A DNA stretch of 64,000 bases from Bryum argenteum (Eukaryota > Streptophyta > Bryopsida > Bryales > Bryaceae): NCBI GenBank assembly GCA_037043015.1, contig CM073321.1, positions 20,085,001-20,149,000 on the forward strand, in the 5' to 3' direction. The notes beneath the pieces were generated by a model. It made no database searches, was not told the origin of the DNA, and worked only from the letters and a program-made list of their open reading frames with translations. Shown piece by piece: positions 1 to 64,000 of this stretch. Within the stretch, counting starts at the first letter, position 1, and every line of letters begins with the position of its first letter. A program made the translations under genes and the position numbers.

Positions 1-132
1 GACAAGTGAGGAGCGCGACAAGTGAGGAGCGCGACAAGTGAGGAGCGCGACAAGTGAGGAGCGCGACAAGTGAGGAGCGCGACAAGTGAGGAGCGCGACA
101 AGTGAGGAGCGCGACAAGTGAGGAGCGCGGCA
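1..132. repeat. 16-bp tandem repeat, about 8 copies
   Basis: The unit GACAAGTGAGGAGCGC is repeated head to tail with almost no divergence and runs off the left edge of the window, so the real array is longer. No coding meaning is apparent. Confidence 0.95.
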
Positions 133-512
133 AGATAGCGCCAAAGCTTAGGGTTTGAGGTGCACTCACATACAACAGATGGACGGAGACGATGAACTCA
201 CACGAACATTTTAGATGGATCATCGGGCAGATGGGATGAATTTCAAAAAAATACGGTCCAAAAAAGTACGCATACGAATACAAAATCAAATATACTAACC
301 ACCTGATACCCGCTTGTTGGGTAGAACCTAGGGTACATCAAATCTCCCACCGTACAGAGAATCTTTTCCAGGGTCTGAAGCATCGTTTTCCAGGGTATGT
401 AGAATTAAACCCAGGTTACACAGCAATTTAAGCATTTTACCTAGGGTGTGGAGCATCTTACCCGGGGTATCAATAAACATCATTTCACGGCCATTTAGGG
501 ATTCCGTACCAA
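133..512. other. Non-coding stretch with no recognised gene
   Basis: This stretch separates two tandem arrays. It contains several loosely similar CCAGGGT/CCTAGGGT words, which may be eroded telomere-like or minisatellite units. I see no exon or RNA signature. Confidence 0.5.
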
Positions 513-1080
513 GTCCCTAGACCCTAGATCCTAGACCCTAGATCCTGCACCCTGGACCCTGACCCTGGACCCTGGACCTAGAGACCCTGACCCTGCACCC
601 TGGACCCTGGACCCTGGACCCTGACCCTAGACCCTGGACCCTGGACCCTAGACCCCTGGACCCTGGACCCTGACCCTAGACCCTGCACCCTGGACCCTGG
701 ACCCTGACCCTGGACCCTGGACCCTGCACCTGACCCCTAGACCCTGGGACCCCAGACCCTGACCCTGGACCCTGGCCCCTGACCCTGGACCCCTGACCCT
801 GACCCTGCACCCCTGCACCCTGCACCCTGCACCCTGCAGACCCTGCACCCTGCAGACCCTAGACCCTGGACCCTGCACCCTGGACCCTGGACCTGGGACC
901 CTAGACCCTAGACCCTAGACCCTAGACCCTAGACCCTAGACCCTAGACCCTAGACCCTAGACCCTAGACCCTAGACCCTAGACCCTAGACCCCAAAACCT
1001 GAATCCTAGACCCTAGACCCTAGACCCTGAACCTTAGACTCTTGACCCTGGACCCTAAACCATAGACTCGAAACCCTAGA
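513..1080. repeat. Telomere-like CCCTAGA/CCCTGGA minisatellite
   Basis: The tract is made of 6-8 bp units of the form CCCTRGA. The stretch at about 898-991 is a nearly perfect CCCTAGA heptamer run of about 13 units. The plant telomere repeat is CCCTAAA, so this reads as an interstitial, mutated telomere-like tract or a minisatellite derived from one. It abuts the left end of the TATCGG palindrome domain. Open frames across it are artefacts of the repeat. Confidence 0.85.
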
Positions 1081-1857
1081 CCGATATCTCATAGAATGTA
1101 TCGGAGGGCAGCCGATATGAGGAAACCATGAAATCAAGAAGCGAAATTAATAGAATATACGAGGGCTGCACAAAAGCATATCGAAAAGAGTGTGTGACTG
1201 AAAGAAATGATGAATGTAATTATACCCAATTAGGATAGAGAAAGAACATACAAGTTTGAGAAATTCCATATGACCAAGGATACTAGCATGCTAAGTGAGT
1301 GGTGTATCGGCAGGCAGCCAATAAGAACCCAATACAACGCCGACCTTGCCAACTACTGTGACAATTGGCATGGCAGCCAAAAATATGAAATTTGGAAGTG
1401 GGCCGCCAGTCACTGATCTAGAAGAATGCCTGTTTAGACTACGTCGGCCGGCAGCCGATAACTGCTGCCAGGCAGCAGTGATTGAAGATCTTCATCCGCA
1501 TCTATATGTCTTCTCTGTAACACACCATCATCTGCATTTCCATGTCGCACTGAGTACATGATAGCCGGCAGCCGATAACAACTTAGAGGCAGCTGGAAGT
1601 CACCGTCTCCATCGCCACGAAGCAGTACAGCATCACAAGCATATCGCTGTAGTAAGACTGCGGAACAGGAACCAAAGATGGAGACTGAAAATATGTCGGC
1701 CGGCAGCCGATACCCGGGCGAAGGCACCTGAAAGTCCAGAGCAGCATTGGCATGTCGCGGTACATCATCACCAGCATCTCCATGCAGCACTACGAAAATA
1801 TGTCGGCCGGCAGCTGATATAACTAGGTAAAATGCAGTTTAATTCTCAGCATCATCT

Positions 1858-4800
1858 TCATATTACAGCACCTGCGGCTTCAAGGTTTGCAAGTGCAACA
1901 GCGGCGGATGCATCAGGAATGACATGAGTAGCAGGTGGCCCATTCCTGGCATGGGAGGACATTTGCTGTGAGAATAAAACGATGCTGACGTTGACAACTT
2001 GAGGGAGACAAGGCTCCTTGTGCCAACGGCGCGACCAACACTCTCTGGCAACCAAGGACTTGCCCTCCTTCTTTGATTGCATAGGAGTCCACCATTCCAC
2101 CTTAAAGTTCTCGTAGTTATTTCCCGGAGAGAGGTCGACACATTCTAGAACACAACCAAGCCATACAGGAAGGTAATGGTTATTGCAAGGACGACAGAGA
2201 ACAAAGTCACCAAGGAGAACGTCTTGAACGGATTGAAATCCATCCGTGGTCTGCCCTTTGCAGGACCACAATATCGATAAGGGTCGGCATGATCCTCGGG
2301 TGTAACATCCTGCAAAGCTAATTGAGGTGAAGTAGATTGTGAGTCCAGACGAGCATGATCACGGGACTAGTCAGAGAGCAGCTAAATTACCTCAACGAGG
2401 GACGCGGACGCAAGCAGAAGTGGGGAGTTGATCTTAGCGTTAATTCGCTCCCAGTACCGTATGGATCCAGCCATCTCTTCACAATATCTTCTATTTCGAG
2501 CCATGCCCATCTTCCAGAACTCGATGAACCGCAGGGCGACCATGGAGCAGAGGGTCCATGGCTACCCCGGTGGAGGGCGGAATCGAAGAGAAAAATCTCG
2601 ATTTGCCATGGAGCATCGCCACGAAAAAGCTATTCTTCGGAGGGGTTGGAAAGAGCACCTTTGAATCGCGAACAGGTGGTCGTTTGAAGGCGCGGAGAAC
2701 CTGATAGAGCGAGGATATGGTGAAATAAAAATCACTAGGCCAAAGAGCAGTAGAATAGTGCGCATAGGCTCCGTCACTGTGGCCGTGAGTTAGCATCCCC
2801 GTGACCAAAATAGGTATCTGACTAAGGCCTGCGGTAGCCTTCGTGGTCCTCTGCATCCTCGGAATGGCGGCCTTTGTTGTGTCCATCTTGTCATGAATAA
2901 TGCACAAAAACTCAGATGGATTCTGAACGGACTGCATACTTCAACCTGCGTAGATATTCCGGCAAGCACGCTGATAATTAAGATGTCGCTCCCTGTCATC
3001 GACAGGAGACTGCCACTCATCGCAACCTCTTGGATATTTTGCTATGCACTCCACAAGAAAGTCACACTCGGTGCACTTGGAGAAGCTAGATCCAATAGCC
3101 TTGACCTCAACATTCTTGAAGTGAGATTTCCGGAGCTGACTAATCGTACAGTGAGAGACATGTGCCATGTAACACTTCAGATTAACCTACAGATCATGAA
3201 GCAGAGATATTGTTAGAATAGGAGCAAGGATAAGATATCGGCCGGCAATCGATAGGCACAGAGGATGTCAGGTATGAGAACGCGTGTAGCAACGACTACT
3301 GAGTGTGTCGGCCGGCGGCCGATACACAGAACCCGAGCATACTGCACACACATAGACAAATCCAAGAATGAAATCCGGGAAATGATGAAGTAAACGAGGA
3401 GAAGGAAAGTGAGAGTGTGAGAGCTTACATCGTTGACCTGGCCGCGCATGTGGTCCCCGCTCATTGTGGAAGGGACAACTTTGAGGTTATCCACATGCTT
3501 GTTCCCAACGAGTCTAAACTCATTCGGCATCTGGTCAACGTTCTCGTCAATAATCTTCTTCAATGTCGCACGAGTTTGAATGGTTTGGGGCCGCGGTCGA
3601 AGCGTTCCTGCATTACTATGAGAACCGCTAACAGACCCTGAGATAGCGGCTGCTTTGTAGACGTGGTAAGCAGATCGAGAGACACCGTGAATGATGTATC
3701 AGGCATTCTCGCAGACATCAACGCATTCGAGAGTTATGAACCTCCTACCCCCGGGGGTGCAAACATTAAGCTGCTTCTGGACTGCGTAAGCGATCTCCCT
3801 TCTAGCTTCAAAAGAGCAAGCATAGAATTTGCGGCGGAGGGTCCTCGTGGACTCCCAAGGGAATGTTTGACAGCATCTATCCTTGCAGCATTTCTGAGAA
3901 CTAACCTTTCAAACCTCGTCGTCGGAGGTCTTAAGTTTTGTTTTGGACCCTCCATTTGGATCCTTGGATAGGATCCTCCGATGCACAGACCTGTAAGGGT
4001 TCCGAGGGACGCCTTGGAGATCAGGGCAGTGAGGAGTATCCTTCCGACCAGCAGCTGAGCAAAGAATAACAATATGAGAGAGAAGTCGGCCGCAGTGAAG
4101 CCTCGTCCGCAATAAGGGCCAACGCAATATAGTCATTTGCAGGGCAGCGTCATCCGACAAATACATGATACCAACATCACTATCCCCAAGAACATTCTCA
4201 TCACATGCTTCGTCCTAAAGGCAAACCTGAATCATTGCCCTACCGAAGAAGCTTAGATCTTCATTCAACAGGTCACAGCACTTGTTTCTCCACAGCGGTC
4301 GGTCGAGACAGGGAAGACCCGATTCAGGACCCGCGTCGTCATCACTGTCGCTTGACGGTGGGGCTGTGTATCCAACTGCATCCGACGTTCCACGTCCTTC
4401 CGATCCAACGCTGCGGCAAAGAGAACAATGTTGGGGTGGTAAAGGACTGTAGTCGATGTCGGGACATGTAGGGAGAGGGGGATTCTGATTCCCCACACGA
4501 GAGTTGGTGGAGGACCCACTATCATCGCTGCGCTCCAAATAACCCCGCTGAAGAAACAGATGGCCGGAACTCCCACAGAAATCAGTAGAGGGCGGAGAGT
4601 CGAATAGCTCCGCACCGTGATCCTCGACCTTGACTTTCTTCGAAGATTGGGGTATCAGCTGGCAGCCAATAGGTGTAACAGGCGCCGTCGTGAGTTGTAT
4701 GGGTCGAACCTTGTATCCTCTCCAGAGGATGTTGTGCCCAAGACAGTCACCTAGGGTAGTGAAGGCTGACTCCTCGCAGGAAGCAGTAATTCCTACAAAG

Positions 4801-5363
4801 TCTTTACATATCTTTAAAAGCTGAACAACGACAAAAAAACTGTGCGGGACGTAGAACCCCTCCCATTTTCCTTTTGGGGAGCACTCGACTATCAGTCCAA
4901 CACCAGCGCAGTGATGTGCAGACTGATCCACGTGCAGAAGCGCAACCTCCATGTTTACAGTAAGAGTAAAGAACTCTTCGATGGGTTTCTCCGCGATACC
5001 TTCAGGTATCGGCTGCCAGCCGATACCTTTCGGGACAGAATCTAATTCATTAACAATAGGCCTCATATATTGCACCTCCCAAACTATTCTTTTACCAACG
5101 CATTGTTTAAGAAGCTTCGAATCGTCTGTGGGAAATGGTATAATCATCTCGATATTACTTGTGATATCCAGAACCAGGACCTCAAGAAGGGAGGGGTCAT
5201 GACGCGCATTTTTCTTAATAACAGCGCGACCGGCGTAATACAATCCCACGTAGGTTAACGCGACAACGACGCCCTTAGCTAGCGTCCATCTACCCGACCC
5301 ACCATTTCTAGTGAAAGAGTCAATGGGTTTAGTTTCCAAAACTAATGGCAGCAGACGCTTCAT
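1858..5363 (-). pseudogene. Transposase-like gene of element A (DUF7869-like family), decayed
   Basis: One frame runs from the ATG at 5363 to about 3428 and is broken only by in-frame stops (TAG at 4215, TGA at 3909, TGA near 3690). A clean GT-AG intron (about 3427-3187) follows, then an exon from 3186 with one TGA near 2942. Landmarks in order are a repeated N-terminal module, a Cys-rich block CCKDRCCQTFP near 3.88 kb, an HTH-like stretch, CTECDFLVEC near 3.08 kb, CIIHDKMD and VTGMLTHGH near 2.8-2.9 kb, and a C-terminal block at 2271-1858. The same landmarks recur in the gene at 28.7-31.1 kb. From memory this matches plant transposon-associated proteins annotated as DUF7869, probably an RNase-H-fold transposase. 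The segment that should hold the DNAxxxNKN and HTHDDID motifs is degraded. Two palindromes lie in its intron and two are translated in frame (4653, 5007). Confidence 0.65.
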
Positions 5364-5407
5364 TTCCGTGTTTTTCCAATTACTTCAATGCGAAAGTGGA
5401 AAGATAG

Positions 5408-5763
5408 TATCGGCCTGCAGTCAATACAGTTACAATTACTAGAATGTGGAAGTGCGAAAATTGTATCGGCCGAGACCCAATACAGCTAAAAGTACTGGAC
5501 TGTGGTATGGCAAAGATAATATCGGCTGATAGCCGATACAGCAATGAGTACTGCAGAGCGAGGGTGAAACTATAGTATCGGTCGGCAGCAAATACAGCTA
5601 CGGGTACTGCTACAGCGAGGGTGAAATAATAGTATCGGCTGGCAGCCGATACAGCTAAAAGTACTGGAGTACGGGACTGCAAATACAGTATTGGCCGGCA
5701 GCCAATACAACTACAAGTACTGGAGTGCGGGACCGCGAATACTGTATCGGCCGCTGCCAATAC
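5408..5763. repeat. Phased palindrome array, 7 copies at 56-bp spacing
   Basis: Family A palindromes start at 5408, 5464, 5520, 5576, 5633, 5689 and 5745, so the spacing is 56 bp with one 57-bp step. The sequence between them is related but more diverged, with AGTACTGGAG-type words recurring. The array begins 45 bp upstream of the transposase-like ATG at 5363 and lies between two divergent genes. That is the position of an operator or bidirectional promoter, as an inference. Confidence 0.9.
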
Positions 5764-6734
5764 AATACATCACGCAAACTATATCGGCTGGACATAAAAC
5801 TATATCAGCTGGTCAGATACATGAGCCTAGAGTTCAGGTGATTAAGAACGAAATTATATCTGCTGATGAGAGGACGATATCGACCGGCGTCGATGTCTGC
5901 AGAGCTAAAAGCTACAGCTTGGGAATTCAAAATAAATCAGTAAAATTAACGCTCATAAAGTGTAAAGATAAATAAGTAGTCCAAGGAGAAGGGATATGCT
6001 TGAATATTCTACGCAAAAACAATGTAGAAATTTATAAAACAGAGAAATCAACATGACGAGGAGGGCGAGACGACATGACAAGATGAGGAGGAGAGCGAGA
6101 GGACAGGACAACATGAGGAGGTGAGCGAGAGAGAGAGAGAGAGAGAGAAATGAGAAAAATGGGAGTGAATGGGTACCCTAGGCCTACCCCACTCAGCAAT
6201 TGGCGCCCAAATCAAGAAAATTTCAAAAACCAAGAAGGCAGAAATTTGAATTGAGAGCGGGGGCCGGGGGACGAGCAAGCATTGATTCGTGACGTTTTGG
6301 CGGCGGGCAGCAGTATCTTTTCGCGGGCAGCGCTTTGTGCAGCAGGGCAGAGCCGCGGGCAGGCGCGCCGCTTGGATGAAAGGGACGCGACCGGTCATGT
6401 TGGGAGGAGGGGGTAATACCTCCATCCCCCCCCCATTTCTCTCTCATGATTCACTCCTCTCCACTCCTCTCACCTCTCCTCCGCGCACCTCTCTGCCCCC
6501 CTCTCCTCCGCGCACCTCTCTGCTCCCCTCTCCTCCGCGCACTGTTTTTAGGTTTTCTATTTGTTTTTGTCTTTTGTTGCAATCCGACGGCGGCCGACAC
6601 GGGAGCTTGGCTGTTAACCGACGCGGAGTGGAGCAGCAGCAGCCGATACGCGGAGTGGAGCACCCGACAGAGGAGTGCGCCAAATCCTAATCGGTCGATA
6701 TCCGCGTCAGAGCAGCCGATACGACAAGTCCGCC
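5764..6734. promoter_or_regulatory. Upstream region of the ParB-like gene, with (GA)n and a 27-bp repeat
   Basis: Degenerate half-palindromes at about 5780-5900 are followed by a (GA)n run near 6126-6149, a C-rich tract near 6420, and three copies of a 27-bp unit containing CTCTCCTCCGCGCAC (starts 6474, 6501, 6528). More GCCGATA half-sites lie near 6640 and 6713. The region ends at an ATG with good start context (GCCATGG) at 6735. Pyrimidine-rich CT tracts are common in plant 5' leaders, so this is a plausible promoter and leader. No TATA box is assigned. Confidence 0.45.
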
Positions 6735-6780
6735 ATGGCCAAATCCGCAAGGTAAGTCTTCCGCCATTCTGATTTATCTA

Positions 6781-6856
6781 TATCGGCCGCCAGCCAATAG
6801 AAGTGTTTTATCGGCTGGCAGCCGATACAAGCCTTTCTATCAGCTGCCATCCAATA
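6781..6856. repeat. Three palindromes at 28-29 bp spacing in intron 1
   Basis: Family A palindromes start at 6781, 6809 and 6838, immediately downstream of the first splice donor. They show nearly the same spacing as the larger array further along the same intron. Confidence 0.85.
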
Positions 6857-6990
6857 TATGTGTTTTGTATTTCTGTAGGCCTTCCTTTCATCAATATGAA
6901 ACTAGCTTTAATATAATTATTGATTTAGCTTTAGTAAAAGTACTGATTTAGCTTTACTTTGTGTTTTATGTTTTGTATTTTGTATTGTCT

Positions 6991-7247
6991 TATCGGCTGC
7001 CGGCCAATAAGTATAAGCTTATCGGCCAATAGCCGATAAGAATAAGCTTATCGGCGGGCAGCCAATAAGTATAAGCTTATCAGCCGGCAGCCGATATGTA
7101 TAAGCTTATCGGCCGGTAGCCGATACGTTTAAGCTTATCGGCCGGCAGCCGATACGTATAAGCTTATCGGCCAGCAGCCGATACGTATAAGCTTATCGGC
7201 CAGCAGCCGATACGTATAAGCTTATCGGCCGACAACCGATATGTATA
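6991..7247. repeat. Nine-copy 29-bp palindrome array inside intron 1
   Basis: Palindrome starts at 6991, 7020, 7049, 7078, 7107, 7136, 7165, 7194 and 7223 are exactly 29 bp apart. The 10-bp spacer is usually a variant of CGTATAAGCT, itself partly symmetric through AAGCTT. There are no unique spacers, so it is not a CRISPR-like array. It lies in the first intron of the ParB-like gene. Spacing near 29 bp is about 2.8 helical turns, so sites alternate faces of the helix. Confidence 0.95.
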
Positions 7248-10200
7248 AGTCTATTTCGCTTGTTTGCGTTTCTGCTTGTGTTCTTTACTACTTGTGAGCT
7301 TTACTGGTATGTATCGGCTGGCGGCCGACATGTTCTTACTTGCGCTTCGGTGATTCAAAAAGCGGGGACTGCTGAAGAAGATGCCGTAGAGAGCCTCGAT
7401 GTCACCGAAGTTTCGGCAGGCAGAATTGTACCGCGTGCTGCGTGGCTGGCGTCTCCAAATATAGATGCATGGGGCCTCAATTGGAGGGAACTGCCTTCGG
7501 GGGGAGGGGGTTGAGATTGTCTGCTCCGTGGTGATTAAGGGGAACATAATGCCGGGACACAGGTCCGTCTTGGCGGTTGAGAAGGCCGTTGACAAAGCGG
7601 CGAATGTCGACCTCCTCATAAGCGTTAAGCTTCCTGGCCAATTGGAGGGGGAGGAGGATTACGTCGCCATATCCCTGCCGTTGGAAAAGTGCACGGAGGA
7701 AGTCTGCGGAACGAGCGCTATGAAGTTCGGCATGATCTTCACGGGGTCAGTTCCAGCGAACTTGGAGGAGTTTATGGATTTCTAGGATATGCTTGGAGGG
7801 GGGGCGCAGCGCGGGGGAAATAAGAACCTCACTGATACTGCGGTGGCCGCAGAGAAGCAGAAGAAGAATGCCGCCAGAAAGAAGATGGATTCAGGTGCCG
7901 CTGACAACGCGGTTGTCAGCGTTGGGGATCTTCCCGTCTTGGCTGGAGAAGTAGTCGCCAGAGGAAGAAGACAGGGTCCAAGGTGGTAGAGCTCACTCTG
8001 GACGAGGCGCTTGAGAGAGGAAATCGCATGTCTACAAAGACGAATGATATCGAAATCGACGCCATCTACAAAGCGTTGGAGAAGGGCTTGAGCTCTTCCT
8101 TCCCCTACAAGAAATGGCGGCTTGCCGGGGTAATTCCGTCCGAGAAGTTGCACATCGCACCGGACGAACTGAAGTACCAGAGGATTGCCAAGGAGCGTCT
8201 AGGTCAGGTGCAATAAGTTTTCTTTTTGCTTTATCCATTATTGTATCGGCTGCCAGCCGATACACTTTGCTGATCTTATATTATCAGTGAATTGTTACCA
8301 CTCCTTATCCCCACTTCAGTATCGGCTGCCGGCCGATACAGATTTCTGTTGACATTCCGATGTCTTGCTTGTCTGTATCAGGTGAAGGCCATATACAAAG
8401 GCTAGGGTGCTTTCCGGAAGAAGCCTGAGATTCACGGAATCCCTCTAAAGCGGAAACCCCTCGCAACGGATTCTGGTATGGATGGGGTCATGGACTACAT
8501 GCCCGGTGAGAACGACACGCACCCCATGCCCGACGGTACGATAGTTCCATGGTGGGAGAATCCATCTACTCACTGGTACATCATCGGGGGGCAGCACACC
8601 GTCACAGCTTGCTGGGAGCTCGCTAACACATTCCCAAAGGATTCGGATGCTCGGAGGGAACTTTTAGAGTTTGAAGTCATCCCTGTCTATAGCCAAGATC
8701 CGCGGCAGCTAGTTTGTGTCTCCAACGCGCTCAACCTTAACAATGCGGAGAAGGTTGCGAGGGAGACGTTTTGATCCTGCGCTGAGCTTGGGCGAGGAGC
8801 ATGGATCCGTGCTGGTCGTCCGCTACCCTACCGTGGAGGCGGAAAGAGCTCCAAGGAGTACGAGGTATGACTTTTTCTCGGTATCAGCTGGCGGCCAATA
8901 TCTGGCTATTTTCTTGTTGCCTCGTCTTTCTTGCTATTCTGATTCGCATCGGCCGCCGGCTGATACAGTAAATGTTCATCTGTTACTGTTCTAACATTCC
9001 TTGTTTGCTGCAGCTTGCCAAGGCACAAGTGATGGCGCACTTTGTGTCCGAGAAGACAACCAATAAGCTTCCTCTTGTCTTCGCCGGTGACGAGCGTGGA
9101 ATAGCTGGATCAAAGTGTTCAACGCTTGGGAGGCCGAAGAGCTGATCGCCGATGATGGCAGTGAGCGTGGTGTCGTTCTCCGCCTGCCACTGACGGTGAT
9201 CACAACGTCAGATCTCGTTTCGTCGCTTGGGCTACGGGACTCCAACCTCATCAGCCTCGCGAAGGAGATTATCGCTTGAAAAGTTTGCATCAAGTCAAAG
9301 AGCAGGACAAAGGATATGCTTACGCTGCAGGACTGGTGCCGCAATAAGAAGGTCGACCGAGTTATCATGAATGAGCTCATGTGGAAGTTGAAGGGCCACG
9401 CACTACCCTGCAAGGACGCAAACTGGGTCCCTTACAAGGATGAAATGTGGGACAAGCTTGCTCGCGAGAAGAACTTGACGCTGGACCTCGTCAAAAATAT
9501 TTGGACGGACCAGAAGAAGGTGACGGCCGAGAACGAGTGGCTAATGGGTCGTGTGAATGCAATGAATCCCACCACCGATAAGTCCAAGAATGGAATCGCG
9601 CCAGCAATCTTCTCTGAAATTGTGGAGACTTACACCATCGTTCATGTTGAGGGAAGGGGGGCGTCAACCAGGGACTGCCTCATGTACGTGTGCAAGAGTG
9701 CTGACGCTATCAAAGATGTCCTTGCCATCGTCGAGGACGCCACCTAACATGCCGTTATCACCACAGACCCCAGGGTATTTGTGCTTTTGTGCTACACGCC
9801 ATGTGGGGAGCCGATTGTTGTCAGCCGGTCCGAACTCTTTGCTATCGTGAAGGCCGCTATAGTCGACACTCAGGGCGACGCGTTCGAGCTGAGTGGAGAT
9901 GATGAAGAGGACGACACTCGGATTATGCCAAACATTCCGGTGCCAACGTTCTTTATTGGCACCTCAAAACAGCGAGATCTACTCGCTTCTATCTGGCGCT
10001 GTGCTACGGAGATGTGGGCTGCACATTCCGTTGACTACAAGCCCTCTGTGCGCGCTGGCTTTAAGATGTTTGAGCTGTACGCTTCTACGCTCGTCACGTT
10101 GTCAATCACCTATTCGAAGACTCGGTCAGACGACAACATCTTCACGGTCTTCAAGAAATTCACTGGGATCCAGAAGCCGATCGACTAGTTCCAAGAGTGT

Positions 10201-10606
10201 CCGGAAGGAGTTGTTGACTGGAATGGTGGTTGCTGCAAAGTCATTCACGTTACGCTGGAGAAGTTTTTGAAACCAGTTCTCCGCTTGAAGCAGGTGACCC
10301 TCATCAATATCTGGGGTAGTGGGAACATCACGGAGATTGCACTAGTAGCTTTCTCACCGCTTTCTTTTTCAATGTCTATACTTATTGGCTGCCGACCGAT
10401 ACATTTCTAATTGTTGCTTTCTTTTACTACTCAGAGGACAGGCAGACCAGTTTTGGAGTTTGTCCGGTCTGTGGAGGATGTTAAGATGGCGGAGGATTGG
10501 GTCAGGGGAATGAACCCGGACCGGGTCGTTTTTTCTATTTCATCCTCTGAAGGTAGCCCTGATGCTGGTGGCCGCGATTCTCACCCATCCACGCAGAGGA
10601 GAGTCA

Positions 10607-10724
10607 TATTGGCTGGCGGCCGACATTCTTCTGAGGACGTTCACATGGACAAAGCGGCTGATCTTGACTCTGCACCTCAACCAACTGCTGCGTCCGGATT
10701 GGATGTATCGGCCGGCGGCCGACA
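10607..10724 (+). repeat. Two palindromes inside the reading frame of the ParB-gene exon
   Basis: In the exon 10435-10878 the palindromes at 10607 and 10706 are read in frame as ILAGGRH and VSAGGRQ, within an otherwise polar, Ser/Gly/Asp-rich, probably disordered segment. A third copy at 7312 would read VSAGGRH. The palindromes have therefore been tolerated in a protein-coding context. Confidence 0.75.
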
Positions 10725-10878
10725 GGATGACGAGGCCGGATCTCCGACACCAATGCAGCCGGGTGGATGTCCTGTCACGCCGGGGAAGAACATCAGCGTC
10801 TCTACCGCGAGTTGCGGCTCCCGTGGTGACTCTGTCTATGACGACCATTTGGTGGCCCGGGAAATTGATGCTTTGGCT

Positions 10879-11570
10879 TAACGGGACCTGGCTCCGCGTG
10901 TTGCCGGAGGAGTGTCGATGGAAATGGACTTGCGGAACCAGCCTGTTGACGAGGTTATCGTCGTCGACGTGAACTCGCAGTCCAGAAGCACTTGATCTGC
11001 CGGCCTTCATGAAGGGAAGCGTGCGGTCTCTCGGTCTTCATCCAACCGTTTAGCCGTCGGCTGCGAGCCGACATCTTCAGCACATGCAGCAGCAAGTGGT
11101 GGCCGCTCGCAAGCCCGCAAGCGCATTGGCGATACTGACCCCAATGTTGATTACTTCCCGCCCAATGCGGCTGCGCTCGACTCGTCGAACGAAGAGTTGT
11201 CACCTATTCAATGTGCACATGCTTCTCCGAAGCGGACTTGGCAAACTGGAGGTTTATTCCAGACGTTGGTGTAGATTTAGCTATTTATCGATATCTTCAG
11301 TACATAAGATTTAGCCGCATTCACTCGAGCAATACGCTGTCTGAGAAGTTCACATTGTATCGGCTGCCAGCCGACACCTATAATACTTCCGTTGTCTACC
11401 GATATGGAACCTGTATTTCTCATTCTACGTATTGCTTGGTGTACATATATTTGATTTTCTTTTGTATTCATCCAATATATCGGCCGCTGGCCGACATGTC
11501 GCTGTCCGCGTGCTTTTATCCTCTACGTTCTGATGTTGTTTTTTGAATTTCTTATTATCGCATTGCACAG
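10879..11570 (+). other. Downstream of the ParB exon: possible extension and intron
   Basis: After the TAA at 10876-10878 the same frame stays open-looking for a while: an acidic segment, then Ser/Ala-rich residues and a basic RKR patch near 11120. Further stops follow, so it may be an eroded C-terminal extension. From about 11280 the DNA is AT-rich and intron-like, with palindromes at 11358 and 11478, and ends in an acceptor GCACAG at 11570. Confidence 0.35.
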
Positions 11571-12233
11571 CACGATGGATCTGCGGAGACCTCTCCGCAA
11601 CGGTATGCTCCCCTCGCGTATGTTTCATCTGTACCTCCCGTACCTAAGGTACGTCGGAAATACTTTCTTCTTTTCGACATCAATGGGACCATTATGCACT
11701 TTCGCCCTCACAGGGTCATCCAGCAGAAAGTTCTAAAGAGCGAGGCTCGGATTAGGTCGGGACTCAAGGAGCTTATTGCTTGGTGTTTGGCAAACAAGTT
11801 TGAGGTGGTCTTTTGGTCCTCCGTTCAGGAGAAAAACCTGACACCGCATCTCGAGTATATTCGGGACAGGGTTCCTATTTTCCCGGATCCCACTGTTGCG
11901 TATGGGCGGTCAAAGTGCTTGATAAGTGCTTACAAGGACCCTCAAAGGCCACATGTTCCTGTCTTTCTCAAGTCCATAAGGCATCTTCTTTCGTGTTGCC
12001 TTGAGCTATTTGCGCGTGGAGTCATTGAAGAGAATATGCTTCTCATTGATGACTCCCCGTTCAAAAATGTTCTCAATAATCCTTACAGCGCTTTCCACCC
12101 TTTGACGTTCACAAAGGACTCGGAGAAGTCCTTCTCCGTTGGGCCACACCTTCTTACTGTCCTGCAGTCGTTGCTGCATGAGCAGATAAAGCTTCAGCTT
12201 CCCGTACCTGAGTTTTTTCAGGCCAACGCCTAG
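11571..12233 (+). CDS. FCP1/NIF-like HAD phosphatase exon
   Basis: The exon follows a CAG acceptor at 11570 and stays open in one frame to a TAG at 12233. A proline-rich lead-in precedes the catalytic-type motif FDINGTIM near 11676. FEVVFWSS follows near 11800 and LLIDDSPFK near 12040. The order DxxG(T), WSS, DDSP is that of the FCP1/NIF (CTD-phosphatase-like) subfamily of haloacid dehalogenase phosphatases. The second aspartate of the usual DxDxT is Asn here; plant FCP1-homology proteins of the DLNG type show the same change, so activity is uncertain. It lies in the palindrome domain, has no start codon of its own in the exon, and may be the 3' part of the ParB-like gene or a separate gene. 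Readable codons continue for about 22 residues past the TAG. Confidence 0.6.
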   Translation, partial: HDGSAETSPQRYAPLAYVSSVPPVPKVRRKYFLLFDINGTIMHFRPHRVIQQKVLKSEARIRSGLKELIAWCLANKFEVVFWSSVQEKNLTPHLEYIRDRVPIFPDPTVAYGRSKCLISAYKDPQRPHVPVFLKSIRHLLSCCLELFARGVIEENMLLIDDSPFKNVLNNPYSAFHPLTFTKDSEKSFSVGPHLLTVLQSLLHEQIKLQLPVPEFFQANA

Positions 12234-12857
12234 TATGGAAAGTGGAGGATTCTTCCTTCTAATCCTCTACACACGGAGTTGTGCAAACTTGCTAGCACTT
12301 CTTAATCTTCCGCAACGCCATGGAGATCGGCCCTCAGCTGTCTTGTCGGCTGCCAGCCAATACTTCTGCTTTTTGTTTATGTAGGTATATATAGTCATGT
12401 ACATCTTTAGGATTTATATACAGACGTCCATCTAGATATTCTGTAGCTGTTTTTTATTGAACTCAGGTTGTCCTGCTCTAGTAATTGTACATTTTGAGGT
12501 CCGCCTTTTTGTTCACAAACTTTTCAATATGGTATATGATAATCGACTTTATTATTCTACTACAGCTGCCTTTACTTTATTCTTTGCTTCTCTGAGTTGT
12601 CTCCATTTATTATTCGATATCGACTATTCTACGATATTATTCTTGTTCTGCCGATTCTTTTATGTAGTGTTTGTTTGCTGTCATTTTTGCATCGATATGA
12701 ATATCTTTATGCTCATTCTTTTACCTTATACTTGCCCTCATGTTCTTTGTACTTTACCTCCTCTTTCCATATCGGCTGCCGGCCGATATGAGTCTTGTTT
12801 CGTCTTGTTTATTCCTCATACCTAATTGTTTCTGTATTGTATGTCTTCTTCATGCAG
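12234..12857 (+). other. AT-rich intron-like stretch with two palindromes
   Basis: The region is T-rich and contains family A palindromes at 12344 and 12770. It ends with a TTCTTCATGCAG acceptor at 12857. The open frame at 12457-12825 is low-complexity and hydrophobic because of T-richness and is not supported as a gene. Confidence 0.5.
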
Positions 12858-13511
12858 GCTCTTCTCCACATTGATTCCATCTTCGATCGACCCCATTCCC
12901 TCAAGAAGTGCATTGTCCTTTGCGTTTCGGGAGTACTGTGCTTCATTGATCCTAATGTTGCGGTTGACCGTTGGGACGCTCATTGGAATATTGTAAGGAG
13001 GCTTGGTCTGAAGAAGTTGTTTCAAGTTTTGCTGGAGCGATTCAATGTTGGCTTGTGGTCGAAAATTCCTCTACGGGATTTGATGCCACTCCTCAAATTT
13101 ATTCTCCCAAAGGGCGTTTCTAGTAGGTTATTATTCGTCTTCGGAAGAGAGCAGTGTGAACGTCCTCAGAATCACCCGTGGTGTTACAAGCTCCTCAATA
13201 CTCTCTATTGTAAGCCCCAATCTGGGGATGTGTGCCACCCTGACCAAGTACTTCTAGTTGACGTTAGTCCTCTCTCTCTCTGTAGAACTCCGGATGTTGC
13301 TTGTTACATGCCTTGGCCTTTTCAAGGTGGTTTTAGCCCATCAACTAGGACTATTTCGAATATAGTTACCAATATTCTCCCCTTCATTTATCCCTTACAT
13401 AAGTTTGGATGTGTTTCTGAGTATATGAAGCACTCGCATAGGCCTGGTCAAATACACTTTGAAGTTGCACATGCCTTTAAGTACAGGAAACCTGTTTATC
13501 AAAACTTTTAA
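12858..13511 (+). CDS. Second FCP1/HAD-like exon, degenerate motif I
   Basis: An exon of 217 codons starts after the CAG acceptor at 12857 and ends at a TAA at 13509-13511, with no internal stop. It looks like a diverged sister of the 11571-12233 domain: a strand-like CIVLCVSGVLC where the nucleophile motif should be, FNVGLWSKI matching the FEVVFWSS strand, and VLLVDVSP where the sister has LLIDDSP. The catalytic Asp pair in motif I is not visible, so this would be a pseudo-phosphatase domain if expressed. The intact frame contrasts with the damaged exons upstream. It could be the last exon of one long gene or the remains of a tandem duplicate. Confidence 0.45.
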   Translation, partial: ALLHIDSIFDRPHSLKKCIVLCVSGVLCFIDPNVAVDRWDAHWNIVRRLGLKKLFQVLLERFNVGLWSKIPLRDLMPLLKFILPKGVSSRLLFVFGREQCERPQNHPWCYKLLNTLYCKPQSGDVCHPDQVLLVDVSPLSLCRTPDVACYMPWPFQGGFSPSTRTISNIVTNILPFIYPLHKFGCVSEYMKHSHRPGQIHFEVAHAFKYRKPVYQNF

Positions 13512-13652
13512 ACTATATAGTGAGTATCGGCTGGAGGCCGACTCCCTTTCAAACCTGTAATTCTTTTCTAACTTATATATATAATTACTTTTGCACATTG
13601 TGTTATGATCTCTAAGTATGCATCTTCGGCATGTGTCGGCCGCAAGCCGATA

Positions 13653-15130
13653 TTATTTCTGGACTATGAATATGTCCATAATTAGTTAAATACCCGTTTG
13701 TATTAAAAATAAGGGTTTGGAATAGAGATACATGGAACATGTAATAAATAACAAAAACTTGTGAAATTGTCACAAAGATTTATGCCATAAATTCATAAAA
13801 TCTTCAAAGCTTTAGTCTTTTATACACTACAAAGTAAATAGCTACTATCCAAAAGAATTCAACTACATCGATTAAATTCAAGCATAAAGGTCTTCTTATC
13901 GTCTTTTTAGTAAGACTTTACAAGAGTCATAAAATACAAATCTTATAGCACATTTTAGTTTTTCTCTAAACACTTTGGGCTTTTAGGGGTTAATAATTTA
14001 CCCTTAAAGGCCGAACAAAATAGAGTGCTTCAACTTTTCTTTAAAAAAAGCAAGTCAATGACAAATTTTACAAAATTTCCAAAAGACAATCATAGAAACT
14101 ATAACCAAAAGCTTTTGTAGAGCACTATTGTGAGATACTCCACTCATTTTTTTTGAAGTATTTTCGTTGAACGGATTGAGAGATTCAAGATTTTGAGGAA
14201 ACTGGGCACTTGAAAATTTTTCACTAAACAAAGTTTGAACAAGTATTACAGATTTCTACGGAGTCATTAACACATGAGCTATTGAAATCATATATGAAAT
14301 AGAATTTCCTACCATCCAATTATTCATGGTACAAGCATTGAAGACGTACACAACAATTTGTAAGACTTGCAATGAGCAATGGTATAGAAAAACTCAACAT
14401 TTCATAGAAAGAATAGAAAAGATGATAATTATTTGGACGGGTTTGAAACAAAGGGGGTTCCTCAAAGAGACCATTCATGTGACTTGCACTTCAATACATG
14501 AATATATTAGAGGCACTACAAGTTTCCATGGGAATTTTGTCATTTGGTAAAATAATGCCATTGCTTCATGATTATTTCAAGAAGTTAAAAAACAAAAGTT
14601 GCATCCTTTATTCTCCTTAGTATGATGTATTAAAACCCATATAGATATTTTTTGATTCAGTTGTTCAACATGTGATTGCAGTATAATTTTCATAACAATG
14701 TTCATTTAAATTGGGATCTTATGGTCTTACTATAAAGTGTATATAGTGAATTAAAGTTACGGTCTGATTATAAGTCAGAGTGCTTATAATTTTTGAATGA
14801 AGTATGGTATTTACAACCACATGAAGGCTTTTGAGTTTTCAAGAAGCGTGTCACAGTCACTAAAAGATAAGACATAAGAGAAACAAGGAGAATAATAGTA
14901 AATCTGGATATAACTCAAAAAGACACAATTAAATAAAAAGAGTACAACAAGACCAAGATGTGTGATGTACAGCTCTAAGAGATGTGTTGTCAAGACTAAG
15001 GTTATCCTCAACCTCAAGACGTATGTATACTAATTAAAAGAAAAAGTAAACAAAATAGGAAAAAAAATTGTAAAATATTCCACAACCTATGATTTTCTAA
15101 GACTTTCCCAAGTTAATTCCTTGGAACGTG
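13653..15130. other. AT-rich DNA, no recognised gene
   Basis: Base composition changes abruptly at the last palindrome (13634-13652). What follows is AT-rich with no exon-like frame. As it borders the 3' end of a decayed gypsy pol (minus strand), part of it may be an eroded long terminal repeat, but I cannot define its ends. Confidence 0.4.
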
Positions 15131-15149
15131 GCCGTGACATCACCTCCTC

Positions 15150-16353
15150 CTTTAGCTTCAAGGTCTACGATAAGCTTAGAACATGATTATCTTCAAAATC
15201 TCTAAAAATCAAATACTTAGGACAAGTCTATGGTATTGGCTTTTCAGGATGACGTTGCGGAAATTCCTGTCTTTCTAGCGGCGCATCTGCTAAATTTGTG
15301 ACTTGCTTCAAAGTCAGTTTGGTAATGTCATATATACGCCAATGGATAAGATATTGTAATGTTTCCCTTTTCCTTAGGGTATAAAAGACCTCTTCTACTT
15401 CATATTTATTGTGATTTCTATTTCAACACGCGGCAAAGACGGTTATAATTGTTCTAAGGTGATAAACCCTTTATATACTTCAAAAATTGGATAGGCCTTC
15501 ATGGAAGCGGGTTCCTCTAACTAATATGCAAGTAGATTGATTTGCTTTGTAATACTGAATAGGCTAAGTCGCATGTAATCAAATTGTTCGAAGAGTTGAT
15601 TAGTTATTATGTTTCACCAAAGAAGATACACCTTCTGACCAACATCAACAACAGGAGATTCCTTTCGAACCGTGTCACTAGAAGTCTTATATAAATCTTG
15701 GCTTACTTTAAGTAATAATTTAAAACAACTTGAATTTTAGATAAATGTATGGCAAAATCTTCAGCTATTGGATTTATGTCACCGATTGATGCCAATATAT
15801 CAAGGTTTGGATTGTAACCATAATTTGCATAGATTGGGTTTGGATGAGTTGACTAATAAATAGTATTGTTGTAAGCAAACTTTGCCAGCAATAAGTTCAT
15901 CCTCTAGTTATCTTCCTGATAGTTAATTGTACATTGCAGATATTGCTCCAACACTTTATTAACGTGTTCCGTTTGGCCATGAGCCTCACGGTGAAAACAA
16001 AAGAGAGCATAATGTCGACCTTCAATATCTAAAATAGCGTCCTTTCAAATCTTGATATGATTGGAGTCCCTAATCTAGAATACTATTGTCCGGCAAGCGA
16101 TGATACATATAAATGTTGTGAAAAAAATAATTTTTGTTCCTTGGCAAGAAATAGATTTCATGCATGGTAAAAAGTGCACTATCTTCATTAAATAATCGAC
16201 TACAACAAAATTAGCATAAAGATCGTGGATGGCCTGAAAATTGTCATAAATTCCATTGAAGTAGGTGACCACGATCGTGAAGGATTCGGCAATGGTTGCA
16301 AGAGCCCTTAAGATTGATGCTGAGGTTTTTTTGACCTTGAACAGATATTGCAA
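15150..16353 (-). pseudogene. Ty3/gypsy pol remnant (integrase and chromodomain end)
   Basis: Read on the minus strand, the frame near 16.2 kb gives VVVDYLMKIVHFLPC, the integrase core strand usually written VVVDRFSKMAHFIPC. Near 15.98 kb it gives FHREAHGQTEHVNK, matching the HPQTDGQTERVN signature, followed by LEQYLQCTINYQED and FAYNNT. Further on, VDVGQKVYLLW matches the GPY-type tail. Many stops interrupt the frame, so it is an old, dead copy. Reverse transcriptase and gag are not visible next to it, so it is also truncated. Confidence 0.75.
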
Positions 16354-17944
16354 GATAATACAAAGTCCTTAATGGCCACTAGAAACCTCAAGAAACAAGC
16401 TCCAATGTCTTCTTATTGCGGAAATGTCCTACCGTAGGAAAGTTGTAGGAAGGCTGAAGCACACGAAGTGGTTGTAGCCCTTTTAGATTATACACAAGAT
16501 CTTCAAATACAACAAATTATCTTTAATCTTAAACTTGTCGTTGTCATGGTGTTGTCGAGGAAGGGTAGCCTAGAGAGGGTTTCAACATTCTCTGCAAATT
16601 TGTATGGCCCCGTCGACCACGTTCTCAATTATTTAACTCAATGTTTCATATCGTCCCTGAAAAGTTCCTATAGTGTTCCACCTTTTGCTTTCAAGTTTGG
16701 CTTGCGCCTTCTGTTTCCTACTTCCGTGTTTCCTCTTTTGAGGTTTTCACTTTTGTTTCCTTCATGCTTCTGCTTCTTTCATTCCACTAAGCTAATGCAA
16801 ATCAAAAGCTCGGAACGTCACACTCCCCCACCCACGATTGTTACGCAAGAGCAATCGAATGCTGCCCATCTTTGCAAATTCATGTCTCTAGTCATGGCCA
16901 ACAATGGCATGCAATTGAGCTTTGCAAATGCATGCCTCTTATCACGGGCAGCAATTGCACATGCTACTAAATACCTTCATCATTGTCAAACTTTGTCTTT
17001 CTAGAATTAGCAATTTAGCAATGTGGAGTTACTTAGATTTGATTTTTATCACTATACAAGTGTATGAGGGGCTTCATAATGGCTCTAAATAGATGTAGAA
17101 TAGTCAGAGGGGGAAAGCTTATAGGTTGGCCATTGGCTAGGTTGAGTAACCGGAAAAGGAATGACACACGTCTCACATCTTACATGTTATTATGGAATAA
17201 GAAAGAGAATTTCTGTAACCCGTATTTTCCTTTTAATAGGCAAGGAGGAGTGTCAGTAACCAGAAGGGAGTATCTTGTACGTACGGACCAGAAAGGACGG
17301 TGGGGCTAGAGTAGTGATAATGGTGGAAACGACATATTGCGGCTCCGTACCAGGCCGGTCATGATGGAGTACAGAGGGTTAACATAGCCGGATAAGTGCT
17401 CGTCCCTGGCTATGTAAGGCTCTTCGTCCTCCATTCTTTCCGCCTGCCTTCTTGCTTTCTTGCCTTCTTGTTTTCTTGCGCTTCTGCTTCCTTGCTTTCT
17501 TGCTCTCTCTAGCTTTCTGCTCAGGACCACTTGCCGTCCTCAGTCCCTCTATACTTTGCTTATTGTCCGTCTTCTTCCGAACGGCACGAGTTCCTCTCAA
17601 GGCTTTAATCAAGGTGGTCATCTCCTCTATCCCCGATGACGAGCAGGCCAAGTTGTTACTTATCCAAGACCTCGACCGGATGGGTTGCGTTGGATTGGTG
17701 GAGACGCCTTGGTGTTTCAAGGATGTCAAGATGGTGCGCATAATTAAGGAAGGGGCGCCAAATCAATTCAAGGGTATTATTTGGGCATGTCTGGACAAGT
17801 GGACAACAAATAAATAAAGGCAAGTGTATGGTTGTCAAGCCAACGGTAATGGAATCTGCGGCCAAAAACACAAGTACATAGGGAACCAATTCGGCAAGCC
17901 AGAGAAGTGTGAAAGTGGTATTTTTCCTACCCATTCAATTATCT
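16354..17944. other. Mixed repeats without a recognised gene
   Basis: A 178-codon plus-strand frame (16468-17004) has a T-rich, Leu/Phe/Ser-rich composition and no motif I recognise. Around 16.86-16.97 kb there is a short near-duplication of words such as CTTTGCAAATTCATG. From 17.4 to 17.53 kb runs a CTTGCTTTCTTGC-type pyrimidine tract, which may be a retrotransposon LTR leader. A frame at about 17.59-17.81 kb looks mildly protein-like, but I cannot assign it. Confidence 0.35.
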
Positions 17945-18345
17945 AAACTATTGACTTCCAACTAGCTTCCAAACTGAACCCCAAACTGGTCTCCAAATTG
18001 GTCACCAAATTAGTTCCGAAACTGGACTCCAAACTAGTCTTCAAACTGGTCGTGAACTAGACCCAAATTTGTCCTAGAATCTATACTCGTCTTGGCCTGG
18101 ACTCCAAACAAGTCCCGACCTGGAGTGCAAGCTGGTCCTGGCCTAGACTTGAAATTGGCCTAGACTCAAAGCTAGTCTTGACTTGGATCACAAACCGGTG
18201 ATGGCCTAGACTTTAAATTGTCTTAGACTCAAAATTGGTCCTACCCTAGATTCTAGACCTATCATGAACTGGACCTGGACCTTGAATTGGTCCTGCCCTA
18301 GACTTCAAACTGGTCCTGAACTAACCCTGAAATTGGCTTGGACGG
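17945..18345. repeat. Degenerate minisatellite
   Basis: Words of the form TGGACTCCAAACTGGTC, CCTAGACTTGAAATTGG and variants recur every 15-20 bp with heavy divergence. I see no coding signal. Confidence 0.7.
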
Positions 18346-18919
18346 AACCTCTACAAGCCCTTGATTGTACCACAATAGTATTACACTTCCAACAATATCA
18401 CTTATCAACACCACCTTCTAACCCTATTCTTCCAATACTCCTTAGTGGAAAACTTAGCATTACGTTCCAATTCCAGTGACGACGTTAGTTGAAAGTGGTT
18501 TACGTCTAACTGGATGGTATGTACATGTGGCTAGGGCGCCACGACAGTTCTGTTTGTCGCGAAGAAAGTTCCATTTGGTTTCGTCTGCACGACGATTCCG
18601 ACAATGCGGAGGACAATTGTGTCAATGGGGAGGAGAGTTCCGATGCGGAGGACAATCCCGATGTGGAGGGCGCCCTTTTTGCAAGCCATTTCTTCAAACT
18701 CTTGTTTTTGGCCAGCAGTGCTGCGGTGCCCCAACATACTCTGTCGTCGACTTTGACACGATCGCTGTCCCCAGGTCCGCAACGCGGCCACTCGGTACCC
18801 ATCTTTCTATCATTCAGGGTTTTTCCTTTGCAACCTCAATAGTTCCATTTTGAAAATTAAGGATTGCTTCAATAGGGTGATCGATGATGTATTGTTGTTA
18901 GCAGCATTGGGAGGTAGCA
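18346..18919 (+). promoter_or_regulatory. Upstream region of CNX3
   Basis: This is the DNA between the minisatellite and the CNX3 start. Direct GATGCGGAGGACAAT words near 18.60-18.66 kb form a small repeat. Short frames on both strands overlap each other and have no family resemblance. No core promoter motif is clear. Confidence 0.35.
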
Positions 18920-20326
18920 ATGTTTCATTGCCACGGAGCGGCGCTGCTTCGGATCGTGACTACCGGGCGATGTGGCCGCTTCTCAAGGCCCCAGTGGACA
19001 GCCGCTTCAGGGTCAGGCTTTGACGGCAGTAGCTTCAGCGATGACGAAAACACGACTTACGACATTGAGGCTCGCAAGATGCGCAACATTGGAGATCATG
19101 TGGAACCTGGGACTAGCTACACTTTGAGACCACAGGACGTCGACGAGTTCAACCAGGTTCAACTACTTCCCTATTTCTCCACAGAGGCAGCAACTTTTAT
19201 CCAATGCTTCTTGATTGGACGATTAGATCCTTCTGTCGTCGATGGCTTTGATTGCTTGGAAGTCAATTCTTGAATCACCTGTTTTAGGTCAAAGAGTTAA
19301 CAAAGCTGAACCTACCTCTCAAAGTTCAGATAATGTCACCGAGGAGGTTCCTGTCTTCGGAGTATGAAACTCTGAGATTTTGCATTGTACATAGAATGTG
19401 TGAAGGTTTGCAATAGAGTTCATGGATTGCAATGAACCATTTGAGGGTTCTCGTTTGTTCGATTCTCCTCTAGATCTTCCAAATCCGCTGTCGTCGATGG
19501 TTTTGATTGCTTGGAAGTAAACGTTTTGATTAGTTGTTTGAAGTCGAAGGTTCAACACCTCTGAGAGTATAGACAATGTCCGAAAACTTTGTCACTCACC
19601 GGATTCTTTCTCCTCGAAGTATGAACCCGTGAGATTCTCCGTTGTACGAAGGTGTTTTCTGTATAAGAGATGAACTAGGTTTTTACGCTCTGGATGATGA
19701 TGGAGCGACTTTGCTGCCTTTTTGTTGTGCAGGAGCTCGAATTCATATTTGGCGCTGCACCCACGTCCGAACTAGGAACGAGCCCAACAACGCCCTCTCA
19801 AAAACAGACCAAGGTCTTAACAAAAACCGAGCCTTCATCACAAAAAAGTGCTCTCTCTCATGTGGATGCATCGGGAAAAGCAGCGATGGTGAACGTGGCC
19901 GCGAAGGCAGACACACGGAGGATAGCCACAGCGAGTGGTCGCGTGCTACTAGGCCAGGAAGCATTCGACCTCGTGTCCAGCAACAGCATCGCCAAAGGAG
20001 ACGTCCTGACGGTGGCGAAAGTGGTAGGGATCATGGGCGCCAAGCAAACAGGCAGCTTGATTCCGCTCTGTCACCCGCTCCTCTTGAGTGGTGTGGATGT
20101 GAATCTGCGCTCGAATGACGAATTGCATGCTGTGGATATTGAAGCCCACGTGATCACTGTCGGCCCCACTGGTGTGGAGATGGAGGCCCTCACTGCCGTC
20201 TCTGTTGCTAGCCTCGTTGTGTATGACATGTTTAAGGCTGTTTCTAAGGATATTCAGATCACTGACGTGCGTCTGGAGTCTAAACTCGGAGGCAAGAGTG
20301 GCGACTGGTCTCGTCGCCAAACGTAA
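18920..20326 (+). CDS. CNX3: Cyclic pyranopterin monophosphate synthase (MoaC/CNX3), mitochondrial
   Basis: Two exons, 18920-19156 and 19733-20326, join in phase 0 to give about 276 residues, close to plant CNX3. Exon 1 starts with an Arg/Ala/Ser-rich, acid-poor stretch typical of a mitochondrial presequence. Exon 2 carries the whole MoaC domain: HVDASGKAAMVNVAAKADTR, KGDV, LIPLCHP, GVEMEALT, YDMFKAVSKDI and GGKSGDW. Residues known to be catalytic in MoaC (the KGDV Lys, the His of LCHP, the Glu pair of GVEME, Asp and Lys in YDMxK, the last Lys of GGK) are all present. The family converts the 3',8-cyclo-GTP intermediate made by MoaA/CNX2 to cPMP, the first stable intermediate of molybdenum cofactor synthesis. 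Phe replaces the common Cys in YDMCK. The donor CAG|GTTCAA is weak; the acceptor TTGTTGTGCAG is good. It is the only clearly intact gene in the window. Confidence 0.85.
19235..19650. repeat. Imperfect direct duplication within the CNX3 intron
   Basis: The block starting at 19235 (GTCGTCGATGGCTTTGATTG and onwards) is repeated at 19490 with an offset of 255 bp. The copies share CCTCTCAAAG-type, TATGAAACCxGTGAGATT-type and TTGTAC words over about 160 bp. Divergence is clear, so the duplication is not recent. Confidence 0.75.
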
Positions 20327-20947
20327 TCATGTCCAAGCTCTCTATGAAGAAGCACCTATTCATGTCAGAATCGTGGTTTGAGCCAGTGGATGCGACCATT
20401 GCATGCACTTGAGAGGAGAATGAGCTTCATCTGACGGGTCATACGCCACCAAGGCAAAGTTGTGCACGAGATGTAAGAACATGACTTCACCAGGAATCTC
20501 CATCGGGAACGCGACAAAGCTCAGCATCAAATCGTTCTGAGATTCACCTACACGATTGATAGTTGTTGGAACGTGTGGTCCTCACAAGCAATTTTCATGT
20601 AAGTTCAGATAGCTGGGCAAGGGTTGAGGGGATGTTTTGTAGCCTCTTAATACTCCCCGCTTATTAATGGGGACATGATTATGTTAGGTTTTCATGTTCA
20701 TAATCTGAGGTCCATGCTTTCGTTGAAGCTTTCACCACTCTGAATAGAGAGTCAACAAGCGATATAAGGTTCTTGCTCTAAACAATTGTGCGATTGATAG
20801 TTGTTGGAATGCTAATATGAATGATGTAGTCTTCATGTTAGTGATGAGATTTAAAATTGTATTCCATGATTCCAGCTTGTTAACACAGGACAAAGGTCTT
20901 GTATGTGATCTAAGGTTTGTTGGTTGAATATTCATGTTGTGCCATAA
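20327..20947. other. CNX3 3' region and spacer, no gene seen
   Basis: The stretch contains a short repeated word TTGATAGTTGTTGGAA (near 20.56 and 20.79 kb). No poly-A signal is singled out and no exon-like frame is present. It may include the truncated remains of whatever brought the VPS29 fragment. Confidence 0.4.
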
Positions 20948-21220
20948 GGAGATCTGGATTTGTTGGCGATGCTGCACAGGCAGCTGCATGTAGACATCCT
21001 GATGACTGGCCACACGCATTAATTCAAAGCGTACAAGCACGAAGGAGGAGTGATTATCAACCCAGGATCCGCCACAGGAGCCTATAGTAGCATCACATAC
21101 GATGTGAATCCCAGGTTTGTGCTCATGGACATCGATGGCCTACGAGTGGTGGTGTATGTGTACGAGCTTGTGGATGGGAAAGTGAAGGTGGACAAGATTG
21201 ACTTCAAGAAGCCACAATGA
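20948..21220 (+). pseudogene. VPS29: VPS29 C-terminal fragment with a nonsense codon
   Basis: The frame from 20948 to a TGA at 21218-21220 encodes the C-terminal half of the retromer subunit VPS29. It begins GDLDLLAMLHRQLHVDILM and includes TGHTH, INPGSATGAYSSITYDVNP, FVLMDIDGLRVVVYVYEL and KVDKIDFKK. The codon after TGHTH is TAA where a Gln codon is expected, a single C-to-T change. The upstream half of the protein is not visible nearby. VPS29 is a metallophosphoesterase-fold scaffold of the retromer that recycles vacuolar sorting receptors. With the N-terminal half missing and an early stop, this copy cannot make the normal protein. It may be a partial duplicate of a host gene or a transposon-captured exon. 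Confidence 0.85.
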
Positions 21221-21725
21221 TTCATTTCATTCAACAATAATTAAGGGTGCAGTTGCTATGACTTTTGTGCATCTTGTAAGAAATTTCAGGTGAATTGAAC
21301 ACCTTTGCATGCACGGGTTGAGGTACTTCACAGGAGGTATTTTGTTTGGTGAAGGTTAGGATTTTCCTTTTTGTTTTGGCACAAGAGAGTTTTAAATGGT
21401 TTGCTCATTGCTCTTAAAAGCTACCAAGTACTCTATTGCAGTTTATGACTTTGGGTGCTAATGAGGTAACTCGTTGTTCTACAACAATGCTTGTCCTGTT
21501 ACATTCATTGAACTTTTAGACTTGAGAGTTTCAGTATTGCTACTGGACTTTTATCAATCACATTGCTAAGAGTAAATATGTCTTTCTGTTAGCTCTCTCA
21601 ACCTTGTATTCACCGAAGTCCAATACTTAGTTAAAACTGTTTTGGGAAGGACCATTAGAACTTTACATGACAAAATTACATGCATAACTTTATTGAAGCC
21701 GTAATGAAGATTATCAGCTAACAAA

Positions 21726-21764
<39 letters not shown>

Positions 21765-22163
21765 TGACGCCTGTAGCAAAGGCCATCTTGGGATGTTTCA
21801 TCAATCATAGTTGTGAACCCAATTACGCAACAGAGAAGATACTAAGTTTACATCATAACTTCCAGAAATGTGATAGTGTTACGCCATGATGCTCCCTTTA
21901 TTGTGCTCTCTATGGTGCTTTTGTTTACCTTCCTTGGGGATACTCTCATGGGAAGCAAGATATTTGTCAAATGAATTCCTCGGTTGTCTGATTTGTGTGA
22001 GCTGGAGCGCACGTGGTCATGTTGAAGATTTGCCATTCGATTCTTCGTGTGTATCAAGACACATCATGATGATGCATAGAAATTAGTTGTTGGCACTATA
22101 ATATTCTACAACTTTAACAACTTCAACAACTCATGCCCTCCGTAACATTTCACTATAAATACG
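21221..22163. other. Spacer with a T35 tract
   Basis: No gene is recognised. A run of 35 T residues at 21728-21762, read on the minus strand, is a poly-A tail following CAGGCGTCAAT. It suggests the 3' end of a retroposed sequence lying to its right on the minus strand, although no coding body is recognisable there. Confidence 0.5.
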
Positions 22164-22366
22164 TGTTGTGAGCAAGGAGAAAGAGGAAGCAATATATAAC
22201 TGGTATTGAAAGATAGATTGAACCTGTATATGGTTCACATATATATACCCCAGTTAGGGCAGTAATTTTAGATACTTTTACTTTAGACTTTTACTTAACT
22301 TGAACTAACCGGAGGATAAGATCTGCTAGAAGGTTCTAGAAGGTTCCGAGGTCGCTCATCACAACA
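22164..22366 (-). repeat. 3' LTR of the copia element
   Basis: This is the left copy of the 203-bp terminal repeat. A second copy of its edge plus polypurine tract (CACAACACTCCTCCTCGA) recurs at about 22391, just inside the element. It is a small duplication of the LTR/PPT junction. Confidence 0.9.
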
Positions 22367-22493
22367 CTCCTCCTCGACTGAGGAACACTTCACAACACTC
22401 CTCCTCGAACGATGATCTTCCTCGTTAAAAACACTTCACGATGTTTTGAAGTGAAAAGAGTAAAGTCATCGTTCGCTATTAATATACACTAAC

Positions 22494-23061
22494 TTAACAG
22501 CTGCTATGCTTGATTTTGTCCGCCATCATAAATGTTGATAACACTGCTTCATAGGACGCGTTGTGAAATGCTAGAAGTTCTCCTTCCACCAGCTTGTCTA
22601 TGTCTTCCTTATCCTCCTCGCAAAGGCAATAGGAGGCCTCTTCAATCTTGCTCAAGCCAATCATGGATGCTGAAATCATGATGATGTTCGCCATATTGAA
22701 ATTCTTCTGTAAATTCTTCTTGATAGACGACTCCAAGTTTGCTCTCATCTGCATAACAATTGATCACAGCGAGGTACTTTTGCTCATCCTTCTCATTCTC
22801 CTCCTCCTCGCAAGGTCGGTACGGGTCGTCTCCCGTGCTGCTCCTCCCGATCATTGGTGCCGAAAGGGACTTGGCGTTGGACATGTTAAATGCCTTGAGG
22901 AACTTCTTGGTGTAAGTGTCTTGGTGGAGAAGAATACTCCCGTCGGGAAGATGGCATACCTGAAGTCCAAGACAAAACGTGGTGCGGCCAAGGAGTTTCA
23001 TCTCGAACTGAGTGGTGAGAAGCTCCTCAACCTCCGTGCACAATGCCTCAGTACCCACCAA
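22494..23061 (-). pseudogene. Copia reverse transcriptase fragment, partly duplicated
   Basis: The minus-strand frame 23061-22642 reads the thumb/connection end of copia reverse transcriptase: MVGTEALCTEVEELL, FEMKLLGRTTFCLGLQV, YTKKFLKAFNMSNAKSLSAP. A second, more degraded version of the last motif, FNMANIIMISASMIG, follows at 22694-22640. The C-terminal part of the fragment is thus present twice. The catalytic YVDD region is not preserved. Confidence 0.7.
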
Positions 23062-23348
23062 ATTGAGGTCATCTACATAAACTGCGAGGATAACAAAGAC
23101 AAAATCTCAACAAAGCACAAAGATGCAAGGTAAGGTATCGCGGCATGTAAAGCCTTGATAAGTAAGGAACCTCCTGAGGTGATGATATCAGGCGCGCCCC
23201 AAGGCGTCAACAAGTACCATGAGATTGCAGGAGCGCCTATGCGCTACCACTGCTAAACAAGCGAGTCTCATCGCTGTTCGTTCTATCGCTACCACTGCTA
23301 TGCAGGAGCGTCTTATGCCACATTTAGGCCTTCGGAAGCACCGCCAAA

Positions 23349-23696
23349 TTACATTCCCGTGGCGCGTCCGCCATGATGGTAATGCATAAAGGCCAGTCGG
23401 TCCCGGTATCCATCACCATCAAATTCACCTTCTCCATCAACAGTGGAAGCGTGAATGCCATTGGCAAGCAGAGCCCGGTAGCTGATCAGACTCCGGGGTG
23501 CATCAGGAGCATACATAGCTCTCTCAATCCTGAGGGGGAATCCCCCGGGCAGAACCACTCTTGCCCGGCCCTCCCGAAACTTCAAGTTTCGCCTTCCGGT
23601 AATCATGACAAGGTCACAATTCAACCAGGTATCACTCGTGGAATTAAAATTCCGGCTTCCCTTCAGTGGGGCATCCTCCCAATATGGGCAGGGCAT
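23349..23696 (-). pseudogene. Copia gag-pol fragment near the protease
   Basis: The frame reads WLNCDLVMITGRR, VVLPGGFPLRIERAMYAPDAP and SLISYRALLANG. This corresponds to the segment after the copia aspartic protease (usual pattern LxNVLYVPxLxxNLIS). The GAG-to-pol order on the minus strand agrees with the LTR orientation. The integrase expected between this and the reverse transcriptase is missing. Confidence 0.6.
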
Positions 23697-24283
23697 AGGT
23701 TACTTACCTCTTAGAATTAAAATTCCGGCTTGTGAGGTTATCACAATTCAACCAGGATCCGCACATGCAAGAAGACTCACTCATAACATACATTTTAGGT
23801 GGATCCGGACCACTCCGACTAATTATACTGACTTAGACAGTAAAATACGCCCAAGTACAAAACCAAACTAAAGACACGACAATAGGATATGTTTGGAGGT
23901 TGGAGGATCGTTTCTTCCAACTACACACGTTGGACTTGTTGAGTGTTTCCTCCTTTGAATCTTCGAGTGTGTTATCTCTTGGTTGATATCATTTTCGTAC
24001 CTGAACACACATAGCAAGAAACTAGGTACTTCTCAATAGTTAGGCCATATAACTAATTTAATAATAAGGTAAAGTATAGTGCATCATAAGCATATAAAAG
24101 AATAATAATAATATAAAAATGAAGGTGAGAAATTCGAGCCTGATTGAAACTCTATCATGCATGCGTTGTGCAATGATGTCCTCTGGTCTTTGTACCCTAT
24201 GCAAGCTCTCTCCAAAAATTGTAGAAAAGCAAAAAGAAAACTAAAATCAAACTCTCGGCTGGTAAAGTCACGTGCTGATAACG

Positions 24284-24486
24284 TGTTGTGAGCAAGGAGA
24301 AAGAGGAAGCAATATATAACTGGTATTGAAAGATAGATTGAACCTGTATATGGTTCACATATATATACCCCAGTTAGGGCAGTAATTTTAGATACTTTTA
24401 CTTTAGACTTTTACTTAACTTGAACTAACCGGAGGATAAGATCTGCTAGAAGGTTCTAGAAGGTTCCGAGGTCGCTCATCACAACA
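24284..24486 (-). repeat. 5' LTR of the copia element
   Basis: This is the right copy of the 203-bp terminal repeat, the 5' LTR in the element's own orientation. It is followed on the minus strand by the GTTATCAGCACG primer-binding region at about 24282-24271. Confidence 0.9.
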
Positions 24487-24491
24487 ATACG

Positions 24492-25030
24492 CAAATGTTT
24501 TGCAACAACAAGACAATTCATCATGTGGAGTGCTTGCATTAGCATATGCAACTGACTTAGCATATTAAATAAATCTTGAAACATCAATACATGATATTCC
24601 TAATATGAGGCATCATCTAAGAGAATGCATCACACAATCAAAACTAGTACCATTCCTGACAACCAAATAATGGACTAATGAATACTACATATACAATATA
24701 CATGGATAACTTTCCCAACTTTGTTCTATAATTCTATACATATTTATCATAATTAAGATATCGATCGTTACTGGTAAGGCGAAGAGAAGCAGAGCCCTAG
24801 TAAATTTACACACCAATCCAGACATACCCTAGCCGCCGACCTAGCCGCCACCGTGGTCACCCAACCCTAATTGCCTTCATTCATCTACTAGGAATTCATT
24901 CATCCACCAGATTTCATCCATTCATGGAATTTGATCCAACAACCTCACTTAGGGTAACCTAGGAAGTTCAAACTTCTACTCCAGTAACTAAAAGATTACT
25001 GGTTAGGTAAATACCCGGTTCAACAAACAG
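24492..25030. other. AT-rich spacer, no recognised gene
   Basis: I see no protein-like frame or structural RNA. A short GC-richer stretch near 24.83 kb contains repeated CTAGCCGCC words. Confidence 0.4.
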
Positions 25031-25231
25031 AAGAGGTATGCTGTCCAAAACTACGCTGACTCAAGGATGCGCGTCGTATTCACGTACTTCGCGCCCATTC
25101 TAAGTTTGGAGAAGTCGCGCCAACTTATAGTAGGGCTCGCGAACACCATTGTTGGGGCATACTTGGGCAAGCAGGAGGTCAATTGGAGGTATTCTAATCG
25201 AGACCTCGTTCTAAAGCTAGTGAGGAACATT
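25031..25231 (+). pseudogene. Orphan exon-like fragment, unknown product
   Basis: The segment lies between an acceptor-like AACAAACAG and a strong donor G|GTAAGA at 25232. It encodes 67 residues with protein-like composition, including MRVVFTYFAPILSLEKSRQL, VGAYLGKQEVNW and LVLKLVRNIG. I do not recognise the family. The frame runs into TGA 15 bases after the donor. No neighbouring exon in the same style is visible, so it is probably a fragment stranded among transposons. Confidence 0.4.
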
Positions 25232-25389
25232 GGTAAGACCCGGTGAAGCCCTCTTACGTTCTTCCACTACAACTTCTAGATGAAAGATAAATGTTACCGG
25301 AGCCAACGTTGACAACAGGGGACGCGATCAAGTTGGGAGAATAGGGCCACTGATCAGCAGCAGCAGACTGCGGAGACGTCAGCGGTACT

Positions 25390-26060
25390 TAAGTGCGTAG
25401 CAAACACATAGTAGGGACTTTTTTTTTTGTTGAGGCATTGAGGCGTGAGACTAGGTGTTACGAAATCTTGTACTCTTATTCCAATATCACTACAAGGCAA
25501 AAGGCTTGTCTTTCCTCTATCTATTTGTCTCTACGTTATGTTCCTCTGATTCCAAATTGTTGCCTTCTCTCTATTCTTGCACTTCCTCTCTTTCTCTTGG
25601 CTAACTGCACTACTCTAACGTCGTAGCCTGCCTTGGGCGATTCTCCGAGGGAACAACTTCCCCTTCGCTGCCTATTCAATAGACAACCTAAGGAAACTGT
25701 GGTTGTCTAACTAGTTTCACCACCCTTACTTCTCTCCCGTCTTCGCCGACTAAGAGGCCAAACTTCACTTTCCCTCAATACTACAAAGCCAGCGTTGATA
25801 TCAAAAACGCTCACTTCTGAGGCTTGCAAAAGCACCCTAGGCCACCATTGAGTTAACAGAGTGTTCACTCGAAGTAAACAGTAAACCTTGCTGCCAACAC
25901 TGACCAAAGTCGGTTCCCGTAATGTTCCCCGGAACGCTGTTCCATTAAGTCTGTATCTCTTCCTTCTCCTACTACACCAAGGCACCCTACGCTGCCTGAA
26001 AAATATGTACATTGGTTGACTTGAGTAGGCTCTCCAAGCACTTCTATATTTACCCGGCTA
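25390..26060 (+). mobile_element. Probable LTR of a gypsy-type element
   Basis: The region ends in CCGGCTAACA, followed by TTTTGGCGACCATGCTGGGG, which looks like the primer-binding site that follows the 5' LTR of many plant gypsy elements. A gag-like frame starts 60 bp further on. The left edge is not defined, and no second LTR is seen in the window, so the element is truncated. Confidence 0.45.
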
Positions 26061-26122
26061 ACATTTTGGCGACCATGCTGGGGATGGAGTGTTGAGATAC
26101 TCAGAAGTCGAGTAGAAGCCCA

Positions 26123-26460
26123 ATGCAAAACAAAATGCCGCCCCGAGAGCAAAAAGACAAAGAATCAGAAGTATCACCTACTAATGACCCCGATGCTACC
26201 AGAGAATTCTTACAATGGATGAAACAACAAATGACACACCTTGTTGCCAAAAATGACGCTACTTATGCCAAATTGGAAATGCTTAGTCACCAATATCAGT
26301 ACTTGCAAGGCACAACCACTTCGGCTGCCATACCTGGCCCGGGGATTGCAGCGATGCCATCATCGTCAACATCAGTGCCTCCTGTAAACCCTACTATAGC
26401 CACATCGATGGATTGAGGAGAAAGGGATAGACTTATTAAGTTGCGTAAGATACCGAACCC
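26123..26460 (+). pseudogene. gag-like N-terminal fragment
   Basis: The frame from 26123 encodes a charged start (MPPREQKDKESEVSP), an amphipathic stretch with FLQWMKQQMTHLVAKND (coiled-coil-like), a Pro/Ser/Thr-rich linker and, after an in-frame TGA at 26414, RLIKLRKIPNPLFDDAAD. That layout is common in gypsy gag. The frame then breaks up. Confidence in gag comes mainly from its position after an LTR-like region and primer-binding site. Confidence 0.45.
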
Positions 26461-26699
26461 GTTGTTTGATGACGCTGCTGACCCCGACTGGCATATCAGG
26501 TGCTTTAAAAGTTATAGCCCGCACTAATGGAGTCTCCACCAGTGCTGACTTACAAAACATCTTCGATACTACGTTACAAGAGAAGCACATTAATTGGTAT
26601 ATCGACTTTGAAGCCGAACATGTCAATCCTCCGTGGACGTTACTTGGGCGTGAGCGTAGAGCTTAGAGCGGAGAAATTCAGAGTGGAGAGCCGTGGTGA

Positions 26700-27031
26700 G
26701 AACATTTTTTTTGGAAAAATTTACTAAAAATAAAAAATTCTAAACTTACATCGAATATTCTATAGAATATTCGAATACTCGCAACTTATTACTGTGGATT
26801 TAGAACCCAAAACCATGAAAATGAGGGAAAAAAATCCGAAATTTGGCAAACTTCAACAACATTCAAAAGACATGGAGACACTTATGGTGTGACATGAGTC
26901 AAACAATTTTGTGGTCATAGATACTATTTTTTTTTTTTAATGCAATATTGCAAAATATTGTCACACAACGTGTTAACTACACAGTCTAGGTTTAGGGTGA
27001 ATAAGGAGTTTAGTGTGGAAAACTATGACAT
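26700..27031. other. AT-rich junction region
   Basis: No gene is seen. At 26646-26674, just to the left, a word of the form GGCGTGAGCGTAGAGCTTAGAGCGG resembles one at 39472-39493 near the second cluster of family B palindromes. This could mark shared element edges, but it is only a short match. Confidence 0.3.
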
Positions 27032-27840
27032 CTAAACTGTATCGTGCTCAAGAATACCTCTCTCCATGATCATCTTCACCTCGTTGAAACTTAGGTTAGG
27101 CGCATGGATGAAGAGGTCTACATTTGGTTCAAACTTGCACACCAACACAAAGACATAATATAGGTGCTTGCAAGGTCTATACGGTTCTCCTCTCCGCCCC
27201 AGTTTTGCAATCGTGCTGCAATCGGACAAGTGCAATCTGGTAATGCACCTATTGATAGTTGATAAATTGCTTGCGAATCTGACTCCATAGAAATAATGCA
27301 TCCAATCCCTAGCGACGGGACCATATTGACCTTTAGTATCTTTGCGTGCATCGTACGGGCGGAATCAATATTCCGTGTGTGCTTGGAAGTTACGTTGGAG
27401 ATGCGCCGAAGGTCCTTTGACTTCCTTGATTTCGGGAAGACATTTGCATTCTCCGGCACTGGAATATGTGACAGGTCCCGTGGCGCAGAGGCAGTGTTGA
27501 AAGTCCGGTTGAGTGGAAGTTTCTCCTTCTGAGGGAGTCAGAAACGAGCATTCTCTAACGCCTCCATCTACAAACGTGTGAGATTTGTCCCTAGCTTCAC
27601 GGGCCAGATTGTTGGGATAGGAGGTTGATCTTGAGTTTGAGAGAACGGCTCCACCCACTTCCGACAAGTGCCCTTTACACACCTCTCAATATCGTCGAGG
27701 CAGATATAAAAATTTTCCACCTTTTTGCGGTGATCATTTTGAGGAGGCATCCATATTCCGGTGTAAGTTGGTCTAGGTGTGGACTTCCCGTTCTGCACAA
27801 TGCGAGACTTGCATTTCTTCTTGGAACACAATACTCATTA
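27032..27840 (-). pseudogene. SWIM-type zinc-finger fragment
   Basis: The minus-strand frames contain a Cys-rich start (SKKKCKSRIVQNGK, TYTGIWMPPQNDH, GTCRKWVEPFSQTQ) and, after frameshifts, YQLSIGALPDCTCP followed in another frame by PYRPCKHLYYVFVLVCKF. The spacing CxC...CxH with the surrounding hydrophobics is the SWIM zinc-finger pattern found in MuDR-type transposases and related plant proteins. At least two frameshifts break the gene. It lies just downstream of the element B transposase-like gene and on the same strand; whether it belongs to that element is unknown. Confidence 0.5.
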
Positions 27841-28042
27841 ATTTGAGAGTTAATAATCCTCTCAAAATGAAATTGAGAGGTTTTAGATTGATGTTTTGTT
27901 GTACACAAATAACTTAGAAAGTTATAAATCTTAAAGTTTTCATTCAATTTATAGTATAATATGAGGGAAAGTTTGTGCATTATGGACTTTCTAAGTCAGA
28001 ATTCCAATTGATTAATATAAAAGCCAGAGTAATTTTAAAATG
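27841..28042. other. AT-rich spacer
   Basis: I see nothing recognisable here. Confidence 0.4.
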
Positions 28043-28290
28043 GACACCAAGTCATGAGCTCAATGGTTAGATGAGAAGGAGTCTCTATATAACGAAGGTG
28101 GTCCGAGTTCGATTCCGTTGGGACTCGTTTGTGCAACTATGATGTACACATGACTTGGTACCGCTAAGCGAGCTTCGGTGGGCAGGAAAATTTGTGCTAC
28201 CAACCAGCCACGTACCCTTAATTGTGACATGTATGACGCACATAAATATAAGTGGTGCTAACTACTACTACTTTTATAACAAATTAAATA
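28043..28290 (+). mobile_element. tRNA-derived SINE-like sequence
   Basis: A box-A-like AGCTCAATGGTTAGAT at 28057-28072 and a box-B-like GAGTTCGATTCC at 28105-28116 have the spacing of an internal RNA polymerase III promoter. The sequence around them does not fold as a full tRNA cloverleaf, and it runs on into unrelated sequence, as plant SINEs do. The 3' end is not clear. It lies between the SWIM-like fragment and the element B transposase-like gene. Confidence 0.5.
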
Positions 28291-28673
28291 CATGTTATCA
28301 TTTTTAATTATGGAAATCAATCGACAAAAGTATTAAATGGAAAGTACAAACCTACAATATATTAAATTATAGAAATATAATTACATAAATGGATACAATG
28401 TACTTTTGATTTCGAATGAAACCCAATACCACGAAAAAGTGTTGTTCGAAGCAAGCTAAGTAACATGAAAATATTCCATACCCCATCAACACTACCAACA
28501 TCCCAAACCACACATCCTTGTAGATCATTTGGTCTAACATATCTTCTCTACTTTTAAATGCCTATAATCTTTTGAATTTGAAACAAAAGATTAATATTTA
28601 TAAGTCATAAGACAAAGCTATGACTATGTAGTTGTTACAACAGACAAATACAATTTCAATACATATAAGATCT
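28291..28673. other. AT-rich spacer
   Basis: No gene is seen. Confidence 0.4.
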
Positions 28674-31110
28674 TCAAGCATTTGAAAATCCAACTATAGT
28701 ATCCTGAATGACTTCAATTTGATCCACCGGAATTTTTAAAGTGCACTCGGTTGTATCCTTCTTGGCATTTGACTTCCTTGAAGTCATCAATGAAGCTGTA
28801 TCCTCCCACAAAGGAGGTTGAGTATCGCTAACCTTCCAACGCAATCCTTTGTCCAAATCCCAGCCATTGTAGGTCTCTTGCACATCTCAATACCTTGATG
28901 TAGGCCGAAAGAATTGAATAAGGATGCAATTTGGCTGCTTGGGGTTTATGTTCGGATCTGACAACGCTCGCGCAATCCACACCGGTCGCGAGTCACCATC
29001 AGCAGGCCGAATAGCAACAAAGTATTCTTCATAAACATCACGAGCTACACGAAAAGATGGTTGAGGGCGATCTCGGATCTCTCCAATATAGGCCTCATCC
29101 TCTCCAAACTCCTCACGAAGTTCGCCATCTTCAGCGGATTGGTCCTCCAAAGTTGCATCTATTCTCGATAATGGCCAAAATCCGTCCCAAAGAACATACG
29201 AAGATTCAATGCAAACCTCTAGTACTGCCTTCACAGCGCGCCAATAGAACACAAGATGTTCATAGCGTCTTCTATACTCTCTAGTTCTATCTTCATCAGA
29301 CATTGCCTCCCTGTACTTGATAAATCTAGAAATGCCCTGCACAATGTCCTCCACACCCCTCATTGCACAATGCGTCGTAGAAATTGGATCACCACAAACA
29401 ACAACCTTCCGAGTCCTCTCTGCACAACTTAATCCCGGTTGTATCATTCGGCAACCAATCTTCTGCTGTGCACAAAACCTTGTACTTCATCACGGGACAA
29501 CCTGTCGAATCCAAAAAAAACTTGAATTGTTGAGCCTTCGTATGATCAGAAAGTGCTTCCCCTCCATCCCTAATAAACCCATCGATAAATCCTTTAAAAT
29601 CCGGCACCTCTTCAACAAGGTGGGGGATGGCTGGAATAGATTCCACGTCCATAAATGACTTCATGAGTAACGGTTTTGGGGGGAAATTGCCTTTCCTCAA
29701 CAACATGCTCCACCTCCCAAACATTGCATCGATGTCATCATGGGTATGCTCAACTAAGATGAAATTGACGTATACCTCCCGGAAGATCTTCTTTGCGACG
29801 AGGAGAGACCAAAAATAAAATACATATCTATTCTTGTTGTCACCTGCTGCATTGTCCATCTGAACATTGAGAATTGGCGGAAGAGGAATCCCTCGAAGTG
29901 GAAGAGCTGGTGCTGGACGGAGTGATGATATGCAAGTCTCCACACGTGAGAGAACAGCAGCAAAGATAGGTGCCGACCTTGGCCCAACAAATAGCTCCCT
30001 CAAAGAGTACTTTGGTGGCAACTCTATATTTTGGAGCAGCTTAGCAAAAGAGCCCACCGTGTAGTTTGAATCATGTGCGAAAATATCTAGACCGTAATGC
30101 ACGTATCGTACATCTCCGTGGCCATGAGAAATCATTCCTGTGACGAATACTGGTAGCTTCATTAGACCATTAAGCTCCTTACTCTTGTGAGAAAAGACAG
30201 GGGAAGCGGTCTTTGCATGATCCACTTTATCATGCATAATGGTCAAACACTCATGCATGTAGGTTTTTTGACCTATACCCGTTTGCATAATATAACTCCC
30301 GATGAGCATGGGCTGCAGCCAAGTGTACCTCGAGCTTCTTTGCCCAAAGTAGTACTTGTTGCGACCGAGAAACAGAGCGACGACGGAGTGGTGCAGCCGA
30401 TCACATTTGGAGCACGGAGCGAAGTTATCCGCGGGTTTCTTCGCATCAAATTCAGGAAAGTCTAACTTCCGAATCGTACTCAGATAAGATGGCGAGACCA
30501 TCTCCAAACCGAAGCCTTCATTAAATTGGTATGTCGTTCCACTATACATCCGCTATCGGAAACATTGGGTCTTCTCCCTCGGGAGGGGCTGAACGCAGTT
30601 CCTCGTGCAACAAACTTTGCATGAGACAGAACTTATAGACTCCTGAGTTAATAATCCTTTGGATTTGACGGATGTTTCACAAGGCGGGTTCCTAGCTGTA
30701 TTGTTGTAACGTCCGCTACGCGATAACTGAGGTCTCGCAAGAAGTGCAACACGAGAGTCATGATCATGTCTTATCTCATGGTCTCTGAGACTAGCCCCAT
30801 TATAGAAGACTTTATCGAACCGCCACGCCCTGATAGAGTATCTTCACTCATCTGGCACCACTGTGGCATCAAGGGTCTTCGAGATTTGAACTACAACTCG
30901 GGAGTTCCGAAGTGGACCGTTGCTACCTTGGACGAGATCGTAACTGATGTTGTGACATAGGCCCTCCGCTATAGGCCGACTCTCGTCACCGTAAAGTATA
31001 ACGAACTTAGTAGCCCAAAGACGCTAGGGGATACCTTCACAGTTTGGAATGTTTTCCAGTTCCTCTGGTTGCTCCACAACATCTTCATCAGAGGAGTAAT
31101 CACCAAACAT
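28674..31110 (-). pseudogene. Transposase-like gene of element B (DUF7869-like family), decayed
   Basis: One frame from an ATG at 31110 (acidic start FGDYSSDEDVVEQPEE) to 29389 is broken by TAG and TGA codons. It then shifts frame near 29.43 kb and again near 28.88 kb, ending at 28674. Landmarks in order: CKVCCTRNCVQPLPREKTQC near 30.6 kb, APCSKCDRLHHS near 30.4 kb, CLTIMHDKVDHAK, PVFVTGMISHGHGD, VQMDNAAGDNKNRYVF near 29.86 kb, VNFILVEHTHDDIDAMFGRW near 29.74 kb, a PVMKYK strand, and a C-terminal module (EEYFVAIRP, WIARALSDPN). The DNxxxDNKN and HTHDDID acidic motifs look like the catalytic strands of an RNase-H-fold transposase. Landmark order matches the element A gene, but this copy keeps the catalytic part. 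Confidence 0.7.
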
Positions 31111-31188
31111 TGAACATCTTGAGAAGCCATGGTAGAAACTGCAAAATTTTGACAAACAATAGTTTTGGAACAAAATTATCTGTGGCGG

Positions 31189-32240
31189 TTCAACTCGAGT
31201 CGAGTTGAATACAATAATGATTGAACAAATCTTTTTATATATATTCATCAATCCAATCCAAGAAACACTAATAACAGAAAATAATCTAGATAAAGAAATG
31301 ATGTATGAAAAGATTCAACTCGACTCAAGTTGAAGTTCCTGGAAAAGAATTCCTTCGCTATTTAAAACAGTCATTATCTTAGAATTTGGTACGCAAGATT
31401 CTTAAGGCATTCACAGTGTTACGAGCGATATTAGCTATTAGTGAGTAGCCATAAAATTGCACCAATCAAGAACGTAATATATATGTGGTATATAGTATTC
31501 GAGTCTATTTAGACTTAAGAGGGCCTTGAATTTGCTAATGTGTCGGAGAAGATACATTTAAATTCAACTCGAGTTGAGTTGAATATCCACAAACGAATCC
31601 ACTGCACTGACGGCAAATCCACTGCGAATCCACTGCACGGACGACTATATTATGTACGAATTATTATTTAACTCGATTCGAGTTAAATAATGTTGGGCAG
31701 ATTACAGATCATTGGCCCTGCCGAGTATCCACACCGTAAATTTCAACTCGACTCGAGTTGAAGATTCTCTTTTGTAAAGAGAACAACCCCTCACGAATAA
31801 ACCAAATGACACGGGATGTTGTCCAATTCAACTCGAGTCGAGTTGAATATCACGCCCATGAATAGATCATTCCTGATTTTGATAATATAATTGATATTTA
31901 ACTAATATATCTCCAATTACGTGAGAATTCTTATTTAACTCAATTCAAGTTAAATATTATTTGGCAGATAACAATGTCATATGGCCCTACCGAATATCCA
32001 CACAGTGAATTACAACTCGACTCGAGTTGAATATTCACATCCATAAAGAGAACACTGGATGATGTCCAATTCAACTCGACTCGAGTTGAATATCAACACC
32101 TTTGCATAGATCATTCCTAATTCTGACACCATAACGGATACTTGACGAATTACAATTTAACTCGACTTGAGTTGAACTTCTACAGTGGAACGTAGACATT
32201 TACACCACGGTTATATAATTTCAACTCGACTCGAGTTGAA
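31189..32240. repeat. Palindrome family B, 11 copies
   Basis: A 21-bp palindrome with 10-bp arms (TTCAACTCGA / TCGAGTTGAA) around one central base occurs at about 31189, 31314, 31563, 31667, 31742, 31827, 31934, 32011, 32070, 32156 and 32220. Several copies are perfect; others show paired changes that keep the symmetry (for example TTTAACTCGA with TCGAGTTAAA at 31667). The first lies 79 bp upstream of the transposase-like ATG at 31110. Spacing ranges from about 59 to 249 bp and is not phased. Paired changes suggest selection or conversion for symmetry. Confidence 0.92.
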
Positions 32241-33800
32241 TTCGTTCACTATGAACCGATATGCTTTAACATTCTCCCGGAAGTATTGGCGGATTTTACG
32301 GAATTCAAAACCAGCTAACACTCAACAACAAAGTATGCACCCGAGCGTACCATCCCAAAATCTAAACTATGCGTGATATAGCAATCATCAGCATTGAACT
32401 TCAATACGCTCGAAACGTAATGATTGACAGTTATGTACTAGTGCAAACTGGAGACACCATACTACATGGAAATCGAGGACCCAGAAGCCTCGCAAAAAAC
32501 AACGCATCAGAGTCAATTCGAGCATGCACCCAGCCCGTCAGCTCTACAATTCAAGTACCAAGAGAACTCTGAGATGCTACGTTGCTCCAAACAGCGAACT
32601 CAATCTACGTATGTCGAGCAAACACAGACGTCACGGACTCGGGGATTACAACAAGAACGGGAGAGCGAGGGCGAAAGGCATTGAAGATAAGACACGAGAA
32701 AAAAAGATGAGGAGAACCATTCCGAAATCGCTCAAGTACTTGGAGTGGCGGGAAAACTAAGGCGGCAAACGAATAGACTTTTTCATTGGTCGAGTTTGAA
32801 TTTGCCTTTATAGCTAAAGGTAAGTCTATTCGTTTATGACATTAAAGCAACGCTCACTAAATCCAATCCGGGGTTCACCACTGAGGTAAGGCCTCAATTT
32901 TTGGTTTTCCCATTTTTGACCTCCGTAAGGTCATTTTTTTGAATTTTTATTTTAATTTGCGTTCTGCACCCCCTTTTTACCTTACAAGGCCTCTTCTTCG
33001 AATTTTAAGGGCTTATAAGCAAAAAAATACCAGACAGCCTTTTATTAGCCTCCCTCCATATTTGGAAATTCCAAGGGGGAACATAGATTGAATTTAGTGT
33101 CCGGCACATTAAAGCATTCCAGAATTAGAATTTGGGGGTAGGTGATATTATTTTCCGAATTCTTTCCCAAAAAGATCAGAAAATTTTGTTGCTATAATTG
33201 TAAATTATTTAGGAAGAACTTTGAGGCCTGAGAGCCAGGCAAGGTAATTTCTAGACAGTATTTATATAGTAGAAAATACAAAATTATTGACTCTCCGGAT
33301 ACTCAGTATCCTGGTACACGTATGTAGTGATTTGGCAAGTGATTGAAACATTAGTTGATTCAAAAAAAATTTAAAAACAAAACAAAAAAAATTTGACAAT
33401 TATTTATTCTGCATTCATATCAAAAACATTTTGATGGACAAACCTCTTGTCCTCCGCAGTAGTGGTATATTATACCTACACATTACACGTCTGAATCCTT
33501 CTCAAAATATCTAAGTTTTTATTTATACTTGGAAGCCTAGAAAATTGTTTTAACGTCCTCTTTTATTACATATAGTGCCACGCGGCAGTACTTGAATAGG
33601 AATCAAATGCGACTCCATTATGATCTTCATATTTGATCCTCAGCAGACTTATTTAAACATGTCTAGACATGTTGCAATCGTTTTATATTTCAAACAATAA
33701 GTTCTAAAACTACCTCCATTCAAAAGGATTTTCAATACAAGAATAAAATAAATTGTAATAAAGAAGATGTAACATAATATTTATTGTTTTCTATACGCTT
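32241..33800. other. No recognised gene; small hairpin at 32767-32835
   Basis: The sequence is AT-rich from about 33.3 kb. The words AAACGAATAGACTT (32767-32780) and AAGTCTATTCGTTT (32822-32835) are exact inverted repeats of 14 bp separated by 41 bp. They could be a stem-loop or the ends of a tiny inverted-repeat element. The short plus-strand frames at 32.2-32.8 kb have no family resemblance. Confidence 0.45.
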
Positions 33801-33925
33801 TTAGGGTATAGGACTATAGGGTTTAGGGTATAGTGTACAAGGTCTAGGGTTTAGAATTTAGGGTTTAGGGTTTAGGATATAGAGTGTAGGATTTAGGGTT
33901 GGGTAGGTTTGGGGTTTAGGGTACA
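33801..33925. repeat. Degenerate telomere-like TTTAGGG tract
   Basis: TTTAGGG heptamers and variants (TATAGGG, TCTAGGG) recur over about 125 bp. This is an interstitial telomere-like sequence of the plant type. Confidence 0.75.
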
Positions 33926-34790
33926 TTAAGGTTCTTCTATATGAGATTTAATGTAAATATCTCATATGTTTTACTACGTGTGGTGATGAAGTTTAGGTTG
34001 GTATATGTGGTGCTAGAATGGTTGATGCCTCTCTAGTAGTTTTTTAAGAACGCTTTAATTTTTGCCTAGTCAAGTTATTTAGCTTTGTCTTTCGCTTCAC
34101 AAATTTTTGTGGTTTTGCTGTGCATTCTATGTTAATATTTTTGTGTTGGATTTGATATCTTCATGCTTTGAGCCTTTAGGTTTCTAGCACAAGCTGGACC
34201 TTACATTGCAAAAATCTCTTATCGCAACAATGCCTTGCTTGCATATTTTTGCTTTATTGTAGGCTCTTGACATCAAAGCATACTACATCATTCATATCAA
34301 AGATATTCACATTTGAATTAGCTTCAAGAATGCTTGTTACTAAAGTGCTCAAAGAAAGGAGGATAGTATGCATCACTTTAAGTTTGAAGGTTTATAGGTA
34401 GGCTACTTACATATTTACTGCCACCTTCTGTGCGTCATGTAGTTACCTCAGAGACCTGATGTTCATTGAGAAGGTCAAAAAACCAGTGTAATTTACTCTA
34501 GATTTACTCTAGTTCGTTTTGTCATGTGTTTTTTGTTTTTAACAAAACATTACGTTATAATAGTACATTAATAAAATAATATATTAGCTTTAATATTTAG
34601 TATTTTGATGTTATATTCCTAGTATAGAAGTTATAACAATGGTGCATGATCAACAATTACATTTCAATTGAGTGTTGATAATTAAGTTATACTTCATCTT
34701 TATGTAGGTTTCAAAATAACTAAATTGACTGTCATTCTATTTGAAGCGACTGCTCAAGACTATTAGAAAAATAATGTGTTAGTGTTTGTA
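33926..34790. other. AT-rich DNA, nothing recognised
   Basis: No protein-like frame is present. Confidence 0.4.
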
Positions 34791-35629
34791 AGGCGGTTTG
34801 TAGTCAATAATCTACTTCTATAACATAATATTGTTGGACGATCCTTTGGTATGTATGATGTATGGCTATGGTATGAATGATGTATGGCCATGGTATGTGT
34901 AATGTATGGCCATAGTATACATGATGTTTCTCAATGATATCTTCTATCTATATACTCCCACTGTCTTATTTACATTGTCCAATAGGTTCTCTCAAACCTT
35001 CCTACCTGCTTATGTATCTATCCAATAATATTATTAATATGTAGCCAATAATATTATTAATAAAACTTTATAATGTAGTATTATTAATTTAATACTCATA
35101 ATCTAATCATGATTTAATGTAATAGGAATAATATGGTAGTTATAGTAATAGTACAATACACGCCAAATAAAATTTGCGAGAAAGTTATTCTAATTATAGT
35201 ACAAAGGTCCAAGGTTTTAGAAAACAATTGGTATCAATAGAACAAACAAGTGATTTCATAGACAGTGGTGGACGTGATATTAGAGTGATTCACCATCTTC
35301 GGGTAATCGATTGATGTAATTGATGTTCCCCATCATGAGAGGCGACGTCTATGCGTATCCATTTCAGCAATGGTGACTTCACTAGTTTATATATGTATAT
35401 ATATCTACTTCTATAACATAATATTCTTTAGCAATCCCTTAGTATGCGTAATATATGGTCAGGATATGCATCATGTACATCAATGGTATTTTCTATCTAT
35501 ATATATAACAAAAATAGGTTAATAATCCGGCGTTCTTTTTTATCCACTTGGGTACACACGTATCTTTGTACCAACCTACCAACATACAAATATACCAATC
35601 TATTATATACTTTGGATTATGTATAAAAA

Positions 35630-35673
<44 letters not shown>

Positions 35674-37120
35674 CAACAAGAAAAAATAATCACGCACACA
35701 GAAAAATAATAAGCTTCATAATCTTTAAAAAATTGGTAGATAGAGGATACTTTTTAAGCTTCAGCGTCAAGAAGACAACATGGACGTTACTAGTTTAGAG
35801 TTAGTTAAGAAATAAGTATTGAGATATGAGCATTATCAATGTTGAATTGATACTTGAGTGTGGACAATGAAATAATGTTTGTTAATTATTGTTTGTATTT
35901 AACTTATATAAAAACCTACAGACAATTCCTTTGTAATTTACCGTTAACCCCTAAAGATCTAAGACGACCAAATCAGACTTCTGCTATTTTAGGTAACGTA
36001 GACGAATAGGTTGAAAGTAATAGTTTAGTTTAAAATTTTTGATGGATGCTCCCTCTACTCCAAAGTTTATGCAGTTAATTTCGCGAAGCCAAATTCCAAT
36101 TTGGGAGTCTCGTCTTGTTTTTGAAATACGTATGCTCGAGTAAAAAACAGATACACACATAAATATAATAAACATAGTATTGTTTGAAAAGATTGTAGAC
36201 AGAGGATAGTTTTTTAGCTTCTACGTCTAGACAATAGGGACATTTCTTATATAACAGAATTGGGTTATCGGTGATGGATCAGGCAATCCTTCTTATCAAC
36301 CTACGTACCTATCTTGTACAAACATTCCTACCTATCTAGCTACCAATCTACCAACATACAAATGTACTTACCTACTCACCTACTTTTTATGCTTTTTGGA
36401 TTACATAAAAAAAATAATGTTAAAGAAGCAAAAGTAACAAACAAAAACGATAAAAAGATGATGAAAAGCAAGAAGAAAATAAACATGCACAGATAAAAAT
36501 AATGAGCATGACAACCAAGGTTGTCATACCGGGCGAGCACGCCGCCCGCCTGTCTGTCCGCCTTGTCCGTCCGATTGAGTTTTGGATCGCCCGATAGGGT
36601 CAAACGGCTGTTGACTTTTAGTTTAGGTAAAAAAACGACGACGTGGCAAGGGTTTAGGTGAAAACTAAGCCACTTGGCCGCCCCGTACGGGCTGCGTAGA
36701 ACGCCACACACACTTTTTACTGCAAAGTTTGTTACCCACGAAAGATTACACACCCCCTACAATCAAGGTGGGCGGGCACGCCCGTCCGTTCGGGACAACT
36801 CATACGCCCGTTTTGCCCACCCAATTACCTCAACACGCCCAATATGACAACCTTGATGACAACATCTAAGAAATTGGTAGAGAGGGGATATTTTTTAGCT
36901 TCCTTCTCCATGCAACGATGACCTTATTGGTTTAGAGAACGTTAACTAATGGGTAGTGGGATATGAACATTATCAAAGTTGAATTAGTGCTTGGGTGTTG
37001 ACGATTAAATAATGTTTGTTTGTATCTAATTTCAATATATAGCTACACACAACTTTTGAGTAATTAATTTATCCTATTTCCGCTAAAAGGTTTATATAAT
37101 ACTATACGTACTATTGTAAA
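34791..37120. repeat. Diverged repeated non-coding blocks
   Basis: The block starting TCTACTTCTATAACATAATATT at about 34810 recurs at about 35403 with the same following words (TAGTATGCGTAATATATGG-like, then TCTTCTATCTATATA-like). A second block (AATTGGTAGATAGAGGATA, then TTTTTAGCTTC, then GAGATATGAGCATTATCAA) occurs near 35.73, 36.19 (partial) and 36.87 kb. CCTACC-rich words recur near 35.57 and 36.30 kb. This is an old segmental duplication or a repeat family without recognisable coding content. A run of 35 A residues sits at 35638-35672. Confidence 0.6.
36516..36855. mobile_element. 340-bp hAT-type miniature element
   Basis: Terminal inverted repeats CAAGGTTGTCATA... at the left and ...TATGACAACCTTG at the right bound a 340-bp element. 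It is flanked by an 8-bp direct repeat ATGACAAC (36508-36515 and 36856-36863). An 8-bp target duplication and ends starting with CA are the hallmarks of the hAT superfamily. The inside is GC-rich (CCCGCCCGCC, GGCGGGCACGCCCG) compared with the AT-rich host, and non-coding. The target itself resembles the terminal repeat. Confidence 0.85.
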
Positions 37121-39022
37121 GTGTTGTGGAGCCTAGATTGGTACGATACAACTAATATAGTGTTAGAATTGGCATTTACTGAACTAATCTTGTTTTCAAA
37201 AACATAAACTAGGAAAATAGTTAGAAATTAGTGTATCCAATTGTAATTATGGAATTTAGTGTAGTGTTATAATGTGCAATGAGAGTTTGTACACTAATGC
37301 AACATAATTTTCTTATAGTTGGAAAAGTTTATTATTTGAAAATGATCTGGTACACACCGAAACACGGACGGGCAGAGACGGGCAGACATGAAAGAGGCAA
37401 GAAAAGGCTGCCCGGGGCAAGATTTGGCAGGGGCAGCGTCTAAGGTGGCCCTGGTAGACAGGGGCATTGTGAAAGGCGGCCCAGACAGGATTACGGGCAG
37501 CCCGCCCGAATTTAGGCCTTGAATGGAGAGTGGAGGACCTAGGGTTTGGCCCCCCTTCGATTCCTCGTCTTTCTCCCTTCTGCGCCGCCGCATGCTGCTT
37601 TTGCTTGTTCTCTTCATTGTCGGCGAGATTGTTTGAGCTTGTTTTGATTTTCTTGACCTTCTTTGCGCGTCGCTCTCTCCTGGCCTCGAAGCTCCTATTA
37701 TTCGCTTGTTGCTTTTGTTTTCTCTCTCCTGTTAGCGCCTCGACGCTATTAGCTCTGCTCGTCAACTCTGCTAGCTCTGCTCCTCGACGCTCTTAGCTTC
37801 CAAAACTTTTTATCTTCTTTGCGCCTGATCCTCAACCCTCTTAGCTTCCAAAGCTGTCTTTTTTTTTTGGGCCTGCGCCTTCTCACTGTTAGCTTTCGAA
37901 GTTGCGCCTCGAAGTTGTGTGCTCCTCGACCTTCACGGTGCATCAAGTAGGTCACACGTTTTAGACGGCGCTTTTGCGGCTTTGGCGGCGCTTAAAGAAG
38001 TTTCTGGACTTCTACAACCTCTACTGTAAGTTTTTTGGCACTGTTTGTAGCTTTTGTTTTAAATTTCATTCTCTGTTTGTAGCTTTTGTTTTAAATTTAT
38101 TTTTGTCAATTTTTCAAACTTCGGTACTTAAATTTGTAGCTAGGGATCCTTGAAATTTGAGTGACTAATTTAGAAAAGATGAGGAGGAATTTAGAGTGTA
38201 GATGTCTGATTAAGAAAAAAGAGGAAACTGGCATGCTGGAGCTGGTTGATCAAATTTTAGAACCCTAAATTTGAAGAGCAGCTCTGAAATTTGAGTGTTG
38301 AAATAAAAAGGGTGGATTTTTTTGAGTTGTTTAGAGTTGATTCGGAGCACTTCAAAAATCCGTTCAATTGTCTATTTGAGAGAGTCGTCAATCAAGTTGT
38401 AGTCACTGATTTAAGATATTTAGGATGCGTATGTTCACTTCCAGATCATCGATTTCTCAATCAATTGCAATTGAATGTGACTACTATGTGATTCTTTTTT
38501 GCATACTTGAATTTACATTACTTGTGAGAATTTCCTTATTAATTATTCAATGTACAATTCTCTTGTTCTAAAACAGGGCATTGAGGATTGCTTCAAATTT
38601 TGTTTCATGTAAATGTAAATGTATTTTGAAAATGCATCTATGTAATGTCTTTTTGAAGCTTCAGAATTGCGTTTGACCTTATTCTCACGAATTGCATGTA
38701 ATTCCTTCCTAAGAAACCTTCTGACTGTGTAGTGATTTTCATGTTTCCCTAATAACTCTCTCAATAGTGAGTGAATGATATCACGAAACTGATCAAATTT
38801 GAATGCAATATTCTTTGCTTCAGGATTAGCACAAAGCTGAGGCTTGTTCAATTGCTTTCCGTATCCACATACTAGAAGGGAAGCAGACATAACAATGGGT
38901 GAGTAATCACTACTTTAATCTCAATCAATCTGACTATGTTGTAGCAGAATAGTTTGGCATTGAATTTTTGTATTCGAGTATTATTCAAAATACAAGTTTT
39001 GTATACACTTAGCGTAAAAAAC
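37121..39022. other. No recognised gene; GC-richer island at 37.35-37.95 kb
   Basis: From 37.36 to 37.51 kb the sequence shares GGGCAG/CCCGCC words with the hAT-type element and may hold a relative. The next 400 bp have repeated TTCGAAGCT, GCGCCTCGA and TTAGCTTCC words, resembling a degenerate repeat. The overlapping frames on both strands have simple Arg/Lys/Ser or Leu/Cys composition and are not credible genes. Confidence 0.4.
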
Positions 39023-39457
39023 ACTTCAACTCGAGTTAATCGTAACCGAGTTGTGTTGATGTTCCAAAGATGAAATAAAGTTCAGCAGTTCAACTCGACC
39101 GGAGTTGAATTAGAAACACATTTTACTACCTATACATACCAACGCCAGTATATAATTCAATCAGATTCAACTCGTGCCGAGTTGAATTCTCCATTCAATT
39201 TTGTTTCCGTACGTTAAAGGAAATTGAAACCAACGAGCAAATCCCGAAGATGCCAGAACCTTCTCCTTGTTGGACGCCTGTGAATTCAGAGACCAACGAG
39301 AATTCAACTCAACCCGAATTGAATTTCTAATCCAGAATCCTCTTAATGGTTAAAGTAGCATTATAACAAGCGATATATAATTCATAGATTTTGGAATAGA
39401 ATAAAAATAAAATATAGATACATTAGGCTTAAACAATTCAACTCGATTCGAGTTGGG
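39023..39457. repeat. Palindrome family B, second cluster (5 copies)
   Basis: Copies or partial copies start at about 39025, 39089, 39166, 39303 and 39437. They are more diverged in the centre (CGTGCCG, CGACCGG) than those at 31.2-32.2 kb but keep the TTCAACTC arms. They reappear after 6.8 kb without any copy, which fits a single palindrome domain split by later insertions. Confidence 0.8.
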
Positions 39458-40161
39458 GAAAGTTATAGCATGGGCGTAGAGCGTAGAGCGGTGTGCGCAC
39501 TTTTGAGTACATTTTTATAAGTGTTTCCGCTTGCTCTTCGATTTTTATTGGAAACATAAGGATCCTATTACCACTGATTTTGGTCCGCTGAAAATAAAAA
39601 AGGTTCATTTTTAGCCAAAAGAGTACCCATGTTCGTGGAATAAGCTCCACCTGTTTTTATTTTATTTTAGATAAGATGTGAAATTAGAGTTGACGTCATG
39701 ACTTCAATGAAAGGATGATTTAAATAATGAGGACTGCTTAAGGTTTAAATTAGCTTCGTTATTTTCTAATTCATAGTTTATATTTTTGTGTTTAGGTTTA
39801 AGAGGCGCTATCGATGCGATACGAGAACTTAACCTTGATCCTTACCACAAGATCAAGGTGAATCGGAATTTTCGTCTCTCTCATCTGTTTCGATATCCAT
39901 GAACCTAAGCCCTGTATTTTGGTACAGCTACAGTTGGCTATGTGAAAGGACCGGAGATGGTGCACGAATGAAATCTTGTGCTATATGCTCGGCATATGAA
40001 GGTAACGCGAACGAAGTAGGAGGACTGAGGCAGACATTGGCGTTGCGCTTCAATCAATCTGCAAATCTTATTTTTCTAAACAAGAAAACAAAATCAGTAT
40101 GAGAATTACAATAAATACACCTAATATAGGGACTTTTGAAATACAATTGTAAGGCGTACCG
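39458..40161. other. Region between the palindromes and the methyltransferase-like gene
   Basis: No confident exon is found. Short frames on both strands could hide the last exon of the gene to the right, which seems to continue past the donor-like G|GTACGC at about 40162. Confidence 0.35.
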
Positions 40162-43100
40162 TAGTATATGCGTTGAGACTTCTTCTTTGTTTGAGCCGCA
40201 TCTTCATCCGAATCAGAGTCCGTAGTGAAATCCTCACGCTCCTGAGGTTCCGGTAACGCGGCGAAGTAAGGCTTCAAAACCTCATCGAGGATTTCCTCGC
40301 CCGGCTCTAACGCAATGAGATGTCAATTTGAGCGTTGGCAAGCGATGACGGAAGCACTTGAAGTTTGGTATACAAATATTAGATCGTGGAATTTAAACAT
40401 TAATGGAAAGCGCAGAGCGGGAGAGATAATGAACCTGTACTAGGATTCCAGTCGCAAACAATATCACGCTTGTTTGATAGACACTCGATGAAGCAGTGAA
40501 TAAAGGACGGGTCCTTCTCACGCGAGCCTCGCCATGGATCCCAATGGGCCGCAGATGTTGTGTTTCTTGTGTCGTGAAATTCGTCAGCTCATCGTGCGCT
40601 TCGGGAAGGATGTCTATCCCTATGAACTGCAAAGGACGAGTGCGGAAGCTGGACCCCTTGCGGGCAAAGATCTTGATGTAGAAGCTGCGGATTTGCAAAA
40701 CTAAGATGTTTAGTATAAATTAACTTGTTCATGTCAAAATCTTAAACCAATCAAGGAAAAAGAGTACCACTTTCATGGTAGGGATGGGAAAAGCCATTGG
40801 AATGGGATTTTTGCCCCACCAAATGAGATGAAGACTAAAACCATAGTCCTTGCTCTTCTCTCCAAGCTTCTTCTCAAGGTCATCATCCTTGGGATGGATG
40901 ACAAGAAGAAGTGCATCATCTGTGAAATATATATCAGCAAAAGCAAAGAAGTGGTCGAAGTACTCCGACTCTCGCTTGTTCGATGACGGAATAGGCTTGG
41001 GAGAGATGATTGGAACGACGCAGTTATCCAGAACGTCGGAAATCAAAAGGTCGATCCCAGGATGCTTAGGCTACATTATCATTTTCTTACAACAGTAAGA
41101 ACGTCCAATTCCAATCTGAAAGGATAAAATAAATGACACAATAAGTTACCAAAGTTGTGGGTCAGTTTTGAACATTAATGAACTTGGAATATAACATTGA
41201 AGAATGTAAAGTGTTACCTTGTTGATGTGATCTACAATTTGTAGGAGTTGATGATCCATAAACTTTTGTTTGTGGGATTTGCTTAGCAACGCAGGAAAGC
41301 TGCCATGTTCAAGAAACATAAGGAGAGTCAACTGAAATGGTTCAGACGAGGTTGCTTCGATACCTACGGGGATAGGAGTATCCTCAATAAAGTGTGTGAT
41401 AGTGTGAGAACGGTGGGGAGAGTGGCCGGAGTCGACATCCATGATCGAACGACGCGGAGATGACGGACTCAAAACTGTAGGCTGAGAGGCTTGCGTTGAA
41501 GCGAAAGGATAACGCTCGATACGTTGAACAGCTGCAGTTGCGGCTATCGGTGAAGGTGCTGGAATGGGTAGGGACAGTGGAGGTGGGGACGCCACAACGA
41601 TGTTGCTGCGACCCCGGGCATTCCTCTTCGTTCTAGGATTCGGAGCGGGTTAAGGCTCAAATGCTTCCTCTTCGTCGTCATCGTCAATCTCCATAGAATT
41701 TTCTCCTGCAAGCGATGGGTCTAAGAAAGGGACAAGGTTTTTCTCCTCCTCTGGAACGTAGTTCGGTTGACACTCAAGGAATCAACCACCTGTCAGCAAA
41801 ATCTCTCGGCCAAACCGTTTGTGATGGTCTTCCGTCCAGGGTTTTGCAATGGGAGTAAGAATAGCCGGTTTCTTCTCATCAGGTTTAAACTCAATATGCT
41901 TTCGATGGTACGAAGCCGAAAGAGCGCCTTTGGCGATAAGCTCTTGCTTCATGTACCTACATATATGCATGATAATTGGTTAATGATGACGAATACAATG
42001 AGAATACAAAATATGATATTTTGTAAAATCATACGAACTTGTAAAACAAGCAGCCCGCTATCTTTCCACCATCAAACTTTGCAATCTCAGAGCCTTTAAG
42101 GAACCTTAGGCTTGCATCTTCTGGGAGATAAAGATTAAAAGCTTTCTTCCACAACAACGATCTCCATTTCTCGACATATTCCGTAGGCTTGATAACAAGG
42201 TCGCTCCAATGAATATTGATATTCTGTTTTGCAACATACTTCTGCACGTACTCCTCGAGAAAAGTAGACATCTGAGAAACATTAGCATGCAATAGGTTGT
42301 AGATGAAGCAAAAATTACGATAAGAAGAAAGAATATACAATGATAAATGATCTAGAATCCTCATACCTGAGCCCAAAGAGAAGCCCTTGAAAGCCACGCT
42401 TTGAGCGGAGCGTCCTTTATTGGACGGTTGAGCGGAAATCTATAGACCTTACGTTCCTCGTCATTCCTATTCCATAGTTGTAGCCTGTGAGCCCAAGAAC
42501 CACCATGGAGTGGCCTTTGATCGCAAGGAGAAAATAAAAAACAAGATTATATGAAGAGAGGAAGAAGAGACTAGAGGAGACAAGGAGAAGACGAGGCGCA
42601 AAGAAGAGAAGAAGAAGGAAACCGCCCGGCCGGATCACCTTCGAAGTGACTCGTAATTTTTTGTTTGCCATTCTTTCGTCTTAACTCCGTTTAAGGCATG
42701 CCATAGCTTTTTGGAAAGCTAAGTCAGTATTGAATCCACTTCTTAAATTTCAGAGCCATAGGACCAATATCCTAGGACTGATTGCAGAATGACTGGGGTT
42801 TACTTTTCTACTGACGGCGGGGAAAGGCCTTACTACAGCCCCAACTTTGGAGGGGTGTTCCTCCCTCCTTACAACTCTGAGTAAGACATGCCATATACCG
42901 ATAGAAAGATCTACCTACAAGCTACACACCCTATAAGTCTTAGCTAACTTGAAAAAAAATGGAGTAATTGATGAGGAAAAAACTAAGAGACACAAGGGAA
43001 GGACACCACCCACACATGGGGGTTCAAGCAATCAACACCAACATGGAAGATGAAATCAAGGAAGAGGGGAAGGAGGCCCACGGCCTTCTTTCTCCGAACT

Positions 43101-45412
43101 ACGAAGCATGACAAGGAGAAGAAGAAGAAGAGAGACAGAATTGAAGGGAGCGATTGACACAAGAAGGCACAAGATTGATTTTCCTTGAAAGAAGCTTGGA
43201 AACAATCTGTTAAGTACAAAATATGGAGCCGCCAAAGTAACAGCTAACCCTAACTCCAACCAAGGCTCAAAGCCTTAACTAAGGTCTTCTTGGATGAATG
43301 TCGTCACTACTTCACGCGCTCCATCGTTCAAGCATCCAATCTATCACCGGCTCCATTAATGCAAGTAGCTCACAGATACCACCTAAAGTTAAGTGAATAA
43401 AACCAAGACAATCAATCATAAACACTAACATGGACATCAAAGGTTAGAGGTGAAAGGCCGACGATAAAATGTCCGACTCTAATTTGTACAACTAACATAT
43501 TTTTACTTTTTGGGTTCACTAAGGGGGATCTTCCCTCCTCTAGTCTTTCCCCATCATTCATTGGATTCACTAGGGGGGATCTTCCTTCCTTTAGTCCTTC
43601 TCCACTAATCCTAACCTAAAGCTTAATTTCGCGCCAAACAATCTACCGAAGGCCTTCCAACAACTAACTTTTAACATACATATTACATTCATAATTAAAT
43701 TATCCTAATTCCATCAATTTACTTCTAAATGACATAGTTTGCTGACTTTTCATTAATAAAAACCACATTAAGTAATACTTTAACAAGAGCGCGTTTACAC
43801 ACTCTCACATAGCCAAAGCCTTTTAAAATGGGTTGAGACTTTGGAGGTACAAAGTTTATGTAGTCGCTCAACAGTCAAATCTAGATCTTTATTTTTGAAG
43901 GTACTTTAGTGTCTGTTGAGCTGCTTGGTAGATAAAAAATGATGTTAAAGGAAATGAATGATTAAAGAGAGACTATTAAACTTGAATAGTGTCTAAGTAA
44001 ACATGTACCTCTTGTTCCCAGACCAAGCCATTCGCCGCATTGGCGATTGCAACCATCTTGTCGAACCTTTGGCTACGCCAGAACTTGACGATCTTTGTGA
44101 TTGCCTTCTCCAGAGCACTCCAGACTCCATGGCCAGTCCTCTCACTTTCGGGCACGGTCTGGTAATAATTTGAGCAAGCAGCATCCGAGGCTGCAGCGCA
44201 TCGTCGCTGCACGACAACAGTTATATGTTTGAAAACAATCATAAAAAGCATAATACGCAATTAATAAGTGAATTTAACGTTAGAAATACATACTGCCTAA
44301 AGGACTTTAATGAAAATATCCATCGTGAATGGATACCATGATGGTGTTCATGGTTTATACTCTAGACAAATATCGTAATCCTCTTTACTAATGAGTCCTT
44401 GGAAAGCAGAAAGCTTGAATTGGCTGAAAGTCTGAATTCTTTGCAACTTAGCAATAGACATTATCGTGTTCCATTGACCTATGTGAAACAAAACAATGAT
44501 TAAAAAAATTTATTTCTTGAATAGAATGAGATTAAAATCATTGATTCAATTGACAACAACAATTACCACTTGACGTCATTCATGGCGTTGAGGAGCTTTG
44601 AGCATTGTCCACCACCGTCGAGCATAATGCAGTCAACAGAAATGTACCAGTCAGCATTCGTGGAATGGTATTTTTTGATAGAGCCCATGCAAATCGTCAC
44701 ACGGTGATTGCCTTCATACACATAGAAGTATTTTTTCCGAAACCGATAGAGATCAGGATCAGCAGACAAATATTCTTCGAACACGTCATTGGCCGTCTTC
44801 CATAGCGGATTTGACCAAATGGTATTGTCTTCTCAGACCATTAAGTCCTTACTGTCGACATCGAAAGAAGAGACATACAAGACTCGATCTCCATCACGAT
44901 ATACTTTTACGAACTCGTCTGCCAGCATTTCCAAGTCGGAACTGACTATTGGGCGCACCTTTGGGTAGATCTTGAGTAGACAAAGTAGAATCATGAGACG
45001 AGATTTCCTAATCGGTTTGGTGCAAAGGTCAATGAGGACTTTGTTGTAGTCACTCTTTTGTAGCAACATCATCTCATTTGCACTCCACATGGGGTCCTTG
45101 TTCTTCAAGTGAGGAGGCATGTGAACGATGCCAAGTTCAACCCCACCAGGAGGCTTGGCGAGGTGTTTGTTGTTCGAATAAGGTGCTTCTTCCGTCGCCT
45201 CTCTTGCCGTGCCTTCATCCTCAGCAGGTTGATTAGTCTCAAAGGTGTGCTGATCGGGGGATGGGGCATCCGAAGAAATATCGTCATCCAAATCAACAAA
45301 GTCAGGGATAATAGGTTGCTGATTCAGTTGGGGAGTACTTGACCCCTTCTGCACGGGTGCACTCGATGAAGGTGATATTTGCTCGGGCATAAGAACCTCG
45401 GATAATGTCATC
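40162..45412 (-). pseudogene. ParB-like domain joined to a DNA methyltransferase-like domain, decayed
   Basis: Minus-strand exons with GT-AG borders lie at about 45412-44567, 44208-44008, 42280-42034, 41958-41217, 41062-40750, 40690-40440 and 40310-40162. The first ends in a ParB-like core, FYVYEGNHRVTI, followed by WYISVDCIMLDGG. The long middle has SYHRKHIEFKPDEKKPA, PWTEDHHKRFG and a Pro/Ser linker. The C-terminal part has DLLISDVLDNCVV, ADIYFTDDALLLVIHP, then, after a frame change near 40.59 kb, HWDPWRGSREKDPSFIHCF and DIVCDWNPSTG. This order (catalytic-type block first, EKP-like helix and D-x-x-x-GxG-like loop last) is that of beta-class N4/N6 DNA methyltransferases. The usual DPPY is not present, so it may be inactive. 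In-frame stops: TGA at 44833, TGA near 41781, TAA near 41650. Confidence 0.5.
42400..43975. other. Long intron with probable insertion, no gene recognised
   Basis: This lies between two exons of the ParB/methyltransferase-like gene. It contains purine-rich tracts (AGGAGAAGAAGAAG, GAGGAAGAAGAG) and a 38-bp direct repeat at 43515 and 43566 (TTCACTAAGGGGGATCTTCC-like). It looks like an inserted repeat or solo LTR, but I cannot set ends. Confidence 0.35.
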
Positions 45413-46099
45413 TGAAAGAATAGTAAGCAGAGCAAAAAATGATTAAGTATTGGAAATTGAAAAAATATTCAAATAGTCATATGATAAATTAAGCCTTTAG
45501 TAGAACTTAGTCACGTGAGTGCATACAATATAGTTGACATTGCAAACAAAGTCAAGAACTCAATAATAATCTTAGCAATTCTAGATAAACGTCTAGGTGT
45601 AAGAATTGCCCTTGGCTGTAGCCTCTTGACGGGGGTTCTTTGCCTGAACTTGATATTTGTGCATGAAATTCACATGATCAACCCCGTCAACAATGACTCC
45701 TGGAGAAGTCATTCGGACATAGGACGATGGCATAGTTAAAGATACAGAAGATAATTCTATGACCAAACAACAACCAGATAGTACAATGATCACACAAAGT
45801 TGCATGTCAAATCTGCCAGTATTGGTATTGGGCTCCTCATTCTCATAAATAATCTCAGTTTTACGCAAGACCTGTACATTCCAACACAAGATCCTATTCA
45901 TCAACGTCACCATTAAATGTTACCAATTTCAAATTAAACCACCATAACAAGGGAGAAAGTGAGTTGATATGTCACTAAACTATTAGAATATCAACATAGA
46001 AACTGACCTATATACAAAGTTGACAAATCTAGTAAACAATTTGTTTGTCACGATGAATTAACGGCCAGCATTATCTGATATTCTAAACCTTCGCATCAC
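45413..46099. other. Upstream of the ParB/methyltransferase-like gene
   Basis: The acceptor-like TTCTTTCAG at 45413 shows that at least one more exon should lie upstream, but I could not identify it. The rest is AT-rich and leads into the satellite. Confidence 0.35.
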
Positions 46100-46178
46100 T
46101 TGCAATCACATTCGAGCCCTCTCACCAAAATCCCACTGACACTGAACGTAACCCTGCTAAGGGGTGTGGGGTGCTTGC
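46100..46178. repeat. Left stub of the satellite interrupted by the CACTA element
   Basis: These 79 bp match the satellite at 60.4-63.9 kb (TTCGAGCCCTCTCACC, ATCCCACTGACACTGAACG, TGCTAAGGGGTGTGGGGTGC). It ends exactly at the CACTA insertion point. Confidence 0.9.
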
Positions 46179-46199
46179 CACTATAAGAAAACCCTGTTT

Positions 46200-47120
46200 T
46201 TTGTGATGTCTTGTGTAATGTCTAATGTATTTTGTGATGTCTTACTGTCTTAAAAGATGTCTTCGAAGACGGGAGGATGTCTGTACGTCTAACGGGCACA
46301 TTTTGGATTGGAGGGGAATCAAGACATCACCAAACAAAAAGATGTTTTTGGAGACATGGATGTCTGTGCAGATGTCTTTAAGACATCTCGATAGACATCA
46401 AAATGCCACGTTGGCAAGGGATTCCGTTTTCACTAAGGATAGAAGTATGAAAGTTACTAAGATGCGGGGTAGAATGCTGCCCGAAGGTAAGAAAAAAACT
46501 TAATGGCAGCAGTTTGCAATATCAAAAGAAAAAAAGCTTCATCCTTTTAAATATGTTTTATTTGTATTCCATTGTAATCTAATTTTCTAAAACAAAATTT
46601 TTTGAAATATTTATTTTTAAAGATTTATTGTGTATTCTAAGCTTTTTTCATTGGTCAAATTTTTACAATTTAATTAAAATATATTAATCTGAATTTAATT
46701 TAATTCGCAAATATATTTATATGAGTAAATAAATATTTTATATATAAAATATATTTAAAAATTTAAAAATTTTAATTTTAATTAACTAAATAATCTGATT
46801 TCGTAATATAATATTATTTAAATGATATTACGTAAATAAAATAGCAGTATTGTAGAAAATAGCATTTTTGTAACAGAAATGCGATTTTATTATATTTTAA
46901 TATAAAAATACAGGTGGACATATAAGTAATTTAAGAATTTACAGCTATTTATGTACATGCAAAATAAACCTACACGTCAGACTATCCGACACGTCATAGT
47001 GTCATACCATGTCTAGTTTAATGTCTCTGTAGACATCCGAATGAATGTCTATATAAAAACGCTGAGATGTCTCGAAAGACATCCAAAGAGATGTCCGCAA
47101 AAACGTCTTGCAAAATCATC
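46200..47120. repeat. Left subterminal repeats of the CACTA element
   Basis: GATGTCT, AATGTCT and AGACATC motifs are dense at about 46200-46420 and 46985-47115. They flank an AT-rich middle with no gene. Such arrays bind the element's regulatory protein in En/Spm. Confidence 0.85.
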
Positions 47121-47191
47121 TTTCTGTACGTCTGCTACTGCAAAGGGCCTATACATTACAATATTGACTGTAATACAAAGTACATCGGTCA

Positions 47192-50100
47192 CTACTCCTC
47201 TTCCATTTGACCATCATTGACTGTGTCTGTTGCGGCCGTAACATAGACCCCCCCTGTCGCCTCTGCTCTCCGAATTGGCTCTGTCTCCAATATCTCCGGT
47301 TGTAAGCCTCGAAAGTCCTCGTCATTACCGATTGCAATCCCATTCGGCACAGGGTGCCGATGTTGTAATGCTGTGCGCCTACCTCTGACGTCTGTTCGGC
47401 AAATGATCTTCCATCCGCGTCTCGTGGTGTCATCTGCAAAAAACACCTGTTGACAGTGCAAAGGGAATGCAAATGAATCTGGATGCACCCTATTGTCCAT
47501 GTAGTTGAAATTTGCCACGCTGAATCCATACTTGTCACGCTCAATGCTGGGTACTTGCACATCCCGTGAGGCTCTTACCCAATCGCATAGCAAAACCGTG
47601 GTGCAGTGATTACGGTAATCCAACTCCAGTATCTCTTGGATATATCCCACATGCTCAGCGGTATGGTCGATGGGCCTCCCATTTCGAATCCCCCAACGCA
47701 GTTGTTGTGTATACGTGGCCACTACACATGAGTCTCGTGTAACAAGACCCCCCTCAGACGTCCGAACACGCAAATGCATCCCGAATGCATTCATTTGCCG
47801 ATGTGAGTTTGCAAATCACTCTGGAGGACATGAGTACTGTACCACGTCCTCATGCAAATGATCACTAGCATGTTCTGCTTGCAGAACTCGTGCCTTCAGC
47901 CAATCTACAAAGCCTGGCAAATCCCTCGATTTGGGTGGGTACGTCACATGTGCAGACGATCGATGACGTCTTGACTGTACTCGAAATGCCTCTCTCTCTT
48001 GCCATCGACGTCCTTTTGCAATGATGTATTCTCTGTACAACAGTCCCACCTTTTGTCGTTAGACAAATCAAAAGCATAATAATAATGTAGTGCTGAGTCG
48101 TTACTTGTTGACTTCTGTTCTGAGACATCTATAAAGACATTATACTGTCCATCTGGACAATGTGTAAGACATCTGCAATTACGTCACGAAGACATCTACA
48201 GAAATTTTTGAATGTTTAAAGAGATGTCTTTAAGGACATCTAATATTATTTGCTGTTGTCGCCAAGTTTTAATGAATCATTCATATTTACAATGCGGCAA
48301 TGCCTGCTATTACAGGTGATAATTAAAATGGCAGCCTCACAATCCAAAATAATGTATAGAAACTCACTCTCGCCATGGTCCCAAGCATGGTGCGTTGTCG
48401 AGGACGAATGCATGTGCGTAGCCTCGTAGCTCATCGGACATCTTGCGCTTACTCAAGTCATTGTGCCCCAAGATCTCGTCATTCATGGTGGCATCTTCGT
48501 TCGCATCCCATACACGGTATGTTGTTGACCTATGTCGTTTCATGTACTCAGTACAGAACCCAAGCATTTCATCCAGGCGATACCCTTCCGCTATGCTCCC
48601 TTCAGGATGTGCGTATGTGCGTACGTAATCTTTCAACGTCTTCATGTACCTTTCGATCGGATACATCCATCTGCAGTGGACTGGTCCACATATGAACAGT
48701 TGCTCCACAAGATGCACCAGGAGGTGCGTCATCACGTTCAAGAACGTTGGTGGAAACTCCTTCTCCAGCACACATGTTGCCATCACCACGTCCCGCATAA
48801 GACATTCACGGGTGTCTTCTCGTACGTCCTTAGCACATATACGCTGGAAAACTCTGCACATTTTAATGATCGCAGCCCGCACTTCTTCTTCGAGCACGTT
48901 CCGGATGGCGACCGAGAGTATCTAGAATACAATCACGAATTTCACTTTTAAACTTGAGAAACTTATGACATTGGAAACAGGAAAACTGGAAAATAAAATG
49001 ACCATTTTAATTTCTGTCTTTAGGTGTCTACAAAGACATCTATCATGTCTGAGTTCACATGAAGATGTCTTTGTAGACATTGAAGGTCTTGCATGCAAGA
49101 CATTTAGTTTGAATTATCAAAAACAAGTCTTGAAAGGACTTCTTCTAAATCACAGTGCATCGCTGCATCTAATGCGTACCTGCTGCATGAGGACATGGTA
49201 GTCGTGCGTCTTCATGTATTGCAATTTCCCGTCTTGCAGCCGCTTGTGAATTGCCCCCACATACTTTGTTGGAGTGCGTATACTGGAAATTATGCAAACA
49301 AACTCTTGTTTCTCCTCAGGCTTCAAAATGTATGGAGCCTGCGGCATGTAGTATTCGTCACCTCGGCGCCGTGCGGGCTGCAACCAGAGCTCCTGCCGTA
49401 TGTTCAAGTCCTGCACATCTTAACGACTTCCTGGGTTGTCGTTCATTCCAAACAAAGTCTTTAGAATGTTTTCGCATAGATTTTTCTCGCAGTGCATGAC
49501 GTCCAAGACGTGTCGAACCTTCAGATGCTGTTACAACATACCACTCAAAAATATTAGACTTGCTGTATGAAATAATGAATGGTCAATATGGCCAAAAAAA
49601 ATCCATTTCGTAATAGTAATTTTTATATGTTTGCATTAATGTCTACAAGAACGTCTACAAAGACATTTTCCATGCCTAAAAAGACATCCAAAGTTTGAAT
49701 TGTAATTATCTGCATGTCTTCAAAGACGTCTTCATAGTGCATAAGACAACTGTGAAAACATCATATAAATCACAATTCTACCTGCCAATACGGTAGTTCA
49801 AAGAAAACACTCAAACGCTTCACCCTCGTGCTGTGGACAGGGTCACCTGCAGCCCCTTCACGGCCACCAAGGTCTAGGTACGATTGCCGCCACGCAGCGT
49901 AACGGATAACGTCTAGTCCAGAGACAATTGCAGGCGCCGTCCGAGTCTCACGCTTGCCATTAAACCGAGTATATCTCCGATATGGATGTTGACGACCGAG
50001 ATATCGACGTACTCCACCATACACAATCTTCGAACCCCTCGTCGTACGGTCCGCACGCAAATCCCCGGTCTTTGCCATACGAGCATCCGTCTCAGGACCA

Positions 50101-51596
50101 CAACATGGACAACCTTTATATCCCTTACATGAGAGGCCAGAGATTAGGCCATATGCTGGATAATCTGAAATAGTCCACATGAGCAATCTGCGTAGTAAGA
50201 ATCCTCGAGACCCCACTGGTTGGGTAAAATCTTGTGCTGGTACACCTTGCCAAAGTTGATGTAGCTCGTTCACGAGTGGACGTAGATATACATCAATGTT
50301 TGTTGCAGTGGGCGACTTCTTCCCTGATATCAATATGGACAATGAAATAAAAAACTTCTTTGTGACAAACCACGGCTCCAAATTGTATATCAATACCAGC
50401 ACTGGCCATGTCGACCAATTCGTGTTGCTCAACTTGAAGGGATTCACTCCGTCCAGTGCTAAAGCCAACCGCATGTTTCGGTCCTCACGTCCGAAGCTGT
50501 CAAACGCAGCGTCTGTGTTGATGTGCTTCCATGCTGGACTATCAACCACTGATCGCATGATGCCGTCCTCACTGATATGATTAGTGTGACCCGTCAACAT
50601 GCTTGCAATTTCACGCAATCTCCACATCCGTTTTAGGCGCGGAATTAGAGGAAAGTGACGTATCACCTTTGCTGGAATGGAATTCGTGCCGTCCAACGAT
50701 CGGGACTTCGAACACTTCGGGCAACTCTGCAACTCCGCATGATCATCGTTGTACAATACACATCCATCAAGACATGCATGTATGTTGTTGTACTCCAACC
50801 CCAATTGTTGGATGCTCTTCGCAGCAACATAATGACTTCTTGGCAACTTGTTGCCCTCCGGTAGTAAGTCTTCAGCCAAGTAACGCAACAGTTCACTTCT
50901 GAAATTGTTGCTCACTCCAAAGACAATGCACATGTTTATTAAAACGATTGTAGCTGATACAACGCTAGTTTTTGATCCCGGATACAACGGTGTTGTGGCT
51001 TCCGCATACAAGCACCGCATGGCATCCACTGTGTCGTTGTCCACCTCATCGTTCTCAAGCACAATCGGTTGCCCTGCTGCATCCATGTGGAGTGCATCAG
51101 CACGATCAAAAGCTTCCATGACCTGGCGTTGGACGTTGTGAAACTCATCTAGTGGAGCTGCGTCTTCACTGACATCTTCATGACTTGGGATCTCTTCACG
51201 GACGTCTTCGTGGACATCACCAGCGGGAAGCTCATGAGCATCATCTACTACGTCGTTGTCGTTTACAATATCCTCCACCCAAATATCGTCCGGTGCATAT
51301 CCGTCAGGTGGATCGCCTCCTATGATTGATTTCGTGAGATATGGGTCCCTGCCAACATACGCGTGATGCTCTCGAATTACTGCAATTCGTTGTCGTCGAC
51401 CTCCATGACAATTGCGGCATGGACAGTAGTATGATGTAATGTTCTTCGTTGTAGCCACACATAGCTCTGTCTGGAGGATAAGGTCACCAAGTGGTATGTG
51501 ACGCATAGTTCGTCCATCAGCATCGATTCGGAGGCTTGCGCCATTGCGAATCCGGTGAGTACTCATTGAAACAAGTTCGCTGACAGAAATTGTCAA
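47192..51596 (-). pseudogene. TNP2/TNPD-type CACTA transposase
   Basis: Four exons with GT-AG borders are visible: 51596-49782, 49527-49180, 48921-48368 and 48049-47192. Exon 1 has the transposase-associated domain (YYCPCRNCHGGRRQR), CPKCSKSR, and the Transposase_21 core (STWPVLVLIYNLEPWF, FISLSILISGKKSPT, IDVYLRPLVNEL). Exon 2 has HVLDVMHCEKNLCENI. Exon 3 has the DUF4218 region (HLLVHLVEQL, CGPVHCRWMYPIERYM, PEGSIAEGY). Exon 4 has the DUF4216 region (YIQEILELDY, VLLCDWV, YGFSVANFNY, CQQVFFADD). All parts of a plant TNP2 protein are present in order, which would cut and rejoin DNA at the CACTA ends. A TAA at 49422-49420 and a TGA at 47818-47816 break the frame. The first exon may be preceded by another, as an acceptor-like TTTCTGTCAG overlaps the ATG region. 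Confidence 0.9.
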
Positions 51597-52257
51597 ACGG
51601 AAATCAGAACTTGAGCAATTCTCATCTTAATGAACTTCCACAAGGATTATGTTCACATGATTGAAAAATGTCAAATTTCTTCATGCCCTTTCTTAAATGT
51701 CGATGACTATATCCATGCGGACGCACAAACGTTTCTACAGACATCGTTCATGACATCTCTACAGACATATAACCTCGTGTGCATGTGTAGGTCACTTACC
51801 ACTATGAATTGTCTTGTTCTGTACAGCCGTCGATAGCAATGCAGTTGGATGAATACAGTTTCTCCGTAATCAGCAAATTTTTCTCCTTAAAATCTCTGAA
51901 ACATTCTACAAAAATAATGATCAGAACCCCAGCGCTAAATGTAGCTGTCTCTGCCGATAATACGTAAACACTATTTAACTTATGCATTCCGTAACACTAC
52001 AAGACACCCCATACATTTATTAAGCGTGTACATGTAAATGCGTACAATCAAATATTAAGAAAACCTCTCTACTAATAAGGACAACTCAAGTATCAACAAT
52101 TTCTAACATACACACATATACATGTTCAATTGGCCAATGGACATAATCATCCTTCATACATATTGTTCGTACATAGAAATCTATAAGCACAAGCTCTCAG
52201 TCATTTTATTTATTGTATTGTATAACACATAGTACTCTTGTAAGCTGAACCTGAATA
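51597..52257. other. Upstream of the transposase gene, no gene recognised
   Basis: AT-rich with a few ACATCT motifs. It separates the transposase start from the small acidic frame. Confidence 0.4.
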
Positions 52258-52653
52258 CTATTCCTCTGTCATTGCAATACATACTCTCTCATATAGGAAC
52301 TGCTCATAGTTGTCCTCCCAATTCTCAAACGGATAACATCCGTCATAGAACCATGAGATAGTGTACATGTTCCTGTGGTAAAAATCATCTTCAGGATCTG
52401 GAATAAAAGCTTCGGTGTTCAACAGACCACGTTCAAATAAATACATATTTTCAAGATGTTTGAACACGAGGCACTCCAAGTAATTTGCGTGTTGTACCTC
52501 ATACTCTTCGAATGGATACGGCTCATATGGATGATCACACTCTCCCACGGATTCCGAATCTGACCATGCTTCCTCGTGTAACGCCATGTACATGTAAGAG
52601 TCACGACTAAGAGGCCATGTACACACAACACATAAGTAAATATCTAAAAACAA
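52258..52653 (-). CDS. Small acidic open frame in the CACTA element
   Basis: A frame of 131 codons has a strikingly Glu/Asp/Tyr/Trp-rich composition (SESVGECDHPYEPYPFEEYE, YTISWFYDGCYPFENWED, ending AMTEE). The same-strand position upstream of the transposase gene suggests an upstream exon or a third element protein. I recognise no family. The composition is far from what AT-rich noise would give, which is the main reason to list it. The first 20 residues may be non-coding, with the real start at MYMALHEEAWSDS. Confidence 0.4.
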   Translation of the reverse strand: MFLDIYLCVVCTWPLSRDSYMYMALHEEAWSDSESVGECDHPYEPYPFEEYEVQHANYLECLVFKHLENMYLFERGLLNTEAFIPDPEDDFYHRNMYTISWFYDGCYPFENWEDNYEQFLYERVCIAMTEE

Positions 52654-53402
52654 AAGTAAATTAGTATGGGAATATTTCTTACAAGATTTTCAATGTGAAT
52701 ACTAAACTCAATTGTCAACATGGCCTTGCTCTTCAATCAAATTCTAAGCCATTAAAACATAATATATTAATTCCTACACTTCAAATTTTTAATCGGATTG
52801 AACACCATAATCTTTTATTTTTTGAAGGTGATCCTTAAAATCAAAGAATGTAATGGTCAATATTTTCATACTTCCGAACTTCTCAGAAATTCTCAGGGTA
52901 CTCGACTATAGGGGTTTACCTGCCCTTTACTGAATATTCGTACATTTCAGTACCAACATCTTGTTGTTACCATTCGTCACCTCTACTGTAACCAGGATGT
53001 CTAAACAAATGTCTTTGAAGATGTCTAAAAAATGTATAAGATAATGTCTTAGTAGATGTCTGCATAAATGTCTATGAACTATATGTTCTGATGTTAAGTT
53101 ACACAAACTCGTAGTCGACGTGGCTCAAATTTTTAGGTCACACTCTACCACTGTAGATAGATATTTTTTCTGTACGTTAGGCCCCCACTTTCTTCTTAGG
53201 GTAGTATGAAACCCTAAACTAGTGCACTTCATTACATTGAAACATGGGAGGCACTACACAATTCTTTGATCATGATAGAGGTATAGTTTGTAGAGATTGT
53301 GTACCGGAGATAGTGCGAGGAGCCTAGGTTACGCACGCAGCTCTCCACGTTTTCACAGACTTTGTTGATCAAATATCAAGAGTCACTCCTCCTCCACCAA
53401 CA
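52654..53402. other. Spacer between the divergent CACTA genes
   Basis: AT-rich, with a cluster of GATGTCT-type motifs near 52.99-53.07 kb. It is a plausible promoter region for the plus-strand gene at 53403, but no core motif is assigned. Confidence 0.4.
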
Positions 53403-56400
53403 ATGAAGAAGAAAAGTGCAAGTTGCACTACCCAATTGCGACGCAGCTCTAGGTTTTTGCAACACGTGGAGGCACTTCACGAAAGTCAAGTACCTTCCCT
53501 CATATTATCAACAACTCCTGCTACTACAGAAAATGCTCAGAAGGTATGCATCTGGAACACTACATTTCGCGTAAACTTCAAATTTTGTGGAATCCGCGAG
53601 CACTCTGCAAGCGGGCGGTAATGGGGTCCACCGCACGGGAATACAGCGGGCGCGGGGGCGGGAATGGGGCGGGCGCACGGGCGGGAATGGGGCGGGCGCA
53701 CGGGCGGGAATGGGGCGGGCGGCGGGCATAGGGCCTGCGGGCGGGCGGCAATGGGGTGGCGGGGGGACGGCCTACAGCACCTGCGGGGGGGACGACCTGC
53801 AGCACCTGCGGAGGGGACGGCCTGCAGCACTTGGGGGGGGGGACGGCCTGCAGCACCTAGGCACCAATAATGCCGAAATCCCTCCTCTCCGGCAGCACCT
53901 GCGACAGCTGCCACGCAGCTCGAAACCCCCCTCTCCGGCAGCACCTGCGATAGCTGCCACGCAGCTTATCGGCCCTGTCAGGCGTGTGCGACCTGTTCAG
54001 GCGAGGTGGTGTCAGCACTCCCCCCGAAGCTGATCATGAGATGCTCATGCAGGCTGTTCAGTGTTGGTTCGGAAAATGGTTCAGTGCATGGGGCATTGAT
54101 GGGGGCGGGCGGCCGGCCTTGGGTGCTTTTAATGGCGTCCGCCTCCCCATTGTAGCTCCTGGCACCGCAACCTGTGCGGCGGGCGGGCGGCCAGCTCGTG
54201 TCAGCCTGACAGCGGGGGCAGCAATGCGCCGGGCGGGCGGCCTTGGCCCTTGCGGGGTTGCTAATGGGTCCCCCTCCCCATTGCAGCTCCTGTTGCTGCC
54301 ATTAGTGTTGCCGCCTTCGCAGCTCGTGCTGTCCAGCGCTGGTGCGGTCGTCCTTCCCCTCCTGAAGCTGCGGTCCTCCCCCTCGTGAACCTGTTGTCGA
54401 AGTGCTGGTGTCCTTGGTCGCTCATGCTGCCGTCCTCCCTCCTGCTGCGGTGCTGACGCCTCACCCTCCTGCTGCTGTAATCTTTCCCCTCTTGCTGCCC
54501 TGTGTGTTGCAATGTTTTATTTGTAATTTGTAATTTGTAATAGTGTGTTGCAATTTTTGTTAGAATTTGTAATAGTGTGTTGCAATTTGTAATATTGTCT
54601 TGCAATTTGTAATAGTGTGATGCAATTTGTAATTTGCTTCAAGTTTGTAATTTTTTTCAAGTTATTTGCTTCATTGCTATCAAAATTGTTGCTATCAGAA
54701 TTGTTGCTCATTACTTAGATGTTTGATTCAAGTACTTTGTTTACTTTCTAGATGTTTGAAAGGATGTCTACTAGTTGGTCTAAAATGACTTAAATGATGT
54801 TCAAAAAGATGTCTAAGATGTCATCAGAGATGTCTAAAATACTGTATAATTTTCATTCTTTAGATACATTACAGCTTCTCCGCTGTTTAATAATGTCGAT
54901 TTTGATTAAATGACTTCAATGTAATTCAGAGGTAGGTGATGCTTTTAAGTGTGTTGCAATTTGTGATACTTTGTTGCAATTTGTAATTTTCTTCAATTTA
55001 TTTGCTTGATTGCTATTTATATTTGTAACTGAGTATGTAGATGTTTGATACAAGTACTTTATTTACTTTCTAATTGTTTGAAGGAATTTTAGAATGTCTA
55101 GAAGTGTAGAAGTGTAGAAGTCTACTTTATAATTGTTTGAAATAATGTCTAAAATGACTTAAATGATGTCTAAAAGGGATGTCTAAGATGTCATCAGAGA
55201 TGTCGAAAAGGATGTCTAATTTTCAGTTTTTAGATAAAGTACAGCTGCTGAGCTGGTTAATCCCAAAATTTCCTTAAAACTCGAAACGGGTTTTCGAGGT
55301 TCGAGTATAAGAAAAACTCAGCCAACTTTGAACATTATAATATCACAAATGAGGAAAATGAACGGTTCAAATTTGGTATGTGAGAATAATGCCAAGTGAA
55401 GTTTGAGATCTTACGGTTGAATCCTTAAATAATGCTTAGATTGAGATTTTTTGAGCTTGGAAGGTCAAAATTTGTGACTTAGACCGTTTTGCAACAACAA
55501 AAATTTAAAGGTTACTGATGTAGGTTTTGCTTAATTGAGTCCAATGTACGAATGAGGTACGTTATGATTTTCAGTGTCTTGCAATTTGTAAAAGTGTATT
55601 GCACTTTTTAATTTTCTTCAAGTTTGTAATTGTGTTCAAGTTATTTGCTTAATTGCTATCTCTATTTGTTGCTCGTTATTTAGATGTTTGGTTCAAGTAC
55701 GTTGTTCACTTTCTAGAGGTTTGAAAGGATGTGTACAATCATGTCAAAATGACTTAAATGATTTTGAAAAGGATCTTTAAGATGTCATCAGAGATGTCTA
55801 AAAATTGTCTAGTGTTCATTTTTTAGATAAAATACAGCTTCTAAGGTGTTTAATGATGTTGGTTTTTTTTAAATGAGTTGAATGTAATTTTGAGGTATGT
55901 GATGATTTTCAGTGTGTTGCAATTTGTAATATTGTTCAAGTTATTTGCTTCATTGCTATCTATATTTGTAGCTCATTATTTAGATGTTTGATACAAGTAC
56001 TTTGTTTACTTCCTAGATGTTTGAAAGCATGTCTACAAGTTTGTCTAAAATGTGTTTTATGATGTCTAATCACGAATATCTAAAAGGCTGTTTAAAATGT
56101 CATCAGAGATGTCTAAAAGAATGTCTAAGATGTCATAACAGATGTCTAAAAACCTTGTCTAAGATGTCATTAGAGATTTATAAAAGAATGTCTAAGATGT
56201 CATCACAGATGTCTAAAAAAATTGTCTAAGATGTCATCAGAGATGTCTAAAAGAATGTCTAAGATGTCATCACAGATGTCTAAAAAAATTCTCTAAGATG
56301 TCATCAGAGATGTCTAAAAGAATGTCTTAGATGTCATCACAGATGTCTAAAAAACTTGTCTAATATGTCATCAGAGATGTCTAAAAGGATGTCTAAGATG

Positions 56401-58827
56401 TCATCAGAGATGTCTAAATTTATGTCTTAATGAATGTGTGTGGTTTCAGGGTAAGAACTTGGAGGCTTTTGTGGTGTGGCCAGCACGGCGTGTGAGGATG
56501 GGAAAGAAGAGTGCACCTAAGCGCAAACGGTCGCCCCGCAGGGCTGAGCACAGCAGCGACGGAGATGATGCATCTCGTTGGCAAATTCAAGAGCGTAGGT
56601 CGAAGCATCGTCAAGACTTGAAGGTACCGTCATACGCTAAAGGTAAAACAAAGTTACAAGATGTACAACCTACCTCCAGTAAGCGCATGAAGGAGGTGCA
56701 TGACTCTCGGTAAGTAAACATTTAGTCCTCTCTAACAATTACCAAGACAATGATTTTTCCTTCTAACGATTACTGAGACAATGATTTTTGTTGTTCAGCC
56801 GCAGAAATGAAACATCGGATGATGACGAGGAAGATGAGAACGATGATGATAAACACACAGATGACAGATCTGACGACGTTAGAGAGATTCAGGTTTCGGT
56901 GCAACGTACCAAATCAATAGAACGGAAAACTGACCGTGCAAAAGTTCCTGTTACTGCGGCTGTGAAGAAGCCTCTCACTGTAGATGAGAAGGGCCGCCCG
57001 TACGGAGCACTTGTAATGGCGTTTGAGCAGGATCTTCGATTGATGACCAGGGCCTTGGATCCCTGCTACAACATGCGTGACCAACCTTACGAACTGAGGG
57101 AACAGTTCTTTACGCGCTTGTTGGAAGGTACAGTCATTTGTTTCTGAATAAAACTATGAATTCTTAGTACATGATGAAAATGCATAAAATGTTGTTCTAC
57201 TAAATGTGTTTGTGACTCAAATATGATGACATTTGTTTGTAGGGTGGGATGTGAGGGGGGCCGGCTCTATGCAGACTGTGGACCGAGGTTGGATAACACC
57301 AAGGGCAAACAAGACTCTGACAAACCGGCGATATCTGTATGGCCAAATGATAGACAAAGGAGAACATAAACCTGCTGAATTTACAGATGAAGAGTGGAAC
57401 AGACTTGCAAAGAATAGGAGAATTGGACATTCGAAGGGTATGTCTGAGAGAATGCGGTCCGTGTCGAGGGGGAAGAAACTGAAGGCATCAACAAAACAAT
57501 CAATCAGGGACGCACCGTTAATGAAACTAGTAAGTTTTTATGTTTTTGCCAATGTCTTTGTAGATGTTATTTATGCGAATTCAGATGTCTTAACAAACAT
57601 CTACAAAGTTGACTATGAAGACGTCTTCAGAAATGTCTTTATGTATGTCTTTGCAGACATCTATGGAGATGTCTGAACAGATGTCATGGCTAATGTCTCT
57701 ACAGGTGTCTTACAAAAAGTATAATTCAATGTCTTTCGAAATGTTTGTACAAATGTTTTTGAAAAAGTATGTATCTTCTTAAGTCATGTTGGATTGTAAT
57801 GTTGTAGTGAATGAAACTTCATCGTGAACCTTTTGAGACTGAGATCAACGAGGAGATACAGGAGCAGTACAAGCGACTTGAAGCGGAGAATGACAGTGAT
57901 GGCGATGATCTCGGGGATTTAGACACAAGGATGGACGACCTGGAGGCGAGGATGGAGGCATCGAATGAGCGTTTTGAGGAGAAGATCGAAGCATCCAACA
58001 CACGTCTGGAGTCCAAGATTGATGACTCAAACCAGCGGTTGGAGGCGATGTTTCGACAGCTGATAGCTGTGAAGGCCTCACAGACTGACTCGACTGTGCA
58101 GCAAATGATGGATATGTCGGTTCCTACAATACCAGTGTTATTGCAGGTCAATCCAACACCGACAGGTACCACGGAGAACACTAGGCCACCATCTCCAAAC
58201 CATGGAGCATCTAGCGTGTCCAATCATAGCGATAGAGACAATGTCAACATATGCGCTATGAAGCCTAAGGAAGGAGGCATGCCGGTGCAGCAGACAAAAG
58301 GAGGGGGCTGTGGAGAGGGAGATGGAGTGGCACTCATCACAACAGCCGCTGAAGTAGTGCAAGGGTTTCAGGATGCCATAACTCCAGTGTCTGCAGCGGG
58401 GTCGCCTGATCCCGTGCTCTCTGAGCAGGTATAAGTGGAGTAGATATATTGTGAGTATCTATGATAGGTGAACGCGATGTTAAGTATTCAACAATACAAG
58501 TATATTTTGTTAGTATAAGATATCTTGTGAGCAGATAATTGACCTTATTTTATGGTGGAATCATGTTATATATACTGAATGTTTTATATTGTGATGTTGC
58601 TTCATTATCAAATTATTTTATGATCAAGACGCTTTTCAAACACCCGCTCCACCTCTGGAATATGTCAGGCGCCACTGGAAGTCCGGAAACAAATCGACAA
58701 CGCCGTCCACAATGCCAAAGTCTGCAGGATTGTCCAAACCGGCAAAGGCCGACACAATAAAAGGAACAGGAGCATCTAAACTAAAGAAAGGCGCCGGAAC
58801 AAGATCGGAGTCAGCAAAGAAGAAATG
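53403..58827 (+). CDS. TNPA-like second gene of the CACTA element
   Basis: Exons: 53403-53543 (MKKKSASCTTQLRRSSR), 56450-56709 (basic, RMGKKSAPKRKRSPRR), 56799-57127 (acidic DDDEEDENDDD, then LVMAFEQDLRLMTRALDP), 57243-57529 (GWDVRGAGSMQTVDRGWITP, FTDEEWNRLAKNRR), 57808-58428 and a basic final exon near 58.63-58.83 kb. The first four join in matching phases. The fifth opens with TGA in the expected phase, just before a second ATGAAACT, so the junction is unresolved or broken. Exon 5 has heptad-like repeats (DTRMDDLEARMEASNERF, IEASNTRLESKIDDSNQRL), a long coiled coil. Layout (basic start, central conserved block with EEW, coiled-coil end) resembles plant Transposase_24/TNPA-type proteins, which bind subterminal repeats. 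The first intron is 2.9 kb. Confidence 0.6.
53600..54480. repeat. GC-rich tandem block in the first intron of the TNPA-like gene
   Basis: GGGCGGGAATGGGGCGGGCG-type units (about 53.64-53.76 kb) are followed by GACGGCCTGCAGCACCTGCGG-type units (53.77-53.86 kb) and CGGCAGCACCTGCGATAGCTG-type units. All stand out from the AT-rich element. G-runs on the plus strand could form quadruplexes. Frames on both strands are repeat artefacts. Confidence 0.8.
54500..56440. repeat. Nested tandem repeats with GATGTCT motifs in the same intron
   Basis: A unit of about 300 bp (TGTGTTGCAATTTGTAAT, then TTATTTGCTTCATTGCTATC, then AAGTACTTTGTTTACTTTCTAG, then GATGTCATCAGAGATGTCT, then AGATAxATTACAGCTTCT) recurs about four times from 54.5 to 56.0 kb. 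From about 56.06 to 56.43 kb the core TCTAAGATGTCATCAGAGATG repeats about every 35 bp. These are further GATGTCT-type sites, placed internally rather than at the element ends. Confidence 0.85.
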
Positions 58828-59079
58828 AAGATATTGTCTACAAAGAAAGGTTTGGAGGTCACTACTATGGTGTTTTGCATAGAAGATGTTATTGAATTGC
58901 ATATTTTTGGTTTTTTTAGGTCACAAACAATTACACTTATGCTATGTACATTGTAATGTGATCATATGTAATGTTTTTAATATTCCACTACAGATTTTGG
59001 ACGTGCAGTTATAAGTGTATATGACATTTGGATTTGTGTGTGATCTGACATACGTATGTGTTTGTGAAACCTCTGAAAT

Positions 59080-60375
59080 GGAAGAGGCTATGTGTAAAGT
59101 TATAAACACCACGTATGGAAGTTTTCATGGTTTAAAACATCTATCGAAACAAAATGTGAGGACTTGCATGTCTGAAAGGATGTTACGGCAGACGATTATA
59201 AACATCTTTAAACATCACCTCAGACATTTTGGAATACTAATTTTATGTCATTAAAGACAACTTCCAAGATATCTTGGAAGACATAAAAGATGTGTTCTAA
59301 GAAATCTTGAGAAACATCTGGGATGTCGTGTACAACATCTTATAATACATCTAAAATGTCTTGCGCGACATCTTCAAAGACATACAAGATGTCTTCAAAA
59401 CAATCTTAGAAGACGTCTTCAATGTCTTCTTGAACATCCTAGAAGACATCTATGATGCGTTCCAAAAAAATCTCAAATGTCTTCCAAGACATCTTCTTAG
59501 CCATAAAGGATGTCATCTGAGACATGTAGAAAGTCATATACAATGTCTACTCAAACATCATTTAAGACATATAAGATGTATTGTATGACATCAAAGATGT
59601 ATTCCGTGATGTCCGAAATCGACTTGACTAAAGCATAAAACCCTTAACAATTGCTGACGTGGCATGCCACGTAATTTCTCCCGGGTACACGTTGGATTTT
59701 TCCGGGTTCCACGTCGGATTCTACGGCAGTCTATCACATTTTGAAAGACCACTTTGAAGACATCTCAAACACCTTGTACGACATCTTTTAAGACATAAAA
59801 CATGTATTCTAAGATATCTTGTAAGACATTGCATACGTCTTGCCAACGAGCTTGTACGACATCTAAGTTGTCTTCGAAGACATTTAAGTCGTCTTAAGTC
59901 ATGTCTAATACTATCATGAGAGGAGCATGAAACCCCCCGAAATATGCTGACGTGGCATGCCACGTCATTTTCCCGGGTCCACGTCAACTTTTCCCGCGTG
60001 CCACGTCGGATTTTCCCGCTTGCCACATGGGATTTTCCCCCGTGCCACTTTGGATTTTCAAAGGGTCCACGTAGGATTCTGGCTCCGCCATGTCATCTTT
60101 CGTGGGACCATGTAAAATTCCACATCATGATGAATTTCATCCCCACGTGGCACTGCCCGTTGAATTCAAGCTGATGTGTCATCTACGTGGCACCTACGTG
60201 GCACACTTTTTACCATTCCAAAATTACCTTAAGACATCTTCGATCTTAAGACATTTTCCTGTCTTTTTAGACGTCTGCTTAGACATCTGAGCTGTCTAGG
60301 ATGTCTTATCGTCTATAAGACATCCGAATTAATGTCTACGATGTCTTTTTACACATCATTTACAACATAATTAAA
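59080..60375. repeat. Right subterminal repeats of the CACTA element
   Basis: AGACATC, GATGTCTT and ACATCTT motifs in both orientations fill 59.16-59.90 kb and 60.23-60.36 kb. Between them lies a block (59.64-60.20 kb) of CCACGTCGGATTTTCCCG-type repeats that contains a 20-bp palindrome. Confidence 0.85.
59655..59967. repeat. TGACGTGGCATGCCACGTCA palindrome, two copies
   Basis: The copy at 59948-59967 is a perfect 20-bp palindrome; the copy at 59655-59674 differs at one position. Each half contains GACGTGGC, which matches ACGT-core plant promoter elements recognised by bZIP factors. They stand at the head of two related CCACGT-rich blocks. A regulatory role is an inference. Confidence 0.6.
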
Positions 60376-60395
60376 AACGCAGGTTTCTTATAGTG

Positions 60396-63300
60396 TGCGT
60401 TGGCGCAGCCCTCTCACCGAGGCTAAATTTTTGACAATCACATTCGAGCCCTCTCACCACAATCCCATTGACACAGAACATAACCCTGCTAAGAAGTGTG
60501 GGGTGCGTGCGTTGGCACACCCCTCTCACCGACGCTCAATTTCAACAATCAATTTGAGCCCTCACCAAGGCTGAATTTCCGACAATCACATTCGAGCCCT
60601 CACCGTGGCTGAATTTTTAACAATCACATTCAAGCCCTCTCACCGAAATCCTACTGACACTCAACGTAACCCTGCTAAGGGGTGTGGGGTGCCTGCATTG
60701 GCGCAACCCTCTCACCGAGGCTAAATTTTTGACAATCACATTCGAGCCCTCATTGCGGCTGAATTTTAAACAATCACATTCAAGCCTTCTCACCGAAATC
60801 CCACTGACATTGAACGTAACCCTGCTAGGGTTGTGGGGTGTCTGCACTGGCGCCGCCTTCTCACCAAGGCTGAATTTTTGACAATCACATTTGAGCCCTC
60901 TCACCGAAATCGCACTGACAGTGAACGTAACCGTGCTAAGTGGTGTGGGGTGCATGCGTTGGCGCAGCTCTCTCAACGAGGCTAAATTTAAGAAAATCAC
61001 ATTTGAGCCCTCTTACCGAAATCCCTCTCACACTGCACCTAACCCTGCAAAAGAGGTGTGGGGTGCCTGCGAGGGCGCAACCCTCTCAACAAGGCGGAAT
61101 TTTCAACAATAACATTCGAGCCCTCTCACCGAAATCATACTCACACTGAACCTAACGCTGCTAAGGCGTGTGGGTGCCTCCTTTGGCGCAACCCTCTCAC
61201 TGAAGCTAAATTTTTGACAATCACAATCGAGCCCTCATCGAGGCTAATTTTTTGACAATCACTTTCAAGCCCCCTCTGCGAAATCCAACTGACACTAAAC
61301 ATAACCCTGCTAAGGGGTGTGGGGTGCCTGTTTTGGCGTAGCCCTTTCACAGAGGCTGAGTTTGCGACAATCACATTTGAGCCCACACCGCGGTTGAATT
61401 GTCAGAAATCACATTCGAGCCCTCACCGCATTCCCACTGACACAGAGCGAGGCAGAACTTTTGACAATCACATTCGAGCGCTAACAGAGGTTGAATTTTT
61501 AACAATCACATTCGAGCCCTCACCGAGGGTAAATTTTCAACAATCACATTCGAGCCCTCTCCTGAAATCCCACAGACACAGAGCGTAATCCTGTTATGGG
61601 CTATGGGGTGCCTGCGTTGGCGCAGCCCTCTCACCGAGGCTGAATTTTTGACGATCACATTTGAGCCCTTACGGAGGCTTAATTTTCAACAATTACATTC
61701 GAGCCCTCACCTAAATCCCGCTGACATTAAACGAGGCTGAATTTTCAACAATCACATTCGTGCCCTCACCGAGATCCCACTAATATTGAAAATAACCCTC
61801 TAAAGGGGTGTCGGGTGCCTGCAAGGGCGCAACCTTCTCAAAGAGGCTCAATTTTCAACAATCACATTCGAGCCGTCTCACCAAATCCCACTGACACTGA
61901 ACGTAACGCTGCTGGGGGGTGAGGGGTGCCTACGTTGGCGCAGCCCTTTCAGCGAGGCTAAATTGTTGACGATCACATTTGAGCCCTCACGGAATTCCCG
62001 CTGACACTGAACAAGGCTGAATTTTTGACAATCAAATTCAAGCTCTCAACGCCGGTGAATTTTTGACAATCACATTCGAGCCCTCACTGAAATCCCACTG
62101 ACACTGAATGTAACCCTACTGAGGGGTGTGGGGTGCCTGCGTTGGCGCAGGCCTCTCGCCAATGCTAAATTTTCGACAATTACATTCGAGCCCTCTCACC
62201 GAAATCCCACTCACACTGAACGTTACCCTGCTATGGGGTGGAAGGTGTCTGCGTTGGCGCAGCCCTCTCACCGAGTCTAAATTTTTGACAATCACATTCG
62301 AGCCCTCAACGAAGGTAAATTTTCAACAATCACATTCGAGCCCTCACGCAGGCTGAATTTTTCACAATCACATTGGAGCCCTCACCAAATTCTCACTGAC
62401 ACTGAACGAGGCTGAATTTTGACAATCAAATTTGAGCCCTCACCAAAATCCCACTAATAGTAAACTTAATCGTACAAAGGGGTGTGGGGTGCTTGCGTTA
62501 GTGCAGCCCTTTCAGCGACACTAAATTTTTGACAATCACATTCGAGCCGTCACGGAGGCTCAATTTTCAACAATTACATTCGAGCCTTCACAAAAATCCC
62601 GCAATTATTTAAGGAGGCAGAATTTGCGACAATCACATTTGAGCCCTCACTGCAGCTAAATTGTCAACAATCACATTCAAGCCCTCATCAAATTCCCACT
62701 CACACAGCGCGAGGCTGAATTTTCGACAATTACATTTGAGCCTTCACAGAGGTTGAATTTTTGAGAATCACATTCAAGTCCTCACCAAAATCCCACTCAC
62801 ACTGAATGTAACCGAGCTAAGGGGTGTAAGGTGCCTGCGTTGGCGCGGCCCTCTCACCGATGCTGAATTTTTAACTATCACATTTGAGCCCTCTCACCAA
62901 AATCCCAGACACTGAACATAACGCTGCTATGGGTGTGGAGTGACTGGGTTGGCGCAGGCCTATCACCAATGCTAGATTTTTGACAATCACATTCGAGTCC
63001 TCTCACCGAAATCCCACTGACACTGAACGTAACCCTCCTAAGGGGTGTGGGGTGCCTGCGTTTGCGCAGCCCTCTCTTCGAGGCTGAATTTTCAACAATC
63101 ACATTTGAGCCCTCTCCTCAAATCCCACTGACACTGAACGTAACGCTGCTATGGGGTGTGGGGTGCCTGCCTTGGCACAGCCCTCTTACCGAACCTGAAT
63201 ATTGGACAATCACATTTGAGCCCTCACCGAATGTGAATTTTTGACAAACGCATTCGAGCCCTCACGGAGGCTGAATTTTTGACAATCACATTAGAGCCCT

Positions 63301-63860
63301 TACGGAGGCTAAATTTTTAACAATCACATTTGAGGCCTCTCCGAAATCTCACTGACACTGCACCAGGCTGAATTTTTGACAATCAAATTTGAGCCCTCAC
63401 CAAAATCCCGCTGCCTCTACACGAGGCTGAATTTTCGACACTCACATTCGTGCCCTCACCAAAATCCCACTAATACTGACATAACCCTGTAAAGGGGTGT
63501 GGGATGCCTGCAAGGGCGGAGCCCTCTCACCAAGGCTGAATTTTCAACAATTACATTTGAGCCCTCTCACCAACATCGCAGTGACACTAAACGTAACCTT
63601 GCTATGGGGTGTGGGGTGCCTGCGTTGGCGCAACCCTTTCACCAAGGCTAAATTTTCGACAATCACATTTGAGCCCTCACAGAGGCTGAATTTTTCACAA
63701 TCACATTCGAGCCGTCACCAAAATCCCGCTGACACTGAACGAGGCTGAATTTTCGACAATCACAATCACATTCGTGCCCTCACCAAAATCCCAGTGATAC
63801 TGATTGGAACTCTCTAAAGAGATGTGGGGTGCCTGCGAGGGCGCAGCCCTCTCACTGAGT
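60396..63860. repeat. Complex satellite interrupted by the CACTA element
   Basis: Two motifs alternate: a 35-40 bp unit (AGGCTGAATTTTTGACAATC, then ACATTCGAGCCCTCACCG) in variable number, and a longer unit that adds ATCCCACTGACACTGAACG, CTGCTAAGGGGTGTGGGGTG and CCTGCGTTGGCGCAGCCC. The order varies, giving a higher-order structure. Numerous short frames with repeated peptides (for example MGCL-RN-LTEAKF) arise from the repeat in both strands and are not genes. Confidence 0.93.
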
Positions 63861-64000
63861 TTACTTTCCACTTCTAAACATGAACCACTTCAGTCATTTA
63901 TGAAATATAATTATAATCTCCTTTAAAAACATACTCATGTTTTATTTATTAATTCATGAATATGTATTTTAAATGTAACCGCAGTCATGGACTGGATACA
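63861..64000. other. AT-rich end of window
   Basis: The satellite stops at about 63860. The last 140 bp are AT-rich with no feature. Confidence 0.5.

Follow-up and report, generated by a model that had tools for sequence, protein, structure and literature searches.

Transposons of Bryum argenteum pair a ParB-like gene with family-specific palindromes

The window analysed here, a 64,000-nt stretch of Bryum argenteum (CM073321.1, positions 20,085,001 to 20,149,000, forward strand), contains a transposon-like unit that is saturated with one 19-bp palindrome and carries a ParB-like gene, and relatives of this unit pair their own ParB-like genes with palindromes of different sequence. The set of elements looks like an address code, in which each family would tag its own copies with its own palindrome and ParB-fold gene. 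Judging from element anatomy and from analogy with VANC of VANDAL transposons, we tentatively favor the reading that the ParB-like protein binds the palindromes of its own family and thereby keeps that family active against silencing.

Organization of the element

The pattern TATCGGC-N5-GCCGATA has 12 exact matches in the window (0.00 expected from shuffles) and 43 matches at up to three mismatches (1.34 expected). An earlier note on this DNA had counted about 44 copies, which is near the truth: 43 at this threshold, and 42 after the match at 12618 was dropped as chance-like. All 43 matches fall within 1099–13652, and a search at up to three mismatches found none at 14–64 kb. The consensus of the 42 sites is TATCGGCYGSCRGCCGATA, whose center is palindromic too, with a single odd middle base. 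The genes named in the earlier note, namely a minus-strand transposase-like gene, a ParB-like exon and NIF/FCP1 (HAD-type) exons, are all present. The features in window coordinates are:

515..1082, no strand: tandem array of CCCTAGA, common to other copies at least at the right end (from 1005)
1099..13652, no strand: 19-bp palindrome TATCGGCYGSCRGCCGATA, 42 copies with at most three arm mismatches, element-wide
1858..5384 (approximate limits), minus strand: DUF7869 transposase-like gene, several broken frames in the window copy
5408..5707, no strand: palindrome array with a period of ~56 bp, intergenic, between the divergent genes
6781..7330, no strand: palindrome arrays, mostly with a 28–29-bp period, directly upstream of the ParB-like gene
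7465..8216 (approximate limits), plus strand: 5′ exon region of the ParB-like gene, ORFs, palindrome-free
8406..8870, plus strand: ParB-like exon with the motif GGQHTV, frame open to 8774 in the window copy
9013..10350, plus strand: conserved middle exon, interrupted in the window copy (tblastn with an ORF of locus L040, E 4e-15)
10434..11274, plus strand: low-complexity linker exon holding 3 palindromes
11571..12233, plus strand: first NIF/FCP1-like exon (PF03031, E 1.5e-6), motif FDING (DxN)
12858..13511, plus strand: second NIF/FCP1-like exon (PF03031, E 1.9e-4; 21.6 bits, just under the 21.8 cutoff), degenerate catalytic motif
13672..13698, plus strand: right terminal inverted repeat (TIR), 27 bp, reverse complement AACGGGTATTTAACTAATTATGGACAT

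Other copies align with the window as far as 13698, and 19 of the 22 best other copies stop at query positions 841–846. An inverted, slightly altered form of the 27-bp sequence AACGGGTATTTAACTAATTATGGACAT is present at the left end of each of three loci (L054, L055 and L057). The presence of this inverted sequence at both ends therefore identifies a TIR transposon, which spans ~13.6 kb in one copy, provided that L048 and L055 are its two ends. Window positions 1005–1300 align in L053, L055 and L057. A search of the window's first 1100 bases and of the 4 kb preceding it did not recover a left TIR for the window copy, and the ends of L055/L048 and L057/L047 gave no convincing case of a target-site duplication. 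Both genes are interrupted in the window copy. As read from its sequence, the unit is an old, decayed DUF7869 TIR transposon whose two genes are divergent.

The minus-strand gene matches PF25273 (DUF7869) with an E value of 7e-4 in the window copy, under the curated cutoff, while in L059, an intact copy, a 669-aa exon scores far over the cutoff (E 6.9e-41). No Mutator model in the Pfam scan matched this protein, and DDE-like acidic motifs can be seen in it by eye. The DUF7869 product is probably the transposase of the element.

Across the 43 window sites, the palindrome arms show 52 changes; 21 of them are CpG-type transitions (C>T or G>A at the four CpG positions), and transitions outside these positions are likewise common (24). 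The CpG decay suggests past methylation; we set it aside as evidence because transitions elsewhere in the arms are also common.

The ParB-like gene and its NIF domains

From their order and strand, we infer that the ParB-like, middle, linker and two NIF exons belong to one gene. The distance from the ParB exon downstream to the NIF exon, as judged by eye, is typically ~3–3.5 kb in the near and mid families and is larger, up to 24 and 30 kb, in some copies. The middle exon has no Pfam match over its cutoff, and no helix-turn-helix (HTH) match was found in the scanned ORFs.

The earlier note had called a ParB-like fold from the motif GGQHTVTA, and structure prediction agrees: the predicted fold of a family homologue, on which this call rests rather than on the window exon itself, is the ParB/sulfiredoxin (ParB-CTPase) fold, with ParB and Noc as the nearest matches. 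In ParB, GxxR in the Box II P motif serves nucleotide binding, according to an extract of one source (PMC12704722). Among 76 ParB-like sequences read without preselection (five others were unreadable), none has the arginine at the fourth position, and most read GQHT or GQHS; the missing arginine counts against a CTP-driven sliding clamp. These observations bear on a true parS-like partition or retention system, in which a ParB-like clamp would load at the palindromes, spread, and tether an extrachromosomal or integrated form at division. Such a system would suit the ParB/Noc fold of the homologue and the palindromic sites beside the gene, but we regard it as very improbable, given that the GxxR arginine is missing, that the 25 larger ORFs or proteins scanned against Pfam include no ParA-like domain, and that the element is an integrated TIR transposon. 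For the same reasons, what survives of the earlier proposal of parS-like binding or segregation is its anatomy, an element-linked set of sites, and not segregation.

The catalytic motif of NIF/FCP1 phosphatases is DxDx(T/V). By eye, DxN replaces DxD in the first NIF domain of the window and of families F1, F2 and G, and the second domain has a degenerate motif in the window and in G. Relatives match PF03031 at E 6.1e-15 and 2.4e-15. The DxN substitution makes it more likely that the first domain binds a phosphoprotein than that it dephosphorylates one. We infer that the NIF domains are of the pseudo-phosphatase type, their partner perhaps being the RNA polymerase II tail.

Co-occurrence of palindromes and genes across the genome

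The confinement of the palindrome to 1.1–13.65 kb proposed earlier holds inside the window and not genome-wide, where 635 exact copies were counted, those elsewhere included (reversed control, 0). The ParB-like exon has 117 genome matches, and exact palindromes were present in all 30 loci fetched from these. One asymmetric palindrome variant occurs at 107 genome sites, and proximity was scored on the 100 listed, which form 51 listed clusters. A ParB match stands no more than 12 kb from 92 of these 100 sites (random positions, 1.0%; on C1, 3.4%), and for 99 of them a match to ParB, NIF or DUF7869 is close by. Counted as clusters, 45 of the 51 listed have a ParB match within 12 kb and 50 have a match to one of the three within that distance; the last, at C1:7.529 Mb, is 2.3 kb from an element end fragment. 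Thus, on the question of whether the palindrome occurs without the genes, it proved not to be independent of the element.

At two loci, L061 and L062, palindrome arrays accompany DUF7869; the 6 kb read at either locus contain no match to ParB, the middle region or NIF, and the 150 listed of 868 and of 848 candidates place no ParB match nearby. The window's second cluster likewise has palindromes beside DUF7869, and no ParB was found nearby. Such cases favor the view that it is the DUF7869 transposase, or its complex with the ParB-like protein, that binds the palindromes, for synapsis or end recognition; the transposase gene is as tightly linked to the palindromes as ParB is. CACTA elements carry subterminal repeats, of which this arrangement would be a greatly extended version. 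However, the sites extend over ~12.5 kb, lie in introns and are most numerous between the two genes instead of being concentrated at the ends, and the 27-bp TIR differs from the palindrome. We consider binding by the transposase unlikely, while recognizing that its equal linkage to the palindromes, seen in L061 and L062, is the chief weakness of the view that the ParB-like protein is the binder.

Each family has its own palindrome

Palindromes of distant ParB relatives were found through enriched inverted 6-mers, with no prior motif:

Mid family: TRTCGGCTGSCAGCCGAYA
F1 family: ATSGGGCGATCGCCCSAT
G family: CATCGGKCGATCGMCCGATG
F2 family: TTATCCCCGGNCCGGGGATAA, of which L045 has a variant
F2b family: TTATCGTCGNNNCGACGATAA
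F2c family: TTCAACTCGANTCGAGTTGAA

In a full matrix at up to three mismatches, motifs are common to near and mid and to F1 and G, and L045 matches F2; outside related families there are three stray matches (one near motif in G, two F2b motifs in F2). The far-family samples are small, with two loci each for F1, F2, F2b, F2c and G and one for L045. Genome-wide, the exact F2 pattern has 328 + 333 matches and the exact F1 pattern 67 + 63 (controls, 0 in both cases). Across eight families, similarity of the ParB-like sequences correlates with similarity of the palindromes (r 0.79; 19 of 40,320 permutations). Shared descent contributes to this correlation, and since palindrome, ParB and DUF7869 are inherited together, the correlation cannot name the binder. 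Shared descent does not easily account for the exchange of sequence over dozens of copies with length, symmetry and placement retained.

Traces of the palindromes also appear in database homologues. Translated palindrome remnants (SAASRY, SADGRY, VGWQPI and similar) occur in 11 of 26 near-type homologues (shuffled proteins, mean 0.01 of 26), and YPRPGDN-like remnants occur in 3 of 13 F2-type homologues, one of them weak, a count made without a control. The identities of the homologues, ~45–75%, make an origin in the Bryum argenteum genome itself unlikely.

Placement of the palindromes

With region limits drawn by hand, 19 of the 42 window sites lie between genes (9.7 per kb). All five introns assigned to the window gene contain one or more (3.2–14.1 per kb, small counts); the linker exon accounts for 3 sites, the transposase gene for 4 and the outer flanks for 7. 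The intron sites would suit a role at the RNA level, with the palindromes acting as hairpins in introns or untranslated parts on splicing or small-RNA production. We find this scarcely credible in view of the intergenic share, and the odd one-base center would fit a dimeric DNA site better than a hairpin loop.

Coding spans are largely free of palindromes. The stop-to-stop ORFs of the 5′, ParB, middle (9280–10188) and NIF exons contain none in the window, and the matched ParB segment in 30 near and mid loci contains 0 of 257 sites (20.8 expected). Among the 120 sites of six far loci, those spans that families share by conservation contain 1 (~38 expected), and whole ORFs contain 10 (~43 expected). 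Selection at the protein level alone would equally yield such avoidance.

The two introns flanking the ParB exon were compared using 15 of 18 near and 12 of 12 mid loci. Identity between the two families is 0.81–0.82 in palindrome columns and 0.55–0.66 in other columns, exons included, a difference to which the aligner may have contributed. Three of the four intron palindromes compared hold their position in both families; the other, one of two in the upstream intron of near, is absent in mid. This retention weighs against the view that the palindromes are self-multiplying repeats or recombination by-products with no cognate element protein, their co-variation with ParB reflecting shared descent. 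Many palindromes do stand in tandem arrays (28–62-bp period), so that array expansion would account for much of the copy number, and linked DNA can co-vary without function. Yet many copies are isolated, and palindromic form, a length of 18–21 bp and placement are retained though the sequence differs between families. We judge the by-product view to be decidedly improbable.

Discussion

The favored reading, in which the ParB-like protein acts on its own family, would involve the following steps: (i) The protein would bind the palindrome of its family as a dimer, to which a palindromic site is suited. (ii) The arrays would turn whole elements into high-occupancy targets. (iii) Once bound, the protein would keep its own family active in the face of host silencing, much as VANC keeps VANDALs active. 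(iv) The NIF domains may touch the RNA polymerase II tail or another phosphoprotein. (v) Protein and palindrome would change together, so that each family continues to act on its own members. We favor self-family activation or anti-silencing because the arrangement is VANDAL/VANC-like and because bacteria have a ParB-related antisilencer, VirB, described in an extract of PMC10770331.

The transposons nearest in anatomy are the VANDALs of Arabidopsis, with their VANC anti-silencing proteins. In extracts of two sources (PMC5735166, PMC10398659), a VANDAL protein binds short family-specific motifs that are multiplied as tandem repeats in introns and upstream. The elements described here are alike, as far as those extracts go, in having an element-encoded factor, with a role that is here putative, and motifs in introns and upstream, often in tandem, that are family-specific and change along with the protein (PMC5735166, PMC10398659). 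They differ in an 18–21-bp palindrome where VANDALs have a 9-base motif in the same orientation. In the present elements, the family-specific arrays are mainly non-coding, with a minority of sites in linker exons. The VANDAL transposase is of the Mutator type, whereas here it is DUF7869, and the second protein here combines a ParB fold with NIF domains and has only a putative anti-silencing role. By anatomy, the elements would work like VANDAL/VANC, with a ParB-type fold.

Likeness to bacterial ParB, Noc and VirB lies in the ParB-CTPase fold of the homologue and in palindromic sites near the gene; the differences are that the host is a eukaryotic transposon, that the sites number dozens, that the GxxR arginine is absent, that the scanned ORFs gave no ParA or HTH match, and that NIF exons lie in what is probably the same gene. 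By the criteria examined, membership is shown neither for ParABS, given the absent arginine, nor for VANDAL, given the other transposase. The usual eukaryotic ParB-fold protein is sulfiredoxin, according to an extract of PMC12704722. Searches of the open-licence PMC literature gave no description of ParB-like transposons with palindrome arrays, and no paper on DUF7869. Fungal DNA transposons reportedly encode TET/JBP dioxygenases (PMC12730594); these are alike in carrying a gene that could act on host silencing, and the protein is unrelated.

A broader proposal is that of a eukaryotic parS-like code, in which a few hundred or more transposons in one genome would carry a family-specific palindrome and a ParB-fold pseudo-phosphatase that reads it, coats only the family's own copies, and blocks silencing or recruits the transcription machinery, repeated joint change giving rise to new independent families. 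We regard this code as possible but doubtful.

If the ParB-like protein reads the palindromes, ParB-fold DNA recognition would occur in eukaryotic nuclear transposons, and the several evolved protein–palindrome pairs in one genome would form a panel for studying how ParB-fold specificity changes. The elements would then be a second VANC-like case of a transposon marking its own family, through a protein unrelated to VANC, and the splitting of a genome by selfish elements into independent, self-recognizing families would become a question open to binding assays.

A second element fragment in the window

Besides the element at 1099-13652, the window holds a second element fragment, in which palindromes of F2c, one of the more distant ParB families, lie beside a DUF7869 match:

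29866-39457, second element fragment, with F2c palindromes and a DUF7869 match
29866-30252, minus strand, DUF7869 match, adjoining the F2c palindromes

The F2c palindrome, TTCAACTCGANTCGAGTTGAA, occurs in 14 copies in this fragment (at most 3 mismatches), at 31189-32240 and 39089-39457. A search for a ParB-like match at the fragment (29866-39457) found none. On the host sequence that contains the window, 5.9 kb past the window's right end, there is a ParB match of F2c type at C1:20154904.

Palindromes at other loci and within coding sequence

At two other host loci, L061 (3320-3800) and L062, two additional palindromes adjoin DUF7869. The first, CTAAAC-N7-GTTTAG, is arrayed with a period of about 30 bp and has 287 sites genome-wide, versus 29 for the reversed control. 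The second, TTTAGCTCGANTCGAGCTAAA, is similar to the F2c motif. Palindromes are also found in frame, and translated, in the low-complexity linker exon of the ParB-like gene (window 10607-11073; L037:1770-2270; L038:7045-7480), and those in the linker exon of F2, another distant family, encode repeated DYPRPGDN-like peptides.

Tandem repeats and genomic distribution

Tandem repeats were also identified at three places in the window:

1-134, tandem repeat with a 16-bp unit, GACAAGTGAGGAGCGC, lying at the window's left edge and extending leftward past it; also present at the end of host locus L058
515-1082, telomere-like CCCTAGA array, at least partly common to other element copies
60525-63803, tandem repeats, long and complex, whose units include some of about 38, 111 and 150 bp

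C1 makes up 17% of the host genome and carries 57 of the 100 sites listed for the near palindrome variant, an asymmetric form of the 19-bp palindrome. This crowding could reflect a low-recombination or sex chromosome.
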